Part shown: one piece after another, positions 1 to 64,000 of the stretch
How positions within the stretch are numbered: position 1 is the stretch's first letter
Layout of the letters: every line of letters starts with the position of its first letter
Source of the DNA: Massilia cavernae
GTDB taxonomy: Bacteria > Pseudomonadota > Gammaproteobacteria > Burkholderiales > Burkholderiaceae_D
DNA: 64,000 bases
Reading direction: 5' to 3'
Assembly (NCBI RefSeq): GCF_003590855.1
Contig: NZ_QYUP01000089.1
Span: forward strand, 1 to 64,000
The notes under the pieces: generated by a model
What the model was told of the DNA's origin: nothing
Database searches by the model: none
Seen by the model: the letters and a program-made list of their open reading frames with translations, nothing else
Position numbers and translations under genes: made by a program

Positions 1-1328
1 ATCGGCTTGTATCCGGCGGCCGGCTTCAGGCACTCATGGTCGGCGTGGGTACGGCGCAGCGTCCATGGCGCCTTGCCGCGGAACAGGATCTGGTCGATGC
101 CGGTCATGACGGAACCGAGATACAGGCCCTTCGACAGCCACGGCTTGACGTTGCGCGCCACATGCAGTTCTTCCTTCAGCCACGATTGCTCGAACGCCTG
201 CGGATAGCTTGCCAGCTCGTCGTGCCCGCGCGCTTCGCCGAGCGCGCCAAACATCGCGTGCGCTGCCAGCATGCCGCTCTTGATCGCCGCATGGCTGCCC
301 TTGATGCGGCTCATGTTGAGGAAACCGGCATCGCAGCCGATCAGCGCGCCGCCCGGGAACACCAGCTTCGGCAGCGACTGCAGGCCGCCGGCGGTGATCG
401 CGCGGGCGCCGTACGAAATGCGCCGGGCGCCTTCGAAGAAGGTGCGGATCTCGGGGTGCGTCTTGTAGCGCTGGAATTCCTCGAACGGCGACAGGTAGGG
501 ATTCTTGTAATTGAGGCCCACCACGTAGCCGACCGCGACCAGGTTATCCTCCAGGTGGTACAGGAAGGAGCCGCCGTAGGTAGCGGAGTCGAGCGGCCAG
601 CCGGTAGTGTGGATCACCAGCCCGGGCTTGTGCCTGGCCGGGTCGATCTCCCATAGTTCCTTGATGCCGATGCCGTACGACTGCGGATCCTTGCCGGCGT
701 TGAGGTCGTACCTGTCCATCAGCTGTTTGCCGAGGTGGCCGCGCGCGCCTTCGGCGAACAGCGTGTATTTCGCGTGCAGTTCCATCCCGGGCTGGAAGTC
801 GGCGCCCGGCTCGCCGTCGCGCCCGACACCCATGCTGCCCGTGGCGACGCCCTTGACCGAGCCGTCGCCGTTGTACAGGATTTCCGCCGCCGGAAAGCCC
901 GGGAAGATGTCGACTCCCATCGTTTCAGCCTGCTGGCCAAGCCAACGCACCACCTTGCCTAGCGAGACGACATAGTTTCCGTGGTTTTCGAAGCAGGCCG
1001 GGACCATGAAGCCCGGCGTACGGTAAGCCTTCTTCTCAGTCAGGAACAGGATGCGGTCTTCGCTCACTTCCGTATTGAGCGGCGCGCCCAGTTCCTTCCA
1101 GTTCGGGATCAGTTCGGTCAACGCGCGCGGGTCCATCACGGCGCCCGACAGGATATGGGCGCCCAGCTCGCCGCCTTTTTCCAGCACGCAGACCGACACC
1201 TCCTTGCCTTGTCCCGCGGCCAGCTGCTTGAGCCGGATCGCCGCCGACAGGCCGGCGGGGCCGCCGCCGACCACGACGACATCGTATTCCATGGTCTCGC
1301 GGGAACCGTGCGCTTGCGTGTTGGTCAT
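1..1328 (-). CDS. Electron transfer flavoprotein-ubiquinone oxidoreductase (ETF-QO), partial
   Basis: Inner-membrane-associated flavoprotein that passes electrons from reduced ETF to ubiquinone. About 442 codons are visible, read on the minus strand from ATG at 1328. The C-terminal part, where this family carries its 4Fe-4S cluster, lies beyond the left edge, so no stop codon is seen. Near the N-terminus is a dinucleotide-binding GGGPAGLSAA motif, followed by the GAHILSGAV stretch typical of ETF-QO. An AAGGA ribosome site precedes the start, which lies 8 bp after the etfA stop, so it is the last visible gene of an etfB-etfA-ETFQO operon. Its presence fits the eight or so acyl-CoA dehydrogenase domains encoded in this window. 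Confidence 0.93.
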   Translation of the reverse strand, partial: MTNTQAHGSRETMEYDVVVVGGGPAGLSAAIRLKQLAAGQGKEVSVCVLEKGGELGAHILSGAVMDPRALTELIPNWKELGAPLNTEVSEDRILFLTEKKAYRTPGFMVPACFENHGNYVVSLGKVVRWLGQQAETMGVDIFPGFPAAEILYNGDGSVKGVATGSMGVGRDGEPGADFQPGMELHAKYTLFAEGARGHLGKQLMDRYDLNAGKDPQSYGIGIKELWEIDPARHKPGLVIHTTGWPLDSATYGGSFLYHLEDNLVAVGYVVGLNYKNPYLSPFEEFQRYKTHPEIRTFFEGARRISYGARAITAGGLQSLPKLVFPGGALIGCDAGFLNMSRIKGSHAAIKSGMLAAHAMFGALGEARGHDELASYPQAFEQSWLKEELHVARNVKPWLSKGLYLGSVMTGIDQILFRGKAPWTLRRTHADHECLKPAAGYKP

Positions 1329-1336
1329 GATGATCC

Positions 1337-2263
1337 TTACAGCGCGTCGACCAGCTGTGGAACGATGTCGAACAGGTCGCCGACAATGCCGTAGTCGGCG
1401 ACGCCAAAGATCGGCGCTTCCGGATCCTTGTTGATCGCCACGATGACCTTCGAGTCCTTCATGCCGGCCAGGTGCTGGATGGCGCCGGAGATGCCGACCG
1501 CGATGTACAGGGACGGCGCGACGACCTTGCCGGTCTGCCCGACCTGCCAGTCGTTCGGCACGAACCCCGCATCGACCGCGGCGCGCGAGGCGCCCATGCC
1601 TGCACCCAGCCTGTCGGCCAGGGGTTCGAGGATCTTGAAGTTATCGCCCGATCCCATGCCGCGCCCGCCCGAAACGATGACCTTGGCGGCGGACAGCTCG
1701 GGACGGCTTGACGCTGCCAGTTCGCGCCCGACGAAGTCGCTGTCGCCGGTGGCCACGACCGCATCGACCGCAACCACTGGCGCTGAAGCGCCACCGCCGG
1801 CGGCGTCGAAGCCGGTGGTGCGCACGGTGATGACCTTGACGGCATCACGCGAGCGCACCACGGCGATTACATTGCCGGCATAGACCGGACGTTCGAAGGT
1901 ATCCGGCGCCACCACCCTGGTGATTTCCGATATCTGCGCCACGTCCAGCAGCGCGGCCACGCGCGGCAGGATGTTCTTGCCGTACGCGGTGGCCGGGGCC
2001 AGGATATGCGAATAGCCGGCGGCCAGCGCCACCACCTGGTTCGCCACGTTTTCGGCGAGGCCATGGGCGAACTGTTCGCCGCCGGCGACCAGCACCCGGC
2101 TTACGCCGGCGATGCCGCTTGCCGCCGCGGCCACGGCCGCGCAGTCGTGGCCGGCGACCAGCACATGGACTTCGCCGCCGCATGCCAGCGCGGCGCTGAC
2201 GGTGTTGAGCGTGCTGCCCTTGAGGGCCAGGTTATCGTGTTCGGCGATGACTAGTGCTGCCAT
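1337..2263 (-). CDS. etfA: Electron transfer flavoprotein alpha subunit
   Basis: FAD-binding alpha subunit of ETF, the soluble electron carrier that accepts electrons from acyl-CoA dehydrogenases. The 308-residue length is normal. It begins [11 protein letters not shown]. The C-terminal FAD domain shows [30 protein letters not shown] and [12 protein letters not shown], all family hallmarks. The ATG at 2263 is chosen over the longer open frame because GGAAAG lies just upstream and the extra N-terminal residues do not look like ETF. It follows etfB by 46 bp on the same strand. Confidence 0.95.
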
Positions 2264-2309
2264 GGTAGCTTTCCAATGTTTGTTGAAGATGTGTGGAATG
2301 GGATGCGGT

Positions 2310-3062
2310 TCACGCGATGACCTTCGCTTCGCTCCGGAGCTTGGCGACCAGATCAGCCACGTCCTTGACGATGACGCCGGCCCCACGCACGGCGGGCTCG
2401 CGCATGCTTAGCGTCTCCAGGCGCGCGGCGCAATCGACGCCCAGGCTCGCAGGCGTGCAGCTGTCGAGCGGCTTCTTCTTCGCCTTCATGATGTTGGGCA
2501 GCGTGACGTAGCGCGGTTCGTTCAGGCGCAGGTCGGTGGTGACGATCGCCGGAAGGCGCAGACACAGCGTTTCCAGCCCGCCGTCGATTTCGCGCGTCAC
2601 CGTCGCGGTGGCGCCGTCGACCACGATCTTCGACGCGAAGGTCGCCTGCGGCCAGCCCAGCAGCGCCGCCAGCATCTGTCCGGTCTGGTTGCAATCGTCG
2701 TCGATCGCCTGCTTGCCAAGGATGATCAGCTGGGGCTGTTCCTGTTCGGCCACCGCCTTGAGCAGCTTCGCCACGGCCAGCGGTTCGAGCGCGTCGCCGG
2801 TCTCGACCAGGATGGCGCGGTCGGCGCCCAGGGCCAGCGCCGTGCGCAGCGTTTCCTGGCATTGGCTGGCGCCGCACGAAACGGCGACCACTTCGGCCGC
2901 CTGGCCGCCTTCGCGCAGCCGGATCGCCGCTTCCACCGCGATTTCATCGAAGGGGTTCATCGACATCTTGACCCCGGTGAGCTCGACGCCGCTGCCGTCG
3001 GATCTGACGCGCACCTTGACGTTGTGGTCGACCACCCGTTTAACTGGTACTAACACTTTCAT
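2310..3062 (-). CDS. etfB: Electron transfer flavoprotein beta subunit
   Basis: AMP-binding beta subunit of ETF; pairs with the alpha subunit encoded downstream. 250 residues, the usual length. It starts [14 protein letters not shown] and carries the family signature region with [19 protein letters not shown] near residues 190-210. The ATG at 3062 has GAGGAG upstream. It is the first gene of the etf operon. A regulatory box at 3191-3208 points towards it, suggesting that ETF supply is co-regulated with steroid breakdown. Confidence 0.95.
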
Positions 3063-3190
3063 GGACTACTCCTCTGTGTAACTTGATGCCGTGATCGCGA
3101 TGCTGTCCAAGCGCATCCTTCCGGCCATCTCCGGTATAGTCGGAATGGCTCGCCCCGTATAGCGAGATTCAGGCCAATGGCTGTCAAAAA

Positions 3191-3208
3191 CATCGTCCGA
3201 AAGGAGTA
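3191..3208 (-). promoter_or_regulatory. Steroid-cluster box 1 (etf operon)
   Basis: On the minus strand this reads TACTCC TTTC GGACGATG, the shared box of this cluster, with the conserved GGACGATG arm facing etfB. A weak -10-like hexamer (CTGAAT) follows 18 bp downstream. It lies 11 bp from box 2, which faces the opposite way. Confidence 0.75.
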
Positions 3209-3219
3209 ACTCCGGGGCG

Positions 3220-3237
3220 TAGTCCGCCCGGACGATG
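3220..3237 (+). promoter_or_regulatory. Steroid-cluster box 2 (thiolase-like operon)
   Basis: Reads TAGTCC GCCC GGACGATG, a full match to the consensus. A CAAAAT hexamer follows exactly 19 bp downstream at 3257-3262 and would serve as -10. The gene begins at 3295. Together with box 1 it forms a back-to-back divergent control region. Confidence 0.8.
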
Positions 3238-3294
3238 GCAGCCCGGCGCCCGCTGGCAAAATGGGCAAACAGCCATGGACGATGAAGGAAGAAA

Positions 3295-4509
3295 ATGGGA
3301 CTCAAAGGACAAGCCGCCGTGGTAGGCGCCGCGCAGTACAAGCCGGAAAAATACTCAACCGCACCGCGCATGTTCCACCTCGAGCAGGTGGCCGACCTGG
3401 CGCGGCAGGCACTGGACGACGCCGGCATGGAGCTGCGCGATATCGACGGCCTGGTGGTCCAGGGCCCGCAGTTCCATGAGGCCAGCATGTTCGTGCCTGC
3501 CATGGTGGGCGAATACCTGGGCGTGCCGCTCGACTTCGCCGAAGTGATCGACCTCGGCGGCGCCAGTTCGGTCGGCATGGTGTGGCGGGCGGCGGCGGCG
3601 ATCGAGCTCGGCCTGTGCAACACCGTGCTGTGCGTCATTCCATCGCGTTTGGCCCCGGTCGGCAAACAGGACGACCACTCCCTGCAGGTCATGAAGGCAT
3701 CGCGCTTCGGCGGGCACAGCACCCATTTCGGCGCGCCCGAAGCGGAGCTCGACCTGCCTTACGGCCACATGGCACAAAACACCGGCTACGCAATGATCGC
3801 GCAACGCTATGCCGCGCTGCACGGCTACGACGCCGCCGCGCTGGCGCGGATCGCGGTGGACCAGCGCTTCAACGCCTGCGCCAACCCGCTGGCGATGTTT
3901 TATGGCCAGCCGATCGGCATCGACGACGTGCTCAATTCGCGCATGGTGGCCGAGCCGCTGCGCATGCTCGAAATCGTCATGCCGGTGGCCGGCGGCGCAG
4001 CCGTCATCGTCACCCGCGCCGACATTGCGCGCAATTGCAGGCACCGCGCCGTCGAGGTCATCGGCTGCGGCGAGCATGTGCAATCGAAATCGCCGACCTA
4101 TGCGCGCGACATGCTGTCCACGCCAATCGGCCCGGCATCGCGCAAGGCGTTTGCGATGGCCGGCATGAAGCCTGCCGACATGCACATGGCCCAGGTCTAC
4201 GACTGCTACACCATCACTGTCATGCTGACGCTGGAAGACGCCGGCTTCTGCGAAAAAGGCCAGGGCATGCGCTTCCTGCGCGAGAACGACTTCACTTACA
4301 AAGGCAACTTCCCGATGAATACCCATGGCGGACAATTGAGCTTCGGCCAGACCGGCACTTCCGGCGGCATGACCCAGGTGATCGAGGCGCTGCACCAGCT
4401 TCAGGGCCGCGCTGGCGCACGCCAGCTCGCGCGCCACGACCTGGCTTATGTGTCGGGCACCGGCGGCGTGATGAGTGAACAGGGCGCACTGATCCTGCGC
4501 GGAGCGTGA
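3295..4509 (+). CDS. SCP2-thiolase-like acyl-CoA lyase (candidate side-chain aldolase)
   Basis: 404-residue thiolase-fold protein of the SCP-x/lipid-transfer type. Where classical thiolases have the nucleophilic Cys it shows LGGASSVGM, so ordinary thiolysis is unlikely and a retro-aldol lyase role is more plausible. The C-terminal half has MNTHGGQLSFGQTG and a TGGVMSEQGALIL ending. The next gene encodes a DUF35 domain, the obligate partner type of Ltp2-like aldolases, 2 bp downstream. In Pseudomonas sp. Chol1 the cholate side chain is cut by an aldolase (Sal1) after a hydratase (Shy1); this pair may do the same, but that is inference. The ATG at 3295 follows GGAAG. Confidence 0.8.
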   Translation: MGLKGQAAVVGAAQYKPEKYSTAPRMFHLEQVADLARQALDDAGMELRDIDGLVVQGPQFHEASMFVPAMVGEYLGVPLDFAEVIDLGGASSVGMVWRAAAAIELGLCNTVLCVIPSRLAPVGKQDDHSLQVMKASRFGGHSTHFGAPEAELDLPYGHMAQNTGYAMIAQRYAALHGYDAAALARIAVDQRFNACANPLAMFYGQPIGIDDVLNSRMVAEPLRMLEIVMPVAGGAAVIVTRADIARNCRHRAVEVIGCGEHVQSKSPTYARDMLSTPIGPASRKAFAMAGMKPADMHMAQVYDCYTITVMLTLEDAGFCEKGQGMRFLRENDFTYKGNFPMNTHGGQLSFGQTGTSGGMTQVIEALHQLQGRAGARQLARHDLAYVSGTGGVMSEQGALILRGA

Positions 4510-4511
4510 AC

Positions 4512-5453
4512 ATGGACTGGAACAAGCCCCTGCCCCAGCCGACCACGATCTCGCAGCCGTTCTGGGACGGCCTGAAAGCGCACCAGGTACGCCTGCAGCA
4601 ATGCGCCGACTGCAATCACTGGATCTTTTTCCCGCGCGCCCACTGCCCGCGCTGCGCCTCGGCCAGCCTGGCGTGGCACGAGGTGTCCGGCGCGGCCACC
4701 CTGTACACCTATACCGTGGCGCGCATACCGACCTTGCCGGAATTTGCCGACGAGATGCCGCAAATCCTGGCCGTCGTCGAATTCGACCAGGGCCCGCACA
4801 TGAACACCACCCTGGTCGGCATCGACGAAGCCGCGCTGAAGGTCGGCATGCGGCTGCGCCCCGTGTTCGACGATCGCCCGGGCAGCGTGACCCTGCTGCG
4901 CTACACCTCGCTCGACTCGGATCAAGCCGGCGTGATCGAAGCCACAACGGCCGCGCCGGCGATCGCGGAGCCGGCGCCGTCAGCGCCGCGCCGACAGGTC
5001 GCGTGCAAGGACCTCGACGCGATGCGCACGCTGGTGAGCCAGGATTTTTCCGGCTGGTCGAACGAGTTCGTCGTGACGCAGGCCCTGATCGATCAGTTCG
5101 CAGAGCTGACCGGCGACGATTACTGGATCCACACCGATCCTGAAAAAGCGCGCGCGCAAAGCCCATTCGGCACCACCATCGCCCACGGCGCACTGGTGCA
5201 GGTGCTGGTCAGCAGGCTCACGCTGCCGCTCGACTTCGAAGTCACCGGCTTCAACAACATGGTCAACTATGGCTCCGACCGCTTGCGCTTCGCCTCGCCG
5301 GTTCCCTCCGGCAGCCGGATCCACGCGCGCTACCGCATCAAGGCGGTCGAGCAGGTCAAGAGCGGCGTGCAAATGACCATGGAGATCAACATCCATGTGG
5401 TGGGCGACCCGCGGCCGGCCGTCGTCAACGACCTCGTCGTGCTCTACATGTAG
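4512..5453 (+). CDS. DUF35 (zinc ribbon/OB-fold) - MaoC hydratase fusion
   Basis: 313 residues with two domains. The N-terminus has a zinc ribbon (C31-x2-C34 and C45-x2-C48) and an OB-fold to about residue 135, as in DUF35 partners of SCP-x lyases. An Ala/Pro-rich linker follows. The C-terminal part, from about residue 170, is a MaoC hot-dog hydratase with WIHTDPEKA and TIAHGALVQ. The likely reaction is hydration of a steroid enoyl-CoA, with the product handed to the adjacent lyase. The domain order is reversed relative to ChsH2 (MaoC then DUF35), which is also present here at 32593-33495. ATG at 4512 is preferred because GGAG lies 7 bp upstream; a GTG at 4506 overlaps the previous stop. Confidence 0.85.
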   Translation: MDWNKPLPQPTTISQPFWDGLKAHQVRLQQCADCNHWIFFPRAHCPRCASASLAWHEVSGAATLYTYTVARIPTLPEFADEMPQILAVVEFDQGPHMNTTLVGIDEAALKVGMRLRPVFDDRPGSVTLLRYTSLDSDQAGVIEATTAAPAIAEPAPSAPRRQVACKDLDAMRTLVSQDFSGWSNEFVVTQALIDQFAELTGDDYWIHTDPEKARAQSPFGTTIAHGALVQVLVSRLTLPLDFEVTGFNNMVNYGSDRLRFASPVPSGSRIHARYRIKAVEQVKSGVQMTMEINIHVVGDPRPAVVNDLVVLYM

Positions 5454-5460
5454 TCGCGGC

Positions 5461-6612
5461 ATGGCCAATTCACTTTCCGGACGGGCGCTGCTCGCCATCA
5501 TTCTCGCCGCCAGCATCGCCTCCACCATCGGCGGACTGCCCTTCAATTCGCTGCCGGTGGTATTGGGCAGCATGGCCGACACCTTCGGGCTGCCGCCGGA
5601 CACCATCGGCATGATGGGCTCGGTCTGCTTCACGGGCTACCTGGCGGGAACGCTCGGCGCGCCGTTCTGGATCAACCGGATCGACTGGCGTACGCTGACC
5701 ATCGTCAGCGCCGGCGCCACCGCCAGCGCGTTCGCCCTGAGCGCCACGGTGGTGCGCGTCGACATACTCTACCTGCTGTGGGCCTTGATCGGCTTCTTCG
5801 CCTCGACCATGACCTGCCTGGGCATGCGCATCCTGTCCGACCAGCCCGACAAGGTACGCGCGCTGGGCGTGCGGCTGGGCGTCGAACTGTCGATCACCGC
5901 GGCGGTGCTGTTCGCCCTGCCGCCCCTGCTCATCGCCAGCTGGCGCTATACCGGCGCGGCGCTTGGCCTGGCCGGTGTCGTCCTGCTGCTGGCGGTCTCC
6001 GCCCTGTGGCTGCCGCGCGGGCCGCGCGGCGTTCCGGCCAGCAACGCCGCGCCCGGGGCCGCCCTGCCGATGGCATCCTGGGCCAGCCTGGCCGTGTTCT
6101 TCCTGTTCTTGGTCGGCAACGTAGGCTTGTGGGCCTTCCTGGAACGCATCGGCGCCGCCAGCCAGGTCGCGCCGGCCGGCATGGGCATGGTGTTTGCCGT
6201 ACTCAAGCTGCTCGGTGGTGTCGCCGGATTCGCCGTCGCGTTCGCGGGCGAACGCCTCGGACGGCGCCTGCCCTTCCTGCTGGTGCTGGCCGGCAGCACC
6301 GCCGGCCTGGCCCTGCTCGCCAGCGGCGGCGGCCTGGTCACGTTCGCGCTGGGCGCCTGGACCTGGGAATTCTTCTTCACCTGCGGCTGCGTGTTCCAGA
6401 CCGCCGCGATTGCCCATACCGACCGCAGCGGCCGTGCGATCGTGCTGGTGCCGGCGGCGTTTGCGCTTGGCTCGATGGTCGGACCGGGCCTGGCGGGCTA
6501 CCTGCTCGCCGACGCTGGCATCGCCGCCGTGCTGGGCCTGGCGTTTGCGTCCTCGCTGGCGCCGGTGCTGGCGACCGCCTGGCGCCGTTCCAGCCGCGCG
6601 ATCGCCGCGTAA
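5461..6612 (+). CDS. MFS transporter
   Basis: 383-residue polytopic inner-membrane protein of the major facilitator superfamily, with about 12 hydrophobic segments that begin directly after a short N-terminus. Substrate unknown. It lies 7 bp after the DUF35-MaoC gene on the same strand and so is probably co-transcribed with the side-chain lyase pair, suggesting import or export of a steroid or side-chain product. No strong ribosome site precedes the ATG; translational coupling is likely. Confidence 0.8.
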   Translation: MANSLSGRALLAIILAASIASTIGGLPFNSLPVVLGSMADTFGLPPDTIGMMGSVCFTGYLAGTLGAPFWINRIDWRTLTIVSAGATASAFALSATVVRVDILYLLWALIGFFASTMTCLGMRILSDQPDKVRALGVRLGVELSITAAVLFALPPLLIASWRYTGAALGLAGVVLLLAVSALWLPRGPRGVPASNAAPGAALPMASWASLAVFFLFLVGNVGLWAFLERIGAASQVAPAGMGMVFAVLKLLGGVAGFAVAFAGERLGRRLPFLLVLAGSTAGLALLASGGGLVTFALGAWTWEFFFTCGCVFQTAAIAHTDRSGRAIVLVPAAFALGSMVGPGLAGYLLADAGIAAVLGLAFASSLAPVLATAWRRSSRAIAA

Positions 6613-6616
6613 CAAG

Positions 6617-7057
6617 CTAGGCGGCTGGACGCAGGATGTCGCGGCGTCCCGTTTCGTGGCTGATCACCATGCGCCGGTGGGCAATGCGCCAGCCGGCTGG
6701 TGTCAGTGTCCAGCGGTCCTGGTATTCGGCCAGCGATTCATAGGTCAGGTCCCGCATGCTGCCAGCGCCACGATGCGCCGCACGGACGTATACGCGGCTG
6801 TCGATTGCAGCGCCATTGACATCGACCACCAGATTGCCGAGCAGGTGCTGCGAAGGTCCGCAGCCGTCCAGATGCCCGCGGATCATGGCAACGATCGGTT
6901 CGCGTCCTTGCAGGCGGTACCCGCTGCCAAATTCAGCGCTGGCCTCCTCGATAAAAACCTCATCCATTGCAGGCCAGTCGCGTTGGTCGCAAGCGCGCGT
7001 ATAGCGGCAAAGGACCAGGTGGAGCTCGCGCTCAAGCAGCAAAATCTTGGTATCCAT
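6617..7057 (-). CDS. SnoaL/NTF2-like protein
   Basis: 146-residue cone-shaped-fold protein of the SnoaL-like group, the fold used by ketosteroid isomerases and bile-acid dehydratases. It begins with a helix (LERELHLVLCRYTRACDQRDW) and ends with the typical WRIAHRRMV strand. It is convergent with the preceding MFS gene, 4 bp apart, and divergent from hsdA. A cluster box at 7113-7130 faces it. An isomerase or dehydratase acting on a steroid is plausible, but catalytic residues cannot be assigned from sequence alone. Confidence 0.7.
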   Translation of the reverse strand: MDTKILLLERELHLVLCRYTRACDQRDWPAMDEVFIEEASAEFGSGYRLQGREPIVAMIRGHLDGCGPSQHLLGNLVVDVNGAAIDSRVYVRAAHRGAGSMRDLTYESLAEYQDRWTLTPAGWRIAHRRMVISHETGRRDILRPAA

Positions 7058-7112
7058 CTATACTCCCTCGGTTAGTCCAAAAGCTTGAACATAACATCGC
7101 GGGACGCCACCC

Positions 7113-7130
7113 GTATCGTCCGTTTGGGGG
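7113..7130 (-). promoter_or_regulatory. Steroid-cluster box 3 (SnoaL-like gene)
   Basis: On the minus strand it reads CCCCCA AAC GGACGATAC: a strong GGACGAT arm and a degenerate left arm. It shares CAAACGGACGAT with the box at 60274. A TTATGT hexamer lies about 19 bp downstream, towards the gene starting at 7057. Confidence 0.55.
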
Positions 7131-7190
7131 CTGCTGGGCCGCCGGCCACGGACCACAATGAGTTTCACATCTAAAATTACAGGAGAACAC

Positions 7191-7964
7191 ATGACCAAAA
7201 TTGCCATTACAGGATCGGGTTCCGGCATTGGCGCCGCCACCGCGGAGGCCTTGCGTGCGGCCGGCCATCAAGTCATCGGCATCGACATACGCAACGCGGA
7301 CCTGAATGCCGACCTGTCGACCGCAGACGGGCGTGCGCAGGCGGTGGCCGGCGTCCTGGCGCGGTGCGATGGCGTGCTCGATGGCCTGGTGCTGTGCGCT
7401 GGCCTCGGCGTACAGGTGGAGCCGCCCGCGCGTATTGTGTCGGTCAACTATTTCGGCGCGGTCGAATTGCTGGACGGCCTGTTGCCAGCGCTTTCAAAAG
7501 GAAGCAAACCGGCCGCGGTCGTGGTGTCGTCGGTGGCGTCCGCGCATCTGAGCTGGGAAGACAACAGGCTCGCCGCGGTGCTGGAAGCTGGCGATGAGGC
7601 AGCGGTCGCCGGCGTGTTGGAAAGCGCGGGCGAGAAGCGCGGGAATTTCGCCTATGCCGGCTCGAAAAATGCGGTCACGGTGGCAGTGCGCAAGCGCGCA
7701 GTCGATTGGGGACGCGCGGGAGTACGCTTGAATACCGTGGCGCCGGGTGTAACGGAAACGCCACTGCTGCAGGCCAGCCTGGATGATCCGCGTTATTCGA
7801 AGGCGGTGCGCGATTTTGTCGCGCCGCTCGGGCGCAGCGCCAAGCCGCAGGAGATCGCGGCGGTGATCCTCTTCCTGCTGAGCACACAGGCCGGCTTTGT
7901 CCATGGCGCGCAGTTCTTTGTCGACGGCGGGATCGATGCCATGATGCGGCCAACGCGGTTCTGA
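7191..7964 (+). CDS. hsdA: 3-alpha-hydroxysteroid dehydrogenase/carbonyl reductase
   Basis: NAD(H)-dependent SDR that interconverts 3-alpha-hydroxy and 3-keto steroids, an entry step for bile acids. Its 257 residues equal the length of the Comamonas testosteroni enzyme, and extended segments (VIGIDIRNADL, LVLCAGLG, AYAGSKNA, IDAMMRPT) match it closely from memory. Cofactor motif TGSGSGIG at residues 7-14; catalytic Ser114, Tyr155 and Lys159 sit at the same numbers as in that enzyme. ATG 7191 is chosen for its AGGAGA site. A strong hairpin follows the stop. The cluster box in the upstream gap faces the divergent gene, so hsdA may be driven differently. Confidence 0.93.
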   Translation: MTKIAITGSGSGIGAATAEALRAAGHQVIGIDIRNADLNADLSTADGRAQAVAGVLARCDGVLDGLVLCAGLGVQVEPPARIVSVNYFGAVELLDGLLPALSKGSKPAAVVVSSVASAHLSWEDNRLAAVLEAGDEAAVAGVLESAGEKRGNFAYAGSKNAVTVAVRKRAVDWGRAGVRLNTVAPGVTETPLLQASLDDPRYSKAVRDFVAPLGRSAKPQEIAAVILFLLSTQAGFVHGAQFFVDGGIDAMMRPTRF

Positions 7965-8014
7965 TTCCGCGGTATTCCGGACCTTCCGGAATCGTGCCTG
8001 GCCCACCAATAAAA

Positions 8015-8042
8015 CGGGGGCTGCGGTTTCCCGCAGCCCCCG
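8015..8042. terminator. Bidirectional terminator between hsdA and a TonB receptor gene
   Basis: Perfect 12-bp GC-rich inverted repeat (8015-8026 and 8031-8042) with a TTTC loop, preceded by AAAA on the plus strand. It lies between convergent genes. A smaller hairpin at 7974-7992 precedes it. Confidence 0.8.
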
Positions 8043-8060
8043 CAGCACATCAACCCCGGC

Positions 8061-10412
8061 TTACCACTTGTAGTTCAGCGACAGTCCGAAGGTACGCGGT
8101 TCCTGCCAGCCAGCGATACGGTAATAGCCGCCGACGTCGATATGCGCCACCGGCTTGCGCACGTCCGTCAGGTTGCGCACCCACAGCGATGCATTGACCG
8201 TCCCGGCATCGCCGAACATCGGGATATTGGCCAGCAGCAGGCGCGCGTTGACCAGGCCCAGCGCCGGGATGGTGGATTCCTCGACGGAATTGCCGATCGC
8301 GACATTGGTACCGATCGCCGACTTCTGCGCCGCGTAGTTGACGTAGTTGGACGTGTAGGTATAGTCGACGATCCCACGCAGCGTTCCAAACCTGGTCTCG
8401 GCCAGGCGCCCATCGAGGTTCAGGTTGAGCGAGTGCCTTGGCGCATAGCTGTTGCGGGTATTCTCCGCGATATTGACCAGAGCGCCCAGCTGGTTGTACG
8501 CCATGTATTCCTTGAACTTCGCATCGAGGAAGCCATAGCTGGCCTGGACGCGCCAGCCGTCGGCGACCTGCAGCTTTCCTTCCAGTTCCAGGCCCTGAGT
8601 GCGCACCTTGCCGGCATTGGTGATGGTCGGCGAGGTGCCGTTCGGCGGCAGCTGCGAGGTTTGCCAGTCTTTCACGTTGGTCAGGAAGACCGTGGCATTC
8701 AGTTGGGCTTTCCCGCCTAGCAAAGTCGACTTGACGCCGGCCTCGTAGCTGGTCGAGATCTCCGGGCTGAACGGTACCAATGGTCCGGTCCCGGTGGCGC
8801 CGTTGGTGTTCGCCTCCAGCGGGAAGCCTCCGCCCTTGAAGCCCTTGGCGTACCGGCCGAACAGGTTGACATTGTCGGTCAGCTTGTAGGCGAGCGCCAG
8901 CACCGGAGTGGTCGACGAGAACGTTGCCTCGGCGCTCTGCGGCGTATAGCCGGGCTGGTAGCTCACGCCCGGGCTGCCGGGGAGATCGAAATTGGCATTG
9001 GTATTGGCGCGCCAGATGTCGCCCTTCTTCTCCTCGCGCGTGTAGCGCAGGCCCAGGGTCCCGTTCAGGCGCGGGGTAAGCTTGTAGTCGACCTGGCCAA
9101 ACACCGCGGCGGCATCGGTGCGGATGCGGTAGTAGGGCAATTTGTATTGCGCGGGCGCGAAGTTGAAGGTATAGAACAAACCATCCTGGTAAGAGAGCGT
9201 ATTGCCGTCATCGCGGAACAGGTAGGCGCCGGCAACATAATTCATCTTTTCCGTATTGCCGATCCATTGCAGCTCATGCGAGGTCGAGACGTAGTGCGTA
9301 TTCTTCCCCGCGTTGTACACCTGGATTGGCGTGCCATCGAGGTCGGTGCGGTCCTGGTAGTGCATCTTGCGCCGCGCGCCGATGTATTTGACTGCGTTGC
9401 TTGGGCTGATCTCATACGATGCGATCAGCGAGTGCCCGTCCGTGTCCAGCTTGTTGAAATAGGCGTTGCCGAACCTTGCGCTGGTCGGATCGGTGGCCAC
9501 TGCGTCCGGATAGCCGGTGTTGACGTACTGCGCCAGCAGCCTGCCCAGGCTCTTCGGCCCGGCGGCATTCTGGAAGAAATTGTAATTACCGGCGATGCCA
9601 GGCGCCGTGTACAGCTTGGCGTAGCCGGTCGAGTCGATCAGCGAAATCGCACCTGGCGTCTCGTCGATCTTCGAACGGTCATACGCGTAATCGATCTTGA
9701 AGTTCTTCGAGATGTCGAAGCCCGCCGCAAAACGGGCGGCCTGGCGATCGCGGCTGTCCCACGCGGCGCCATTCGGGTTATCGATGGTACCGTCACGCTT
9801 TTCATTGCGCAGCGCCAGGCTGGTGCGCATGATGCCGAAGGCCGGCAGGTCCATCGCAATGCGCTCCGAGTGGCGGTTGTAATTGCCGACATCGATGGTC
9901 GCGCTGCCGCCCCATTCGCCGGTCGGCTTGGTCGTGATCATGTTGATGGCGCCGCCTTCGGTGTTGCGGCCGAACAGGGTCCCCTGCGGGCCGCGCAGCA
10001 CTTCCACACGCTCGAGGTCGACGACCTCGAACAGCGCACCCTGGTTCTTGCCAACGAATACGCCGTCCACGTACATGCCGACCGAGCCATCGGCCCAGAT
10101 CGCCGGCTGGCCCTGGTTCATACCGCGGATCGAGATGGCGGCGATCAGTCCGGCGCCGGGAGCGGCGGCTTTCACAGTCACGTTCGGCGCCAGGCCAGTC
10201 AGGTCCTTGATGCCTTCAATGCCGCGGGTCTCCAGTTGCGCGCCGCCGATCGCCGTCATGGCAAGCGGAACGTCCTGCAACTTTTCCTTGCGCTTTTGCG
10301 CGGTGACGACAACCGTTTCGATCACCTCCTGCGCGATCGCGTTGCCGGCATAGGCAGTCGCGATCATGAGCGGCAAGATCCGCACGGCCAACGTGTATTT
10401 TCTGATTGTCAT
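8061..10412 (-). CDS. TonB-dependent outer-membrane receptor
   Basis: 783-residue outer-membrane receptor. A signal peptide ends near AIAQ (about residue 28) and is followed by a TonB box (ETVVVTAQ). The plug domain carries LERVEVLRGPQGTLFGRNT. The barrel ends in an aromatic residue (NYKW). It probably imports a hydrophobic steroid or bile salt across the outer membrane, judging from context only. ATG at 10412 with GGAGG 7 bp upstream is preferred over an in-frame TTG at 10418. A cluster box at 10545-10563 with an ideally spaced TATATT hexamer points at it. Confidence 0.92.
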   Translation of the reverse strand: MTIRKYTLAVRILPLMIATAYAGNAIAQEVIETVVVTAQKRKEKLQDVPLAMTAIGGAQLETRGIEGIKDLTGLAPNVTVKAAAPGAGLIAAISIRGMNQGQPAIWADGSVGMYVDGVFVGKNQGALFEVVDLERVEVLRGPQGTLFGRNTEGGAINMITTKPTGEWGGSATIDVGNYNRHSERIAMDLPAFGIMRTSLALRNEKRDGTIDNPNGAAWDSRDRQAARFAAGFDISKNFKIDYAYDRSKIDETPGAISLIDSTGYAKLYTAPGIAGNYNFFQNAAGPKSLGRLLAQYVNTGYPDAVATDPTSARFGNAYFNKLDTDGHSLIASYEISPSNAVKYIGARRKMHYQDRTDLDGTPIQVYNAGKNTHYVSTSHELQWIGNTEKMNYVAGAYLFRDDGNTLSYQDGLFYTFNFAPAQYKLPYYRIRTDAAAVFGQVDYKLTPRLNGTLGLRYTREEKKGDIWRANTNANFDLPGSPGVSYQPGYTPQSAEATFSSTTPVLALAYKLTDNVNLFGRYAKGFKGGGFPLEANTNGATGTGPLVPFSPEISTSYEAGVKSTLLGGKAQLNATVFLTNVKDWQTSQLPPNGTSPTITNAGKVRTQGLELEGKLQVADGWRVQASYGFLDAKFKEYMAYNQLGALVNIAENTRNSYAPRHSLNLNLDGRLAETRFGTLRGIVDYTYTSNYVNYAAQKSAIGTNVAIGNSVEESTIPALGLVNARLLLANIPMFGDAGTVNASLWVRNLTDVRKPVAHIDVGGYYRIAGWQEPRTFGLSLNYKW

Positions 10413-10544
10413 CCTCAAACCTCCAGTAGTTGCAGCATTTTATAGTTGCGTCGCCTTCGTAAACTCGTGTCGCATCATCGAATTCTCCAGCGAGCGATTG
10501 GCTCTTGGTACTGGAACAAAATATATATGCCCTGTGAGCCCAAA

Positions 10545-10563
10545 CATCGTCCACTTGGACGTA
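10545..10563 (-). promoter_or_regulatory. Steroid-cluster box 4 (TonB receptor promoter)
   Basis: Minus strand: TACGTCC AAGT GGACGATG. A TATATT hexamer at 10520-10525 starts exactly 19 bp downstream and is the clearest -10 of the set. The untranslated leader would be about 100 bp. The rest of 10419-10684 shows no gene. Confidence 0.8.
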
Positions 10564-10684
10564 CTGGCGATGTTTCAGGTGGACTATCGATGCGCACCGA
10601 TCGAGCGCGCCGCACGGGGCCCCGTGCGTGCGGACGCCCCGGCGTGTTCGATATGGGAAGGTGGGCGCCGCGCGGTGCCATCGG

Positions 10685-12058
10685 CTACACCGCCGGCTGG
10701 GCGGGCGTAGCGGCAGCACTGTCGGCCATGCCGCGCAGTGCTGCGGGATAGGCGCGCATCGCACGCCAGAATGCATAGACGGACAGGCTCATCAACGCGA
10801 CCGTACAGATCAGGGCCGCGCGCAGCGCCTGCCCGTGCAGCCAGGGCGTCAGCCAGGCGCTCAGGGCGCCCGTGAAAATCGGACCGATCCCGCCGCCCAC
10901 GATCGAACCGGCCAGCATGACCATCGCGCTCGCGGTGGCGCGGCGCTGGTGCGGCACCACCAGGCTGAGGGCGGCGTAGCAAGGCGCCACCCACCACGCG
11001 ATGAAGAACGCGAACAGCGACACCATCAGCGCCGCGGCGCCGGCCTGGCCGGCCGGCAGCGCGAAATACAGCAGGCCGATCGGCATCGCCAGCGTCACGC
11101 CGCACAGCGGCACGCCGATCTGCCAGCGCGCATGGCGGCGCCGCACCAGCCGGTCGGCGAGCGCGCCGGCCACCAGGCTACCGGCGACCGAAGCGATTGC
11201 CGCCAGCCCGGACACCCATCCCGCGTGGCGCAAGCTCAGGCCATGGCTGCGCACCAGATAACTGAAATTCCAGGCGCCGAAGGAATAGCCGGCCAGTAAA
11301 GTGAAGGCAGCCCCTACCATCAGCCAGCGCGCGACGGGGGCGCGCCAGACCAGCGCCACGGCGCCTGCGCCGGACGCATCCTGGACAATCTGCGGCGCCG
11401 CGCCGCGCGGCGGCTCGCGCATGAACAGGCGCAGCATCAGCGCCGGCACGACCGCGCTGGCGCCCACGATAGCCAGGGTCGCGCGCCAGCCCCAGCGCTG
11501 CGCCATCCACGAGCCCAGCACCAGCGCCAGCATCGCACCGAGGGCGGAGCCGACGCCAAACACGCTCATCGCGCGCGAGCGCTGGGCCGGCGCATACAGG
11601 TCGGCGATCAGGGACATCGAGGCGGGAGCGCCGCCGGCGTCGCTAAGCGCGCTGCCGGAGCGCGAGACCATCAGGGTCCAGAAGCCGGTCGCGCCGGCAG
11701 CCAGCGCCGCCACCAAGCCACCCAGGCCGCGCGTGAAGGCGATCAGGCTGCGCCGTTCCACCCGGTCGGCCACCCTTCCCAGCGGCACGCCGAGCAGGCT
11801 GAACGAGAGCGCGAAACCGAGCCCGCTGACCAGGCCGATCTGCAAATCGCTCAGGCCGAACTCGGCCTTGACCGGCTCGACCACCACCGCGAGGATTTGC
11901 CGGTCCATCGCCGACAGCACGGCCATCGCCGTCAACAGCAACAGGAAGCGGCGCCTTGCGCGCACGCTGCCGGCGGGATGCGGCGCCTCCGCCTGTGGCT
12001 GCGCCAAACCCTCTGGCGTGACGGCAGCGCCGTCCGCCTGGATGATCTTGTCGGTCAC
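10685..12058 (-). CDS. MFS transporter (spinster-like)
   Basis: 457-residue MFS permease. After a polar N-terminus of about 35 residues it enters the first helix and the MDRQILAVVVEPVKAEF signature seen in spinster-like MFS proteins. The GRVADRVERR loop between helices 2 and 3 is the usual MFS motif A. It starts with GTG at 12058, 3 bp after the stop of the upstream MFS gene, so the two are co-transcribed and may be translationally coupled. The ADR-family sequence similarity between the pair suggests duplication. Substrate unknown; steroid or degradation-intermediate transport is inferred from location. Confidence 0.83.
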   Translation of the reverse strand: MTDKIIQADGAAVTPEGLAQPQAEAPHPAGSVRARRRFLLLLTAMAVLSAMDRQILAVVVEPVKAEFGLSDLQIGLVSGLGFALSFSLLGVPLGRVADRVERRSLIAFTRGLGGLVAALAAGATGFWTLMVSRSGSALSDAGGAPASMSLIADLYAPAQRSRAMSVFGVGSALGAMLALVLGSWMAQRWGWRATLAIVGASAVVPALMLRLFMREPPRGAAPQIVQDASGAGAVALVWRAPVARWLMVGAAFTLLAGYSFGAWNFSYLVRSHGLSLRHAGWVSGLAAIASVAGSLVAGALADRLVRRRHARWQIGVPLCGVTLAMPIGLLYFALPAGQAGAAALMVSLFAFFIAWWVAPCYAALSLVVPHQRRATASAMVMLAGSIVGGGIGPIFTGALSAWLTPWLHGQALRAALICTVALMSLSVYAFWRAMRAYPAALRGMADSAAATPAQPAV

Positions 12059-12061
12059 CGC

Positions 12062-13420
12062 TCAGCGCGCCGCAGGAACCCCGGCCTGGCTGCGCGCATA
12101 GGCGTTCAGTGCCGTCGCAAACGCCACCATCGCCAGCACGTACGCGCCCATCGCGCTCACCAGGGCCCAGCGCAGCGCTTCGGCGCCGAACATCGGCGTC
12201 AATGCGTCGCTGAGCATGCCGACGAACAGCGGCCCAAGGCCGCCGCCAAACATGGTCAGGCCGAGGCTGTACAGGGCCAGCACGGTGGTGCGCCGATGCG
12301 AGGCAACCAGCGCGGTCAGCGCGGCAAAGCTCGGCGCCGTCCACCAGACCGAGAAGAACGAGAACAGCAGGTTGAACACCATGGCATGGGGCACCTTCAG
12401 GGGGCCGACCTGCCAGTCGTTGCCGGCCGGATAGAGCAGGTAAATCACGCCGAGCGGAAGCGCCAGCAGCAAGCCGATGATGGGCACGCCGAGCTGCCAG
12501 CGGACATCGCGCTGGATCAGGCGGTCGCACAACCAGCCGCTGAACAGCGAGCCGCAGATCGCCGCGACGCCGCTGGTGAGGCCGATCAGGATGCCGGCGT
12601 CCTTGAGCGCGAGGCCATGGCTGCGCACCAGGAAGGCGGTGCTCCAGATCCCGATCGCGTAGCCGGCAAAGCCGAGCAGCAGCCCGGCCACGGTAATGCG
12701 CATGAAGGCCGACGAAGCCCACATCGCCTTCACCACCGTGGCCAGCGATTCGCCGGCGCCCGCACTCGCACTGGCAGCTTCGCTGCTGCTGTCCCAGCGC
12801 CCGCGCAGCGGTTCGATCCCGCCGGTGCGCAACAGGATGGCCGCCACCACGCCGGGCACCATCATCCACAAGAAGGCGCTGCGCCAGCCGTAGCGCTGGG
12901 CCAGCCAGGCGCCCAGCCCGAGGCCGAACAGGGTTCCCAGCGGCGGCCCCAGCATGAACACGCTCATGGCGCGGCTGCGCTGGCGTGGCGGGTAGTGATC
13001 GGCAATCATCGACAGCGACGGCGCGGTGCCGCCGGCCTCGCCGATCGCCACGCCGACGCGCGCGGCCGCCAGTTGCCAGTAGCTGCCGGCCAGTCCGCAC
13101 AGCCCGGTCATCAGGCTCCAGGCGCCGCAGCACAGGGCCACCATGTTGCGCCGGTTGCTGCGGTCGGCCAGGCGCCCCATCGGCACCGCCAGGGTGGAAT
13201 AGAACAGCGCGAAGGCCAGGCCGGTGAGCAGGCCCATGGCCGTGTCGGACACCTGGAACTCCCGCTTCACCGGCTCGATCAGCACACCCATGATCTGCCG
13301 GTCGATCAGGCTCATCGCGTAGACGAAGGTCAGCAGCAGCAAGGTGTAGTGGCGGCGCCAGGCCGGCACCGGCGGTGCGGCGGCCTCGCCCGCGTTCCCT
13401 GCGTAACTTGATATGGACAT
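12062..13420 (-). CDS. MFS transporter (spinster-like)
   Basis: 452-residue MFS permease starting MSISSYAGNAGEA, with the LIDRQIMGVLIEPVKREF signature and GRLADRSNRRN loop. The open frame extends upstream to 13816, but ATG 13420 is chosen because GGGGATAA precedes it and the upstream residues do not resemble an MFS N-terminus and would cross the divergent promoter region. It is the first gene of a two-gene operon with the MFS gene at 10685-12058. A degenerate box at 13473-13490 may drive it. Confidence 0.85.
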   Translation of the reverse strand: MSISSYAGNAGEAAAPPVPAWRRHYTLLLLTFVYAMSLIDRQIMGVLIEPVKREFQVSDTAMGLLTGLAFALFYSTLAVPMGRLADRSNRRNMVALCCGAWSLMTGLCGLAGSYWQLAAARVGVAIGEAGGTAPSLSMIADHYPPRQRSRAMSVFMLGPPLGTLFGLGLGAWLAQRYGWRSAFLWMMVPGVVAAILLRTGGIEPLRGRWDSSSEAASASAGAGESLATVVKAMWASSAFMRITVAGLLLGFAGYAIGIWSTAFLVRSHGLALKDAGILIGLTSGVAAICGSLFSGWLCDRLIQRDVRWQLGVPIIGLLLALPLGVIYLLYPAGNDWQVGPLKVPHAMVFNLLFSFFSVWWTAPSFAALTALVASHRRTTVLALYSLGLTMFGGGLGPLFVGMLSDALTPMFGAEALRWALVSAMGAYVLAMVAFATALNAYARSQAGVPAAR

Positions 13421-13472
13421 GATGTTATCCCCTGTTTGGATAGGCCAGTGTGACACGGCCCCGGCACGGACA

Positions 13473-13490
13473 CCCCCTTCAAATGGACTA
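13473..13490 (-). promoter_or_regulatory. Degenerate steroid-cluster box facing the MFS pair
   Basis: Minus strand TAGTCC ATTT GAAGGGGG: an intact left arm but a poor right arm, and only a poor -10 candidate (TCACACT) at the expected distance. Listed because position and orientation fit. Confidence 0.3.
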
Positions 13491-13558
13491 GGCGCCGGGT
13501 GCCGTCCAACAACATGATACGCGCCCCCCAATCGGCCGGAACCCCCGGTCGGCCGCTT

Positions 13559-13576
13559 TAGTCTGCTCAGACGATG
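13559..13576 (+). promoter_or_regulatory. Steroid-cluster box 5 (CoA ligase promoter)
   Basis: Reads TAGTCT GCTC AGACGATG, the box with a symmetric C-to-T/G-to-A change in both inner arms that keeps the dyad. CATCAT follows 20 bp downstream at 13597-13602. The gene starts at 13704. Confidence 0.75.
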
Positions 13577-13703
13577 CAGGCGCAGTCCCTCGGGAACATC
13601 ATCGCTTTCAGGATGAGCAGAACCGCGCGTTGTTGCGCCGGTCTGCCCGCACATTATTTCACCGATATTGACAACCAGGAGAAGCGGATATGGAGCAGCG
13701 TGC

Positions 13704-15542
13704 ATGAGCAAGGACACCGCACCACCAAGCGCGTGCGTGTCGCGCGATGCCACCCAGGCCAAGCTCGACCGGCGCAACGCGGCAAGCGCGGCGATCAAGC
13801 CCAAGGACCTGTACACGATTGCAGACCGGGTCGAGCAGCAGGCGCGCGACGCCGGCGAACGCCTGTTCCTGGCCTACGCCGAACAGCGCTTCACCTACGC
13901 CGAGCTCGATGCGCGCGCCAACCAGTTCGCGCACGCGGCGCTGGCGCACGGACTGCGCCCCGGCGCCGTTTGCGCGATCGCCATCGAGAACCGGCCGGAG
14001 TTCTATTTCACCTGGTTTGGCCTGCTCAAGATCGGCGCCGTGGTAGCCTTCCTGAATACCAACGTCAGCGGGCGCGCGCTGGTACACGCCATCGAGAGCA
14101 CCGGCGCCAGTTTTGTGATCGTCGGCGAAGAATGCCACGCCCACTTCAGCGCCACCGCCGGCTTGCCGCCGGTGGCGCAGTTCTTCCTGCCCGACCCCGA
14201 GAAGCCGCTGCCGGCGGCTCTGCGCGAGGGCATGGACTTCTCGTTTGCGCGCGCGGTGGCCAATGCGCCGCGCACGGCGCCGCCGCCGAGCCTGCGCGAG
14301 GGCATCACCGCCGAGCATCCCGCCGTGCTGGTGTTCACCTCGGGCACCACCGGGCTGCCGAAGGCGGCGATCTACAGCCATATGCGCTGGCTGATGTCGG
14401 GCGACGTCATGAATGTGACGATCGGCGCCAGCGCCGACGACACCTTCTACTGCTGCCTGCCGCTGTATCACGGCGCCGCCTCGCTGGCGGTGACGTCGAC
14501 CGCGCTCAAGGCCGGCGCCGCTATCGCAATGCGGCGCAAGTTCAGCGTGCGCGCTTTCTGGCACGACATCCGGCTGCACAAGGTGACGGTCTGGCAGTAC
14601 ATCGGCGAACTTTGCCGCTACCTGGTCAACCAGCCGCCCGCCCCCGCCGACCGCGACCACGGCCTGCGCGCCATCATGGGCGCCGGCTTCAACGCCGAAT
14701 CCTGGAACCGCTGGGTGGCGCGCTTCGGCCCGATGGACATCTACGAAGGCTGGGGCGGCACCGAGGCGAACACCAACCTGATCAACGTGGACAACTATCC
14801 AGGCGCCGTCGGCCGCGTGCCCGACTGGAACAAGACCAACTTCCGCCTGCTACGCTACGACATCGAGAACGACCAGCTGGTGCGCGACCAGAACGGCTTC
14901 TGCATCCTGTGCGAAGCCGGCGAGATCGGCGAGGCCACTGGCCTGATCGTCACGGATCCGGACATCGGCGGCGGCCGCTTCGAAGGCTACACCTCGGCAG
15001 CGGCGACCGAGCAGAAAATCCTGCGCAATGTGTTCCGCACTGGCGACGCCTACTGGAGTTCGGGCGACCTGCTGCGCTATGACGCCGACGGCTATTTCTA
15101 CTTCGTCGACCGGATCGGAGACACCTTCCGCTGGAAGAGCGAAAACGTCTCGACGCTCGAAGTGGCCGAGACGCTCGCCGACCTGCCGGGGGCGGAGCTG
15201 ATCAACATCTATGGCGTCGCCGTGCCCGAGCACGAGGGCCGTGCCGGCATGGCGGCGATCGTCATGCAGCCAGGATGCCAGTTCGATCCGCAGGCGCTGT
15301 ATGCGATGGCCGAAGAGCGACTACCGCGCTACGCCGCACCGCTGTTCGTGCGCATCGCCCGCGCCGCCGAACTGACCAGCACCTACAAGCTGCGCAAGGT
15401 CGACCTGCAGGCCCAGGGCTACGATCCGCGCGCCTTCGACGATCCGCTGTTCGTGCGCGACGAGCAGGGCCGCACCTACCAGCCCTACTCCGCCGCCGCG
15501 CTCGAGCAAGCCGGGCTGCCGCCTTTCAAGGGCAAAGCCTGA
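13704..15542 (+). CDS. Steroid/fatty acyl-CoA synthetase (FATP/FadD6-FadD17 type)
   Basis: 612-residue AMP-forming ligase that activates a carboxylate to its CoA thioester through an acyl-adenylate. The P-loop is VFTSGTTGLPKAA, followed by LPLYHGAASLAV, YEGWGGTEAN and the FVDRIGDTFRWKSENVS hinge of the very-long-chain/FATP branch, to which several actinobacterial sterol side-chain ligases belong. The probable substrate is a C24 or C27 steroid side-chain acid, from context. ATG 13704 is chosen because GGAG lies 8 bp upstream. It is a single-gene unit ending at a hairpin and convergent with the Old Yellow Enzyme gene. Confidence 0.85.
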   Translation: MSKDTAPPSACVSRDATQAKLDRRNAASAAIKPKDLYTIADRVEQQARDAGERLFLAYAEQRFTYAELDARANQFAHAALAHGLRPGAVCAIAIENRPEFYFTWFGLLKIGAVVAFLNTNVSGRALVHAIESTGASFVIVGEECHAHFSATAGLPPVAQFFLPDPEKPLPAALREGMDFSFARAVANAPRTAPPPSLREGITAEHPAVLVFTSGTTGLPKAAIYSHMRWLMSGDVMNVTIGASADDTFYCCLPLYHGAASLAVTSTALKAGAAIAMRRKFSVRAFWHDIRLHKVTVWQYIGELCRYLVNQPPAPADRDHGLRAIMGAGFNAESWNRWVARFGPMDIYEGWGGTEANTNLINVDNYPGAVGRVPDWNKTNFRLLRYDIENDQLVRDQNGFCILCEAGEIGEATGLIVTDPDIGGGRFEGYTSAAATEQKILRNVFRTGDAYWSSGDLLRYDADGYFYFVDRIGDTFRWKSENVSTLEVAETLADLPGAELINIYGVAVPEHEGRAGMAAIVMQPGCQFDPQALYAMAEERLPRYAAPLFVRIARAAELTSTYKLRKVDLQAQGYDPRAFDDPLFVRDEQGRTYQPYSAAALEQAGLPPFKGKA

Positions 15543-15547
15543 CAGCT

Positions 15548-15600
15548 CCGGACATGTGTCGTACACATGTCCGGAAACCTGCCGCCTCCGTCCTGGAGGC
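15548..15600. terminator. Paired hairpins between convergent genes
   Basis: A perfect 12-bp inverted repeat (15548-15559 and 15563-15574, loop CGT) built around ACATGTGT/ACACATGT, followed by a second hairpin at 15584-15600 (GCCTCC/GGAGGC). It lies between convergent genes and is most likely a bidirectional terminator, although no long T-tract is present. Confidence 0.6.
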
Positions 15601-15680
15601 GACATACATAAAATGGATTTGTGGGGGGATGGTGCCGCAGCCTGCCCGGGCGCACCGGAACGGTACGCCCGGCTGGCCTG

Positions 15681-16745
15681 CTAGCAGGCGTCGGGATAGT
15701 CGGTGTAGCCGGCGGGACCAGGCGTATAGAGCAGCTTGCGGTCGAACTTCGACAAGGCCTGACCGTGGCGCCAGCGCCGCACCAGGTCCGGATTGCCGAT
15801 GAAGTGGCGGGCGAAGGAAATCGCCTCGCCTTCGTTGGCGGCCAGCGCCTGTTCCGCGCTGTCGATGCCGAAGCCGTCATTGAGGATCAGGCGCGCGCCG
15901 AAATGCGCACGCGCCAGCGCGAACGCATCGATCGACGCCAGCGGCGCGCGCATCACGTGCAGGTAGGCCAGTTGCAGCGAGGCCGCCTGGCGCATCAACT
16001 CGGCGTGGGTGGCGGCCGAGTCCTCGTCGCTGGTATCGTTGAAGGTATTGCCCGGATTGAGGCGCAGGCCGACCCGCCCTGCCCCGATCGCATCGGCCAT
16101 CGCGGCCAGGCACTCGAACGCGAAACGCGCACGCCCGGCGGCGTCGCCGCCGTACTCGTCGCTGCGCCGGTTGCTGCCCGAGCTGAGGAACTGCATCGGC
16201 AGGTAGCCGCTGGTGCCGTGCAGCTCGACGCCGTCGAAGCCGGCCGCGCGCGCGTTCAGCGCCGCTTGCCGGTGTTCGTCCACCACCTCCTTCACCTCGG
16301 CGGTACTGAGTGCGCGCGGCGCGTCGAACGGCTGCATGCCGGCGCTGTCGGTAAACACCTCCCCGGCCGCCTGCAGCGCCGACGGCGCCACCGTTTCCAC
16401 GCCGGGCGGCTTGATGCAGCTGCTTCCGATCCGCCCGGCATGCATCACCTGCAGCACGATCAGGCCGCCGCGCGCATGCACCGCGTCGGTCACCTGGCGC
16501 CATCCCTCGATTTGAGCGGCGGTCGCGATGCCGGGCTGGCGGCAGTACGCCTGGCCGGCCGCGCTCGGCCAGCTGCCTTCGGCGACGATCAGGCCGGCCT
16601 CGGCGCGCTGGGCGTAATGCTCGCGCATCATCGCGGTCGGCACGCCTTCCGGCGTGGCGCGGTTGCGCGTCATCGGCGCCATCACGATCCGGTTGGACAG
16701 CTGCAGCTCGCCGAGGGTCAAAGGTTCGAATAAATGCTTTGTCAT
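15681..16745 (-). CDS. Old Yellow Enzyme family ene-reductase (NemA-like)
   Basis: 354-residue FMN-dependent TIM-barrel oxidoreductase that reduces activated C=C bonds using NAD(P)H. Motifs include MAPMTRNRA near residue 24, LQVMHAGRIG, GFDGVELHGTSGYLPMQFL and a C-terminal FIGNPDLVRRW phosphate-binding segment. ATG 16745 has AAGGAG upstream. It lies 10 bp downstream of a SnoaL-like gene and in one minus-strand operon with two SDRs, suggesting that it reduces an unsaturated keto-steroid made by its neighbours. Substrate not determinable from sequence. Confidence 0.88.
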   Translation of the reverse strand: MTKHLFEPLTLGELQLSNRIVMAPMTRNRATPEGVPTAMMREHYAQRAEAGLIVAEGSWPSAAGQAYCRQPGIATAAQIEGWRQVTDAVHARGGLIVLQVMHAGRIGSSCIKPPGVETVAPSALQAAGEVFTDSAGMQPFDAPRALSTAEVKEVVDEHRQAALNARAAGFDGVELHGTSGYLPMQFLSSGSNRRSDEYGGDAAGRARFAFECLAAMADAIGAGRVGLRLNPGNTFNDTSDEDSAATHAELMRQAASLQLAYLHVMRAPLASIDAFALARAHFGARLILNDGFGIDSAEQALAANEGEAISFARHFIGNPDLVRRWRHGQALSKFDRKLLYTPGPAGYTDYPDAC

Positions 16746-16755
16746 GTCGGCTCCT

Positions 16756-17385
16756 TCATCGCACGCGAATGCGCGGCGCCGGGGTCCCGCGCCGCATCGT
16801 TTCGAGGAACTGTTCCAGCGGCGCCGGCGCCGCCACCTCGGGCAGCACATCCTTGTCCGGCCGGCTGGCCCAGAATTCCGCCCATGACGGGAACAGGTCG
16901 TGGAAGGTGCCCGCATACGGCGCCCGCCCCGGCCAGCGCATCTTCATGTCGCCGATCGGCGGCTTGTTCTGGTCGCTGGCGTACCAGTAGCACGGCAGGC
17001 GCCGGCGGAAGTACCAGGTGCCGCCCATGCGTTCGTAGTCGTCCCAGTACAGCATCTGCATGGTCACCCATTCGGCGCCGCATTCGTGCTCGTTCTTGGA
17101 GTAGACCACGCCGGTGGCGTGCTCGCTGTCCTTGAATTCGATGATGTGCTGGCCCAGGTGGTGCGAGGTGCCGGTAAACTGGTCGCGCAGCGTATCGGTC
17201 TGCCACGCCTTGAAATGGGCGCGCCCGACCTTCTCCTTGCCGACCCGGATATCGGGCGCGAACAGGTTGACGTGCGCATCCATGTCGCGCATGTCGAGCG
17301 ACAGCGAGTAGCGGGCCGCGAGCTGGCGGATGGCGTCGAGCGACTCGAGCCGGTCGATGCGTTGTTCGAGCGTGTTGTTGGACAT
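16756..17385 (-). CDS. SnoaL-like protein (candidate steroid dehydratase)
   Basis: 209-residue NTF2/SnoaL-like protein. It starts with a short coiled helix (TLEQRIDRLESLDAIRQLAARY) comparable in layout to the bile-acid 7-alpha-dehydratase BaiE, followed by the alpha+beta core. The C-terminus is longer than in most SnoaL proteins. ATG 17385 is favoured because GAGG lies upstream; a GTG at 17397 overlaps the SDR stop. Context (two SDRs upstream, an ene-reductase downstream) would suit elimination of a ring hydroxyl followed by C=C reduction. That function is a hypothesis. Confidence 0.65.
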   Translation of the reverse strand: MSNNTLEQRIDRLESLDAIRQLAARYSLSLDMRDMDAHVNLFAPDIRVGKEKVGRAHFKAWQTDTLRDQFTGTSHHLGQHIIEFKDSEHATGVVYSKNEHECGAEWVTMQMLYWDDYERMGGTWYFRRRLPCYWYASDQNKPPIGDMKMRWPGRAPYAGTFHDLFPSWAEFWASRPDKDVLPEVAAPAPLEQFLETMRRGTPAPRIRVR

Positions 17386-17393
17386 GTGCGGCC

Positions 17394-18164
17394 TCACCCG
17401 AGCGCCGTGACCAGCACCGCCGAACGGCCGCCGTCGACCGCCAGCGTGGCGCCGGTGACGTAGGAGGCTTCGTCGCTGGCCAGGAACAGGATCGCGTTTG
17501 CCAGCTCGTCCGGCCGGCCGACCCGGCCCAGCGGGATCAGCTTCTCGGTGTTGCGGCGCGCCGCCTCGTCGGACAGCATGCCGGCGGTGCCGGGCGTGTC
17601 GACCACCGCAGGAATCACCACGTTGACCCTGATGTTGTTAGGTGCGCCCTCGGCCGCGGCAACCCGCGAGAAGTTGATCACTGCCGCCTTGGCCGCGGAG
17701 TAGCCGGCCATCCAGGGCGAACCCAGCGTGCCGCAGATCGACGACAGGTTGACGATCGCGCCGCCGCTATCCTTCATCAGGCGCATGGCGCTGCGGGTGC
17801 CCCAGAAGGTGCCGTCCACCGAAGTGGTGAAGTTGGCGCGCCAGTCCTCGGTGCCGATCGACTCGATCGGTCCCCAGGTGTAGGCCATCGCGTTGTTGAC
17901 CAGGATGTCGAGCTTGCCATGGCGCTGGGCTGCGCCCTCGATCGCGGCGACATACTCGGCTTCGATGCCGACGTCGGCCTGCACCGCTTCCGCCGCGCCG
18001 CCGTCCTGCACGATCCGCGCCACCACCTCGTCGAGCATGCCCTTGCGGCGCCCGCAGATCACGACCGTCGCGCCTTCCTGCGCAAAACGGATCGCGGTGG
18101 CTGCGCCGATTCCGCTGCCGCCACCTGAAATGAATGCTACCTTGCCTTGCAATCTGCCTGCCAT
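17394..18164 (-). CDS. Short-chain dehydrogenase/reductase
   Basis: 256-residue classical SDR. Cofactor motif SGGGSGIG near residues 13-20, LVNNA near 88, catalytic Ser in NLSS, and Tyr-Ser-Ala-Ala-Lys (GYSAAKAAV) near residue 155. Likely a hydroxysteroid dehydrogenase, from context. It is 10 bp downstream of another SDR and is followed immediately by the SnoaL-like gene in the same operon. The position and stereochemistry of the hydroxyl it handles cannot be read from sequence. Confidence 0.85.
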   Translation of the reverse strand: MAGRLQGKVAFISGGGSGIGAATAIRFAQEGATVVICGRRKGMLDEVVARIVQDGGAAEAVQADVGIEAEYVAAIEGAAQRHGKLDILVNNAMAYTWGPIESIGTEDWRANFTTSVDGTFWGTRSAMRLMKDSGGAIVNLSSICGTLGSPWMAGYSAAKAAVINFSRVAAAEGAPNNIRVNVVIPAVVDTPGTAGMLSDEAARRNTEKLIPLGRVGRPDELANAILFLASDEASYVTGATLAVDGGRSAVLVTALG

Positions 18165-18174
18165 GCCGTGCTCC

Positions 18175-18915
18175 TTAGATAAATGCCATGCCGCCGTTGA
18201 CGGCGATGTTCTGGCCGGTCATGAAACTGCTGTCCTCGCCGGCGAGGAACAGCGCCGCGCGCGCGATTTCTTCCGGTTCGCCCATGCGCCCCATCGGCAC
18301 CGCCTTGAGGATCGCTTCCTCCCATTCGCTGGGCAGGCCCTGCATCATCGGCGTGTTGGTCGGCCCCGGCACGATGGTATTGATGCGGATGCCCTGCGCG
18401 GCCACTTCTTTCGCGGCGCTGCGGGTCAGGCCCATCACGCCGGCCTTGGAGGCGCAGTAGTGCGCCGGTCCGTCGCCATTGAGCGCCGCCGTGCTGGACA
18501 GGTTGATCACCGAGCCACGGGTGCCGCTGGCGGCCATACTGCGCACCGCTTCGCGCACGCAGTGGAAGGTGCCGGTCAGGTTGACGCCGATGACCCGCGC
18601 CCAGCTTTCGTCGGGCGTTTCGGCCAGGGTGTCGAACGAGCCGATGCCGGCGCTGTTGACCACGATGTCGATACGGCCATAGCGCGTTACCGCTTCGTCG
18701 AACAGCGCGCGCACGGCGCCGCTGTCGGCCACGTTCACGGCGCGCGCCATGCCCGCGCGTTCCGGGTCGGCGCCGGCGATGGTTTCCTGCGCCGCCTCCA
18801 GGTTAAGGTCGGCCGCCACCACCACCGCGCCGTGCTCGGCGAACAGGCGCGCGATCGCGCGTCCCATGCCTTGCCCGGCGCCGGTCACCAACGCTATCTT
18901 TCCACTGAGTTTCAT
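18175..18915 (-). CDS. Short-chain dehydrogenase/reductase
   Basis: 246-residue classical SDR with TGAGQGMG at the N-terminus, VVNSAGIG (an NSAG variant of NNAG), NLSS and a Tyr-Cys-Ala-Ser-Lys active site (YCASKAGV). ATG 18915 with AGCAGGAA directly upstream is chosen over a longer open frame. It is the first gene of a four-gene operon (SDR, SDR, SnoaL-like, ene-reductase). The cluster box at 19006-19023 overlaps the stop codon of the upstream ligase gene and faces this start. Confidence 0.85.
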   Translation of the reverse strand: MKLSGKIALVTGAGQGMGRAIARLFAEHGAVVVAADLNLEAAQETIAGADPERAGMARAVNVADSGAVRALFDEAVTRYGRIDIVVNSAGIGSFDTLAETPDESWARVIGVNLTGTFHCVREAVRSMAASGTRGSVINLSSTAALNGDGPAHYCASKAGVMGLTRSAAKEVAAQGIRINTIVPGPTNTPMMQGLPSEWEEAILKAVPMGRMGEPEEIARAALFLAGEDSSFMTGQNIAVNGGMAFI

Positions 18916-19005
18916 TTCCTGCTCCACGATTGAATGACTGCTGTTGTTATCGGATCTACTATTACTGCCCTTACCGCCAAGCTTAGTGCCAAGGCCTGCC
19001 GCCAC

Positions 19006-19023
19006 CATCGTCCGAGCAGACTA
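19006..19023 (-). promoter_or_regulatory. Steroid-cluster box 6 (SDR-SnoaL-OYE operon)
   Basis: Minus strand TAGTCT GCTC GGACGATG. Its first three bases are the TAG stop codon of the upstream CoA ligase. A TAAGCT hexamer lies about 20 bp downstream. It starts a new promoter inside a long co-directional gene run. Confidence 0.75.
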
Positions 19024-20622
19024 AGGCGCGGCCAAGCGCGCTTGCGCGGTTTTGGCCAGTTCGCGCTTGAGCACCTTGTTCGACGCATTCAGCGGGAAGG
19101 CCTCGAATTCGAGCTGGTAGCGCGGCACCTTGTAGTTCGCCATGTGCTGGCGCGACCAGGCCGCCAGCTCGCCTTCGCCGAGCGCGGCCCTCGGGCGCAG
19201 GATGACGCAGGCGCATCCAACCTCGCCCATGCGCTCGTCCGGCACGCCCACCACGGCCACCTGCGCGACCGCGGGATGGGCCGCCAGGATGCGTTCGATC
19301 TCGGCCGGGTAGCAGTTGAAGCCACCGACGATGAACATGTCCTTCAGGCGGTCGGTGATGCGCAGGTAGCCGCGTTCGTCCAGCACGCCGATGTCGCCGG
19401 TATGCAGCCAGCCGTCGGCGTCGATCGCTTCGCGCGTGGCCTCCGGGTCGTCGAAATAGCCCTGCATCACGTGATAGCCGCGCAGCAGAACCTCGCCCGG
19501 CTGGCCTGCCGGCACCGGCCGGCCTTGTTCGTCGGCGCAGCGCACCTCGGTGCCGGGTAGCGCCTTGCCGCAGGTGGTGGCAATGGTCTCGGCGCTGTCG
19601 TCCGGATCGCACAGCGTGGCGCAGCCGCCGCATTCGGTCAGCCCGTAGGCGGTGGTCACGCTGCGGAAGCCCAGTTCCTCGCGCATGCGGGTAATCAGGA
19701 TCGGCGGCACCGTGGCCGCGCCGGTGCACGCGGACTTGAGCGAACCGAGGTCGAAGGATTTCAGATCAGGATGCGCCAGCATGCTCAGGAACAGCGTCGG
19801 CGGGCCCGGCAGGAAACTGATGCGGTCCTGCTCGATGCGCTGCAGGACCAGCGTGGCGTCGAACACCTGGCAGGGATAGACGGTCGCGCCGCGCAGGAAG
19901 GCCGCCACCCAGCCCGCCTTGTAGCCGAAGGAGTGGAAGAAGGGATTGATGATCAGGTAGCGGTCGCCCTCCTCCAGCCCGGTCACCGCCGACCAGGCGC
20001 TGAAGGCTCGGATGCTAGGTCCGTGCGCGGACAGCACGCCCTTGGCGCGTCCGGTGGTGCCGGAGGTATACATCAGGTCGGCGATGCTGTCGCCGTCGAG
20101 CGCCCGCTCGCGCGCCTGCACGCGCGCCGGCGCCACCTTTGCCGCCAGCGCCAGGAATGACCGCCAGTCGATCTCGCCCTTTGCTTCCGAGTAGCCATCG
20201 CGCAGCACGACCACATGGCGCAGGCCGCTCGGGCGCGTGCCGTCGAGCAGGCGCGGATAGTACTGGCCGAGGAAATCGCCGATGCAGAACAACACCTTGG
20301 CGTCGCAGCGTTCCAGCACCTCGGCCGCCTCGCCCCCCTTCATGCGGGTATTGATTGGCACCAGCACCGCGCCAGCGGCGTGGATGCCGCAGGCCGCAAT
20401 GATCCATTCGTGCAGGTTCGGCGCCCAGATCGCCACCCGGTCGCCGGCTTCGACGCCGAGCGCGATCAGCGCCGCCGCTGCCTGTTCGCTGCGGTACGCC
20501 AGGTCGGGATAGGCGATCGACAGCGCGCCGTCGACGATCGCCGCACGATGCGGGAACCGGCGCGCCGCTTGGCGGATCATCTGCGGCAGGGTCTGCGGCA
20601 AGCGTTCGACTTCGCTAATCAT
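19021..20622 (-). CDS. Acyl-CoA synthetase, FadD3-like
   Basis: 533-residue AMP-forming CoA ligase with P-loop [30 protein letters not shown] and the terminal catalytic Lys in [11 protein letters not shown]. Its size and sequence flavour resemble FadD3, which activates the CD-ring propionate (HIP) left after rings A and B are degraded; this is a memory-based suggestion. ATG 20622 follows CCGGAG and lies 2 bp after the KshB-like stop, so it is co-transcribed with kshB and kstD. Its stop codon forms part of box 6. Confidence 0.85.
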
Positions 20623-20624
20623 GT

Positions 20625-21659
20625 TTACTCCGGAAATTTGACACGGACTCGTTGAGTCATCGGTATGGCCTGGCAGCTCAGGGTCCAGGCCCTGGCCAGG
20701 TCCTTCTGGTCCAGTACGTCGTTGTGGCGCAGGTGGACGCTTCCTTCCACCACCTGGCACATGCAGGCCGCGCACATGCCGGCCTGGCACGAGCTGGGCA
20801 GCACTACGCCGGCACGGGCGGCGGCGGCGAGCAGGGTTTCATCGCCGCCGCAGTCGATGCGGTGGGTCACGCCATCGAGCAGGATCTCCAGTTCGGCGCC
20901 CGCCACGCCGCCAGGCGGCGCCGGCGCCGGGGCCGGCGAATCTTCCTCGTCGGGCAGCGACACGAAGCGCTCCACATGCACCCGCGCCGGCGCCATTTCC
21001 ACCTGCTCCAATGCTGCCACCGCGGCATCCATGAACGGCCCGGGGCCGCAGATGAACGCCTCGGCGCCACGCCACGGCAGGACCAGTTCGGCCAGTTGAG
21101 CAATGGACGGCACTCCCTGTTCGGCGTCGAGCCAGTGGATCACCTGCAGGCGCTCCGGGTGGGCGGCCGCCAGGGCATCGAGGACGCCTTGGAAGATCAC
21201 CGACGGGCGATCGCGGTTAGCGTAGACCAGGCAGGCATTGCCGTGGCCGTCGGCCAGCAGCGAGCGCAGGATGGACAGCACCGGCGTGATGCCGCTGCCG
21301 CCGGCGAACAGCACCAGGTCGCGGTCGAGCGTCGCCGGGGTGAAGACCCCGGCCGGCGGCAGCACCTCGACCAGGTCGCCGGCCTTGACGTTGTCGCAAA
21401 TCCAGTTCGAGCCGCGCCCGTCGCGCACCCGCTTGACCGTTACCCGCAAGCCGTCGTCGAGCGATGGCGCGCTCGACATCGAATAGCAGCGCAGCAGGTG
21501 GCGGCCGTCGTACGGCAGGCGCAGCGTCACGAACTGGCCGCAGCGGTAGCGGAAGGTGTCGGACAGGGTGGGCGGCACGTCGAACACCAGGGATTTGGCG
21601 TCCGCGCTTTCGTCGATCACGGCACGCACACGCAAGCCGTGGTATCGCTGGCCGCTCAC
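20625..21659 (-). CDS. kshB: 3-ketosteroid 9-alpha-hydroxylase reductase (KshB-like)
   Basis: 344-residue three-domain reductase: FAD domain (RCYSMSS near residue 59), NAD domain ([12 protein letters not shown] near 120) and a C-terminal plant-type 2Fe-2S domain (C-x4-C-x2-C in [11 protein letters not shown], final Cys in TLSCQ). This order is that of KshB, which supplies electrons to the Rieske oxygenase KshA. The GTG start at 21659 overlaps the stop of the ketosteroid dehydrogenase gene (GTGA), giving tight coupling. KshA itself is encoded far away at 33656. Other Rieske or aromatic-ring reductases share this layout, but the genomic company makes KshB the best call. Confidence 0.87.
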
Positions 21660-23398
21660 AGCACACCCGCCTTCATGGCGCCGTCGAGCAGGTCGGTGCG
21701 TTCCAGCGCGATCGGATTGCCGGCCATGTGCGCCACCGCGCGGTAGGCAAAGGTCATTGCAGGACCCAGCGTGGAGCCGGCGCCCGGATAGGCCGGGCCC
21801 ATCACCGATGCCGAATTGTTGCCAGTGCAGTAGAGTCCGGGGATCGGCTGGCCGGCGCCGTCGAGCACGCGCGCATCCTGGTCGGTCAGCAGCCCGCCCT
21901 TGGTGCCGATGTCGCCCGGGTACAGCCGGATCGCGTAGAACGGCGCCTTGGCCAGCGGCGCCAGGTTGGGGTTCGGCTTGACCGCGGGATCGCCGTAGTA
22001 GCGGTCGAATACATTGCCGCCGCGGTCGAACTCGAGGTCCTTGCCGCTGGCGGCCCAGTCGTTCATGCGCGCCACGCTGGCGGCCAGGCCGTCGGCGTCG
22101 ACGCCGATCTGCTGCGCCAGTCCGGCCAGCGTATCGGCTTTCCAGTACACGCTGCCTTGCCACTTCTTCGGCAGGCGGTGGTCCGGCTGCGCTTCGCCCG
22201 GGCCCAGCGGGCCCATCGGATACTTGCGGCGGAACTCGGCGTCGAACACGATCCACGCCGGGATCGCCCCGCCGCCGCTGGCCTGGTCGGCGAACATCGC
22301 CTGCTGGAATTCCGGATACGGGCATGACTCGTTGAGGAAGCGCCGGCCGGCGGCGTTGACCACCATGCAACCCGGCAGCGAGCGTTCGACGAACAGCGCG
22401 CGGAAACGGTCTTCCTTCGGCACGGAAAGCGTCGGTGCGCCCCAGGTATGGGACATCAGGTGCAGCGCGCCGCCGGCGCTTTCGCCGGCGCGGATCGCGT
22501 CGCCCGTATTGCCGCCGGGCGGAGTCGCGGTCCACGCCTGGTCGGTTGGCTTGGGCAGGTACTGTTCGCGCATCGCCTGGTTGCGTTCGAAGCCGCCGGC
22601 CGCCAGCAGCACACCCATGCGGGCCCGTACAGCGACCGGCTTGCCGTCGCGCTCGACCAGCACGCCGGTGACGCGCCCGTCTTCGGTCTGCAGCGACTTC
22701 AGCGGCGTGCCAAGCCAGAGCGCCACCCGGCGCTTGCGCAGGGCCGCCAGCAGGCCGCCCACCAGCGCCTGGCCTCCGGTCATGCGGCGGTCGCGCTTCG
22801 TCTTGCGGCGCCATGGATAGTCGACCGCATAACGCAGCATGATCCACATCAGCTTCAGCTTGGCGCTGCGTTCGCGCGACAGGATCGAATGCGCCTCGAA
22901 GGCGTTCAAGGTCATGCGCCCGAGGATCAGCTGGCCCGGATTGGTGGGCCGCAGCTGGGCCAGTCCCTCCAGCCCGAGCAGGGCGCCGTTGAAGTCGGCC
23001 GGGTCCATGGTGCGCCCGCCTGGCATTGCGCCATCCATGCCCGGATAGTAGTCGGAATACTTGGGCATGCTTTTGTAGCGCACCCCCAGCTGGTCGAGGT
23101 AGCGCGCCATGTGGCGCGCCGTTTCGACGTACGCCAGGATGCGCTCGTCGCTGGACAGTCCCCGCGCGCAGGCGCGTACGTACCTGAACGCGGCGTCGAC
23201 GCCATCGCTCAGGCCGACGCGCGCCATGTCATGGTTGTCCGGGATCCAGATGCCGCCGCCGGACGTCGCCGAAGTACCGCCGGCCACCTCAGCCTTCTCC
23301 ACCACCAGCGCCGTCAGTCCGGCATCAGCCGCGCGGATCGCGGCGAGCAGCGCACCGGCGCCCGAGCCGACCACCACCACATCGAATATTTGCTCCAC
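21656..23398 (-). CDS. kstD: 3-ketosteroid dehydrogenase (Delta-1 or Delta-4(5-alpha))
   Basis: 580-residue FAD enzyme that introduces a double bond in ring A of 3-keto steroids. FAD motif GSGAGA at residues 11-16, SGGGIWIPDN near 47-56, a Tyr-rich YSDYYPG near 114-120, and the C-terminal AYPGAGSTLGPAMTFAY region that carries an active-site Tyr and Gly in KstD1. Starts with GTG at 23398 preceded by AAGGAG; no ATG gives the full FAD motif with a ribosome site. It is the first gene of the kstD-kshB-ligase unit, with box 7 upstream. Delta-1 and Delta-4(5-alpha) enzymes cannot be told apart here. Confidence 0.88.
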   Translation of the reverse strand: MEQIFDVVVVGSGAGALLAAIRAADAGLTALVVEKAEVAGGTSATSGGGIWIPDNHDMARVGLSDGVDAAFRYVRACARGLSSDERILAYVETARHMARYLDQLGVRYKSMPKYSDYYPGMDGAMPGGRTMDPADFNGALLGLEGLAQLRPTNPGQLILGRMTLNAFEAHSILSRERSAKLKLMWIMLRYAVDYPWRRKTKRDRRMTGGQALVGGLLAALRKRRVALWLGTPLKSLQTEDGRVTGVLVERDGKPVAVRARMGVLLAAGGFERNQAMREQYLPKPTDQAWTATPPGGNTGDAIRAGESAGGALHLMSHTWGAPTLSVPKEDRFRALFVERSLPGCMVVNAAGRRFLNESCPYPEFQQAMFADQASGGGAIPAWIVFDAEFRRKYPMGPLGPGEAQPDHRLPKKWQGSVYWKADTLAGLAQQIGVDADGLAASVARMNDWAASGKDLEFDRGGNVFDRYYGDPAVKPNPNLAPLAKAPFYAIRLYPGDIGTKGGLLTDQDARVLDGAGQPIPGLYCTGNNSASVMGPAYPGAGSTLGPAMTFAYRAVAHMAGNPIALERTDLLDGAMKAGVL

Positions 23399-23502
23399 TA
23401 CCGCTCCTTGGGTTGTGCCATGAGGGTGCAAGCCGGGCTTCGGCTTGCCCGCCAGGACACTGTCCTGGCGTAGTGAATCGTCCCACTTGCCGCCGCCGCG
23501 AT

Positions 23503-23520
23503 CATCGTCTGTCCGGACTA
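23503..23520 (-). promoter_or_regulatory. Steroid-cluster box 7 (kstD operon)
   Basis: Minus strand TAGTCC GGAC AGACGATG. A GACGAT hexamer begins 20 bp downstream. It lies in the 149-bp gap between the stop of the upstream ligase and kstD. Confidence 0.75.
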
Positions 23521-23547
23521 AAAACTGCCCGGAAGCGGGGCGGCGTT

Positions 23548-25236
23548 TCAGGTGCCGGCGTACTCGCGCTTGAGCGCGGACTTGAGCAGCTTGCCGACCG
23601 CGTTGCGCGGCAGCGGTCCGGTGTGCAGGTGCACCCGCGAAGGCACCTTGTAACCGGCCAGGCTGGCGGCGACGTGGGCCTGGATGGCGGCGCCGTCCAG
23701 CGCGGCGCCCGGCTTGGGCACCACTACCGCCACCACCGTCTCGCCGGCAGCCTCGTCGTCCGCCGCCAGCACCGCCACCTCCAGCACCTGCGGATGTTGC
23801 AGGATGCAGGACTCGACTTCGCTGGCGGCGATCTTCTCGCCGTTTCGGTTGATGACGTCCTTGATGCGGTCGACGACGAACAGGAAGCCTTCGTCGTCGA
23901 TGTAGCCGATGTCGCCGCTGCGGAACCAGCCGTCGGACATCGCCGCGGCGGTGGTGTCCGGGTCACGCCAGTAGCCGTCCATCAGGCTGGCGCCGCGCAG
24001 CCACAATTCACCCGCCTGGCCGGCCGGCAGCGGCGAACCGTCGATGTCAGCCACGCGCAGCGTCATGATCGGCGACAGCCGCCCTGAACTGCGCGGCTTG
24101 TAGACGAACAGGTCGCCCGAAGCCGCGGTGCCAACGCCGTTCGATTCGGTCAGGCCGAAGCCAACGCCCGACAGCGAGTCCGGCTTGCGGCGCAACAGCT
24201 CGTCGATCGCGCGCTGCGGCAGGCCGGCGCCGCCGAACCCGATCCCAGCCAGGCTGGTTGTAGCCTCGTCGAAGCCAGGTTCGGCCAGCAGCTGCAGAAC
24301 CATCGACGGCGCGCCGTTGAACTGGGTGATGCGTTCCGAGCGAATCAGCTCCAGCGCGCGCGCCGGATCCCAGCGGTGCATGAACACGATGCGCCGCCCA
24401 TTGCGCATGGCCGACAGCAGTTGCGCGTGCAGGCCGCTGACGTGGAACAGCGGCACCGCCGCCAAGATGGTGGGCGCAAAGCCGCGCTGAACGATCGCCG
24501 CCACGCGTTCCGGCGAGGCGAGCGCCGACACCGCGCCAATATAGTCCATATTGCACAAGGCCTGGCAGACCGCGCGCTGGCTCGACAGCACGCCCTTGGC
24601 CTTGCTGGTGGCGCCCGAGGTGAACAGGATCAGCGCCGGATCCTGCGCCGACAGCTGCACCGCGCGCGGCGTGCGCGCCGGCCCGGCCACCACGTCCTCG
24701 TAGCGCAGCACCATCGGCGCTGCGGCGTCGCCGCCGACCACCACCGCAACGCAGTCCAGCTGCGCCGGGACGTCGGGGACGCGCGCCAGCCGCTCGCCGT
24801 CGCACAGCACCACGCGCGGCGCCACGTCGCGCAGGCTGGCGGCCAGTTCCGCGCTCATGCCGAAGCTGTTGATCGGCGCCGCCACCGCGCCGATGCTGGC
24901 CGCGGCCACGAAACCCACCGCCCATTCGGGCCGGTTGCGCATCATGATCGCGACGCGGTCGCCGCGCGCGACGCCGAAGCGTTGTTGCAGCTGCGCGGCC
25001 AGTGCATCGACGGCCTCGAAGAAGCGGGCAAAGGTCCAGCGGTCGCCCTCGTACACCATGAATTCCTTGTCGCCATGCACTCGCGCCGCCGCGATCAGCT
25101 CGGGCAGCGTGGCGAAGGCGTTGCGGTACATCGGCATCGGCACGCCGCCGATCTCGCCCTGAACCAGTTCGAACGGCGCGCCGGGCGCGGTCAGCTGCTG
25201 CTGGCACCGGCTGGCTGTCTGTGGAATATTTGCCAT
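23548..25236 (-). CDS. AMP-dependent acyl-CoA ligase with altered P-loop
   Basis: 562-residue member of the acyl-adenylate family. The usual TSGTTG-x2-KG loop is changed to TSGATSKAKG. Other motifs are intact: VPLFHVSG, GFGLTESNG, FRSGDIGYID and a terminal catalytic Lys in RNAVGKLLK. It probably activates a steroid side-chain or ring-derived acid. It starts 3 bp after the upstream dehydrogenase stop, with AAGGG inside that gene, so it is the last gene of the large side-chain operon that begins near 33.5 kb. Confidence 0.83.
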   Translation of the reverse strand: MANIPQTASRCQQQLTAPGAPFELVQGEIGGVPMPMYRNAFATLPELIAAARVHGDKEFMVYEGDRWTFARFFEAVDALAAQLQQRFGVARGDRVAIMMRNRPEWAVGFVAAASIGAVAAPINSFGMSAELAASLRDVAPRVVLCDGERLARVPDVPAQLDCVAVVVGGDAAAPMVLRYEDVVAGPARTPRAVQLSAQDPALILFTSGATSKAKGVLSSQRAVCQALCNMDYIGAVSALASPERVAAIVQRGFAPTILAAVPLFHVSGLHAQLLSAMRNGRRIVFMHRWDPARALELIRSERITQFNGAPSMVLQLLAEPGFDEATTSLAGIGFGGAGLPQRAIDELLRRKPDSLSGVGFGLTESNGVGTAASGDLFVYKPRSSGRLSPIMTLRVADIDGSPLPAGQAGELWLRGASLMDGYWRDPDTTAAAMSDGWFRSGDIGYIDDEGFLFVVDRIKDVINRNGEKIAASEVESCILQHPQVLEVAVLAADDEAAGETVVAVVVPKPGAALDGAAIQAHVAASLAGYKVPSRVHLHTGPLPRNAVGKLLKSALKREYAGT

Positions 25237-25239
25237 GTT

Positions 25240-26376
25240 TCAAAAACCCTTCAACTGGGCGTAGCGGTCGCGGTGGAACACGCCGTCGCCGAATGTTTGC
25301 TGAATCACCCGGCCGCGCTTGACGAACAGGCCGAGGTCGAGTTCGTCGGTGACGCCGATGCCGCCATGCAGCTGGACCGCTTCGTTCAAGGCGCGTTCGC
25401 TCAGGTCGGCGGCGCGCGCCTTGGCCAGGCTGCCCAGCAGCGCCACCTCGCTGCTGCCGCTATCGATCGCGTCGAGCGCCGCGCCGACGCAGCTGCGCAG
25501 CATTTCGAGGTCGACGTACAGGCGCGCCATGCGGTGCTGCAGCGCCTGGAACGAGCCGATCGCGACGTCGAACTGGACCCGCTCCTTCAGGTAGGCCACG
25601 GTACGGTCGAACGCCTCGCTGATCACGCCGAGCGCCTCGGCGGCCAGGCAGATGCGGGCGCGGTCGAGCACCGGTTCGAGCAGCGCGAAGCCCTCGCCGG
25701 CGGCGCCGAGCAGCGCCGCGCCGTCGAGCCGCACGCCGGACAGGCGCACCCGCGCCGCATTGCGGCTGTCGGCCATCAGGCTGCGCTGCACGACGACGCC
25801 TTCCGCCTTCGGATCGACCAGGAACAGGCTCAGGCCATGGGAATCGCCCGGCGCGCCGGCGCTGCGCGCCACCACCACCAGCATGTTGGCCACGTGGCCG
25901 TCGAGCACAAACCATTTTTCGCCGTCCAGCACCCAGCCGCCGGCATCTGGCCGCGCCGTGGTGCGCACCGCGCAAGGCGCGTGACGGCCCTCTTCTTCCA
26001 GCGCCAGCGCCAGCAGTGCGCTGCCGTCGATGACGCCGGCGATCAGCGCGCGCTGGCGCGCGTCGCCGCCGGCGAGCAGCAGGCCGCCGCCCAGCACCAC
26101 GGAAGGCAGCAGCGGCAGCGCAGCCAAGGTGCGGCCGGCCTGCTCGAATACCGCGCCCAGTCCCTTGTAGCCGAAATCGAGGCCGCCTTCGGTTTCCGGG
26201 AATACTGCCGCGGTCCAGCCCATCTCGGCCACTTCGCGCCATACGGCGGGGTCGTAGCCGAGCGGGTCGCGGCTGTCGCGCAGGCGCCGCAAGGCGCTCA
26301 CCGGCGCGCGGGCGGACAGGAATTCGCGCGCGGTCTCGCCCAGCAGGCGCTGTTCCTCGTTCAATAACATGCTCAT
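25240..26376 (-). CDS. Acyl-CoA dehydrogenase subunit (steroid FadE type)
   Basis: 378-residue acyl-CoA dehydrogenase fold. It starts MSMLLNEEQRLLGE, has the middle-domain WVLDGEKWFVLDG, and ends with an ALNEAVQLHGGIGVTDE helix. It is one of two adjacent, dissimilar dehydrogenase genes, an arrangement that in steroid degraders encodes alpha2-beta2 enzymes such as FadE26-FadE27. It would introduce an alpha,beta double bond in a steroid-CoA and reduce ETF. GAGGAAAAG precedes ATG 26376. The partner gene lies 10 bp upstream. Confidence 0.87.
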   Translation of the reverse strand: MSMLLNEEQRLLGETAREFLSARAPVSALRRLRDSRDPLGYDPAVWREVAEMGWTAAVFPETEGGLDFGYKGLGAVFEQAGRTLAALPLLPSVVLGGGLLLAGGDARQRALIAGVIDGSALLALALEEEGRHAPCAVRTTARPDAGGWVLDGEKWFVLDGHVANMLVVVARSAGAPGDSHGLSLFLVDPKAEGVVVQRSLMADSRNAARVRLSGVRLDGAALLGAAGEGFALLEPVLDRARICLAAEALGVISEAFDRTVAYLKERVQFDVAIGSFQALQHRMARLYVDLEMLRSCVGAALDAIDSGSSEVALLGSLAKARAADLSERALNEAVQLHGGIGVTDELDLGLFVKRGRVIQQTFGDGVFHRDRYAQLKGF

Positions 26377-26386
26377 GGTCTTTTCC

Positions 26387-27571
26387 TCACGCCGGCAGTC
26401 CGAGGACCCGCTTGGCGATAATATTGAGCTGGATCTCCGACGATCCGCCGGCAATGGTGTAAGTCTTGGACAGCAGCCAGGCGCGGCAGATGTCATGCTC
26501 TTCCGCACTGAACTCGCTGCCCTCCCAGCTCAGGCCGCGATGGCCCATCAGCTGCATCAGCAGTTCGTACTTGGCCACCTCGTGCTCGGTCATCACCAGC
26601 TTCATGATCGCCCCCAGGGCGCTGACGTCCATGCGCGCCGCCGCTTCCTCGGTGATGCGGCGGTGCGTCTGCGTGAACGCATGCGCGTCCATCAGCAGTC
26701 CCGCCAGGCGGTCGCGCCAGACCGGTTCGCGCAGCACGCCATCGGCGTCGTACAGGTAGGGACGGGCCACCGCCAGCGCGTCGTGCGACGGCGCCCCGCC
26801 TTCGGTGAATTTCGACATCGCGGCGCGCTCGTGCTGCAGCAATTGCTTGGCCACCGCCCAGCCGCCGTCAAGCGCTCCGACCAGGTTTTCGGCCGGCACC
26901 CTGACGTTGTCGAAGAAGACCTCGCAAAAGCTCGACTTGCCACTGATCAGTTCGATCGGCTTGGCCGTCACGCCAGGGCTGTGCATGTCGATCAGCAGGA
27001 AACTGATGCCGTCCTGCTTGCGCGCCGTATTATTGGTGCGCACCAGCGCGTACATCCAGTCGGACTGGTCGCCGTACGAGGTCCAGATCTTGGCGCCGTT
27101 GACGATGAAGTCATCGCCCTCGCGGCGCGCCGAGGTTTTCAGGCTGGCCAGGTCGGAGCCGGCGTTCGGCTCGCTGAAGCCCTGGCACCAGCGCACCCGC
27201 CCTTCCATCATCGGCGTCAGGTGCCGGCGCTTCTGCTCTTCGCTGCCGAGCGCCAGCAGCACCGGTCCGAGCATCCAGATGCCCAGGTTGTATTGCGGCT
27301 GGCGGCAGCCGAGGGCCGCCATTTCCTGCTCCAGCACGGCGGCCTGGCGGGCGCTCAGCCCGCCGCCGCCGTATTCCTTCGGCCAATCCGGCGCGAACCA
27401 GCCGCGCTCGCGCATGCGCTCGAACCACAGGCGCTGGTCGGCGTTCCTGAATTCGAGGCGCGAGCCGCCCCATACCATCTCGTCGGCGACGATCGGCGTG
27501 CGCATCGACGGCGGGCAATTTGCCAGCAGCCATGCGCGCACTTCGCCCCGGAATATCTCCATCTCACTCAT
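26387..27571 (-). CDS. Acyl-CoA dehydrogenase subunit (steroid FadE type)
   Basis: 394-residue dehydrogenase with CQGFSEPNAGSDLASL (FAD/substrate loop), VNGAKIWTSYGDQSDWMY, and the C-terminal IAGGSSEIQLNIIAKRVLGLP that contacts FAD in the dimer. It is the likely large partner of the adjacent 378-residue subunit. The inner ATG at 27571 is chosen because GGGGGAAG lies upstream and it leaves a 26-bp gap after the metallo-hydrolase stop; an earlier ATG at 27601 would overlap that gene. Confidence 0.88.
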   Translation of the reverse strand: MSEMEIFRGEVRAWLLANCPPSMRTPIVADEMVWGGSRLEFRNADQRLWFERMRERGWFAPDWPKEYGGGGLSARQAAVLEQEMAALGCRQPQYNLGIWMLGPVLLALGSEEQKRRHLTPMMEGRVRWCQGFSEPNAGSDLASLKTSARREGDDFIVNGAKIWTSYGDQSDWMYALVRTNNTARKQDGISFLLIDMHSPGVTAKPIELISGKSSFCEVFFDNVRVPAENLVGALDGGWAVAKQLLQHERAAMSKFTEGGAPSHDALAVARPYLYDADGVLREPVWRDRLAGLLMDAHAFTQTHRRITEEAAARMDVSALGAIMKLVMTEHEVAKYELLMQLMGHRGLSWEGSEFSAEEHDICRAWLLSKTYTIAGGSSEIQLNIIAKRVLGLPA

Positions 27572-27597
27572 TGCTTCCCCCGTTTGATCCGCATTCT

Positions 27598-28662
27598 TCA
27601 TTCCACCATGCTGAATTTATACCTGCCGTCGTCGTCGAGCACGCGCCGGATGCTGCCGTCGTAGCGCAGCCAGGACAGGTGGGCAATCGCCTCGCCCAGT
27701 CCCAGCATATAGTCGATCGGGCTGCGCAAGTTGGGAAACATGGATTCCATCGCCGCGAAGGCGGTGCAATCCGGATTGTCTCGCACATGGGCGCGCAGCT
27801 GGTCGAATTCGTGTGCGTGATGGTCGCGCAGTTGCTGCACCCGCGTGTGCAGGCCTCGGTACACCCGCTGGTGCGACGGCAGCACCAAGGTGTCCGGGGC
27901 CAGCTGGTCGAGCCGGTCGAGCGACTCGAGCCACAGCTGCAGCGGATTGGCCTCCGGCTCTATGCAGCTGACCGCCACGTTCGAACTGATGCGTGGCAGC
28001 AACTGGTCGCCGGCGATCAGGATCCGCTCGTCCTCGCAGTACAGGCAGGCATGCTCTGGCGAATGGCCCTCGCCGATCACCACGCGCCAGCGGCGCGCAC
28101 CGATGTCCAGCACGTCGCCGCCGCGCAGGCGGCGAAACGCCTGCGCGGCCGGCGCCAGGAAGGGATCGGCGCGCATCTTCGCCATCATCGGCTCGATGAT
28201 GGCCTCCGGCATGCCGGCGCGGCTGAAGAAGTCCTGGTGCGCCTGCGGCATCGGGTCGGACGGCGGCGTCGACGCCATGCGCAGCATGAAGTACTCGCCA
28301 TGCGTCATGTACAGCGGCACCTTGAAATGCTCGGTCAGCCAGTGCGCCAGGCCGGCATGGTCGTAGTGAAAATGGGTGCACAGGACCGCCTTGACCGGCA
28401 GGCCGTCGAGGTGGGTGGCGGCGATGTGGATCCACAGCCGGCGCACCGCATCGGTATTGAGGCCGGTATCGACCAGGGTCCAGCCGTCCTCGGCACGCAG
28501 CAGGTAGACGTTGATATGGTCGAGCGACATCGGCATCGGCATGCGCGCCCACAGGATGCCGGGCGCGATCTCGACCACCGAACCGTCCGGCAAGGGCGCG
28601 ACCAGCGGATAGTCGAGCGCCGGGGGCGTGGCTGGAATCCCGGCGAGGGATATCGGCGCCAT
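27598..28662 (-). CDS. Metallo-beta-lactamase fold hydrolase
   Basis: 354 residues with the binuclear metal motif HFHYDHAG (HxHxDH) near residues 96-103, a downstream metal His in IGEGHSPEHA, Asp in IAGDQLLP, and a final His in LPSHQRV. The fold includes thioesterases, lactonases and glyoxalase-II-like enzymes. Sitting between two acyl-CoA dehydrogenase genes, it may cleave a steroid CoA thioester or open a lactone; the reaction is unknown. It starts 1 bp before the stop of the upstream dehydrogenase. Confidence 0.83.
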   Translation of the reverse strand: MAPISLAGIPATPPALDYPLVAPLPDGSVVEIAPGILWARMPMPMSLDHINVYLLRAEDGWTLVDTGLNTDAVRRLWIHIAATHLDGLPVKAVLCTHFHYDHAGLAHWLTEHFKVPLYMTHGEYFMLRMASTPPSDPMPQAHQDFFSRAGMPEAIIEPMMAKMRADPFLAPAAQAFRRLRGGDVLDIGARRWRVVIGEGHSPEHACLYCEDERILIAGDQLLPRISSNVAVSCIEPEANPLQLWLESLDRLDQLAPDTLVLPSHQRVYRGLHTRVQQLRDHHAHEFDQLRAHVRDNPDCTAFAAMESMFPNLRSPIDYMLGLGEAIAHLSWLRYDGSIRRVLDDDGRYKFSMVE

Positions 28663-28663
28663 G

Positions 28664-29842
28664 TCAGCGCACCGGCCGCGGCATGTTCAGCCCGAACTGG
28701 GCGATCAGTTCGCGCTGCAGTTCATTGGTGCCGCCGCCGAAGGTCGAGATGGTCGCCTCGCGGGTTTCGAATTCGATCTCGGCGCACAGGCGCGTCGCCG
28801 CCGAGTCGACCGTGCCGGCGCGCACCATCGCACCGGCGCCGAGGATGTCGCTCAGCGCGCGCAGCACCTCGATCACGCATTCGGAGCCGTAGACCTTGGT
28901 GGTCGATGCCAGCGCGACATCGAGGCTGCCCGCTTCCAGCGCAGCGGCGACACGGAAATTGATCAGGCGCATGGCTTCGAGCTTTGCATAGCATTCCGCC
29001 AGCGAGCGCCGCACCCACGGCTGGTCGATCGCGCGCCGGCCGTGCTCGTCACGCGCCTTGGCCCACTGCAGCACCTTGCAGAACGGTCCGAACACCTTGT
29101 CGGCCCAGGAACCGAGGCCGAGCCGCTCGTGGTTGAGCTGCGCGGTGATCAGTTTCCAGCCGCCATGCAGTTCGCCCACCATCATTCCCAGCGGCACCTC
29201 GACGTCGTCGTAATAGGTGGCGGCGGTCCAGGTCGCCGTGGTCTGGATCAGTGTGTGCGAAAAGCCGGGCGAGGCGGTATCGACGATCAGCAGCGAGACC
29301 CCCTTGTGGCGCGCCAGCTCGGTGCTGGTACGGGCGGCCAGCCAGACATAGTCGGCCGATTGCACGCCGGAGGTCCACAGCTTGTTGCCGTTGACCACGA
29401 AGTGGTCGCCTTCGAGGCGCGCCTGGGTGGTCAGCATGGCCAGGTCGGAGCCGGCATTCGGCTCCGAGTAGCCGATCGAGAAGATGATGTCGCCGCTGGC
29501 CATGCCGGGCAGGAACTTTTTCTTCTGCTCGTCGGTGCCGTGCGCCATCAGCGCCGGCCCCACCGTGCTGATGGTGACGAAGGGCAGCGGCGCGCCGGCG
29601 ATGTTGGCCTCTTCGAAGAAGATCAGCTGCTCGGTCGGGCCGTAGCCTTCGCCGCCGTGTTCCTTCGGCCAGCCGACCGCCAGCCAGCCGTCGCGGCCCA
29701 TCTGGCGGATCACGTTGCGGTACAGCTCGCCGCCTTCGGAACCGCGCAAGCTATGGCGCAGTTCCGGCGTCATCAGTTCCTTGAAGTAGTCGCGCACGCG
29801 GATGCGCAGGCGGTGCTGCTCGGGAGTCAGGTCTACCAGCAT
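28664..29842 (-). CDS. Acyl-CoA dehydrogenase (FadE28/FadE29 type)
   Basis: 392-residue dehydrogenase. It begins MLVDLTPEQHRLRIRVRDYF, has SIGYSEPNAGSDLAML and VVNGNKLWTSGVQSADYVW, and ends ISTFGGGTNELQRELIAQFGL. By position next to the Ltp2-like gene it corresponds to one half of the FadE28-FadE29 (ChsE1-ChsE2) heterotetramer that desaturates the last three-carbon side chain in actinobacteria. The other half is probably the product of 31453-32583. Confidence 0.88.
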   Translation of the reverse strand: MLVDLTPEQHRLRIRVRDYFKELMTPELRHSLRGSEGGELYRNVIRQMGRDGWLAVGWPKEHGGEGYGPTEQLIFFEEANIAGAPLPFVTISTVGPALMAHGTDEQKKKFLPGMASGDIIFSIGYSEPNAGSDLAMLTTQARLEGDHFVVNGNKLWTSGVQSADYVWLAARTSTELARHKGVSLLIVDTASPGFSHTLIQTTATWTAATYYDDVEVPLGMMVGELHGGWKLITAQLNHERLGLGSWADKVFGPFCKVLQWAKARDEHGRRAIDQPWVRRSLAECYAKLEAMRLINFRVAAALEAGSLDVALASTTKVYGSECVIEVLRALSDILGAGAMVRAGTVDSAATRLCAEIEFETREATISTFGGGTNELQRELIAQFGLNMPRPVR

Positions 29843-29858
29843 GGGAAGTTCCTTTTCA

Positions 29859-31037
29859 TCACGAGTTGCTCAAGATCAGGCCGCTGGTCGGCACGCCGCT
29901 GCCGGCGGTCACCAGCACATTGTGCACATCCTCGACCTGGTTGACGGCGCTGCCGCGCACCTGTCGCACCCCTTCGGCGATGCCGTTCATGCCGTGGATA
30001 TACGCCTCGCCCAGCTGGCCGCCATGCGTATTGATGGGCAGCGAACCGCCGCGCGCATGCTCGCCCGAGCGGATGAAATCCTTCGCCTCGCCGCGCCCGA
30101 CGAAGCCGAATTCCTCCAGCTGCGGCAGCACGAAGGGGGTGAAGTGATCGTAGATGATGGCGGTCTGGATGTCGCCCGGCGACAGCTTGCTCTGCTGCCA
30201 CAACTGGCGCGCCACCAGCCCCATTTCCGGCAGGCCGGTGATGTCGTCGCGGTAGAACGAAGTCATGCTCTGCTGGCCGCGGCTGACGCCCTGGGCGGCG
30301 CCCTTGATCAGTACCGGCTTCTGGCGCAGGTCACGTGCGCGCTCGACCGAAGTGATCACCATCGCCACCGCGCCATCGGACTCCTGGCAGCAGTCGAGCA
30401 GGCGCAGCGGCTCGCAGATCCAGCGCGAGGCCTGGTGCTCTTCGAGGGTGATCGGCTTGCCGTAGAAGAAAGCCTTGGGATTGGTGGCGGCAAAGTCGCG
30501 CACCGCCACCGAGATGCGGCCGAAGTCCTCGCTGGTTGCGCCGTACATATGCATGTAGCGCCGCGCGAACATGCCGACCCAGGCCGCCGGCGTGTGCAGG
30601 CCGTGCGGCATGTACCAGCCGTAGTTGACGTTGTCGAAGATCGGGGTGTCGCCGAAACCGTAGCTGCCGCTGCCGAAGCGGTACCACGAGCGTTCGTTCA
30701 TGGCGCGGTACACCACCACGGTCTTGGCCGCGCCAGATGCCACGGCCATCGCCGCGTGCATCACCGGCGCGCAGGCGGCGCCGCCGCCGTGCGGGATCTG
30801 CGAGAAGAAGGTGACGTCGTTGGCGCCGAGCAGGCGCGCGATCTCGTATTCGGGAACCTTGTCGACCGAATAGGAGCAAAAGCCGTCCACCTCGGACGGA
30901 TCGATGCCGGCATCGGCCAGCGCCGCCAGGGTCGCTTCCATCGCCAGCCGCAGCTCGGTGCGGCCGGAGTTCTTGGAAAATTCGGTGGCGCCCAGGCCGA
31001 CGATGGCCGCGCGCCCGGAAAGTGAATTTGTTGGCAT
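29859..31037 (-). CDS. ltp2: Ltp2-like side-chain retro-aldolase
   Basis: 392-residue SCP-x thiolase-like lyase. Signature stretches AAIVGLGATEFSKNSGRTELRLA, GGGAACAPVMHAAMAVASG, YRAMNERSWYRFGSG (each read as separate short blocks), AFFYGKPITLEEHQ and RWICEPLRLLDCC match actinobacterial Ltp2 closely from memory. Ltp2 cuts 17-hydroxy-3-oxo-pregnene-20-carboxyl-CoA to a 17-ketosteroid and propionyl-CoA, and needs the DUF35 domain of ChsH2, encoded upstream in the same operon. ATG 31037 lies 24 bp after the ChsH1-like stop. Confidence 0.92.
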   Translation of the reverse strand: MPTNSLSGRAAIVGLGATEFSKNSGRTELRLAMEATLAALADAGIDPSEVDGFCSYSVDKVPEYEIARLLGANDVTFFSQIPHGGGAACAPVMHAAMAVASGAAKTVVVYRAMNERSWYRFGSGSYGFGDTPIFDNVNYGWYMPHGLHTPAAWVGMFARRYMHMYGATSEDFGRISVAVRDFAATNPKAFFYGKPITLEEHQASRWICEPLRLLDCCQESDGAVAMVITSVERARDLRQKPVLIKGAAQGVSRGQQSMTSFYRDDITGLPEMGLVARQLWQQSKLSPGDIQTAIIYDHFTPFVLPQLEEFGFVGRGEAKDFIRSGEHARGGSLPINTHGGQLGEAYIHGMNGIAEGVRQVRGSAVNQVEDVHNVLVTAGSGVPTSGLILSNS

Positions 31038-31061
31038 GGTAGGGGTTCCTTGGTACGCGGC

Positions 31062-31481
31062 TTAAGGCAGGTGCAGGCGCACGGTGCCGCTGACGTGGGT
31101 GCCGATCGAATTGGTGCCGGCCAGGGTCAGCTCGACGCTGCGGTCCTCGGGCCGTTTGGCGCTGACCTTGCCGCTGAAGGTCATGGTGTCGCCCGGGTAG
31201 TTCGGCGCCCCCAGCTTGATCTTCAGGGTAGTCATCCGCGCATCAATGCCGGCCCAGGATTCGACGAAACGCTGCACCAGCCCGTTGGTGGTGAGGATGT
31301 TCATGAAAATGTTGGGCGAACCGAGCTTGCGCGCGGCTTCCAGGTCGTGGTGGCCCGGGAAATAGTCGCGCGTGGCGATCGCGCCACCGGCAATCAGGGG
31401 CACCGTGATCGGCACCGCCAGCGCCGGCAAGTCGTCGCCGACGGCGACATCGTCAAACCGCATGGTCTTCTGGGAGGTCAT
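31062..31481 (-). CDS. chsH1: MaoC-like enoyl-CoA hydratase subunit (ChsH1-like)
   Basis: 139-residue single hot-dog domain. It has TRDYFPGHHDLEAARKLG and IFMNILTTNGLVQRFVESW as in ChsH1, the small subunit of the heteromeric hydratase that acts on the C22 side-chain enoyl-CoA. Its start at 31481 overlaps the end of the upstream dehydrogenase gene by 29 bp (a later Met at 31463 would overlap by 11 bp), implying coupled translation. The Ltp2-like gene follows. Confidence 0.88.
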   Translation of the reverse strand: MTSQKTMRFDDVAVGDDLPALAVPITVPLIAGGAIATRDYFPGHHDLEAARKLGSPNIFMNILTTNGLVQRFVESWAGIDARMTTLKIKLGAPNYPGDTMTFSGKVSAKRPEDRSVELTLAGTNSIGTHVSGTVRLHLP

Positions 31482-32583
31482 ATTTCCAGCCTAAAGTATT
31501 ATGATCGGCAAGCCAGTCACCCAGCTTGGCAAGATTGTGTTCCGCGCCGCCCAGGGTCACGCCCAGCACCCGGCTCCAGAACAGGAAACGGTGGATCGGG
31601 AAGGTGACGTCGACGCCGATGCCGCCGTGCACGTGCTGCGCCATGTGGCCGATCCGGTGCCCGGCGCCGCAGGCCAGGAAACGGGTGGCCCAGCCCTGCG
31701 GCGCGCAGCCCAGCCCGGCATCGATCCGGTAAACCAGCTGCCACAGCGAGCTGCGCAGCGCTTCGGCGGCGATGTGGCCGTCGGCCATTTGTCCTGCCAC
31801 CAGCTGGAACGAGCCGATCACACGGTTGAACTGCTTGCGCTCGCTGACGTACTCGACGGTGCGGCCCAGCTGCTGCAGGCTCACGCCCAGCTGCAGCGCG
31901 GCCAGGCAGGCGATCGCGCGCGGCTCGACCCAGTCCAGTGCCGGCTCGGCCAGCAGCGCAGACACGGGCAACTGCACGCCGTCGAACACCAGGTCGGCCA
32001 CCGCCAGGTGGTGCTGTGCAACGCCCTCGGCCTTGCCGATGGCGCCATTGGCCAGGTCGAGCAGCATCAGGCGCGGCGCGCCATCGAGCACGACGCCGGC
32101 CAGCAGCCACGCCGCCTGCGCACCCAGCGGCACCGCCGCGGCGCATCCGTCGAGCCGGAAGCCGGCGCCCTCGCGGCGAGCCTCCAGGGCCGGTCCGCGC
32201 GCGGCGGCCAAGCCGCCCAGCGACAGGGTCAGCAGCGCGTCGGCAGGCAAGGTCTTGAGCGCGGCGCACAGCGGGTCGGAACCGAAACGCAGCGCCGCCG
32301 CCAGCGCCAGCTGGTGTTCCCACAGCGGCACCGGCGCCAGCGCGCGGCCCTGCTGCTCCAGCACGCCCATCAGCTCGGCCATGCCCAGCCCCAGGCCGCC
32401 GCCGTCCTCGGGCACCAGGATCGCATGCAGGCCGCCGGCAACGCACTGCTGCCATAAGTCTTGCATGAACGGCAAGCCGGAGGCGTCGAAGGCGCGCAGC
32501 TGCTCGTCGTTGCAAAAGTCGGCGAACAGGGCTTGCGCGATGTCGGCGAAAGCGCGCTGGTCTTCAGTAAGTTGGAAGTCCAC
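31453..32583 (-). CDS. Acyl-CoA dehydrogenase subunit (FadE28/FadE29 partner)
   Basis: 376-residue dehydrogenase of the divergent, Ala-rich small-subunit type (MDFQLTEDQRAFADIA, RKQFNRVIGSF, QHVHGGIGVDVTFPIHRFLFW). It lies between the ChsH2-like and ChsH1-like genes. Actinobacterial igr operons likewise place fadE28-fadE29 beside chsH2-chsH1-ltp2. It probably forms a heterotetramer with the product of 28664-29842. Stop overlaps the downstream gene. Confidence 0.86.
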   Translation of the reverse strand: MDFQLTEDQRAFADIAQALFADFCNDEQLRAFDASGLPFMQDLWQQCVAGGLHAILVPEDGGGLGLGMAELMGVLEQQGRALAPVPLWEHQLALAAALRFGSDPLCAALKTLPADALLTLSLGGLAAARGPALEARREGAGFRLDGCAAAVPLGAQAAWLLAGVVLDGAPRLMLLDLANGAIGKAEGVAQHHLAVADLVFDGVQLPVSALLAEPALDWVEPRAIACLAALQLGVSLQQLGRTVEYVSERKQFNRVIGSFQLVAGQMADGHIAAEALRSSLWQLVYRIDAGLGCAPQGWATRFLACGAGHRIGHMAQHVHGGIGVDVTFPIHRFLFWSRVLGVTLGGAEHNLAKLGDWLADHNTLGWKYDLPEDHAV

Positions 32584-32592
32584 GGCGGCTCC

Positions 32593-33495
32593 TCAGGCAG
32601 GCACGGGACGGAATTGCGGCAGCGTCAGGCCGCCGTCGAATTCCTCGAATTCGACCTGCAGCTGCTGGCCGATTTGCAGCGCGCCGGGATCGACCCCGAC
32701 CAGTTGCGCGACCAGGCGCGTGCCCTCTTCCAGTTCGACCAGGCCGATCGGGTTCGGATGGTCGAACGGCGCCACCACCGGATAGTGCATCACCACGTAG
32801 GAGTACAAGGTGGCGCGGCCGGAGGCTTCGCGCGTGTCCCACTCGAAGCTGTGGCATTCCGGGCACACCGGGCCGGGCGGATGGCGCAGGCTGCTGCAGG
32901 CCTTGCAGCGCTGGATCAGCAGCTTGCCCTGGCGCGCACCTTCCCAGAAAAAGCGGGTGTCGTCGCTGACGCCCGGCATCGGGCGCTTGACCTTGGGCGC
33001 CGGCGCGCTTGCCGGACGGAATTTGAACACCCTGAACAGCAAGCGCCCGACCTGCTCGTCGCCGCCGTCCTTCTGCGAGAAATAGGTCATGACCAGGGTG
33101 ACGAAAAAGCCGGTGCCCAGGCCCGTGGTCTTTTCCTCGCCCACCGAATCGAGCCGGGTGGTGTAGTACAGCTTCTCGCCCTCGTGCAGGTAGCGGCTGA
33201 ATTCCAGCTCCGAATTGACCGCCACCACCGACGGATAGCCGTGCGCCTCGATCAGTTGCAGCGCCTCGTACGGGTTCTCCGTGGTCGAGCCAGGCGGGTA
33301 ATTGTTCTGCTCCAGCCCTTCCATGCACCACACCTGCAACATCGCCGGCGGCACCTGCCCGGCAACGTGGGTCACGCCCATCACTTCGCACCATTGCCTG
33401 GCCATCGGCGCGTTGACCGGGTCCCAGGCATATACGCGACCGTATTCCTTGCCCACCAGGGCACGGACCTCCGCCATCCATTCTTGTTCAACCAA
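32593..33495 (-). CDS. chsH2: MaoC-DUF35 hydratase subunit (ChsH2-like)
   Basis: 300 residues: N-terminal MaoC-type domain (WCEVMGVTHVAG, SELEFSRYLHEGEKLYYTTRL), then a C-terminal DUF35 module with a zinc ribbon (CKAC and CPEC, near residues 193-213) and an OB-fold. This is the ChsH2 layout; ChsH1-ChsH2 hydrate the side-chain enoyl-CoA and the DUF35 part activates Ltp2. A TTG start at 33495 is proposed because GAGGAGAA lies 5 bp upstream; the upstream ATG at 33516 has no ribosome site and would sit in the promoter leader. It is the first gene of the side-chain operon running down to 23548. Confidence 0.88.
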   Translation of the reverse strand: MVEQEWMAEVRALVGKEYGRVYAWDPVNAPMARQWCEVMGVTHVAGQVPPAMLQVWCMEGLEQNNYPPGSTTENPYEALQLIEAHGYPSVVAVNSELEFSRYLHEGEKLYYTTRLDSVGEEKTTGLGTGFFVTLVMTYFSQKDGGDEQVGRLLFRVFKFRPASAPAPKVKRPMPGVSDDTRFFWEGARQGKLLIQRCKACSSLRHPPGPVCPECHSFEWDTREASGRATLYSYVVMHYPVVAPFDHPNPIGLVELEEGTRLVAQLVGVDPGALQIGQQLQVEFEEFDGGLTLPQFRPVPA

Positions 33496-33570
33496 GGCAG
33501 TTCTCCTCAAGATCATTCGTCGTTGCGACTGCTGCTGATTGTCAATTTATAAGAAGCGGCCCAGCCCGAA

Positions 33571-33589
33571 TACGTCCATAAGGACGATG
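33571..33589 (+). promoter_or_regulatory. Steroid-cluster box 8 (shared by kshA and the side-chain operon)
   Basis: Plus strand TACGTCC ATAA GGACGATG facing kshA, with GAACAT 20 bp downstream. The dyad is near-symmetric: on the minus strand GGACGTAT is followed after 18 bp by TATAAA, facing chsH2. One box could therefore drive both divergent operons. Confidence 0.78.
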
Positions 33590-33655
33590 CCGGCATGGCG
33601 GGCGCGAACGAACATTGGGGCAGCACAGCTCGATAGACTTACACAAGGAGGATTT

Positions 33656-34753
33656 ATGGCAACATCGAAGGATTACCGCCTGGGCGACTTCACCTTCCCG
33701 CGCGGCTGGTTCATGGTCGCCGACGGCGCCGAACTGAACACCCACAAGCCGTTGGCGGTACGCTTCTTCGGCAAGGATTTCGCGCTGTACCGTGGCCGCG
33801 AGAGCGGCAAGGTGGTGCTGCTCGATGCCTACTGCCCGCACATGAAGACCCACCTGGCGGCGCCGAACACCACCTCCTACGTGGTGATCGACGGCGGCGG
33901 CAGCAATGTCGAAGGCGACGGCATCCGCTGCCCTTACCATGGCTGGCGCTTCGGCGCCGACGGCAAGTGCGACGACATCCCATATCACCAGGGGCCGATC
34001 CCGGCGGCCGCCGCCGTCAAGTCGTGGCCGGTGGTCGAAAGCATGGGCGCGGTTTGGGTCTGGCACGACCCCGAAGGCGGCGAACCGGAGTGGAATCACC
34101 CGTCGCTGCCGCAGTGGGACGATCCGTCCTGGGTGCACTGGAAGTTCGACCACCTCGGCATGCTGCAGCAGCATCCGCAGGAAGTGATCGACAACATCGC
34201 CGACGTCGCGCACCTGAGCCCGATCCACGGCTCGACCGTGCAACGGTACGAGAACATCTTCGACGGCCACACCGCCACCCAGCGCCAGTGCGGACCGCAC
34301 CGCACGCTCGTGGCAGCCGACGGCGTCAGCACCATCCTGCATACCGACACCACCTACCACGGCCCGGGCGTGCTGATCTCCTACCTGACCGGCTACCTCG
34401 AGTCGATCCTGATGATCACCCACACCCCGGTCGAAGACGGCAGCATCAAGGTGTGGCACGCGCTGATGGTGAAATCGGCCGGCAACAATGCGCAGGCGAC
34501 GGTACCAGACGTGGTGGCCGCGCGCCAGTTCCAGGAATCGAGCCGTCTCGCATTCATGCAGGATTTCGAAGTCTGGACCAACAAGGCGCCATGCCTGCAG
34601 GGATTGTTCCTGCCCAGCGACGGCCCGTTCATGAAGACGCGCATCTGGTACAAGCAGTTCTACAACCCGCGTGCCAACAAGCACGAATACCTGGACCAGT
34701 GCGAAGGAACCTACGTCCCGCGCGGCGCGGTGGCGTATTCGGAAGCCAGATAG
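33656..34753 (+). CDS. kshA: 3-ketosteroid 9-alpha-hydroxylase oxygenase (KshA-like Rieske protein)
   Basis: 365-residue Rieske non-heme iron oxygenase that would hydroxylate C9 of 1,4-diene-3-keto steroids and trigger B-ring opening. The Rieske cluster ligands are C60-x-H62 and C92-x2-H95. The mononuclear iron site is in EVIDNIADVAHLSPIH (Asp183, His186, His191). The loop between the two Rieske motifs is about 13 residues longer than I recall for actinobacterial KshA. The ATG at 33656 has an excellent AAGGAGG site. A single gene, ending at a hairpin, with box 8 upstream. Confidence 0.85.
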   Translation: MATSKDYRLGDFTFPRGWFMVADGAELNTHKPLAVRFFGKDFALYRGRESGKVVLLDAYCPHMKTHLAAPNTTSYVVIDGGGSNVEGDGIRCPYHGWRFGADGKCDDIPYHQGPIPAAAAVKSWPVVESMGAVWVWHDPEGGEPEWNHPSLPQWDDPSWVHWKFDHLGMLQQHPQEVIDNIADVAHLSPIHGSTVQRYENIFDGHTATQRQCGPHRTLVAADGVSTILHTDTTYHGPGVLISYLTGYLESILMITHTPVEDGSIKVWHALMVKSAGNNAQATVPDVVAARQFQESSRLAFMQDFEVWTNKAPCLQGLFLPSDGPFMKTRIWYKQFYNPRANKHEYLDQCEGTYVPRGAVAYSEAR

Positions 34754-34760
34754 CGGCAAA

Positions 34761-34783
34761 CGGCGCGCCAGGCCGGCGCGCCG
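34761..34783. terminator. Hairpin between kshA and the convergent dehydrogenase pseudogene
   Basis: Nine-base perfect arms (CGGCGCGCC and GGCGCGCCG) with a five-base loop between convergent genes. No T-tract is visible, so it is a probable rather than certain terminator. Confidence 0.5.
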
Positions 34784-34787
34784 GCTG

Positions 34788-36256
34788 TCAACGGGCTGCC
34801 GCGTGCAGCCCGGCCATGCGGCCGAAGAAGGTGGAGTCGCCCAGCGACATGCCGGAACTATAGCCTTCGCCCCAGCGCGGAAGTCCGCATGCGGTGCGGC
34901 CGGCGGCGTACAGCCCGGCGATCGGCTGGCGACCGGTGTCGAGCACCCTGCCGTCCGGCAGCGTGGCCAGCCCGCCGAGCGTGAAGGCGTGTGCCGGCAT
35001 ATCGTCCGGGCAGTAGCTGAGCGCGGCGAACGGCCCCTCGCTCAAGGGACGCAGCCAGGTGGCCGCCTTGTGGAAGTACGGATCGTCGCCGGCGGCGGCA
35101 TGGCGGTTGAATTCCTCTACCGTGTGCACCAGCGCTCCGGTCGGCATGCCCAGTTCCTGTTCCACTTCGCTCCAGCTGTCGCCCGCCGCCGCCACCGTGA
35201 TGTCGGGGTGGATCATCGGACGGCCGAAGATCCCGTTGTCGACCAGCAGCCATGCGCGGCCGCCGGGCTGGCCCAGCACGTAATGAGCGACCCGGCCGTG
35301 GTAGGCGTCCTCGTTGATGAAACGGCTGCCGCGCTGGTTGACGAAGATGCCCTTGACCAGCGATTCGGGCGGGAAGAACGGCAAGGTGGCGAAGAACTGA
35401 TCCATGTGGATCGCCGCGGCGCCCACCGAGATGCCCATCCGGATGCCGGCGCCGTCGTCATTGCCCCCCGAAACAAGCTGCGGGCAGCGCAGCGCGGCGG
35501 GCGCGTACTGCCCGACCATCTCGCGGTTGCCGATGAAGCCGCCGGCACACAGGACCACGCCGCGCCGCGCGCGCACGAAGCGCAGCGCGCCGTCGATCCG
35601 CACCGCGATGCCGGCGATGGCGCCGGCCTGGTCGACAACCAATGCCAGCACGCGGCTGCTGTAGTGCGCCACGGCGCCAAGCGCCAGCGCCCTGGCCGAC
35701 AGGCTGGCCATCAGCACCTTGCCGGCGCCCCAGCCGTCGAACTGGGCGGCGTGCCCGCGCGGCGCCGGCCTGGCCGCTGCCGAAAACGGCCAGGCCTGTT
35801 CGGAACCGGACCACACCAGCGTGTCGTCGGTCAGCGGTTCGAGCCACTTGCCCGGCAGGTAGGTCCCTTGAACGGCACCCCCTGCTCCTGCAGCCAGCGG
35901 AAGTGCGGCTCGGCCTGTTCGGCATACAGCCGGGTGCGCGCCTCGTCGGCGCCCGGCCCGCCCGCCATCATCAGGTATTTGTACAAATCCTCGGTGGCGT
36001 CCTCGAAACCGGCGGCGCGCTGCACCGAGGTGCCGCCGCCCCCGCCGACATACACTTCTCCGCCCGACAAGGCGGCGCTGCCGCCCGCGGCAGCGGCGAC
36101 TTCAAAAATCTCCACCTGCGCGCCCGCCGCCAGGGCCTCGATGGCGGCGCAGCTGCCGGCGGCGCCGAAGCCGACCACCACCACGTCGGTCTCGCTGTCC
36201 CACTGGGGGACATCCTCGGCCCGGCATGGCTGCGACGGCGAATACTGGTTCTGCAT
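34788..36256 (-). pseudogene. FAD-dependent 3-ketosteroid dehydrogenase-like gene, frameshifted
   Basis: Two frames together encode about 488 residues of a KstD/fumarate-reductase-family flavoprotein. The first part (ATG 36256, AAGGAGGG upstream) has FAD motif GFGAAGSC and SGGEVYVGGGGGTSV. The frame breaks near 35865-35867 after GVPFKG, where one more C in the plus-strand CCC run would restore TYLPGKWLEPLTDD and join the rest, which ends YSSGMSLGDSTFFGRMAG. It is the last gene of a five-gene minus-strand run, all frameshifted. Either a real pseudogene or a base-calling error. Confidence 0.75.
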
Positions 36257-36269
36257 GGGCACTCCCTCC

Positions 36270-36742
36270 TTATTCGAAGAACAGGCGGCTGATGGTATCG
36301 GCCACGCAGCCGGGACGTTCGGAGCCTTCGATCTCGACAGTGATGCGCACGGTGACCTGCACGCCGCCGCCCGCCTCCTCGGCGCGCAGCACCAGGCCGT
36401 GGCCGCGCACGCGCGCGCCGGCCGCCACCGGCGCCGGGAAGCGCACCCTGTCGCAGCCATAGTTGACGCCCATCTTCAGGCGGTCGTAGGCGACCAGCTG
36501 CGGAAGGAAGCAGTTTGCCAGCGCCAGGGTCAGGTAGCCGTGCGCGACGCAGGCGCCGAACGGCCCTCGGCGGCGCGCACCGGGTCGACGTGGATCCACT
36601 GGTGGTCGCCGGTGGCATCGGCGAACAGGTCGATCCGGTCCTGGCCGAGCGTCATCCACTCTGTCACGCCGAGGTCGCAGCCCTGGGCCGCCATCACCGC
36701 GGCGACGGATCCGAAGCGCTTGCCGGTGCTGTCGTCACGCAT
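36270..36742 (-). pseudogene. MaoC-like hydratase, frameshifted
   Basis: About 157 residues when two frames are joined. The first frame contains DRIDLFADATGDHQWIHVDP, the second VAHGYLTLALANCFLPQL, together a typical MaoC/R-hydratase core. They part at about 36563-36566; one additional C on the coding strand (GGGCCC instead of GGGCC) would give DPVRAAEGPFGACVAHG. The ATG at 36742 overlaps the stop of the upstream SDR. GTG 36751 is an alternative start. Confidence 0.7.
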
Positions 36743-37504
36743 GCTGGGCACTCACCGACACCACTTCGCCGGTCATGTAGGAGGCATAGTCGCTGGCCAG
36801 GAAGACCATGACGTTGGCCACTTCCCAAGGCTCGGCGCCGCGGCCGAACGCCTCCTTGCTGGTCAGCTCGTCGAGCAGTTCCTCGGAGGCGGATTTCTTC
36901 AGGAAGGCGTGCACCGCGATCGACGGCGCGACGGCGTTGATCCGCACGCCGAAGGGGGCCGCTTCGAGGGCGCTGCAGCGCGTCAGCGCCATCACCCCGG
37001 CCTTGGCCGCGGCGTAGTGCGCCTGCTCGGCCTGCGCGCGCCAGCCCAGCACCGAGGCGTTGTTGACAATCACGCCGCGCCCGCGCGGCTGCATCGCCTT
37101 GAGCATCGCGCGCGTCATGCGGAAGGTGCCGGTCAGCGTGACGTCGATCACCTTGTGCCATTCGTCATCGCCCATCTCCACCACCAGCTTGCTGGTGCCG
37201 AGGCCGGCATTGTTGATCAGCACGTCGGTGCCGCCCATCACGCTTTCGGCGGCGCCGACCAGCGACTGCACCTGGTCTTCCCTTGCTGACGTCGCAACAG
37301 CTGGCCGTGCACTTCCTGCCAAGGCCGGCTTTGCTGGGATCGCCCCGACCCGCTTCGCCAACGGCCCGACTGCGTGCACGTCGGAGATGAACAGGCGCGG
37401 CAGCCTTCTTCGGCGCAGCGCAGCGCGGCCGCGAAGCCGATGCCGGCGCCGGCGGCGGAGGTGACGAGACGAGTGCCGGCCAACAGGGCCGTGCGGCGGG
37501 ACAT
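36735..37504 (-). pseudogene. Short-chain dehydrogenase/reductase, frameshifted
   Basis: The C-terminal two thirds read cleanly in one frame (VLINNAGLG, NNASVLGW, HYAAAKAGVMALTRCSALEAAPFG, and an end resembling the Hsd4/3-hydroxyacyl-CoA SDRs). The N-terminal cofactor motif AAGAGIGFAAALRCAEEG is in another frame from ATG 37504. The frames part near 37405, and a further local shift near 37290-37300 disrupts what should read CDVSREDQV. At least three indels are implied. Confidence 0.68.
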
Positions 37505-37739
37505 ACTGGGAGCTCGGTTTCATGGGTCTCGATTCTCGTGGTTCAGTAATTCAATGGTCGACTTGGTGCGCCCGCGGACATCGGCCGCGCCGGAGGTGGG
37601 TCGGCCGCAGGCGCTGGGACGGTTCCGGGCGCTCCATCCCAGCTCGCGCCGGATCGGGCCAGTCGGGCAGCGGCGCCATGCTGGGAGCCGCCGTGGCGTG
37701 CAAGCCAGGCGCGCACGCTGTATGGGGGGCTTATCCAGA

Positions 37740-38605
37740 TCACTCCCGCCCCAGCCCGCGCTCGCGCGCGAGGGGCTGACAGTCGAGCATCCGGCCGACC
37801 TTGACAGCGCCCGCCGCGTCCGGTCGGTGGCCAGCCACAGCAAGGTGGCAGCGATCGCAGCCGCTTCAATCGCAGCCGTAGCGCTGCTCCAGTGCGCCCG
37901 CCGTTCGCCCCAGGTGGCGTGACCGGCTCGGTGCTGACCAGGCCCGGGTTGACGCGAAGGCGCGCAGCCCTGTGCGCCGTGTTCGAGGTTGATGCCAGCC
38001 AGCCATTGCGCGCCATCGCCGCCTTCGAAAGCGGCCGTAGGCGAAGCCCCAGGCCGCCTGGGTCGGCCGCCACCGCAGGGTCCGCTCTTGCCGGCGCGCG
38101 AACAACGTTGATTGACCTGGCCGCCGCCTTGGCGATCATGCGGCAAGCAGGCGGGCACCAGGCGCAATGGCGCCACACCACATTGCCGTGCAGGGTGCCG
38201 CCAGCCGGCGTCGTCCAGGTCGGCAGCATGGCGTTCATCTCGCGGCCGGTGACCGCATTGGTGATCAACAGTCGACCCGGCGAAGCCGCGCCAGCACCGC
38301 ATCGGACGCGCAGGCTCGAGCGAGGCGCGCGACCATCAGGATCCAAGATCGGATGGACGAACACGTCGGGCGCCCACCGCACATCGAGCGCCGCCGCGGT
38401 GGTGGCGAGGCTGCCGCCAGCCGCTGCGTCAGGCCGGCGCAACCTGGTGGTGGTGCTCTGGAGCGGGTTCGCCTGCGACCTGGCTGCGGGCGGTGATCGC
38501 GGTGAGCGTGGTCGCGCTAGCCCCCCCGCCGAAAGCCCAAGCCGTGGCGGCGCCGATTGCCGGGCTGGCGCCGGTGACCAGCACCACAGGGGAAGATGCA
38601 GTCAT
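37740..38605 (-). pseudogene. Degraded short-chain dehydrogenase/reductase
   Basis: No single frame is intact over this stretch, but SDR pieces appear in order across frames: VVLVTGASPAIGAATA from ATG 38605, LLITNAVTGREMNAMLPTW, a QVINVVRAP-like strand, LSKAAMARNG in place of the active-site helix, VNPGLVSTEPVTP, and AAIAATLLWLATD with AGAVKVGRMLDCQPLARERGL near the end. The start overlaps the MFS stop (ATGA). Several indels are needed. The remaining 37505-37739 holds no recognisable gene and may be the C-terminal continuation. Confidence 0.5.
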
Positions 38606-39937
38606 TCTGCTATTTCTCGCTTACCAAAGGGGTGGGCCGCAGGCGCCATCGACGCCAGCCGCGTGCGGTAAGGCGACATCGCCAGGCCGTACAGGACGAC
38701 CGAGACACCATCAGGCACATCGCGCTGGCCAGTGCGTAGCGCAAGCCCTCCTGGCCGTACAGCGGCAGGAACCAGTCGCTCAGGGAGCCGATCGCCATCG
38801 GGCCGATGCCGAGGCCGAGCAGCGTCATGAACAGGTTCAGCGTGGCGGCCGCGGTGCTGCGCTGGTGCGCCGGCACCATGTGGCTGGTGGCGCTGTACGA
38901 CAGCGCCGGCCACCAGCTGGCGAACAGCGCAAATATGAATGCGAACGCGATCGGGATGCGGCACCTTCAGCGCGCCGAGCATCCAGTGGCCGCCGCTCGG
39001 CCACAGGAAGAACGCCAGCGAGGCCGGAATGCTCAACGCCACGCCCAGCATCGGCAGGCCGAGCTGCCAGCGCGTGTCGCGCCGCACCAGCTTATCGCAC
39101 AGCAGGCCGCTGAGCAGCGCACCCACGATCGCGCCGACGCCGCTGACCACTCCGAACACCAGGCCGGCATGGGCGAGCGACATGCCATGCGAGCGCACCA
39201 GGTAGCTCGGCGTCCAGACCCCGTAGCCGTACCCCGCGACGCCGGCGACGCCGCAGGCCAGGCAGACGTTGCGGAACGCCGGGATCGCCAGTAGCGCCAG
39301 CATCCGCCGACGGTTGCGCATCGGCCGGCGCCGGCGCTTCGAAGGCGCCGCGGCGCGGTTCTTTCACCAGCAGCCAGACCAGCCCTGCCAGCACCATTCC
39401 GGGCACGCCGAACCACACGAAGGTCGCGCGCCAGCCGTACTGCTGCGCGATCCAGCCGCCCAGCGCCAGGCCGATCAGCACGCCCAGGTTCGGTCCCATC
39501 ATGAACAGGGTGATCACCAGCGAACGCCGCTCTTTCGGATACAGGTCGGATACCAGCGCGATCGACGGCGCCATGCCGCCCGCTTCGCCGACCGCCACCG
39601 ACATGCGCGCCACCACCAGCATCCAGAACCTGGGCACGAGGCCGCAGGCGAGCGTGGCCAGGCTCCACAGCGCGCAGCAGAAAGCGACGATGTTGCGGCG
39701 GTTGCCGCGGTCCGCCAGCTTGCCGACCGGCACGGCGAGGCCGGCGTACAGAATTGCGAACGCGAGGCCGGTCAGCATCCCCATCGCGGTATCGGAGACG
39801 CCGAACTCACGCTTGATCGGCTCGATCAGGATCGAGATGACCTGGCGGTCGATATAGGAAAAGATATACACCAGCGCCAGCAGCGCCAGGCTGAGGTGGG
39901 CGCGGGGAGAAACGGTTGGGATCGGTGTGGCTTGCAT
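38602..39937 (-). pseudogene. MFS transporter (spinster-like), frameshifted
   Basis: About 445 residues when frames are joined. It starts MQATPIPTVSPRAHLSLALLAL with IDRQVISILIEPIKREF. Three breaks: near 39318-39330 (PAPADAQ then RNRRRMLALLAIPAFRNV), at 38953-38955 where one extra base (GGG for GG on the plus strand) interrupts KVPHPIAFAFIFALFASW, and near 38695-38715 before VVLYGLAMSPYRTR. It would be the first gene of the minus-strand run, with box 9 upstream. It is closely similar in layout to the two intact MFS genes at 10.7-13.4 kb. Confidence 0.75.
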
Positions 39938-39992
39938 GGCGGGTCCAGGTTGGATGCGGTTTATACATGGTCGCGCCGCCGCGCAAGCGGGG

Positions 39993-40012
39993 CATCGTCC
40001 CTTCGGACGACG
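39993..40012. promoter_or_regulatory. Steroid-cluster box 9 (divergent, nearly perfect dyad)
   Basis: CATCGTCC CTTC GGACGACG: arms match at seven of eight positions. It lies between the MFS gene (minus) and the double acyl-CoA dehydrogenase (plus). -10-like hexamers are weak on both sides (TACCTT 20 bp to the right; GACCAT about 20 bp to the left). Confidence 0.72.
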
Positions 40013-40069
40013 CCGCGCAACTGGCGCGGCCCTACCTTGAAGGCATCGCATCTAACTAGGAAAACCAGC

Positions 40070-42361
40070 ATGGATTTCGCACTGACCCCGGAACAGGAAA
40101 TGATCCGCGACGCGGCGGCCGCCTTCCTGGCCGCACAAAGCGGCTCGGCCGCGATGCGGCAGGCGCATGGCCACGACGCCGGCCTGTGGCGCGCAATGGG
40201 CGAAGAACTGGGCTGGTGCGGCGTCGCCATCCCGTCGGCGCTGGGCGGGATGGGCATGGGACAGGTCGAACGCGCGCTGCTGATGGAGCAGATGGGCCGG
40301 CGCCTGGCGCCCGTGCCCTACCTGGCCAGCGCCTGCCTGGCGGCCGACGCCCTGCTGCATGCCGCCACCCCGGCGATGCAGCAGCGCTACCTGCCGGCGC
40401 TGGCCGCCGGCACGCTCGGCGCCGCGCTGGCACTGCCGGCGCCGGCCGGCTGGGATCCGGCCGCGTGTACCGTGAGCGCCAGCCGCCACGGCGCCGGCTA
40501 CGCACTGAGCGGCGAGGTCGCGCAGGTGCCCGGCGCGGCCCAGGCCGCACTGCTGCTGGTGCCGGCACGCCTGGACTGGCAACCCGGCGCATTCGGCCTG
40601 TTCGCGCTCGACGCGAATGCCGACGGCGTGGCCGTGACGGCGTTGCCGGCCCTGGATGCGACGCGCTCGATCGCGCGGCTGGCACTGAAACAGGCCGCCG
40701 GCATCCGCATCGACCCGGAGGACAACCCGGCCGCCCTCGGCGCCGGTTTGCACAAGACCGTCCACCTGGCCATGCTTGCGCTGGCCGCGGAACAGGTCGG
40801 CAGCGCCTGGCAATGCCTGGACCTGACCCTGGACTACGTCAGGCAGCGCAACCAGTTCGGCCGGACAGTCGCCTCGTTCCAGGCCGTCAAGCACCGCTGC
40901 GCGCAGATGCTCGTCATGCTGGAAGCGGCGCGCGCGGCCGTGTATGGGGCGCTGCGGGCTGCGTCCGCGCTGCCGGACGGCGCGCTCGGGTTCGAGGCGG
41001 CCTGCGCCAAGGATGCCGCCGGCACGGCGCTGTTCTTCTGCGCGCAGGAGGCGATCCAGTTGCACGGCGGCGTGGGCTTCACCTGGGAGTACGATCCGCA
41101 CCTGTACTTCAAGCGCGCGCAGGCGGCGCGCCACTGGCTGGGCGACGACGCCGGCTGCACCGCCCTGCTGGAGGAAGCGCCGCCGCTGCAAACAGGAGGC
41201 GAGCACGCCGGCCTGCGCGCCGAAGTCGCGGCATGGATGCACCAGCACCTGAAGGGCCAGTACGCGCCGCTGCATCACCGGGGCGGCCCGGGCGACGAGG
41301 ACGCCTTCCCGCGCGAGCGCAAGGCATGGGAAGCGGAACTGGCGGCCGGCGGCTGGACCTGCGTCGGCTGGCCGCGCAGCGCCGGCGGACGGGAGCTGCC
41401 GCCCGCCCAGCAGCTGGTGGTCCACGAGGAGTACGCGCGCGCCGGCGGGCCGGGCAGGATGGGCCACATCGGCGAAGGGCTGATCGGCCCTACCCTGATC
41501 GCGCACGGCAGCGCGGACCAGCAGGCGCGTTTCCTGCCCGGCATCCGCAACGGCACGATGTTCTGGTGCCAGGGTTATTCGGAACCCCATGCCGGCTCGG
41601 ACCTGGCCAACGTCCAGACCAGGGCGGTGCAGGATGCCGGCGGCGACTGGCTGGTGCACGGCCAGAAAGTCTGGACCTCGCTGGCGCATGAAGCGGACTG
41701 GATCTTCGTGCTGGCGCGCTGCAAGCCGGGCACGCGCGGCAAGCAGGGCCTGATCTTCCTGCTGATGCCGCTCGACCAGCCCGGCGTGACGGTGCGGCCG
41801 ATCCGCCAGATCGGCGGTTCGTCCGAGTTCAACGAAGTATTCTTCGACGGCGCCCGGGCCAGCGCCGCCGACGTCGTCGGCGCGCCCGGCGACGGCTGGC
41901 GCATCGCCATGGACCTGCTGGTCGCCGAGCGCGGCATGTCGACGCTGGGCCAGCAGATGCATTTCCGCCATGAACTCGAGCTGGTGGCCGACGCCGCGCG
42001 CGCCAACGGCGCCTGGCGCGACCCGGTGCTGCGGCGCCGCATCGGCCAGGCCCGCGCCGGCCTGCACGCCATGCGCTACAACGCGCTGCGGATGCTGTCC
42101 GACGCGGCCGGCCACGCCGGGCTGATCCACAAGTACCTGTGGTCGAACTGGCACCGGGCGCTGGGCGAACTGGCGATGGACGTGCTGGGCGCCGACGGCA
42201 ACCTGGTCGCGCCGGACGATGCCCGCCGCAGCCGCCTGCAAGCCTTGTTCCTGTTCAGCCGGGCCGATACGATTTATGCTGGCACCAATGAAATCCAGCT
42301 CAACATCATTGCCGAGCGCGGGCTCGGGATGCCGGGAGAGCCGCGCCGCGCCGCAGCCTAG
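40070..42361 (+). CDS. Fused double acyl-CoA dehydrogenase (FadE34-like)
   Basis: 763 residues with two complete acyl-CoA dehydrogenase modules: residues 1 to about 360 (QEAIQLHGGVGFTWEYDPHLYFKRA at its end) and about 390 to 763 (CQGYSEPHAGSDLANV, VHGQKVWTSLAHEADWIF, YAGTNEIQLNIIAERGLGMP). This is the layout of FadE34/ChsE3, which desaturates the five-carbon side chain of C24 bile-acid-type CoA esters. The N-terminal module has the divergent character of a FadE small subunit. ATG 40070 has AGGAAAA upstream. Followed by the amidase gene 75 bp on. Confidence 0.9.
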   Translation: MDFALTPEQEMIRDAAAAFLAAQSGSAAMRQAHGHDAGLWRAMGEELGWCGVAIPSALGGMGMGQVERALLMEQMGRRLAPVPYLASACLAADALLHAATPAMQQRYLPALAAGTLGAALALPAPAGWDPAACTVSASRHGAGYALSGEVAQVPGAAQAALLLVPARLDWQPGAFGLFALDANADGVAVTALPALDATRSIARLALKQAAGIRIDPEDNPAALGAGLHKTVHLAMLALAAEQVGSAWQCLDLTLDYVRQRNQFGRTVASFQAVKHRCAQMLVMLEAARAAVYGALRAASALPDGALGFEAACAKDAAGTALFFCAQEAIQLHGGVGFTWEYDPHLYFKRAQAARHWLGDDAGCTALLEEAPPLQTGGEHAGLRAEVAAWMHQHLKGQYAPLHHRGGPGDEDAFPRERKAWEAELAAGGWTCVGWPRSAGGRELPPAQQLVVHEEYARAGGPGRMGHIGEGLIGPTLIAHGSADQQARFLPGIRNGTMFWCQGYSEPHAGSDLANVQTRAVQDAGGDWLVHGQKVWTSLAHEADWIFVLARCKPGTRGKQGLIFLLMPLDQPGVTVRPIRQIGGSSEFNEVFFDGARASAADVVGAPGDGWRIAMDLLVAERGMSTLGQQMHFRHELELVADAARANGAWRDPVLRRRIGQARAGLHAMRYNALRMLSDAAGHAGLIHKYLWSNWHRALGELAMDVLGADGNLVAPDDARRSRLQALFLFSRADTIYAGTNEIQLNIIAERGLGMPGEPRRAAA

Positions 42362-42436
42362 TCCGTTGGGACGTTGCAGCCAGCGAAACGGGCTGCAAAT
42401 ATCGCCTTGACCACCTTTATCGACAGGAACCAGTAC

Positions 42437-43996
42437 ATGACCAAACCTACCCCATCCGGCGTTCCCGACAACGGCCGCCGCCGCCTGCTCGCGGGCGGCA
42501 CCCTGGCCGCCGGCGCCGCCCTGCTCGGCCCGTTCGCGCGCGCGGCGCAGGCCGCTCCCCGCGGCGCCATCAGCAGCGCCGACTACCTGGCGCTGGACGC
42601 CACCGCGATGGCCGAGGCGGTACGGCGCCGCCAGCTCAGCGGGGCCGAACTGATGGCGGCGGCGATGGCGCGCTGCGATGCGGTCAACCCGCGCGTCAAT
42701 GCGGTGGTGATGCGCCACGACGAACGTGCGCGCGCGCTGCTGGCTGGCGGCGCCGGCCGCGGCGGCGCACTGGCCGGGGTGCCGATGCTGGTCAAGGACC
42801 TGCAAACCCAGGTGGCGGGCACCGTCACCACCCACGGCAGCCGGCTGTTCCGCGACGCCCCACCAGCCGAGCGCAGCAGCACCCTGGTCGAGCGCTACGA
42901 AGCGGCAGGTTCGGTGGTGTTCGGCAAGACCTCCTCGCCCGAGTTCGGCCTGAGCACGACCACCGAATCGCGCCAGTGGGGCCAGACCCGCAATCCGTGG
43001 AACCTGGCGCACAGCGCCGGCGGCTCGTCCGGCGGCGCGGCCGCCGCGGTGGCGGCCGGCATCATCCCGGCCGCCCACGCCACCGACGGCGGCGGCTCGA
43101 TCCGCATCCCGGCCTCGTACTGCGGCCTGTTCGGCCTGAAGCCGAGCCGCTACCGCACGCCGTCCGGACCGCTGCGCTACGAAGGCTGGTTCGGCGCCAG
43201 CGTCGGCCACGTGGTCTCGCGCAGCGTGCGCGATTCGGCCTTGCTGCTCGACGTGGGCCACGGCCACGAAGCGGGCAGCCCGTACTGGAGCGCACCGCTG
43301 GAGCGCCCCTTTGTCGCCGAGCTCAAGCGAGCGCCTGGCAAGCTGCGCGTCGCCCTGGTCGCCGATGCGCTGACGGGCGCCCCGCTCGATCCGGCCATCC
43401 GCCGCACTCTCGACGACACCGTGAAGCTGCTGCTCGGCCTCGGCCACCATGTCGACGCCGACCGCCTGGGGCTCGATCCGCGCCAGCTGTTCGGCTCGCA
43501 CGGCGCCGTGGTCGGCGCGGCCTTGCTGGCCACCGTGCGCGACCGCGAGCAGCAGCTCGGGCGCGCGCTTGCCACCGATGAGCTGGAGCAGGTTACCCAC
43601 CACATCCTGCGCAACGGCGCCACCGTCACCGGCGAAGGCCTGTACCGCGCACGCCAGGGCTTCGAGAGCATCACCATGGGCATGGAAAGCATGCTGGCCA
43701 AATACGATGTGATCCTGTCGCCGGTGACCGCCACCGTCACCCCGCTGCTAGGCGCGCTGTCGCTCGACCAGGCCTACGAGTCGTACGCCCGCGCCGCGAT
43801 GGGCAGCGCCGCATTTACCCTCCCGGCCAACGTGGGCGGCCAGCCGTCGATGTCGGTGCCGCTCGGCTGGAGCGATGACGGCCTGCCGATCGGCATGATG
43901 TTCACCGCACGCATCGGCGCCGAAGGCCTGCTGTTCCGCCTCGCCGCGCAACTCGAGCGCGAACGTCCCTGGGCCCAGCGCCGCGCCCAGCTCTGA
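42437..43996 (+). CDS. Amidase-signature hydrolase with Tat-type signal (candidate bile-salt amidase)
   Basis: 519 residues. The N-terminus has NGRRRLLAGGTLAAGAALL, a twin-arginine-like export signal followed by ARAAQAAP, so it probably works in the periplasm. Catalytic Lys in VPMLVKDLQTQ, Ser residues in HSAGGSSGGAAAAVAAG and DGGGSIRIPASYCG complete the Ser-cisSer-Lys triad. Between a C24-type dehydrogenase and a TonB receptor, it could remove glycine or taurine from conjugated bile salts; that substrate is inferred. Other amides are possible. Confidence 0.85.
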   Translation: MTKPTPSGVPDNGRRRLLAGGTLAAGAALLGPFARAAQAAPRGAISSADYLALDATAMAEAVRRRQLSGAELMAAAMARCDAVNPRVNAVVMRHDERARALLAGGAGRGGALAGVPMLVKDLQTQVAGTVTTHGSRLFRDAPPAERSSTLVERYEAAGSVVFGKTSSPEFGLSTTTESRQWGQTRNPWNLAHSAGGSSGGAAAAVAAGIIPAAHATDGGGSIRIPASYCGLFGLKPSRYRTPSGPLRYEGWFGASVGHVVSRSVRDSALLLDVGHGHEAGSPYWSAPLERPFVAELKRAPGKLRVALVADALTGAPLDPAIRRTLDDTVKLLLGLGHHVDADRLGLDPRQLFGSHGAVVGAALLATVRDREQQLGRALATDELEQVTHHILRNGATVTGEGLYRARQGFESITMGMESMLAKYDVILSPVTATVTPLLGALSLDQAYESYARAAMGSAAFTLPANVGGQPSMSVPLGWSDDGLPIGMMFTARIGAEGLLFRLAAQLERERPWAQRRAQL

Positions 43997-44003
43997 GCCG
44001 CAA

Positions 44004-44022
44004 CGCCCCCGTTCCGGGGGCG
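44004..44022 (+). terminator. Terminator after the amidase gene
   Basis: Inverted repeat CGCCCCCG / CGGGGGCG with a TTC loop, 8 bp after the amidase stop and upstream of box 10. Confidence 0.6.
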
Positions 44023-44034
44023 CTCCAGCGCCGC

Positions 44035-44052
44035 TAGTCCGCATGGACGATG
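44035..44052 (+). promoter_or_regulatory. Steroid-cluster box 10 (second TonB receptor promoter)
   Basis: TAGTCC GCAT GGACGATG, a consensus box. TATGAT at 44072-44077 starts exactly 19 bp downstream. The gene begins at 44141. Confidence 0.82.
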
Positions 44053-44140
44053 GTGTATTTCGTTCAGTCTTTATGATCAAGCAAGGCACGCTTCGCTTCG
44101 GGGCGCTGCACTTCCGCAAAAAAAATTCATAAGGGACAAA

Positions 44141-46333
44141 ATGCATCCAACCATCCATGCGAAATACCGACTAACCCTGCTGGCACAGCTGCTCGGGGCC
44201 GCCTTCGCGGCCCCTGCCCTCGCCCAGAGCCCGCCGCCCGCCGCCACCGACGACGCGCCGCAAGTGGTGATGGTCACCGCCCAGAAGCGCAAGGAAAAAC
44301 TGCAGGACGTGCCGGTCGCGGCCACCGCTCTCAGCGCCCGCGAACTCGAGATGCGCGGCCTGGACAACGTCGCTAACCTCGGCTCGATCGCGCCCAACCT
44401 GGCCGTCACCCACACCCCCGGCAATTCGACGGCGGCGCAGATCTCGATCCGCGGCTCGGTCACCATCAATCCCGCGCTGTTCTGGGAGCCGACGGTGGGC
44501 ATGTACGTCGACGGCGTCTATTCGGGCAAGGTGCAAGGCGCGGTGATGGACCTGGTCGACCTCGAACGGGTCGAGGTGCTGCGCGGCCCGCAAGGCACCC
44601 TGTACGGGCGCAACACGATGGCCGGCGCGATCAACTTCATCACCCGCAAGCCATCCGGCGAACTGGGCGGATCCGCCACGCTCGAGGTGGGCAACTACCG
44701 CGCGCGGGTCGGCAAGGCCACGCTCGACCTGCCGCGCGTGGGCATCTTCAAGGCCACGGTGGGCATGCGCGCAGAACGGCGCGACGGCTGGGTCACCACC
44801 ACGCCGGGCAGCTCGGTGCCGGAGCTGAACAACCGCGACGGCCAGTCCGCCCGCATCGCGCTCGACGCCGATGCCAGCGAAGACGTCCAGTTCAGCTACC
44901 GCTACGACGCCAGCCGCGCCGACCAGAACGGCAGCTTCTCGCAGGTGGTGCATTCCGACTTGCCTGTTCCCGGCATCGTCGTCACGCAGGGGCGCACCGA
45001 ACGCGCCAGCGTCGACGCGCCATCGCTGGAAAAGATGGACAGCGACGGCCACGCGCTGAGCGCCGACTGGAAGCTCGACGCCGGCAACACCCTGAAGGCC
45101 ACTGTCGCCACCCGCGCCCTGACTTGGGACGACGGCCTTGACCTGGACGGCTCGCCGATCCCGCTGGCGCAGGCGGAGCGCCATTCGACCTACCGGCAAC
45201 GGTCGGCCGAACTGCAACTGACCGGCCAGCGCGGCGCCTGGTTTTACGTGATGGGGCTGTACGCATTCCGCGACGATGGCTTCACCAACAATCCGCAGTC
45301 GTTCTTCTTCGGCGCCGCCAACTACGATTCGCAATACGGTTTCACCACCGACGCGAAGTCGGCCTACGCGCAGCTGGATTACCAGATCACCGAACAGCTC
45401 AGGGTCAGCGCCGGCCTGCGCTACACCGAAGAAGACAAAACCATTTCCCGCTTCCTGGCCGGCCCGGGCGTGTCGGTACCGTTTGGCACCGCCGGCGCGG
45501 CGACCTTCCGCGCGACGACGCCATTGCTCAGCGTCGGTTACAAAGTCAACGCGCGCGTCAACGTCTACGCCAAGTACGCCGAAGGCTTCAAGAGCGGCGG
45601 CTTCAACGGCGAGGCGAGCGACGTCGTCGAAACCTTGACCCCGTTCCGGCCCGAGAAGCTGAAGTCGGTCGAAGCGGGCCTGAAGACCACGCTGGCCGGC
45701 GGGACTACCCTCAACCTGGCGCTGTTCAACAACCTCACCACCGACCTGCAGGAATCGATCTTCACCGCCCAGGGCGCGGCGGCGTCGAACATCCGCAACG
45801 CCGGCAAGGCCACCACGCGCGGGCTGGAACTCGAATTCGGCACGCGTCCGGCCCAGGACCTGCGCCTGCAGGCCAGCTATGGTTACCTCAGCGCGCACTA
45901 CGACGAATTCATCGACCGTGGCGTCAACGTCGCCGACAACCGTGCCATGGTGCACGCGCCGAGGCACAGCCTGAACCTGCTGGCCGACGCCACCCTCAGC
46001 CGCAACTCCTACGGCACCTGGCGCGCGCTGGCCGACTACGTGTATTCCGCTTCGCATTACAGCTATCCTTACCAGCTGCGGCAAACCGACCCGTCCTCCG
46101 CGGTGGCCGGCAACAGCCGGATCGCCGCGGCGGGCTTCCTCAACCTGCGCCTGGCGCTGTCGGGTATTGCGGTCGGCGGCACGCGCCATGAGATCGCGTT
46201 CTGGGCGCGCAATGCGCTCGACAAGGAGCACGTGGCCAACTACATCGATTTCGGTCCCGGCTTCGGCAACCTGCGCCAGGCCTACTATGCGCCGCCGCGC
46301 ACCATCGGCGCTACGCTGAAATCCACGTTCTAA
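44141..46333 (+). CDS. TonB-dependent outer-membrane receptor
   Basis: 730 residues. Signal peptide to about residue 29 (APALAQ), TonB box VVMVTAQ, plug with LERVEVLRGPQGTLYGRNT, and a barrel ending in Phe (LKSTF). It shares the AQKRKEKLQDVP start of the mature protein with the receptor at 8061-10412, so the two are paralogues that may divide different steroids or bile salts between them. Driven by box 10; ends at a strong bidirectional terminator. Confidence 0.92.
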   Translation: MHPTIHAKYRLTLLAQLLGAAFAAPALAQSPPPAATDDAPQVVMVTAQKRKEKLQDVPVAATALSARELEMRGLDNVANLGSIAPNLAVTHTPGNSTAAQISIRGSVTINPALFWEPTVGMYVDGVYSGKVQGAVMDLVDLERVEVLRGPQGTLYGRNTMAGAINFITRKPSGELGGSATLEVGNYRARVGKATLDLPRVGIFKATVGMRAERRDGWVTTTPGSSVPELNNRDGQSARIALDADASEDVQFSYRYDASRADQNGSFSQVVHSDLPVPGIVVTQGRTERASVDAPSLEKMDSDGHALSADWKLDAGNTLKATVATRALTWDDGLDLDGSPIPLAQAERHSTYRQRSAELQLTGQRGAWFYVMGLYAFRDDGFTNNPQSFFFGAANYDSQYGFTTDAKSAYAQLDYQITEQLRVSAGLRYTEEDKTISRFLAGPGVSVPFGTAGAATFRATTPLLSVGYKVNARVNVYAKYAEGFKSGGFNGEASDVVETLTPFRPEKLKSVEAGLKTTLAGGTTLNLALFNNLTTDLQESIFTAQGAAASNIRNAGKATTRGLELEFGTRPAQDLRLQASYGYLSAHYDEFIDRGVNVADNRAMVHAPRHSLNLLADATLSRNSYGTWRALADYVYSASHYSYPYQLRQTDPSSAVAGNSRIAAAGFLNLRLALSGIAVGGTRHEIAFWARNALDKEHVANYIDFGPGFGNLRQAYYAPPRTIGATLKSTF

Positions 46334-46342
46334 GAAAAGAAA

Positions 46343-46370
46343 AGGCCGGGTGCGCATCAGCACCCGGCCT
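46343..46370. terminator. Bidirectional intrinsic terminator
   Basis: Perfect 11-bp arms (AGGCCGGGTGC and GCACCCGGCCT) around GCATCA, with A-rich sequence on the left and TCTTTTC on the right, between convergent genes. Confidence 0.88.
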
Positions 46371-46391
46371 CTTTTCTTACCGCCCTGGCGC

Positions 46392-47588
46392 TTACACGAA
46401 AGGATCGGCGTTCGGCAAACCAAGCATGACGGCGCCATGCGCGCGCGCGTAGGCGTCGGTGTTGTTGGCGATGTGGCCACGCGACTGGTAGATGTCGCGC
46501 AGCGTACGCTCGACCGGGTTGGTCTTGTACATGCCCGAGGCGGCGCTAGCGCGCATCAGCGCATCGACCCGCTCGGCGCACACCTTCGGCACCTGGGCCG
46601 ACTGGGCGCGCTGCAGCAGGCGGTCCTCGACCGACATCCGCTCGCCGGTGACCGCGCACTCGACCACGCGCGCGATATTGCGCATCAACACCAGCTTGAG
46701 GGCGTCGACCGTCATCATCGCTTCCGACACCGCGCTTTGCGCGTTCGGGTCTTCCGCCGTCTTGCCGCCGTGCTTGCCGACGTGGGCTGCGGCGCGCCGG
46801 CGAAAATCGTCGATCGCTCCCTGCAGGGCGCCAATGCACGCGCCCGAAACGGCGCGCTGGAACACCTGGGTGAACGGGATCTTGTACAGGGGCGCCGAGT
46901 TGTGCGCGCGCCCCGGGCAGCCGGCGTCGCTGTGGTCGTTGGTGCGCTGGGTGCGGTGGGCCGGCACGAACACGTCCTCGACGACGATGTCGTGGCTGCC
47001 GGTCGCGCGCAGGCCAAGGACGTCCCAGTTATGCACGATCGTGAAGTCGGCTGCCGGCAGCAGGAAGGTGGTGTGTTCGAGCGCGCCGGAACCGTCCTGC
47101 TTCGGCAGCAAGCCGCCCAGGAAGATCCATTGGCAATGTTCGACCCCGCTGGAGAACGACCAGCGGCCGGAGAAGCGGTAGCCGCCCTCGACCGGCTCGG
47201 CCTTTCCTGTCGGCATGTAAGTCGAGGCGATCAAGGTGCCGGTGCCGCCCGACCAGACGTCTTGCTGCGCCTGTTCCGGGAACAAGGGCAGCTGCCAGTT
47301 GTGGACCCCGATCACGCCATAGATCCAGGCGGTCGACATGCAGCCTTCCGCGAGCGTCATCTGGACCTGGTAGAACACGCGCGGATCGAGCTCGTAGCCG
47401 CCGAAGCGGCGCGGCTGCAGCACCCGGAACAGTCCCGCTTCCTGCAGGTCGCGAATGGTCTCCACCGGCACCTTGCCGGCCTTTTCCGCCTCGGCGGCGC
47501 GCGCCGCCAGCACCGGCACCAGCGCGCGTGCGCTTTCAATCAGCCTGATCGCATCGAGCGTCATATAGGTTTCGTTAGGCCTGCTCAT
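46392..47588 (-). CDS. hsaA: 3-HSA monooxygenase, oxygenase component (HsaA/TesA type)
   Basis: 398-residue flavin-dependent monooxygenase with an acyl-CoA dehydrogenase fold, group D. It uses reduced flavin from HsaB to hydroxylate 3-hydroxy-9,10-seconandrostatriene-dione to the catechol. Features include GLFRVLQPRRFGGYE, GRWSFSSGVEHCQWIFLGG, LGLRATGSHDIVVEDVFVP and RDIYQSRGHIANN. ATG 47588 follows GAGGAGTGAG. It is transcribed away from its reductase gene; boxes 11 and 12 lie between them. Confidence 0.9.
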   Translation of the reverse strand: MSRPNETYMTLDAIRLIESARALVPVLAARAAEAEKAGKVPVETIRDLQEAGLFRVLQPRRFGGYELDPRVFYQVQMTLAEGCMSTAWIYGVIGVHNWQLPLFPEQAQQDVWSGGTGTLIASTYMPTGKAEPVEGGYRFSGRWSFSSGVEHCQWIFLGGLLPKQDGSGALEHTTFLLPAADFTIVHNWDVLGLRATGSHDIVVEDVFVPAHRTQRTNDHSDAGCPGRAHNSAPLYKIPFTQVFQRAVSGACIGALQGAIDDFRRRAAAHVGKHGGKTAEDPNAQSAVSEAMMTVDALKLVLMRNIARVVECAVTGERMSVEDRLLQRAQSAQVPKVCAERVDALMRASAASGMYKTNPVERTLRDIYQSRGHIANNTDAYARAHGAVMLGLPNADPFV

Positions 47589-47669
47589 CTCACTCCTCGT
47601 TGTCGGTAGTTTGTACGCCGCGCCACGCGCGGGGCATGAAGGCATGTTCCCACCGCCGCCACGCCGCTT

Positions 47670-47687
47670 CATCGTCTGAGCGGACTA
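47670..47687 (-). promoter_or_regulatory. Steroid-cluster box 11 (hsaA promoter)
   Basis: Minus strand TAGTCC GCTC AGACGATG, with GAACAT 20 bp downstream at 47644-47649. hsaA starts at 47588. Confidence 0.78.
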
Positions 47688-47703
47688 ACGCGGCGCGCAT
47701 GAC

Positions 47704-47721
47704 TAGTCCAAGTGGAGGATT
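47704..47721 (+). promoter_or_regulatory. Steroid-cluster box 12 (hsaB operon promoter)
   Basis: TAGTCC AAGT GGAGGATT: good left arm, two changes in the right arm. No convincing -10 hexamer at the usual distance. The gene starts at 47777. Confidence 0.6.
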
Positions 47722-47776
47722 CCGCCCGCGCCCAACTGCCGCAAGCTGATCCTGTACATCAGAAAAGGGAGCAACC

Positions 47777-48730
47777 GTGGACACTTCGAGCGCATTCGAC
47801 CCGCGCGACTTTCGCCAGGCGCTGAGCATGTTCGCCACCGGCGTCACCATCGTCACCACCAAGGGCGACGACGGCGTTGCGGTCGGCATGACCGCCAACA
47901 GCTTCAACTCGGTGTCGCTGGATCCGCCGATGGTGTTGTGGAGCCTTGCCAAAAGCGCGCGCAGCCTGCCGGCGTTTTCCGCCGCGCCGTACTGGAACGT
48001 GCACGTACTGGCCAGCGACCAGGACGCGCTGTCGAACCGCTTCGCGCGCGCCGGCGAGGACAAGTTCGCCGGCCTGCCGCTCGAGGACTGCGCCACGGGC
48101 ATGCCGCTGCTGCCCGGCTGCAGCGCGCGCTTCCAGTGCCGCTCGGTGTTCCAGTACGAGGGCGGCGACCATATCATCTTCGTCGGCGAGGTGATCGCCT
48201 ATGACCGCGCCGAACTGGCGCCGCTGCTGTACGTCTCCGGCGCCTACGCCATCGCCGCGCACAAGGGCGAGCCGCCCAAGGCGGCCGCGGCGCCGCAGGT
48301 GGGCGCGTTTTCCGAAGACATGCTCGGCTACCTGCTGGGGCGCGCCCACTACCAGTTCATGGCGCGCTTCCGCCCGATGCTGGCCGAGAAGCGGATCAGC
48401 GACCCCGAATTCTTCCTGCTCTCGCTGCTGAGCGTGCGGCAGCCGATGTCGCTGGCGGAAATCGCCGCCCACATGGCCGACACCGGGTTCGAGACCAGCG
48501 AAGCGGTGCTGGATGCGGCCTGCGCGCGCGGCCTGCTGCGCCGCGACAGCGGCGGCTACAGCCTGAGTCCGGCCGGCAGCGACGCCATCCTGCACATCCT
48601 GGCTGCGGCCAAGGCGGTCGAGGCCGACCTTGGCGGACGGATCGGCGCGCTGCAGGGCACCGCGCTGCGCCAGTTGCTCAAGACCCTGGTCGGCACCACC
48701 GACCGGGGGCTGCCCAGCCTGTGGGCCTAA
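47777..48730 (+). CDS. hsaB: 3-HSA monooxygenase reductase (HsaB type) with C-terminal MarR-like domain
   Basis: 317 residues. Residues 1 to about 165 form an HpaC/HsaB-like flavin reductase (FATGVTIVTTKGDDG, VGMTANSFNSVSLDPPMVLWSL, FVGEVIAY). Residues from about 185 form a winged-helix MarR-like domain (FFLLSLLSVRQPMSLAEIAAHM, GFETSEAVLDAACARGLLRRD, GYSLSPAGSDAI). Mycobacterial HsaB has only the first domain. A similar extra domain occurs in the reductase of Acinetobacter 4-hydroxyphenylacetate hydroxylase, where it relays substrate control. GTG start with AGGGAG upstream. First gene of hsaB-D-E-G-F. Confidence 0.88.
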   Translation: MDTSSAFDPRDFRQALSMFATGVTIVTTKGDDGVAVGMTANSFNSVSLDPPMVLWSLAKSARSLPAFSAAPYWNVHVLASDQDALSNRFARAGEDKFAGLPLEDCATGMPLLPGCSARFQCRSVFQYEGGDHIIFVGEVIAYDRAELAPLLYVSGAYAIAAHKGEPPKAAAAPQVGAFSEDMLGYLLGRAHYQFMARFRPMLAEKRISDPEFFLLSLLSVRQPMSLAEIAAHMADTGFETSEAVLDAACARGLLRRDSGGYSLSPAGSDAILHILAAAKAVEADLGGRIGALQGTALRQLLKTLVGTTDRGLPSLWA

Positions 48731-48764
48731 CCCGATTCAGTTTGCCATCCACCACAAGGAAACC

Positions 48765-49592
48765 ATGGAACAGCAGTCACCCATCCCGGTCGGCCACTTC
48801 GCCGACATCGGCAACGGCCACCAGATCCACTACCACGACAGCGGCAGCGGCGCGCCGGTGATCTTCCTGCATGGCGCCGGCGCCGGCGCCAGCGGCTACA
48901 GCAACTTCAAGGGCAACTTCCCTGAGTTCGCCGAAGCCGGCTACCGCAGCATCGTGCCCGACCTGCTCGGCTACGGCCTGTCGAGCAAACCCGACCTGCT
49001 GCAGTACGACCTCGACTTCTTCATCGCCGGCGTCAAGGGCCTGGTCGATGCGCTCGGTCTCAAGCAGGTGACCCTGCTCGGCAACTCGCTGGGCGGCGCG
49101 ATCGCAATCGGCTACGCGCTGGCCTATCCCGAGGATGTCGGCCGCCTGATCCTGATGGCCCCGGGCGGCGTCGAGCAGCTCGACACCTACCTGGCCATGC
49201 CGGGCGTGGCCAACATGTTCGCCGTCTACAAGTCGATGCTGACCGGCGTCGACGCCATGCGCGCCGTGATGACCATGCAGCTGTACGACCCGTCACTGCT
49301 GACCGACGCCATCCTGGCCGAGCGCGCGCCGATCGCCGCCACCCAGACCCAGGCCGCGCGTTCGATCCTGAAAGTGCCCGACATGACCTCACGCCTGGCC
49401 GAACTGAGCTGCCCGGTGCTGGCGTTCTGGGGCGTCGACGACCAGTTCAATCCGGCCAGCGGCGCCGATAAGCTGATGGCGCATTGCCGCAACATCCGCA
49501 CCATCCTGGTCAACCGCTGCGGCCACTGGGTGCAGGTCGAGCACCGCGCCATGTTCAACCGCATGTGCATCGACTTCCTCCATCATGGGTAG
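48765..49592 (+). CDS. hsaD: 4,5:9,10-diseco-steroid C-C hydrolase (HsaD/TesD type)
   Basis: 275-residue alpha/beta hydrolase of the meta-cleavage product family. Nucleophile Ser108 in GNSLGG, Asp225/226 in GVDDQF and His254 in RCGHW form the triad; FLHGAGAGASG near residue 34 is the oxyanion region. It splits the ring-A cleavage product into the CD-ring acid and a C6 dienoate. AAGGAAACC precedes ATG 48765. The next gene overlaps its stop. The enzyme that should make its substrate, an extradiol dioxygenase, is not in this window. Confidence 0.92.
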   Translation: MEQQSPIPVGHFADIGNGHQIHYHDSGSGAPVIFLHGAGAGASGYSNFKGNFPEFAEAGYRSIVPDLLGYGLSSKPDLLQYDLDFFIAGVKGLVDALGLKQVTLLGNSLGGAIAIGYALAYPEDVGRLILMAPGGVEQLDTYLAMPGVANMFAVYKSMLTGVDAMRAVMTMQLYDPSLLTDAILAERAPIAATQTQAARSILKVPDMTSRLAELSCPVLAFWGVDDQFNPASGADKLMAHCRNIRTILVNRCGHWVQVEHRAMFNRMCIDFLHHG

Positions 49593-50394
49593 CCCGATGC
49601 AGGAGGACCTGGTCGCCGCGCTCGGCGACGAATTGTTCCATGCCTGGCGCAGCGGCGCCACGCTGGCCCCCTTGACCGAGCGCCATGCCGCCATCACGCT
49701 CGACGACGCCTACCGCATCTCGCTGCACACGCTGAGGCGGCGCGAGGCGGCCGGCGAGCGCGTGATCGGCAAGAAGATCGGCGTCACCTCGGAGCCGGTG
49801 CAGAAGATGCTGAATGTGCACCAGCCCGACTTCGGCTTCCTGACCGATACCATGCAGTATCCGGACGGCGCCAGCGCCAGCGTCAGCCTCGCCGCGGCCG
49901 GCCTGATCCAGCCGCGCGCCGAAGGCGAGATCGCCTTCATGCTCAAGCACGACCTGCACGGCACGGCAATCACGCTAGATGACGTGCTCGACGCCACCGA
50001 CTGGGTCGCGCCCTGCTTCGAAATCGTCGACTCGCGCGTGCGCAACTGGGAAATCCGGATCCAGGACACGGTGGCCGACAACGCCTCGTGCGGCGTGTTC
50101 GTGGTCGGCGCCAGCCGCACCGCGCCGCGCGCGCTCGACTTGGCGGCGGTGCGCATGGACCTGTACCGCAACAACACGCTCACCTGCAGCGGCCTCGGCT
50201 CCGCGGTGCAGGGCCATCCGGCCGCCGCGGTGGCGTGGCTGGCGAATACCCTGGGCCGCTTCGGCATTCCGTTCCGCAGCGGCGAACTGATCCTGTCCGG
50301 CTCGCTCGCCGCGCTGGTGCCGGTAAGTGCCGGCGACGCCTTCTCGCTGCAGATCCATGGCCTCGGCGGGTGCTCCATCAACTTTGTCGAATAA
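49585..50394 (+). CDS. hsaE: 2-hydroxyhexa-2,4-dienoate hydratase (HsaE/TesE type)
   Basis: 269-residue member of the MhpD/2-keto-4-pentenoate hydratase family. Motifs: [26 protein letters not shown] (metal ligands), [12 protein letters not shown] and [15 protein letters not shown]. It hydrates the dienoate released by HsaD to 4-hydroxy-2-oxohexanoate. ATG 49585 overlaps the hsaD stop by 8 bp; ATG 49597 is an alternative, and neither has a clear ribosome site. Confidence 0.92.
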
Positions 50395-50402
50395 AGAGAA
50401 TC

Positions 50403-51314
50403 ATGAAGAAAATTAAATGCGCCGTGATCGGCCCCGGAAACATCGGCACCGACCTGCTGTACAAGCTGCAACGCAGCACTGTGCTCGAACCGGTCTGGAT
50501 GGTGGGCGTCGACCCGGCCTCGGAAGGCTTGTCGCGCGCCCGCGCGATGGGCGTCAAGACCACCGCCGACGGGGTCGACGGACTGCTTCCGCACGTGCTG
50601 GCCGACGGCGTGCAGATCGCATTCGACGCCACCAGCGCCTACGTCCACGCGGAAAACTCGCGCAAGCTCAATGAGCTGGGCGTGCTGATGATCGACCTGA
50701 CCCCGGCAGCCATCGGCCCGTACTGCGTGCCGCCGGTGAACCTGAAGGAACTGGTCGGCACCAGCCAGATGAACGTCAACATGGTGACCTGCGGCGGCCA
50801 GGCCACGATCCCGATGGTGGCCGCGGTCTCGCGCGTGCAGCCGGTGGCGTATGGCGAGATCATCGCCACTGCTTCGTCGCGCTCGGCCGGTCCAGGCACC
50901 CGCAAGAACATCGACGAGTTCACCCGCACCACCGCCGGCGCGATCCGCGCGGTCGGCGGCGCAAAGAAGAGCAAGGCGATCATCGTGCTCAATCCGGCCG
51001 AACCGCCGATCATCATGCGCGACACCGTCCATTGCCTGACCGAGGGCGTTCCGGACCAGGAAGCGATCACCGCCTCGATCCACGCCATGATCAAGGAAGT
51101 GCAGAAGTATGTCCCCGGCTACAAGCTGGTGAACGGCCCTGTGTTCGACGGCAACCGGGTCTCAATCTTCCTCGAAGTCGAAGGACTGGGCGACTACCTG
51201 CCGAAATACGCCGGCAACCTGGACATCATGACGGCGGCCGCGGCCCGCACCGCCGAGATGTTCGCCGAAGAACTGCTGAACGGCACGCTCACGCTCGAAC
51301 GCGTGGCGGCCTGA
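50403..51314 (+). CDS. hsaG: Acylating aldehyde dehydrogenase (HsaG/TesF, MhpF family)
   Basis: 303 residues. NAD motif GPGNIGTDL at 10-18, catalytic Cys130 in [13 protein letters not shown], and [19 protein letters not shown]. It converts propanal (or acetaldehyde) from the aldolase into its CoA ester, working in a channelling complex with the aldolase encoded next. ATG 50403 follows AAAGAGAA. Confidence 0.95.
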
Positions 51315-51330
51315 CCATAAGGAGATCCAG

Positions 51331-52353
51331 ATGAACCTCAAGGGCAAGAAGATCATTTTGCATGACAACACGCTGCGCGACGGCATGCATCCGAAGCGTC
51401 ACCAGATCACCATCGACCAGATGCTGGCCGTGGCCAAAGGGCTTGACGCTGCCGGCATGCCGCTGCTCGAAATCACCCACGGCGACGGCCTTGGCGGCAA
51501 TTCGGTCAACTACGGCTTTTCGGCCCACAGCGATGTCGAGTATCTCAATGCGGTGATCCCCCACCTCAAGCACACCAAGGTGTCGGCGCTGCTGGTGCCG
51601 GGCATCGGCACCGTCGACGACCTGAAGGAAGCGTTTGACTGCGGCCTGCACACGGTGCGGGTCGCGACCCACTGCACCGAAGCGGACGTCTCCGAGCAGC
51701 ACATTATCGCGGCGCGCAAGCTGGGGCTGGACACGGTCGGCTTCCTGATGATGGCCCACATGACCAGTCCCGAGCGGCTCGCCGCGCAGGCGCTGCTGAT
51801 GGAATCGTACGGCGCCCAGTGCGTCTACGTCACCGATTCGGCCGGCTACCTGCTGCCGGACGGCGTCACCGAGCGCGTCGCCGCGCTGCGCGCCGCGCTG
51901 CGGCCCGAGACCCAGATCGGCTTCCACGGCCACCACAACATGGCGATGGGCGTGGCCAATTCGCTGGCCGCGGTGGAAGCCGGCGCGGTCCGCATCGATG
52001 GCTCGACCAACGGCCTGGGCGCGGGCGCCGGCAATACGCCGCTGGAAGTGATGGTCGCGGTCTGCGACCGGATGGGCATCGAGACCGGAGTCGATCTTTA
52101 CCAGATCATGGACGTGGCCGAAGACATCGTGCTGCCGATGATGGACCACATGGTGCGGATCGACCGCGACGCGCTGACCCTCGGCTACGCCGGCGTGTAC
52201 TCGACCTTCCTGCTATTCGCCAAGCGCGCCGCAGCCAAGTACAAGGTGCCGGCGCGCGACATCCTGGTCGAGCTGGGACGGCGCGGCATGGTCGCCGGCC
52301 AGGAAGACATGATCGAGGACACGGCGCTGACGATGGCGCGGGCGCGGGGCTGA
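51331..52353 (+). CDS. hsaF: 4-hydroxy-2-oxohexanoate/oxovalerate aldolase (HsaF/TesG, MhpE family)
   Basis: 340 residues. N-terminal DNTLRDGMH with catalytic Arg16 and Asp17, metal-binding [11 protein letters not shown] near 200, and the C-terminal communication domain for the dehydrogenase partner. It cleaves 4-hydroxy-2-oxohexanoate to pyruvate and propanal. AAGGAGAT precedes the start. Last gene of the hsaBDEGF operon, followed by a strong hairpin. Confidence 0.95.
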
Positions 52354-52362
52354 GGAAAGGGG

Positions 52363-52391
52363 TTTGCGCGGCCGCCAGGCGGCCGCGCAAA
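52363..52391. terminator. Bidirectional terminator after hsaF
   Basis: Fourteen-base perfect arms (TTTGCGCGGCCGCC and its complement) separated by one base, so the real loop is a few bases wider. It lies between convergent hsaF and an SDR gene. Confidence 0.8.
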
Positions 52392-52402
52392 GCGGAGGGA
52401 AT

Positions 52403-53170
52403 TTAGTGCTGGGCCGCGGCCAGGAAGGCCGGTTTCTCGCCGCCGCCGTGCAGCAGCAGGTTGCTGCCGCTCATGTAGGCTGCCTTCGCGGAGGCGACGA
52501 ACACGCAGGCGTTGGCGATGTCGGCAGGCTGCGCCATGCGGCCGGCCGGGATGGTGGCGCCGACGGCGGCGATACCGTCCGCGTCGCCGTAATGCAGGTG
52601 CGACTGTTCGGTCTGCACCAGGCCGGGGCTGACGGCCACCACCCTCACCTTCGGTGCCCATTCCACCGCCAGCGAGGTCACCAGGCTCAGCACGCCCGCC
52701 TTGGCGGCGCCGTAGGCGGCGGTGCCGGGCGACGGCCGCAGCGCGCTGACGCTGCCGATGAAGATGATGACGCCGCCCTGCCCTGCCTGCATCATCGCAT
52801 TGGCCTCCTGCGCCAGCTGGAACGGCGCCAGCAGGTTGAGGCGGATGATGCTGTCGTGGAAGCGTGGCGAGGCGGTCGCGGCGTCGGCCGACGGACTGCC
52901 GCCGGCGTTGTTGACCAGCACGTCGAGCCGGCCATGGCGTTCGGCGATGGTGCCCATCATGGCCTTGACGGCGTCGCTATCCTTGACGTCGCAGGCGATG
53001 AAACTGGCGCTGCGCCTGCCGGCGGCAGGCAAGCTGTCCGGCGCCGTGCGCCCGCAGACGATCACCTGTGCGCCGGCGGCGAGAAAGGCTTCGGCGATGG
53101 CGCGGCCGATGCCCTTGGTGCCGCCGGTGACGAGCACCAGGCGCCCGCTGAAATTGTCGGACTCGGTCAT
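52403..53170 (-). CDS. Short-chain dehydrogenase/reductase
   Basis: 255-residue SDR with TGGTKGIG, LVNNAGG, IGSVSA and the Tyr-Gly-Ala-Ala-Lys (AYGAAKAGV) site. Probably a hydroxysteroid or hydroxyacyl dehydrogenase; substrate unknown. ATG 53170 follows AGGGAACAA. Single gene, convergent with hsaF and divergent from the enoyl-CoA hydratase; box 13 between them has a TACAGT hexamer about 20 bp away on this side. Confidence 0.83.
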   Translation of the reverse strand: MTESDNFSGRLVLVTGGTKGIGRAIAEAFLAAGAQVIVCGRTAPDSLPAAGRRSASFIACDVKDSDAVKAMMGTIAERHGRLDVLVNNAGGSPSADAATASPRFHDSIIRLNLLAPFQLAQEANAMMQAGQGGVIIFIGSVSALRPSPGTAAYGAAKAGVLSLVTSLAVEWAPKVRVVAVSPGLVQTEQSHLHYGDADGIAAVGATIPAGRMAQPADIANACVFVASAKAAYMSGSNLLLHGGGEKPAFLAAAQH

Positions 53171-53227
53171 GTCATTGTTCCCTGTAGTTATGGTCACCTT
53201 ACTGTAGGAGCGCGCCGAGGCGACGGA

Positions 53228-53246
53228 TACGTCCAAAGGGACGATG
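53228..53246 (+). promoter_or_regulatory. Steroid-cluster box 13 (enoyl-CoA hydratase/coaD; possibly also the SDR)
   Basis: TACGTCC AAAG GGACGATG, with GATGAT 20 bp downstream facing the hydratase gene. The reverse arm GGACGTAT faces the SDR gene with TACAGT at a similar distance, so the site may serve both. Confidence 0.75.
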
Positions 53247-53320
53247 CCGTCGCCGCTCCCAGCGCCGATGATCGCTGCATGACGCTGGCGCACCGCGCCG
53301 CGCGCGAAGGAGGAACCATC

Positions 53321-54130
53321 ATGCACAGCGCAACAGCGCAAGCCCCATCCGGACCGGCCATGCCGGAACTGGTCGTCGAACGCCCGCACGAGGGAGTCGC
53401 CCTGGTCTTGCTAAACCGGCCCGACGCCACCAATGCCCTCAGCCTGAACCTGCAGGCGCTGCTGTCGGCCGCATTCACCGAACTGTCCGCCGATCCGGCG
53501 GTGCGCGTCATCATCCTCAGCGGCGGCGCCAAGGTGTTCGCCGCCGGCGGCGACATCAAGAGCATGGTCGATGCCGGCCCGATCGACATCATGCAGCGCC
53601 ATACCGAGCGCGTATGGGCGCCGCTCGAGCGCTGCCCGAAACCGGTGATCGCGGCGGTGTGCGGCTTTGCCTTTGGCGGCGGCAACGAACTGGCCATGCA
53701 TTGCGATATCATCATCGCCGGGGAAAACGCCAGCTTCGCCCAGCCGGAGATTCGCATCGGCATCATGCCGGGCATCGGCGGCACCCAGCGCCTGGTGCGC
53801 GCGGTGGGCAAGTTCAACGCCATGCGGATATTGCTCACCGGAAAACCGATCAGCGCCGCCGAAGCCAGCCAGATGGGCCTGGTCAGCCTGGTGGTGCCGG
53901 ACGACAAGGTGCTGGACGAAGCGTTGGCGATGGCGCGCACCATCGCCGCCATGCCGCCGCTGGCGGCCATGCAGATCAAGGAAGTGGTGCTGGCGGGCAT
54001 GGATGCGCCGCTCGACGTCGCCCTCATGCTCGAGCGCAAGGCCAATCAGTTATTATTCGCCAGCCATGACCAGCAGGAAGGCATGCAGGCATTCATCGAC
54101 AAACGCAAGCCCGCCTATCAGGGCCGTTAG
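53321..54130 (+). CDS. Enoyl-CoA hydratase/isomerase (crotonase family)
   Basis: 269 residues. LNRPDATNALS, oxyanion-hole segments KVFAAGGDIKSM and CGFAFGGGNELAMHCD, and PEIRIGIMPGIGGTQRL with both catalytic Glu positions filled. It probably hydrates an enoyl-CoA of the side chain or CD-ring path, like EchA19 or related enzymes. ATG 53321 has GAAGGAGGAA upstream. coaD starts 9 bp after its stop. Confidence 0.88.
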   Translation: MHSATAQAPSGPAMPELVVERPHEGVALVLLNRPDATNALSLNLQALLSAAFTELSADPAVRVIILSGGAKVFAAGGDIKSMVDAGPIDIMQRHTERVWAPLERCPKPVIAAVCGFAFGGGNELAMHCDIIIAGENASFAQPEIRIGIMPGIGGTQRLVRAVGKFNAMRILLTGKPISAAEASQMGLVSLVVPDDKVLDEALAMARTIAAMPPLAAMQIKEVVLAGMDAPLDVALMLERKANQLLFASHDQQEGMQAFIDKRKPAYQGR

Positions 54131-55003
<873 letters not shown>

Positions 55004-55084
55004 GACTGAACCCCTACCGCGATGTGTGCACCAAATTGACGATCCGGTAGCCGATTACGGTTCTATCCTATCGTCGTTGCGGAC

Positions 55085-55441
55085 TTAATCGTCGGCATCC
55101 TGGCGTACGGCGGACAGCTGCTTGAGCAGCTCCGGCAGCGCCGTTTGCACGGTGTCCCACACCACGTCGAGGTTGATGTCGAAGTAGCCGTGCGCGATAC
55201 GGTTTCGCATGCCGCGCATACTGCGCCAAGGCACCTCAGGATGGGCCTGTGTGAATTCAGCATAGACATCCATCACCTTCGTCGCGGCCTCGCCGATGAT
55301 GATGAGACTCATGATGACGGCCTGCTGGGTTCGCTTGTCCTTCAGGAAGTCATCTTTGACCAGCCCTTCCATGAAGCCACATGCATCTGTCGCCGCCTGC
55401 CGCATGTGGTCAAGGTAATCGGGCAGGCGGTTCTCGCTCAT
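55085..55441 (-). CDS. hepT: HepT-like toxin (DUF86)
   Basis: 118 residues. HEPN-family RNase motif R-x4-H-x-Y in RNRIAHGY (Arg79, His84, Tyr86). In type VII systems HepT is neutralised when its partner adds AMP to the motif Tyr. Its start overlaps the stop of the nucleotidyltransferase gene by 4 bp, the usual antitoxin-then-toxin order. Confidence 0.88.
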   Translation of the reverse strand: MSENRLPDYLDHMRQAATDACGFMEGLVKDDFLKDKRTQQAVIMSLIIIGEAATKVMDVYAEFTQAHPEVPWRSMRGMRNRIAHGYFDINLDVVWDTVQTALPELLKQLSAVRQDADD

Positions 55442-55728
55442 ACCGGCCGCGCCTCCGCAAGTACCTTGGCCCGGAACTTCGGCGGCAGATCGGCCGGGGT
55501 CAGCAAGTCGACGCGGATTCCAAGCAGCGATTCCAGCTCATCATGCAAACCGCCCAGGTCGAACAGCGTCGCGCCGGGCAGCGCATCGACCAGCAGATCG
55601 AGGTCGCTGCCGTCCCGGTCGGTGCCGTGCAGCACCGATCCGAAGACGCGCGGGTTCGCCGCACAGAAGCGGCCTGTCGCTTCGCGCACTGCGCTTCGCT
55701 TCATATCGAGCACAACGGACGGTCGCAT
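55438..55728 (-). CDS. mntA: MntA-like nucleotidyltransferase antitoxin
   Basis: 96 residues with the minimal nucleotidyltransferase motif GS-x10-D-x-D (Gly30-Ser31 to Asp42 and Asp44). Such proteins AMPylate the cognate HepT toxin. First gene of the pair. A 12-bp palindrome upstream at 55792-55803 may be its operator. Confidence 0.88.
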   Translation of the reverse strand: MRPSVVLDMKRSAVREATGRFCAANPRVFGSVLHGTDRDGSDLDLLVDALPGATLFDLGGLHDELESLLGIRVDLLTPADLPPKFRAKVLAEARPV

Positions 55729-55791
55729 AGACCCCTTTCTTATCGAAACTCGTTGAGATGGTATGCAATCAATAATAGCATTTCAAGAACT

Positions 55792-55803
55792 ATTCTCGAG
55801 AAT
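55792..55803. promoter_or_regulatory. Palindrome upstream of the toxin-antitoxin pair
   Basis: Perfect palindrome ATTCTCGAGAAT within an AT-rich 55740-55805 stretch that contrasts with the GC-rich surroundings. It is a plausible operator or promoter region for mntA-hepT. Confidence 0.4.
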
Positions 55804-55841
55804 TGCAATGCCCTGTTCCTCCTCGTCCGTTCGCAGCAGCG

Positions 55842-57236
55842 TCAGGGCGTGACGGCGGCGCGCATCATCGCGCGCAGCTGGTCCCCGTACGGCGGCAGCA
55901 TGCCCCATTCGCGGCGCGGGTCGTGTCCGCCGGCCTGGTAGACGCTGCGCGCGTGGCTGAACGCGAGGAAGCCTTCGCGCCCGTGGTAGTGTCCCATGCC
56001 GGAAGCGCCGACGCCGCCGAACGGCGCATCGGCCAGCGCCGGATGCATCGTGACGTCGTTGATCGATACACCACCCGACAAGGTGCGTTCGAGTACCTGC
56101 TGCTGTTCGGCCGCATCGCTGCCGAAGTAGTACAACGCCAGCGGGTTGGGTCCGGCATTCACGGCATCCAGCGCCTCGCCGATCTGGGTAAAGGTGTTGA
56201 TGACCAGTGCCGGGCCAAAGATCTCGTTGGTGGCGATCAGGCTGTCGGCAGGCGGATCGATCACCAGGTGCAGCGCCATCCGGCGTCCGTCGGCAGTGCC
56301 GGCGGTCTCGATGCGCGCGCCGCGCGCGCGCGCGTCGTCGAGGTAGCCGGCAATGCGCTGGTAATGGCGCTCGTTGACCACCGCCACCACGTCGGTGGCA
56401 TCGGGGAACATTCCCTCGTGGCAGGCGCGCGCGGCCCGGATGAACGCCTCGAGCTGCTCATGCGGCAGCCACACCACGTCCGGCGAGACGCACAACTGGC
56501 CGCCGTTGCCGGACTTGCCGACGATGATGCGTTCGGCGGCGTTGCCGATGTCGGCGCTACGGCCGATCAGCACCGGCGACTTGCCGCCCAGTTCCAGCGT
56601 CAGCGGCACCAGGTTGGCGGCGGCAGCGGCCATCACCGCCTTGCCGACGCCGGTCGAGCCGGTAAACACCAGGTGCGCCCACGGCTGCGCGCTGAATTCC
56701 GCCGCCACGGCGGCGTCGCCAGTGACAACGGCCAGCACCGCCGGATCGAAGAAATCGGCCACCGCGGCGGCCAGCACGGCGCCGGTACGCGGGGCGATCT
56801 CGGACGGCTTGAGCACCGCGCGGTTGCCCGCCGCCAGCACACTGGCCAGCGGCGACAGCAGGGTATACAGCGGCGCATTCCAGGTGCCGATGATGCCCAC
56901 CACGCCCTTCGGCTGGTATTGAACCCAGGCGGTCGCGCCGAAGGCGTCGAACGGGGCGAAGCTCGGGCGCGGTTCGGGCGCCATCCATGCTTCCAGGTGG
57001 TCGCGCGCATGCTTTAGCGAGGCGAGCGAGCCGAGGATGTCGTTCATCATCGAGAACACGGGCGGCCGGCCGCCGAAGTCCTCGTCCATCGCCGCGCACA
57101 GCGCGTCGTTATGTTCGACCAGCAGGTCGATGACGCGCTGCAGGCGCTCGCGGCGCACGGCGGCGGTGACGGGGCCCTCGGCCGCGAAGGCGGCGCGCTG
57201 TGCATCGAGCAGTGTGCGGATTGACTGGTGTGGCAT
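55842..57236 (-). CDS. Aldehyde dehydrogenase (coniferyl-aldehyde-dehydrogenase-like)
   Basis: 464 residues. Contains GTWNAPLYTLLSPL, FTGSTGVGKAVM, ELGGKSP with the catalytic Glu, GQLCVSPD with the nucleophilic Cys, and EIFGPALVI. It oxidises an aldehyde to its acid with NAD(P)+. If the bile-acid side chain is cut by an aldolase, the steroid aldehyde formed would need such an enzyme (Sad in Pseudomonas sp. Chol1); this is a candidate, not shown. ATG 57236 (GGAG 6 bp upstream) is preferred over ATG 57248. Last gene of a three-gene operon. Confidence 0.85.
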   Translation of the reverse strand: MPHQSIRTLLDAQRAAFAAEGPVTAAVRRERLQRVIDLLVEHNDALCAAMDEDFGGRPPVFSMMNDILGSLASLKHARDHLEAWMAPEPRPSFAPFDAFGATAWVQYQPKGVVGIIGTWNAPLYTLLSPLASVLAAGNRAVLKPSEIAPRTGAVLAAAVADFFDPAVLAVVTGDAAVAAEFSAQPWAHLVFTGSTGVGKAVMAAAAANLVPLTLELGGKSPVLIGRSADIGNAAERIIVGKSGNGGQLCVSPDVVWLPHEQLEAFIRAARACHEGMFPDATDVVAVVNERHYQRIAGYLDDARARGARIETAGTADGRRMALHLVIDPPADSLIATNEIFGPALVINTFTQIGEALDAVNAGPNPLALYYFGSDAAEQQQVLERTLSGGVSINDVTMHPALADAPFGGVGASGMGHYHGREGFLAFSHARSVYQAGGHDPRREWGMLPPYGDQLRAMMRAAVTP

Positions 57237-57269
57237 TGCGGTCTCCATATAGTTGTTTTGTTTGCTGGT

Positions 57270-58043
57270 TCAGGCGCCGGCCGGCACTTCGGTGCCGCCG
57301 TCGACCCCCAGGATCTTGCCGGTGACCCAGCGCGCAGCGGGCGAGGCCAGATACACCACCGCCGCGGCGATGTCTTCAACCTCGCCGAGCGTACCCATGG
57401 GTGTGGCGCGCACCATCGCGGCTTCGATTTCCGGAGTCAGGTAGCCTGCCAGCGCGTCGGTACGGATCGCGCCCGGCTCGATCGCGTTGATGCGCACGTA
57501 AGGCGCGTAGTCCTGCGCCAGGTTGCGCGTCATCTGGTTCAGCGCGGCCTTGGCGGCGCCATAGGCACTGAAGTTCTTTTGCGCCAGCCGCGCCGCCATC
57601 GACGAGATATTGACGACGGCGCCGCCGCCGGCCTCGCGCATCGGTCCTGCCACTTTCTGGATCAGCAGGTAGGCTGGCACCACGTTCCAGGCCAGCACCG
57701 AGCCGAAGTCGGAGCCGCGCACGGTGCGCGGGTTGGTCGGGCCGCCGCCGCCGGTATTGTTGACCAGCAGTGTGATTTTGCCCAGTTCGGCGACGGTGCG
57801 CTGGACCAGGACCTCAAGCGCCTGTTCATCGTTGACGTCGCAAGGCACGGCGATGGCGCGCCGGCCGAGCGCGCGGATTTCCTCGGCCAGTTGTTCGAGG
57901 TCGGACGCGGTGCGCGCCGCCAGCGCGACATCGGCGCCGGCCTGCGCCAAGGCCAGCGCGCAGGCGCGGCCAATGCCCTTGCCGGCGCCGGTGACGATGG
58001 CGACCTGGCCTTCCAGGGAAAACAGAGCGGGTACATGCTTCAT
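57270..58043 (-). CDS. 7-alpha-hydroxysteroid dehydrogenase-like SDR
   Basis: 257-residue SDR. TGAGKGIG, LVNNTGGGGP, NISSMAA, SAYGAAKAAL, EPGAIRTDAL and LTPEIEAAM follow Escherichia coli HdhA closely from memory, including the unusual four-Gly run after the NN motif. Catalytic Ser148, Tyr161 and Lys165 align with Ser146, Tyr159 and Lys163 there. It would oxidise the 7-alpha-hydroxyl of cholate-type bile acids. It lies between the BaiCD-like and aldehyde dehydrogenase genes on the same strand. Confidence 0.78.
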   Translation of the reverse strand: MKHVPALFSLEGQVAIVTGAGKGIGRACALALAQAGADVALAARTASDLEQLAEEIRALGRRAIAVPCDVNDEQALEVLVQRTVAELGKITLLVNNTGGGGPTNPRTVRGSDFGSVLAWNVVPAYLLIQKVAGPMREAGGGAVVNISSMAARLAQKNFSAYGAAKAALNQMTRNLAQDYAPYVRINAIEPGAIRTDALAGYLTPEIEAAMVRATPMGTLGEVEDIAAAVVYLASPAARWVTGKILGVDGGTEVPAGA

Positions 58044-58099
58044 TGGTTCAGTCCTTGTCGTTGAAAGTCAGTTTCCGTGAATGCCGGGCCGCGCCCGGT

Positions 58100-60217
58100 T
58101 CATACCATCCGGCCAACGCGATTCCCTTCGTGCATGGCCTGTTCGATGTAGCCGATGCCGTTGCAGTCGCCCGCGGAGTACAGCGGCACGCCGCAGCCGG
58201 CCAGCATGCGCGTCACGCTGTCGTCCGCTTCGGCGCCGACCGCCAGCACCACCGAATCGGCGGCGCTGCGCCGGGTGGCGCCGCCGGCGTCCTGCCACAC
58301 CACCTCTTTTGCCGTGATCGCCGTGACTTTGGCCTGGCGATGCAAGGTGCCGTGCCCTTCGACCGCTTCCAGCACGCGCCAGCGGCGCACGATCGGCAGT
58401 TCGCGCCCGGGCTTGTCGCTTTCTTCGAGCACCGTCACCGCGCGTCCGCGCGCCAGCAGGAACTCGGCCAGCTCGAGGCCGACCAGGCCGCCGCCGACGA
58501 TCACCACCCGCGCGCCGATCGGCATCCACAGCTTCGACAGGCTTTGAACGGCCCTTGCGCTGTCGGTCACGCCGATCATGCCGCCGGCCTTGAACATGGC
58601 GCGCTCGGTGAGGCTGAGCTTGGCCTTGGCGATGGCGTCGGCGTCGTCGCCGGTCATCAGTCGGCGCAGTTCGTCGCCGCTCCACACGTGCTTCTGGCCG
58701 GCTCCTTCAATGGCGGGCGCCGCGCGGCGCGCGCCGCTGGCCACCACGATCGCGTCGGGCTTCAGGCGCGCCACCAGTTCGGGCGTGGCCGCCGTCGACA
58801 GGCAGACCTCGATTGCCGACTGCTTCACCTGGTTCACCAGGTAGTCGAGCAGGCGGCCGTTTTCCGGATAGGCCAGGCCGGCGAAGAACAGCGTGCCGCC
58901 CATCCGGGAACTGCGTTCGACCAGGGTGACCCGGTGCCCGCGCAGCGCCGCTACGCGCGCCGCCTCCATGCCGGCCGGGCCGGCGCCGACCACCAGCACG
59001 TGGCGCGGCGCGGCGGCCGGCTCGATGGCGGCCTCGGATTCGTGTCCGGTCAGGGCATTGACCGCGCACTTGACGCGCTGGTTGATGAAAATCTGGCTGA
59101 CGCAGGCATAGCAGTAGATGCAGGGGCGGATGTCCTGCGGCCTGTTCTGCTCCAGCTTGATCGGAATGTCGGGGTCGGCCAGCAGCTTGCGCGCCATCGT
59201 CACGTAGTCGAAGTCGCCCTGCGCGATGTGCGCGGCGGCGCTTTCCGCCTCGATGCGCCCGGCCGCAATCACCGGCACATCGACCGCCGCGCGCACCGCG
59301 CGCGCATAGCCAACGAAGGCGTCCGGCGCCTGCGGCAGCGGCGCCTCGGTGAACGCGGTGCCGGTGTCGATCATGGCGTAGGCCGACATGCTGATCGCGT
59401 CGGCGCCGGCGTCGACCGCGATGCGCGCGGTGGCCACCGCATCGGCCAGCGTGATGCCGCCCGGGGTGCGCAGCTCCTCGCCATCGAGCCGCACCCATAC
59501 CGGGAAGCCAGCGCCGGTGCGTGCCTTGACCGCCGCGATCACTTCGCGCAGCAGGCGCGCGCGGTTCTCGATCGGACCGCCGTAGCCGTCCTCGCGCCGG
59601 TTGTAGTACGGCGACAGGAAGCCGGCCAGGATATAAGTATGTGCCGCATGCAGCTCGACGGCGTCGAAACCGGCCTGCTGCGCGCGCGCGGCGGCGGCGG
59701 CGAAGAACTCGACCATCTGGTCGATATCGGCCTGCTCCATCACGCGCAGTTTCGGCACGCCGCGCGGGCGCACGAAGCTGGCCAGTTCCTCGTTGGTGAT
59801 TGCGGCCATGATATCCGTCTTGAACGACGGCGGCAGCGACGGCACCCACACCTCGCGCCCTTCGGCGGCGTCGCGCGCGGCGGTCTTGCCCGCATGCTGA
59901 AGCTGCATCGCGATCTTGGCGCCGTGCCGGTGCACGCGCTCGGCAATGCCGGCCAGGCCGGGAATGAAATCGTCGCGCGAGACGCCGACCTGGAACGGCT
60001 CGGCGGTGCCGTGCGGGTAGGCGATGGCGCAGGAGCCCATCGTCAGCAGGCCGGCGCCGCCCTTGGCGCGCGCTTCGTAGAAGGCCTGGATACGCTCGCC
60101 GCAACTACCGTCTTCCTCGGCGAAGTTGGAGCCCATCGGCGCCATCATGATCCGGTTGCGGATCTCGAGCGTGCCGATGCGGCCCGGTTGGAACAGTGCT
60201 TGATAGGGATTGCCCAA
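58100..60217 (-). CDS. BaiCD/2,4-dienoyl-CoA reductase-like FMN/FAD/Fe-S oxidoreductase
   Basis: 705 residues. Residues 1 to about 360 form an Old-Yellow-Enzyme TIM barrel (MAPMGSNFAEEDGS, MQLQHAGKTA, DAVELHAAHTYILAGFLSP). A 4Fe-4S motif follows in CIYCYACVSQIF with the last Cys in VKCAVN. The C-terminal half has FAD (VVGAGPAGMEAARVAA) and NAD(P) (VIVGGGLVGLELAEFL) folds. Relatives include FadH and the bile-acid enzymes BaiCD/BaiH. It probably reduces or desaturates a C=C next to a keto group of a steroid. Starts with TTG at 60217, with GGAGG 5 bp upstream. Confidence 0.87.
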   Translation of the reverse strand: MGNPYQALFQPGRIGTLEIRNRIMMAPMGSNFAEEDGSCGERIQAFYEARAKGGAGLLTMGSCAIAYPHGTAEPFQVGVSRDDFIPGLAGIAERVHRHGAKIAMQLQHAGKTAARDAAEGREVWVPSLPPSFKTDIMAAITNEELASFVRPRGVPKLRVMEQADIDQMVEFFAAAAARAQQAGFDAVELHAAHTYILAGFLSPYYNRREDGYGGPIENRARLLREVIAAVKARTGAGFPVWVRLDGEELRTPGGITLADAVATARIAVDAGADAISMSAYAMIDTGTAFTEAPLPQAPDAFVGYARAVRAAVDVPVIAAGRIEAESAAAHIAQGDFDYVTMARKLLADPDIPIKLEQNRPQDIRPCIYCYACVSQIFINQRVKCAVNALTGHESEAAIEPAAAPRHVLVVGAGPAGMEAARVAALRGHRVTLVERSSRMGGTLFFAGLAYPENGRLLDYLVNQVKQSAIEVCLSTAATPELVARLKPDAIVVASGARRAAPAIEGAGQKHVWSGDELRRLMTGDDADAIAKAKLSLTERAMFKAGGMIGVTDSARAVQSLSKLWMPIGARVVIVGGGLVGLELAEFLLARGRAVTVLEESDKPGRELPIVRRWRVLEAVEGHGTLHRQAKVTAITAKEVVWQDAGGATRRSAADSVVLAVGAEADDSVTRMLAGCGVPLYSAGDCNGIGYIEQAMHEGNRVGRMV

Positions 60218-60273
60218 GTGCGCCTCCGGTTCGATTGGTTGTGGCCCATGATGGCCGCGCCGCGGCAGTGCCG

Positions 60274-60294
60274 CATCGTCCGTTTGCAGGACGC
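60274..60294 (-). promoter_or_regulatory. Steroid-cluster box 14 (BaiCD-like operon)
   Basis: Minus strand GCGTCCTGCAAAC GGACGATG: an intact right arm and a left GTCC shifted outward. CATCAT begins 20 bp downstream. The predicted transcript would start about 25 bp before the TTG codon. Confidence 0.62.
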
Positions 60295-60326
60295 CGGGGC
60301 GCGCAGGGAGCGCGCAGCACGGCGGC

Positions 60327-61511
60327 CTAGGGCTGGTTGCCGAGCAGCGCCACGCTGTTGAGGAAGATGCGAACCAGCTCGGTCTGGCGCCTGACCCCGG
60401 TCTTGGAAAAGATCGAACGCAGGTGCGCGCGTGCGGTGTTGCGGCGGATATTCAGCGCTTCCGACGCTTCGTCGAGCGACAGCCCGTTGGCCAGCTGGAT
60501 CGCCAGCGCGGTTTCGGCCGGGGTCAGCTGGAACAGTTGCTGGGCCAGCCGGGCCGGCGGTTCCGAGCGGCTTTCGGCATCGCGCATGAACACGGCGACG
60601 CTGGGACGGCGCTTGCCCTCGGTCCATTCGGTCGAGTGGATCGCCTGCGCCACCACACCCCAGGCGACGCGGCCGGACGGCCGGCTGAGCGACATCGCCT
60701 CGACCATCGAGGTCTTGCCCGGCTCTCCCTGGCTGAGCACTTTCTGGATCATCTGGTACAGCTTACGGTTGTCCGCCGGGTAGGAAGCGCACAGCTTGTT
60801 CGACGAGATCGTGATGCCGTCGCCTCGTGCGATGATGTCGTTGGCCATCGCGTTGCGTTCGAGGATGACGCCGTTCTCGTCGAGCACGAAGACGCCCACC
60901 ATCAGCTGCCCCATCGCGTGGCGGTACATCGAATCGACCTGGCGGTCATGGTTGATCGCCGCATACAGCGAAAGCGCGCGCCGCAGGTGCGGGATCAGGT
61001 ACTCGCACAGGCTGCGGTCGGCAGCCGAAAACGCCGGCGCTTCGGGCGGGCGGGTGATGCGCAAGCCGTAGATGCCGAGTCCGGGCAGGTCGATATCGAC
61101 CGCCATCACGTGGAATATGCCGTGCGGTTCGCACCAGTCGCGGTAGTACAGCGATGCGCGCCATTCGTCCGGCGAGAGCAGGTCGCTGGTGGTGACCACG
61201 CGTTCCGGGCGCATGCTGGAAAACGGGCTGAGCCCGACCGTCGGATGGTGGCGCGACAGCACCCGCAGGTCGCCCGAGGCGGAAATGACGTAGCCCATGT
61301 CGGCGGCGGAGGCGCGCCGCACGATCAGCGAGCAGTAGTTGCCGGCGAACTTGCGGCGCAGCTGTTCGAGGCAGGCCGACCAGCTGTCGGCATCCTGCGC
61401 GGTGTCGTAGATCGCCCCCACCAGGTGGCTGAAGCACTCGATCGACAGCTGAGGCGGTACGGGCAAAGGATTGTCTTGGTTCATTTCCATCTTACAAGTA
61501 AGTATAGGCAT
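60327..61511 (-). CDS. LuxR-type transcriptional regulator (TeiR-like), candidate activator of the cluster
   Basis: 394 residues. The C-terminal 60 residues form a LuxR helix-turn-helix (LTPAETALAIQLANGLSLDEAS followed by NTARAHLRSIFSKTGVRRQTELVRIFL). The large N-terminal part has no receiver domain and looks like a ligand-sensing region (possible PAS-like VGVFVLDENGVILERNAMAND near 235). Size and layout resemble TeiR, the testosterone-inducible activator of Comamonas testosteroni. ATG 61511 is chosen because GGGGAGG lies upstream; ATG 61490 is an alternative. It lies 46 bp behind a thiolase gene that carries box 15, so it may be under its own control. It is the only complete regulator gene seen here. 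Confidence 0.85.
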   Translation of the reverse strand: MPILTCKMEMNQDNPLPVPPQLSIECFSHLVGAIYDTAQDADSWSACLEQLRRKFAGNYCSLIVRRASAADMGYVISASGDLRVLSRHHPTVGLSPFSSMRPERVVTTSDLLSPDEWRASLYYRDWCEPHGIFHVMAVDIDLPGLGIYGLRITRPPEAPAFSAADRSLCEYLIPHLRRALSLYAAINHDRQVDSMYRHAMGQLMVGVFVLDENGVILERNAMANDIIARGDGITISSNKLCASYPADNRKLYQMIQKVLSQGEPGKTSMVEAMSLSRPSGRVAWGVVAQAIHSTEWTEGKRRPSVAVFMRDAESRSEPPARLAQQLFQLTPAETALAIQLANGLSLDEASEALNIRRNTARAHLRSIFSKTGVRRQTELVRIFLNSVALLGNQP

Positions 61512-61557
61512 TCGACCGCCTCCCCGCAAGCACCGTCGGCGCCGTCGGCGCCCCCCA

Positions 61558-62760
61558 TCACTCCAGCTCGAACAGCGCCGCGGCGCCCATGCCGCCGCCG
61601 ATGCACATGCTGACCACCACGTGGCGCACGCCGCGCCGGCGCCCTTCGAGCAGCGCATGGCCGACCAGCCGCGCGCCCGACATGCCGAACGGATGGCCGA
61701 TGGCGATTGCGCCGCCGTTGACGTTCAGGCGCTCGGCCGGAATGCCGAGCTGTTGGGCGCTGTACAGCACCTGGCAGGCGAAGGCTTCGTTGATTTCCCA
61801 CAGGCCAATATCGGCCACCGTCATGCCGTGCCGCTTGAGCAGCTTGGGGATGGCCAGCACCGGCCCGATGCCCATTTCCTCGGCGCCGCAGCCGGCCACG
61901 GCCAGGCCGCGGTAGGCGCCCAGCGGACGCAGGCCACGCCGCGCGGCTTCGGCGCGGCTCATCAGTACCGAGGCCGAGGCGCCGTCAGACAATTGCGAGG
62001 CGTTGCCGGCGGTGATGAACTGCCCCTCCCGCACCCACTTGCCGTCCTTCCACACCGGTTTCAGTGCAGCAAGGCTCTCGAGCGTGGTGCCAGGGCGGTT
62101 GCCCTCGTCCTGGAGCAGGGTCATGTTTTCGCTGCCGGCCGGCTGCCCTTCCTTGTCGAACAACTGGCGCACGCTGGGCAGCGCCACGATTTCCTCGCCG
62201 AACAGGCCGGCCTGCTGGGCGGCCGCAGTGCGCTGCTGGCTCTGGAACGAATATGCGTCCTGTTCGGCGCGCGAGATGCCGTAGCGCTGCGACACGATCT
62301 CGGCGGTTTCGATCATCTGGATGTAGGCCGCCGGCGCCGCCGCCAGCACCGCCTGCGACTGCGACCGGTAGCTGTTCTTGTGCTTGTTCTGCACCAGCGA
62401 GATCGATTCGAGGCCGCCACCGACCGCGATATTGTATTCGCCGTGCATGATGCCCTTGGCGGCGGTGGCGATGCTGACCAGGCCGGAGGCGCACATGCGG
62501 TCGATCGTCATGCCGCCGACCGACTCCGGCAAGCCGGCGGTGTAGGTGCACAGGCGCCCCAGGTTATAGCCCTGGCTGCCCTGCTGGGCGGCGATGCCGA
62601 GGATGACGTCATCGACGTCGGCGCCGTCGACTCCGGCCTTGTCGAGCGCGGCGCGGATCACATGCCCGCCCAGCACCGGCGCTTCGGTGTCGTTGAAGGC
62701 GCCGCGGAAGGCCTTGCCGATCGGCGTGCGGGCGGTGGAAACGATGACGGCTTCTTGCAT
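61558..62760 (-). CDS. Acetyl-CoA acyltransferase (thiolase, FadA5/FadA6-like)
   Basis: 400 residues with a full thiolase set: nucleophile Cys near 90 in DRMCASG, His in [14 protein letters not shown], and a C-terminal catalytic Cys in SMCIGGGMG. True thiolytic enzyme, in contrast to the lyase-type homologues at 3295 and 29859. It likely releases acetyl-CoA or propionyl-CoA from a steroid side chain or CD-ring 3-ketoacyl-CoA. First gene of a thiolase-regulator unit with box 15 upstream. Confidence 0.92.
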
Positions 62761-62854
62761 GATATGGGCTCTCGGTGGAAGTGGAAAAGGGCCGCCGGCG
62801 GATCGCCGCGGCGGCCATCGTTCATCCCATTATCAGGAGGGCCCTTGCGTGCGG

Positions 62855-62874
62855 CATCGTCTTGTCGGACGATG
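62855..62874 (-). promoter_or_regulatory. Steroid-cluster box 15 (thiolase-luxR promoter)
   Basis: CATCGTCT TGTC GGACGATG, the most symmetric box (one mismatch between arms). Facing the thiolase gene it is followed after 20 bp by GATAAT at 62829-62834, a good -10. It would place the regulator gene under its own presumed operator. Confidence 0.8.
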
Positions 62875-62879
62875 CCCGG

Positions 62880-63755
62880 CTAGCTGCCGTAGACTGCTTG
62901 CGGCGCCGGCGCCGCGGCGATCAGCTGGTCGATCACCGGGCCCAGTTCGGCCGGATCCCAGCGCGCGCCCTTGTCGCGCACGGTGCCGGTGCGCCAGCCG
63001 TCGGCCAGCGACAGTTCGCCGCCCTTGGCCTCGAAACAGCGCCCGCTGACGCCGCGCCCGAGCGTGCTGCCCAGCCACACCACCAGCGGGGCCACGTTCA
63101 TCGGATCCCATGCGTCGAAGCCGGATTCCGGTGCTTTCACCATGTCGGGCATCGCGCTTTCCGTCATCAGCGTGCGCGCGGCCGGTGCCAGGCAGTTGAC
63201 GGTGATGTCGTAGCGCGCCATTTCGGCCGCCTGCACCAGGGTCAGCGCGGCGATGCCGGCCTTGGCGGCGGCGTAGTTGGACTGGCCGATCGAACCTTGC
63301 AGGCCGGCGCCGGAACTGGTGTTGATGATGGCCGCCTGCGGCGCCCGCCCGGCCTTCGCCTCAGCGCGCCAATGGCGGCCCAGCACCCCGGCCAGGCAGA
63401 AGTGCCCCTTCAGGTGGACCCGCATGACCTCGTCCCAGTCGTCTTCCGTCAGCGACAGGAACATGCGGTCGCGCAGGATGCCGGCGTTGTTGACCAGCAC
63501 ATGCACCGCGCCGAAGGCGGCCAGCGCGGCGTCGAGGATGCGCTGCGCGCCCACCGTGCTGGTGATGTCGTCGCCGTTGGCGATGGCCCGGCCGCCGGCG
63601 GCCGTAACCTCGGCCGCCACCGCCTCGGCGGCCGCCGGCCGTACGTCGTTGACCAGCACGCTGGCGCCCTCGGCCCCGAAGGCGAGCGCGTAGGCGCGGC
63701 CAAGGCCGCCGCCGGCGCCGGTGATGATGACGACCCGTTGATCGCAGATACCCAT
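62880..63755 (-). CDS. 3-hydroxyacyl-CoA dehydrogenase-type SDR (Hsd4A/MFE-2-like)
   Basis: 291 residues, longer than classical SDRs. TGAGGGLGRAYALAFGAEGASVLVND is typical of MFE-2/17-beta-HSD4 SDRs; also LVNNAGILRDRMF, INTSSGAGLQGSIGQSNYAAAKAGIAALT (read in parts: Ser, Tyr, Lys triad), and a long C-terminal extension. It likely oxidises the 3-hydroxyacyl-CoA of a steroid side chain before thiolysis by the neighbouring thiolase. ATG 63755 has CAGGAGAAG upstream. Confidence 0.85.
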   Translation of the reverse strand: MGICDQRVVIITGAGGGLGRAYALAFGAEGASVLVNDVRPAAAEAVAAEVTAAGGRAIANGDDITSTVGAQRILDAALAAFGAVHVLVNNAGILRDRMFLSLTEDDWDEVMRVHLKGHFCLAGVLGRHWRAEAKAGRAPQAAIINTSSGAGLQGSIGQSNYAAAKAGIAALTLVQAAEMARYDITVNCLAPAARTLMTESAMPDMVKAPESGFDAWDPMNVAPLVVWLGSTLGRGVSGRCFEAKGGELSLADGWRTGTVRDKGARWDPAELGPVIDQLIAAAPAPQAVYGS

Positions 63756-63790
63756 TTCTTCTCCTGATGATGGATTGTTGACCCGGACGC

Positions 63791-64000
63791 CTAGAGGCGT
63801 TCGATGATGGTGACGTTGGCCAGGCCGCCGCCCTCGCACATGGTTTGCAGCCCGTAGCGCCCGCCGGTGCGTTCGAGTTCGTGCAAGAGCGTCGTCATCA
63901 GCTTCGCGCCGGAAGCGCCCAGCGGATGGCCGAGCGCGATGGCGCCGCCGTTGACATTGGTGCGTTCGTGCGGGTAGCCGGTTTCCTTCAGCCAGGCCAT
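63791..64000 (-). CDS. Thiolase, C-terminal fragment cut by the window edge
   Basis: The last 69 residues of a thiolase: catalytic His in [21 protein letters not shown] and Cys in [18 protein letters not shown]. The 5' part lies beyond base 64000. It is upstream of the SDR gene on the same strand, 35 bp apart, so probably co-transcribed: a beta-oxidation pair. Confidence 0.93.

Follow-up and report, generated by a model that had tools for sequence, protein, structure and literature searches.

Near one end of the 64,000-nucleotide stretch of Massilia cavernae DNA analysed here (the window), an acetyl-CoA acyltransferase (thiolase) gene (61558–62760, minus strand) opens an operon that ends in the gene for a TesR/TeiR-like regulator (60327–61484, minus strand). 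The regulator open reading frame (60327–61511, minus strand) encodes two domains recognised by Pfam, a PAS domain scoring 24.9 bits (cut-off 22.6) and, at the C-terminus, a LuxR-type helix-turn-helix (HTH; GerE, 24.6 bits against a cut-off of 23.5), in agreement with the original prediction of a LuxR-HTH regulator behind a thiolase. That prediction assumed 394 residues and a 46-bp gap, as read from ATG 61511. In M. niastensis, however, the sequence is one base short and the corresponding ATG runs into a stop, whereas ATG 61484 is kept. The longer start is therefore doubtful; by this comparison the gene probably begins at ATG 61484, which would give a protein of 385 aa and a gap to the thiolase of 73 bp. 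The genome, which is 94% complete, yielded a single copy of the regulator. No other HTH-regulator family appeared among the matches listed for 50 of the window ORFs (34 scanned with Pfam, 16 with NCBIfam only).

Upstream of the thiolase lies a perfect 20-bp dyad, CATCGTCYNNNNRGACGATG (62855–62874, minus strand), the proposed TesR box of the operon. All other copies in the window have mismatches. The −10 hexamer GATAAT (62829–62834, minus strand; inferred transcription start near 62822) follows exactly 20 nt past the dyad and is identical in M. niastensis; the predicted most symmetric box and good −10 were thus both found in place. The dyad begins 5 bp past the stop codon of the upstream SDR gene, and a −10 is present in the thiolase direction only, none being found on the SDR side.

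The surrounding genes form a steroid-degradation cluster: 29 of the 31 window proteins tried, which include one doubtful ORF, matched the cluster of a probable Comamonas testosteroni genome (G845) at E 1e-20 or better. Window proteins also matched HsaA, ketosteroid dehydrogenase and steroid-CoA-ligase-like entries, all below the NCBIfam cut-offs. A ketosteroid isomerase (KSI) query, taken to be the C. testosteroni enzyme, aligns along its entire length with steroid-isomerase entries and has a 100% identical counterpart in G845. The Massilia regulator and its counterpart in the G845 mega-cluster (G845:C26) share 57% identity, which fits the earlier label TeiR-like; two 49% paralogues lie elsewhere in that genome. 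An 82% identical thiolase gene directly precedes the G845 regulator gene, which, as inferred from homologue positions, occupies the tesR end of the steA-tesR region. The G845 protein is presumably TesR/TeiR itself, the published TesR/TeiR sequence lying outside this comparison.

Within the window, 16 box matches were found at up to three mismatches versus 1.33 expected, and 0 of 100 shuffles reached 16. The core GTCY-N-RGAC occurred 13 times at spacer 4, compared with 0–6 times at spacers 0–3 and 5–12 and 1–7 times in 30 simulated sequences. In gene orientation the consensus reads GTCY-N4-RGACGATG. Both the regulator and the box are real. Our accepted set comprises 13 sites: the one at 60274 is degenerate, and the other 12 have an exact core. 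They are not necessarily the 15 promoters originally counted. We set aside four positions that resemble chance matches, one with a core match (56474) and three further hits (20840, 23892, 42202).

On the plus strand, boxes with a −10 point towards an acyl-CoA ligase gene (box 13557–13576, CATCAT; gene 13668–15542), a Rieske-oxygenase-like gene (33570–33589, GAACAT; 33656–34753), an amidase ORF whose true start lies further in (42357–42376, AAATAT; 42374–43996) and an enoyl-CoA hydratase gene (53227–53246, GATGAT; 53321–54130). Their minus-strand equivalents point towards a ketosteroid dehydrogenase gene (23503–23522, GACGAT; 21656–23431) and an hsaA-like ORF, again with its true start further in (47670–47689, GAACAT; 46392–47672). 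The degenerate minus-strand box (60274–60293), with CATCAT 20 nt later, precedes an OYE/FadH-like gene (58100–60217) and has a counterpart in M. niastensis at C13:63186. An unoriented box at 39993–40012 has GACCAT on the minus and TACCTT on the plus strand. Two plus-strand boxes show nAnnAT at offset 19, one towards a gene at 3295–4509 (box 3218–3237) and one towards a TonB receptor gene at 44141–46333 (44033–44052). Finally, the minus-strand box towards another TonB receptor gene (10545–10564; 8061–10418) has no nAnnAT at offsets 15–25, and that towards an SDR ORF (19006–19025, minus strand; 18175–19008, true start further in) has TAAGCT at offset 20 and no nAnnAT. Overall, nAnnAT stands at offset 20 in nine of the accepted sites, at offset 19 in two and is absent from two.

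This spacing recurs beyond the window. Among 65 oriented sites, nAnnAT was found at offset 20 in 37, against a mean of 0.69 at offsets other than 19–20, a count to which related genomes contribute non-independent orthologous sites. The 65, out of 94 oriented entries, are those with one better half-site; G285 sites and imperfect-core sites were left out, the Vibrio sites were kept, and the 62855 box falls outside the statistic because, being symmetric, it has no better half-site. Six of the eight sources contributed to the 37 sites, while G245 (0/4) and the Vibrio region (0/3) gave none. In the window alone, 7 of 11 oriented sites had nAnnAT at offset 20 versus 0.13. With transcription starting 7 nt past the −10, a spacing of 20 nt would put the dyad centre near −42.5. 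The box, a 20-bp inverted repeat, would then stand at the position of the LuxR lux box. The box promoters have no TTGACA-like −35, and most sister sites of the 62855 box are asymmetric.

We also searched genomes for the composite of box and −10, a pattern built from seven genomes that are themselves among the 13 positives in the first test set. It gave 80 matches covering all 13 genomes with the regulator, and none in 15 genomes without it. In 16 further genomes or records, 55 matches fell in 13; the three zeros are sphingomonad steroid plasmids, which carry HsaA and have regulator homologues of 28–34% identity only. In total, each of the 26 tested genomes or records whose regulator homologue reaches 36% identity, the window's own included, contained the composite. 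The box without a −10 was rejected as a genome-wide marker, as the pattern also occurs in genomes without the regulator: GTCYNNNNRGACGATG is found 2–16 times in many of these (12 in G056, 16 in G802) versus 18 times in G000 and 19 in G845. By these counts the box by itself lacks genome-wide specificity, and only its clustering and the composite discriminate.

Of 399 genomes, the four with strong regulator homologues were also those with HsaA. Since the regulator-free genomes mostly lack steroid genes too, co-occurrence by itself cannot identify the protein that binds the box. The steroid-positive controls without a close homologue are the three sphingomonad plasmids, and a class-level HsaA search for steroid degraders without the regulator returned 2 of 369 genomes, both already known. 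For 19 of 22 close homologues, the operon that contains the regulator is preceded by a box with nAnnAT at offset 20; G533, one of the 22, counts neither way, and 11 further copies of at least 52% identity lie outside the count. No box was found in about 6 kb upstream of G570 and of the second copy in G820, nor, among distant homologues and paralogues, in 8 kb for G245, B. arboris, C. necator (two), Sphingobium and the C9 paralogue of G845. In Vibrio, the box precedes a different operon (etfB-etfA), which also ends in the regulator.

Comparison of the homologues shows that the HTH is far better conserved than the sensor part. Among main-cluster homologues, HTH identity was 86–97% versus 40–52% for residues 22–190 (82% in M. 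niastensis), and the Vibrio plasmid homologue, 43% identical overall, retains 82% identity in the HTH, with IRRNTARAHLRSIFSKTGVRRQTELVR unchanged. At E≤0.001, Pfam reported GerE, PAS and HTH_30 only and no autoinducer-binding match. No kinase domain was matched with Pfam and NCBIfam, and no membrane helix is obvious (best 19-residue hydropathy, 1.36). The structure model (pLDDT 76.8, pTM 0.50) shows GAF-like, PAS and LuxR-HTH domains; with these scores the single domains are usable and their arrangement is untrustworthy. Its N-terminal fold resembles LasR (3ix4: Z 12.6, rmsd 3.4, 154 aligned), but GAF chains equally, and the Foldseek and VIA matches are mostly GAF/phytochrome chains, with LasR, CviR and VqsR tied. 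With a GAF-like fold plus PAS, the N-terminal region, described originally as uncharacterised, is no longer wholly so. Foldseek also lists VqmA chains (6ugl, 6kju, 7dwm) as a weak match to part of the model. A PDB sequence search found only VraR/ComA-type HTH fragments (E 0.017–0.068) and no other solved relative at E≤0.1.

We therefore favour, as a likely reading, a TesR/TeiR-family activator that acts from a box at −42.5 and switches on the steroid operons and its own. The regulator would be a one-component activator with a GAF-like domain, a PAS domain and a LuxR-type HTH, with a steroid or an early catabolite as candidate ligand; the original prediction put a steroid or steroid-CoA in this role. 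The 20-bp dyad GTCYNNNNRGAC(GATG), whose centre would lie near −42.5, would be bound by a dimer that recruits RNA polymerase, the gene-proximal half-site replacing the −35 hexamer and nAnnAT serving as the −10. In this way the regulator would turn on the cluster's steroid operons and, from the box at 62855–62874, the thiolase-regulator operon, closing a positive feedback loop. At the level of sequence, the comparisons above document the box family, its preferred −10 spacing, its co-occurrence with the regulator and its conservation before the regulator's operon. Judging from these, the regulator very probably turns on steroid genes and its own gene through a 20-letter tag that recurs in other steroid degraders. 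Published data are in line with this: after 3 h on testosterone, Comamonas RNA-seq gave log2 values of 4.88 for the LuxR gene, 5.07 for the thiolase, 5.57 for an acyl dehydratase and 5.35 for fabG; the matching operon, regulator included, rose about 30- to 47-fold (PMC10637631). Its gene order is that of the G845 operon below its box. It counts against the reading that, unlike many cluster genes, the Comamonas regulator operon did not change significantly with estradiol or at 13 h (PMC10637631).

The predicted own operator and positive autoregulation are well supported by box position, conservation in 19 of 22 homologues and Comamonas induction, but control may be shared. The thiolase-regulator gap may hold a weak conserved promoter (TTGCGG-17-TATACT, 61501–61529, minus strand), the DNA of which is kept in M. 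niastensis with a spacer of 16. This promoter-like sequence could drive the regulator without the box, so that autoregulation may be only part of its control. A sigma-70 consensus scan of 60200–63000 picked out a single candidate, TTTCCA-17-TATCAT, where the thiolase gene begins; the scan is not decisive, because it lists neither the box promoter nor TTGCGG-17-TATACT.

Among other explanations, it is improbable that the boxes bind a regulator encoded elsewhere and that the LuxR gene is a passenger of the cluster. The shared presence of regulator and HsaA could reflect any cluster component, and some clusters do carry other regulators, namely LysR, XRE and response-regulator genes in Comamonas (PMC10637631) and another HTH gene in Vibrio. 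Against this stand the co-conservation of HTH and box, the box before the regulator's own operon, also where that operon is a different one as in Vibrio, the absence of another HTH-regulator family among the matches listed for 50 window ORFs, and the HsaA-bearing sphingomonad plasmids, which have neither close homologue nor composite. Less probable still is repression, with the regulator occupying the −35 region until steroid releases it. The box does overlap the −35 position, and PMC6678751 reports a LuxR-type repressor of a steroid gene in C. testosteroni; however, a 20-nt spacing to a weak −10 and no TTGACA-like −35 form an activator arrangement, and published descriptions of TeiR/TesR present it as acting positively. 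We give slightly less weight again to the published C. testosteroni model, in which TeiR-type proteins are membrane-associated kinases that start a phosphorylation cascade and another factor binds DNA. Kinase activity and a polar or membrane location of TeiR are reported in two reviews (PMC6678751, PMC8399759), whereas the Massilia regulator has no kinase match, no obvious membrane helix and a highly conserved LuxR HTH. Finally, although the 62855 palindrome is a perfect inverted repeat just past the SDR stop codon, we rejected its reading as a mere hairpin or terminator as barely credible, since it has no T run, is not listed as terminator-like, has mostly asymmetric sister sites and is kept with its −10 in G845 and Roseateles, where the SDR homologue is not adjacent.

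The proposed activator shares features with several known systems. With TesR/TeiR of C. testosteroni it has in common the LuxR HTH, the steroid mega-cluster and, as seen in G845, the thiolase-regulator order and the upstream box; it differs in showing no sign of a kinase domain and in its shorter operon, which in Comamonas comprises SDR, MaoC-like dehydratase, thiolase and regulator. The lux box likewise spans 20 bp at −42.5 (PMC3376562, PMC4471428). The lux-box activators LuxR, TraR and CarR resemble the Massilia system in the 20-bp dyad, its inferred centre at −42.5 and the LuxR HTH, and the N-terminal fold matches the LasR/CviR/VqsR ligand-binding domains, tied with many GAF chains. Differences are the extra PAS domain, other box letters, no Pfam autoinducer-binding match and a non-quorum-sensing context. 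VqmA, which binds DPO, also combines PAS and LuxR HTH in one protein; it is not known to have an N-terminal GAF-like domain. KstR and KstR2 control steroid catabolic gene sets in actinobacteria, and PMC8700777 mentions that kstR itself has a palindromic operator in front of it. These are TetR repressors released by steroid-CoA-type ligands, in contrast to the LuxR-type activator proposed here.

No earlier description of the box, and no paper on Massilia and testosterone degradation, was found in searches of the open-licence PMC literature; for Comamonas, a TeiR site may already have been mapped and published. PMC8399759 describes the proteobacterial control of bile-acid and steroid degradation as largely unknown. 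The regulator in Massilia and other genomes contradicts the statement, repeated in PMC6895838, that confines tesR-like genes to C. testosteroni. A wider reading, on which we lean neither way, is that box plus nAnnAT at +20 forms a portable steroid response promoter in beta- and gammaproteobacteria and on a Vibrio plasmid, with one soluble GAF-PAS-LuxR receptor family sensing a steroid catabolite directly, its sensors diversifying and its DNA-reading head fixed; the membrane-kinase model of TeiR would then be wrong or incomplete. The operator opens this activator-versus-kinase question to a simple binding and reporter test, and the box promoters are possible parts for steroid biosensors. With a defined operator and a preferred promoter geometry, the TesR regulon becomes predictable from sequence in 26 genomes or records.

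The window contains the thiolase gene (61558-62760, minus strand), the regulator ORF behind it (60327-61511, minus strand, read from the ATG at 61511) and, at 62855-62874, the 20-bp palindrome, all as originally predicted, except that the regulator had been given 394 residues and a distance of 46 bp to the thiolase gene. In Massilia niastensis, the closest named relative (86%), one base is missing just after the ATG equivalent to 61511 and the frame then meets a stop, while the ATG at 61484 and its surrounding DNA are conserved. Because only the latter is kept, the start was placed at 61484, and we take the protein to be 385 aa and the gap 73 bp. This gap holds the element TTGCGG-17-TATACT, conserved in M. 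niastensis with a spacer of 16, which might serve the regulator as a weak promoter of its own; its TTGCGG matches the -35 consensus at three of six positions only, and a consensus promoter scan did not list it. One regulator copy was found in the M. cavernae genome (G000; 5.44 Mb, 201 contigs, 94% complete), and no second HTH-regulator family appeared among the matches listed for the 50 window ORFs scanned, in agreement with the view that this is the window's only complete regulator gene.

The palindrome pattern matched the window 16 times at up to three mismatches (1.33 expected; 0 of 100 shuffles reached 16), and the 62855 site, predicted to be the most symmetric, was the sole perfect copy. 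The core GTCY/RGAC pair occurred 13 times with a 4-nt middle, against 0-6 times with other middles from 0 to 12 nt and 1-7 times in 30 simulated sequences. Sites from the window, M. niastensis, G400, G402 (Roseateles), G245, the probable C. testosteroni genome G845, a second Comamonas-type genome (G093) and a Vibrio plasmid region were oriented towards the better half-site before -10 elements were counted. The gene-proximal half-site was nearly always GACGATG, and the distal half varied (TTAGTC, CATCGTC, ATACGTC). A nAnnAT hexamer lay exactly 20 nt past the box at 37 of 65 sites (mean 0.69 at offsets other than 19-20): 7/11 in the window (mean 0.13 at those other offsets), 10/14 in M. niastensis, 6/9 in G845, 6/10 in G093, 5/9 in G402 and 3/5 in G400, with none at the four sites of G245 or the three of the Vibrio region. 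Among the 13 accepted window sites, which include the symmetric site at 62855 and the degenerate one at 60274, the offset was 20 in nine and 19 in two, and the hexamer was absent in two. The 62855 box has GATAAT at offset 20 in the thiolase direction, bearing out the good -10 ascribed to this promoter, and no -10 in the opposite direction; both box and GATAAT are identical in M. niastensis. Assuming the usual 7 nt between -10 and transcription start, the dyad centre would fall at -42.5, as stated for the 20-bp lux box in PMC3376562 and PMC4471428. No TTGACA-like sequence occurs at -35 of the box promoters, where the proximal half-site sits, and the predicted layout is that of a class II activator. 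The open-licence papers covered, a set outside which the primary TeiR papers fall, yielded no description of this operator and promoter geometry.

Strong regulator homologues (at least 34% identity, E below 1e-58) were found in 4 of 399 Burkholderiales genomes, exactly the four with the steroid-degradation marker HsaA at E<=1e-100; the next match had 28% identity (5e-30). The box alone was ruled out as a regulator marker, being scattered also through genomes without the regulator. The composite of box and -10, searched as GTCYNNNNRGACGATG-N21-ANNAT, gave 80 matches in 13/13 genomes with the regulator, seven of which had defined the pattern (independent: G401, G848, G849, G420, G544, G406), and none in 15/15 genomes without a homologue of at least 34%, one of which (G239) has a 26% homologue. 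The backward control pattern gave no match. All 33 matches in G845, G848, G849, G093 and G399 lay in one stretch of about 60-105 kb holding the regulator. In M. cavernae, seven of eight matches lie inside the window and the eighth on contig 177; the regulon seems to extend beyond the window's contig. This contig 177 site (8231-8272; ACAATAAT) resembles a M. niastensis site that lies close to a gene homologous to the window's MFS transporter. Of 16 further genomes or records, 13 contained the composite, with 55 matches in total; 12 of these 13 had played no part in defining the pattern, and the positives include Vibrio alfacsensis, Burkholderia arboris, Cupriavidus necator and Caballeronia plasmids (homologues 37-43%); on the Vibrio plasmid, three composite sites lie outside the 41-kb stretch around the regulator, one adjoining its end. 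The sole steroid-positive control, three sphingomonad plasmids with HsaA but only 28-34% LuxR homologues, had no composite. Burkholderia-type homologues of 38-39% (loci L041 and L052-L056; G285) have the recognition region altered to SKNTARSHLRA, and their genomes still contain composite sites.

The description of the regulator as TeiR-like held: it shares 57% identity with the regulator in the mega-cluster of G845. This genome was assigned to C. testosteroni on the strength of a ketosteroid isomerase that matches the query, a presumed C. testosteroni sequence, at 100% identity. The G845 gene would sit at the tesR end of the cluster, judging from homologues of the window SDRs, taken as steA/steB, and the map given in PMC13101464. 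PMC6895838 restates the view that tesR-like genes are confined to C. testosteroni, which is contradicted by the close homologues identified by sequence in Massilia, Paucibacter, Roseateles and other genomes. Among main-cluster homologues, identity was 86-97% in the HTH (residues 325-390) and 40-52% in residues 22-190 (82% in M. niastensis). In the Vibrio homologue, IRRNTARAHLRSIFSKTGVRRQTELVR is retained without change. From these figures the DNA-reading head appears nearly fixed and the putative sensor drifting, as expected if all homologues read one operator. A predicted structure (pLDDT 76.8, pTM 0.50) places a GAF-type alpha/beta domain at roughly residues 9-181 in the numbering of the 385-aa protein, resembling 3p01 (Z 13.7, rmsd 3.7, 159 aligned) and LasR 3ix4 (Z 12.6, rmsd 3.4, 154 aligned), followed by a PAS domain and the HTH. 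Reviews report TeiR of C. testosteroni to be a kinase, whereas the window regulator has no kinase family match and no strong membrane segment, which, at the level of sequence, sits badly with that report.

Comparison supports well that the regulator is a TesR-type positive autoregulator. A box followed by nAnnAT after exactly 20 nt stands upstream of the regulator-ending operon for 19 of 22 regulators of at least 52% identity, the window included (11 further copies lie outside this count, and the 19 operons are not 19 independent events, several genomes being closely related), at 1.34 kb from the regulator in two Massilia and 2.6-2.9 kb in other genomes. G570 and the second copy in G820 had no such box in about 6 kb upstream, and G533 offered only 381 bp; composite sites occur elsewhere in G570 and G533. 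More distant homologues and the G845 paralogue on contig C9 mostly had none in 8 kb. This paralogue and that on C15 (L128, L129) are TesR-like (49%), the latter preceded by a box of its own at 246 bp, and might be competing readers of the same operator. On the Vibrio plasmid the box precedes etfB-etfA-regulator, with TACGCT instead of nAnnAT at offset 20. Below the G845 box lie SDR, MaoC-like dehydratase (named by eye), thiolase and regulator genes. In RNA-seq published in PMC10637631, 3 h of testosterone induced a run in C. testosteroni JLU460ET, equated with this operon by gene order and name only (log2: fabG 5.35, acyl dehydratase 5.57, thiolase 5.07, LuxR 4.88), and no value is shown for the cluster's LysR, XRE and response-regulator genes. 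The same source reports no significant change of the fabG-LuxR run with estradiol or at 13 h, when many other cluster genes change, which counts against steroid-induced autoregulation.

The marine V. alfacsensis plasmid NZ_CP140104.1 (L040, L150) carries a steroid-degradation-like cluster whose HsaA shares 73% identity with that of the window, together with a 43% TesR homologue and box sites, and two more V. alfacsensis plasmids match both proteins. Within the window's steroid cluster, a HepT-like ribonuclease gene (55085-55441) and an adjoining small ORF (55438-55728) are perhaps a HepT-MNT toxin-antitoxin pair.
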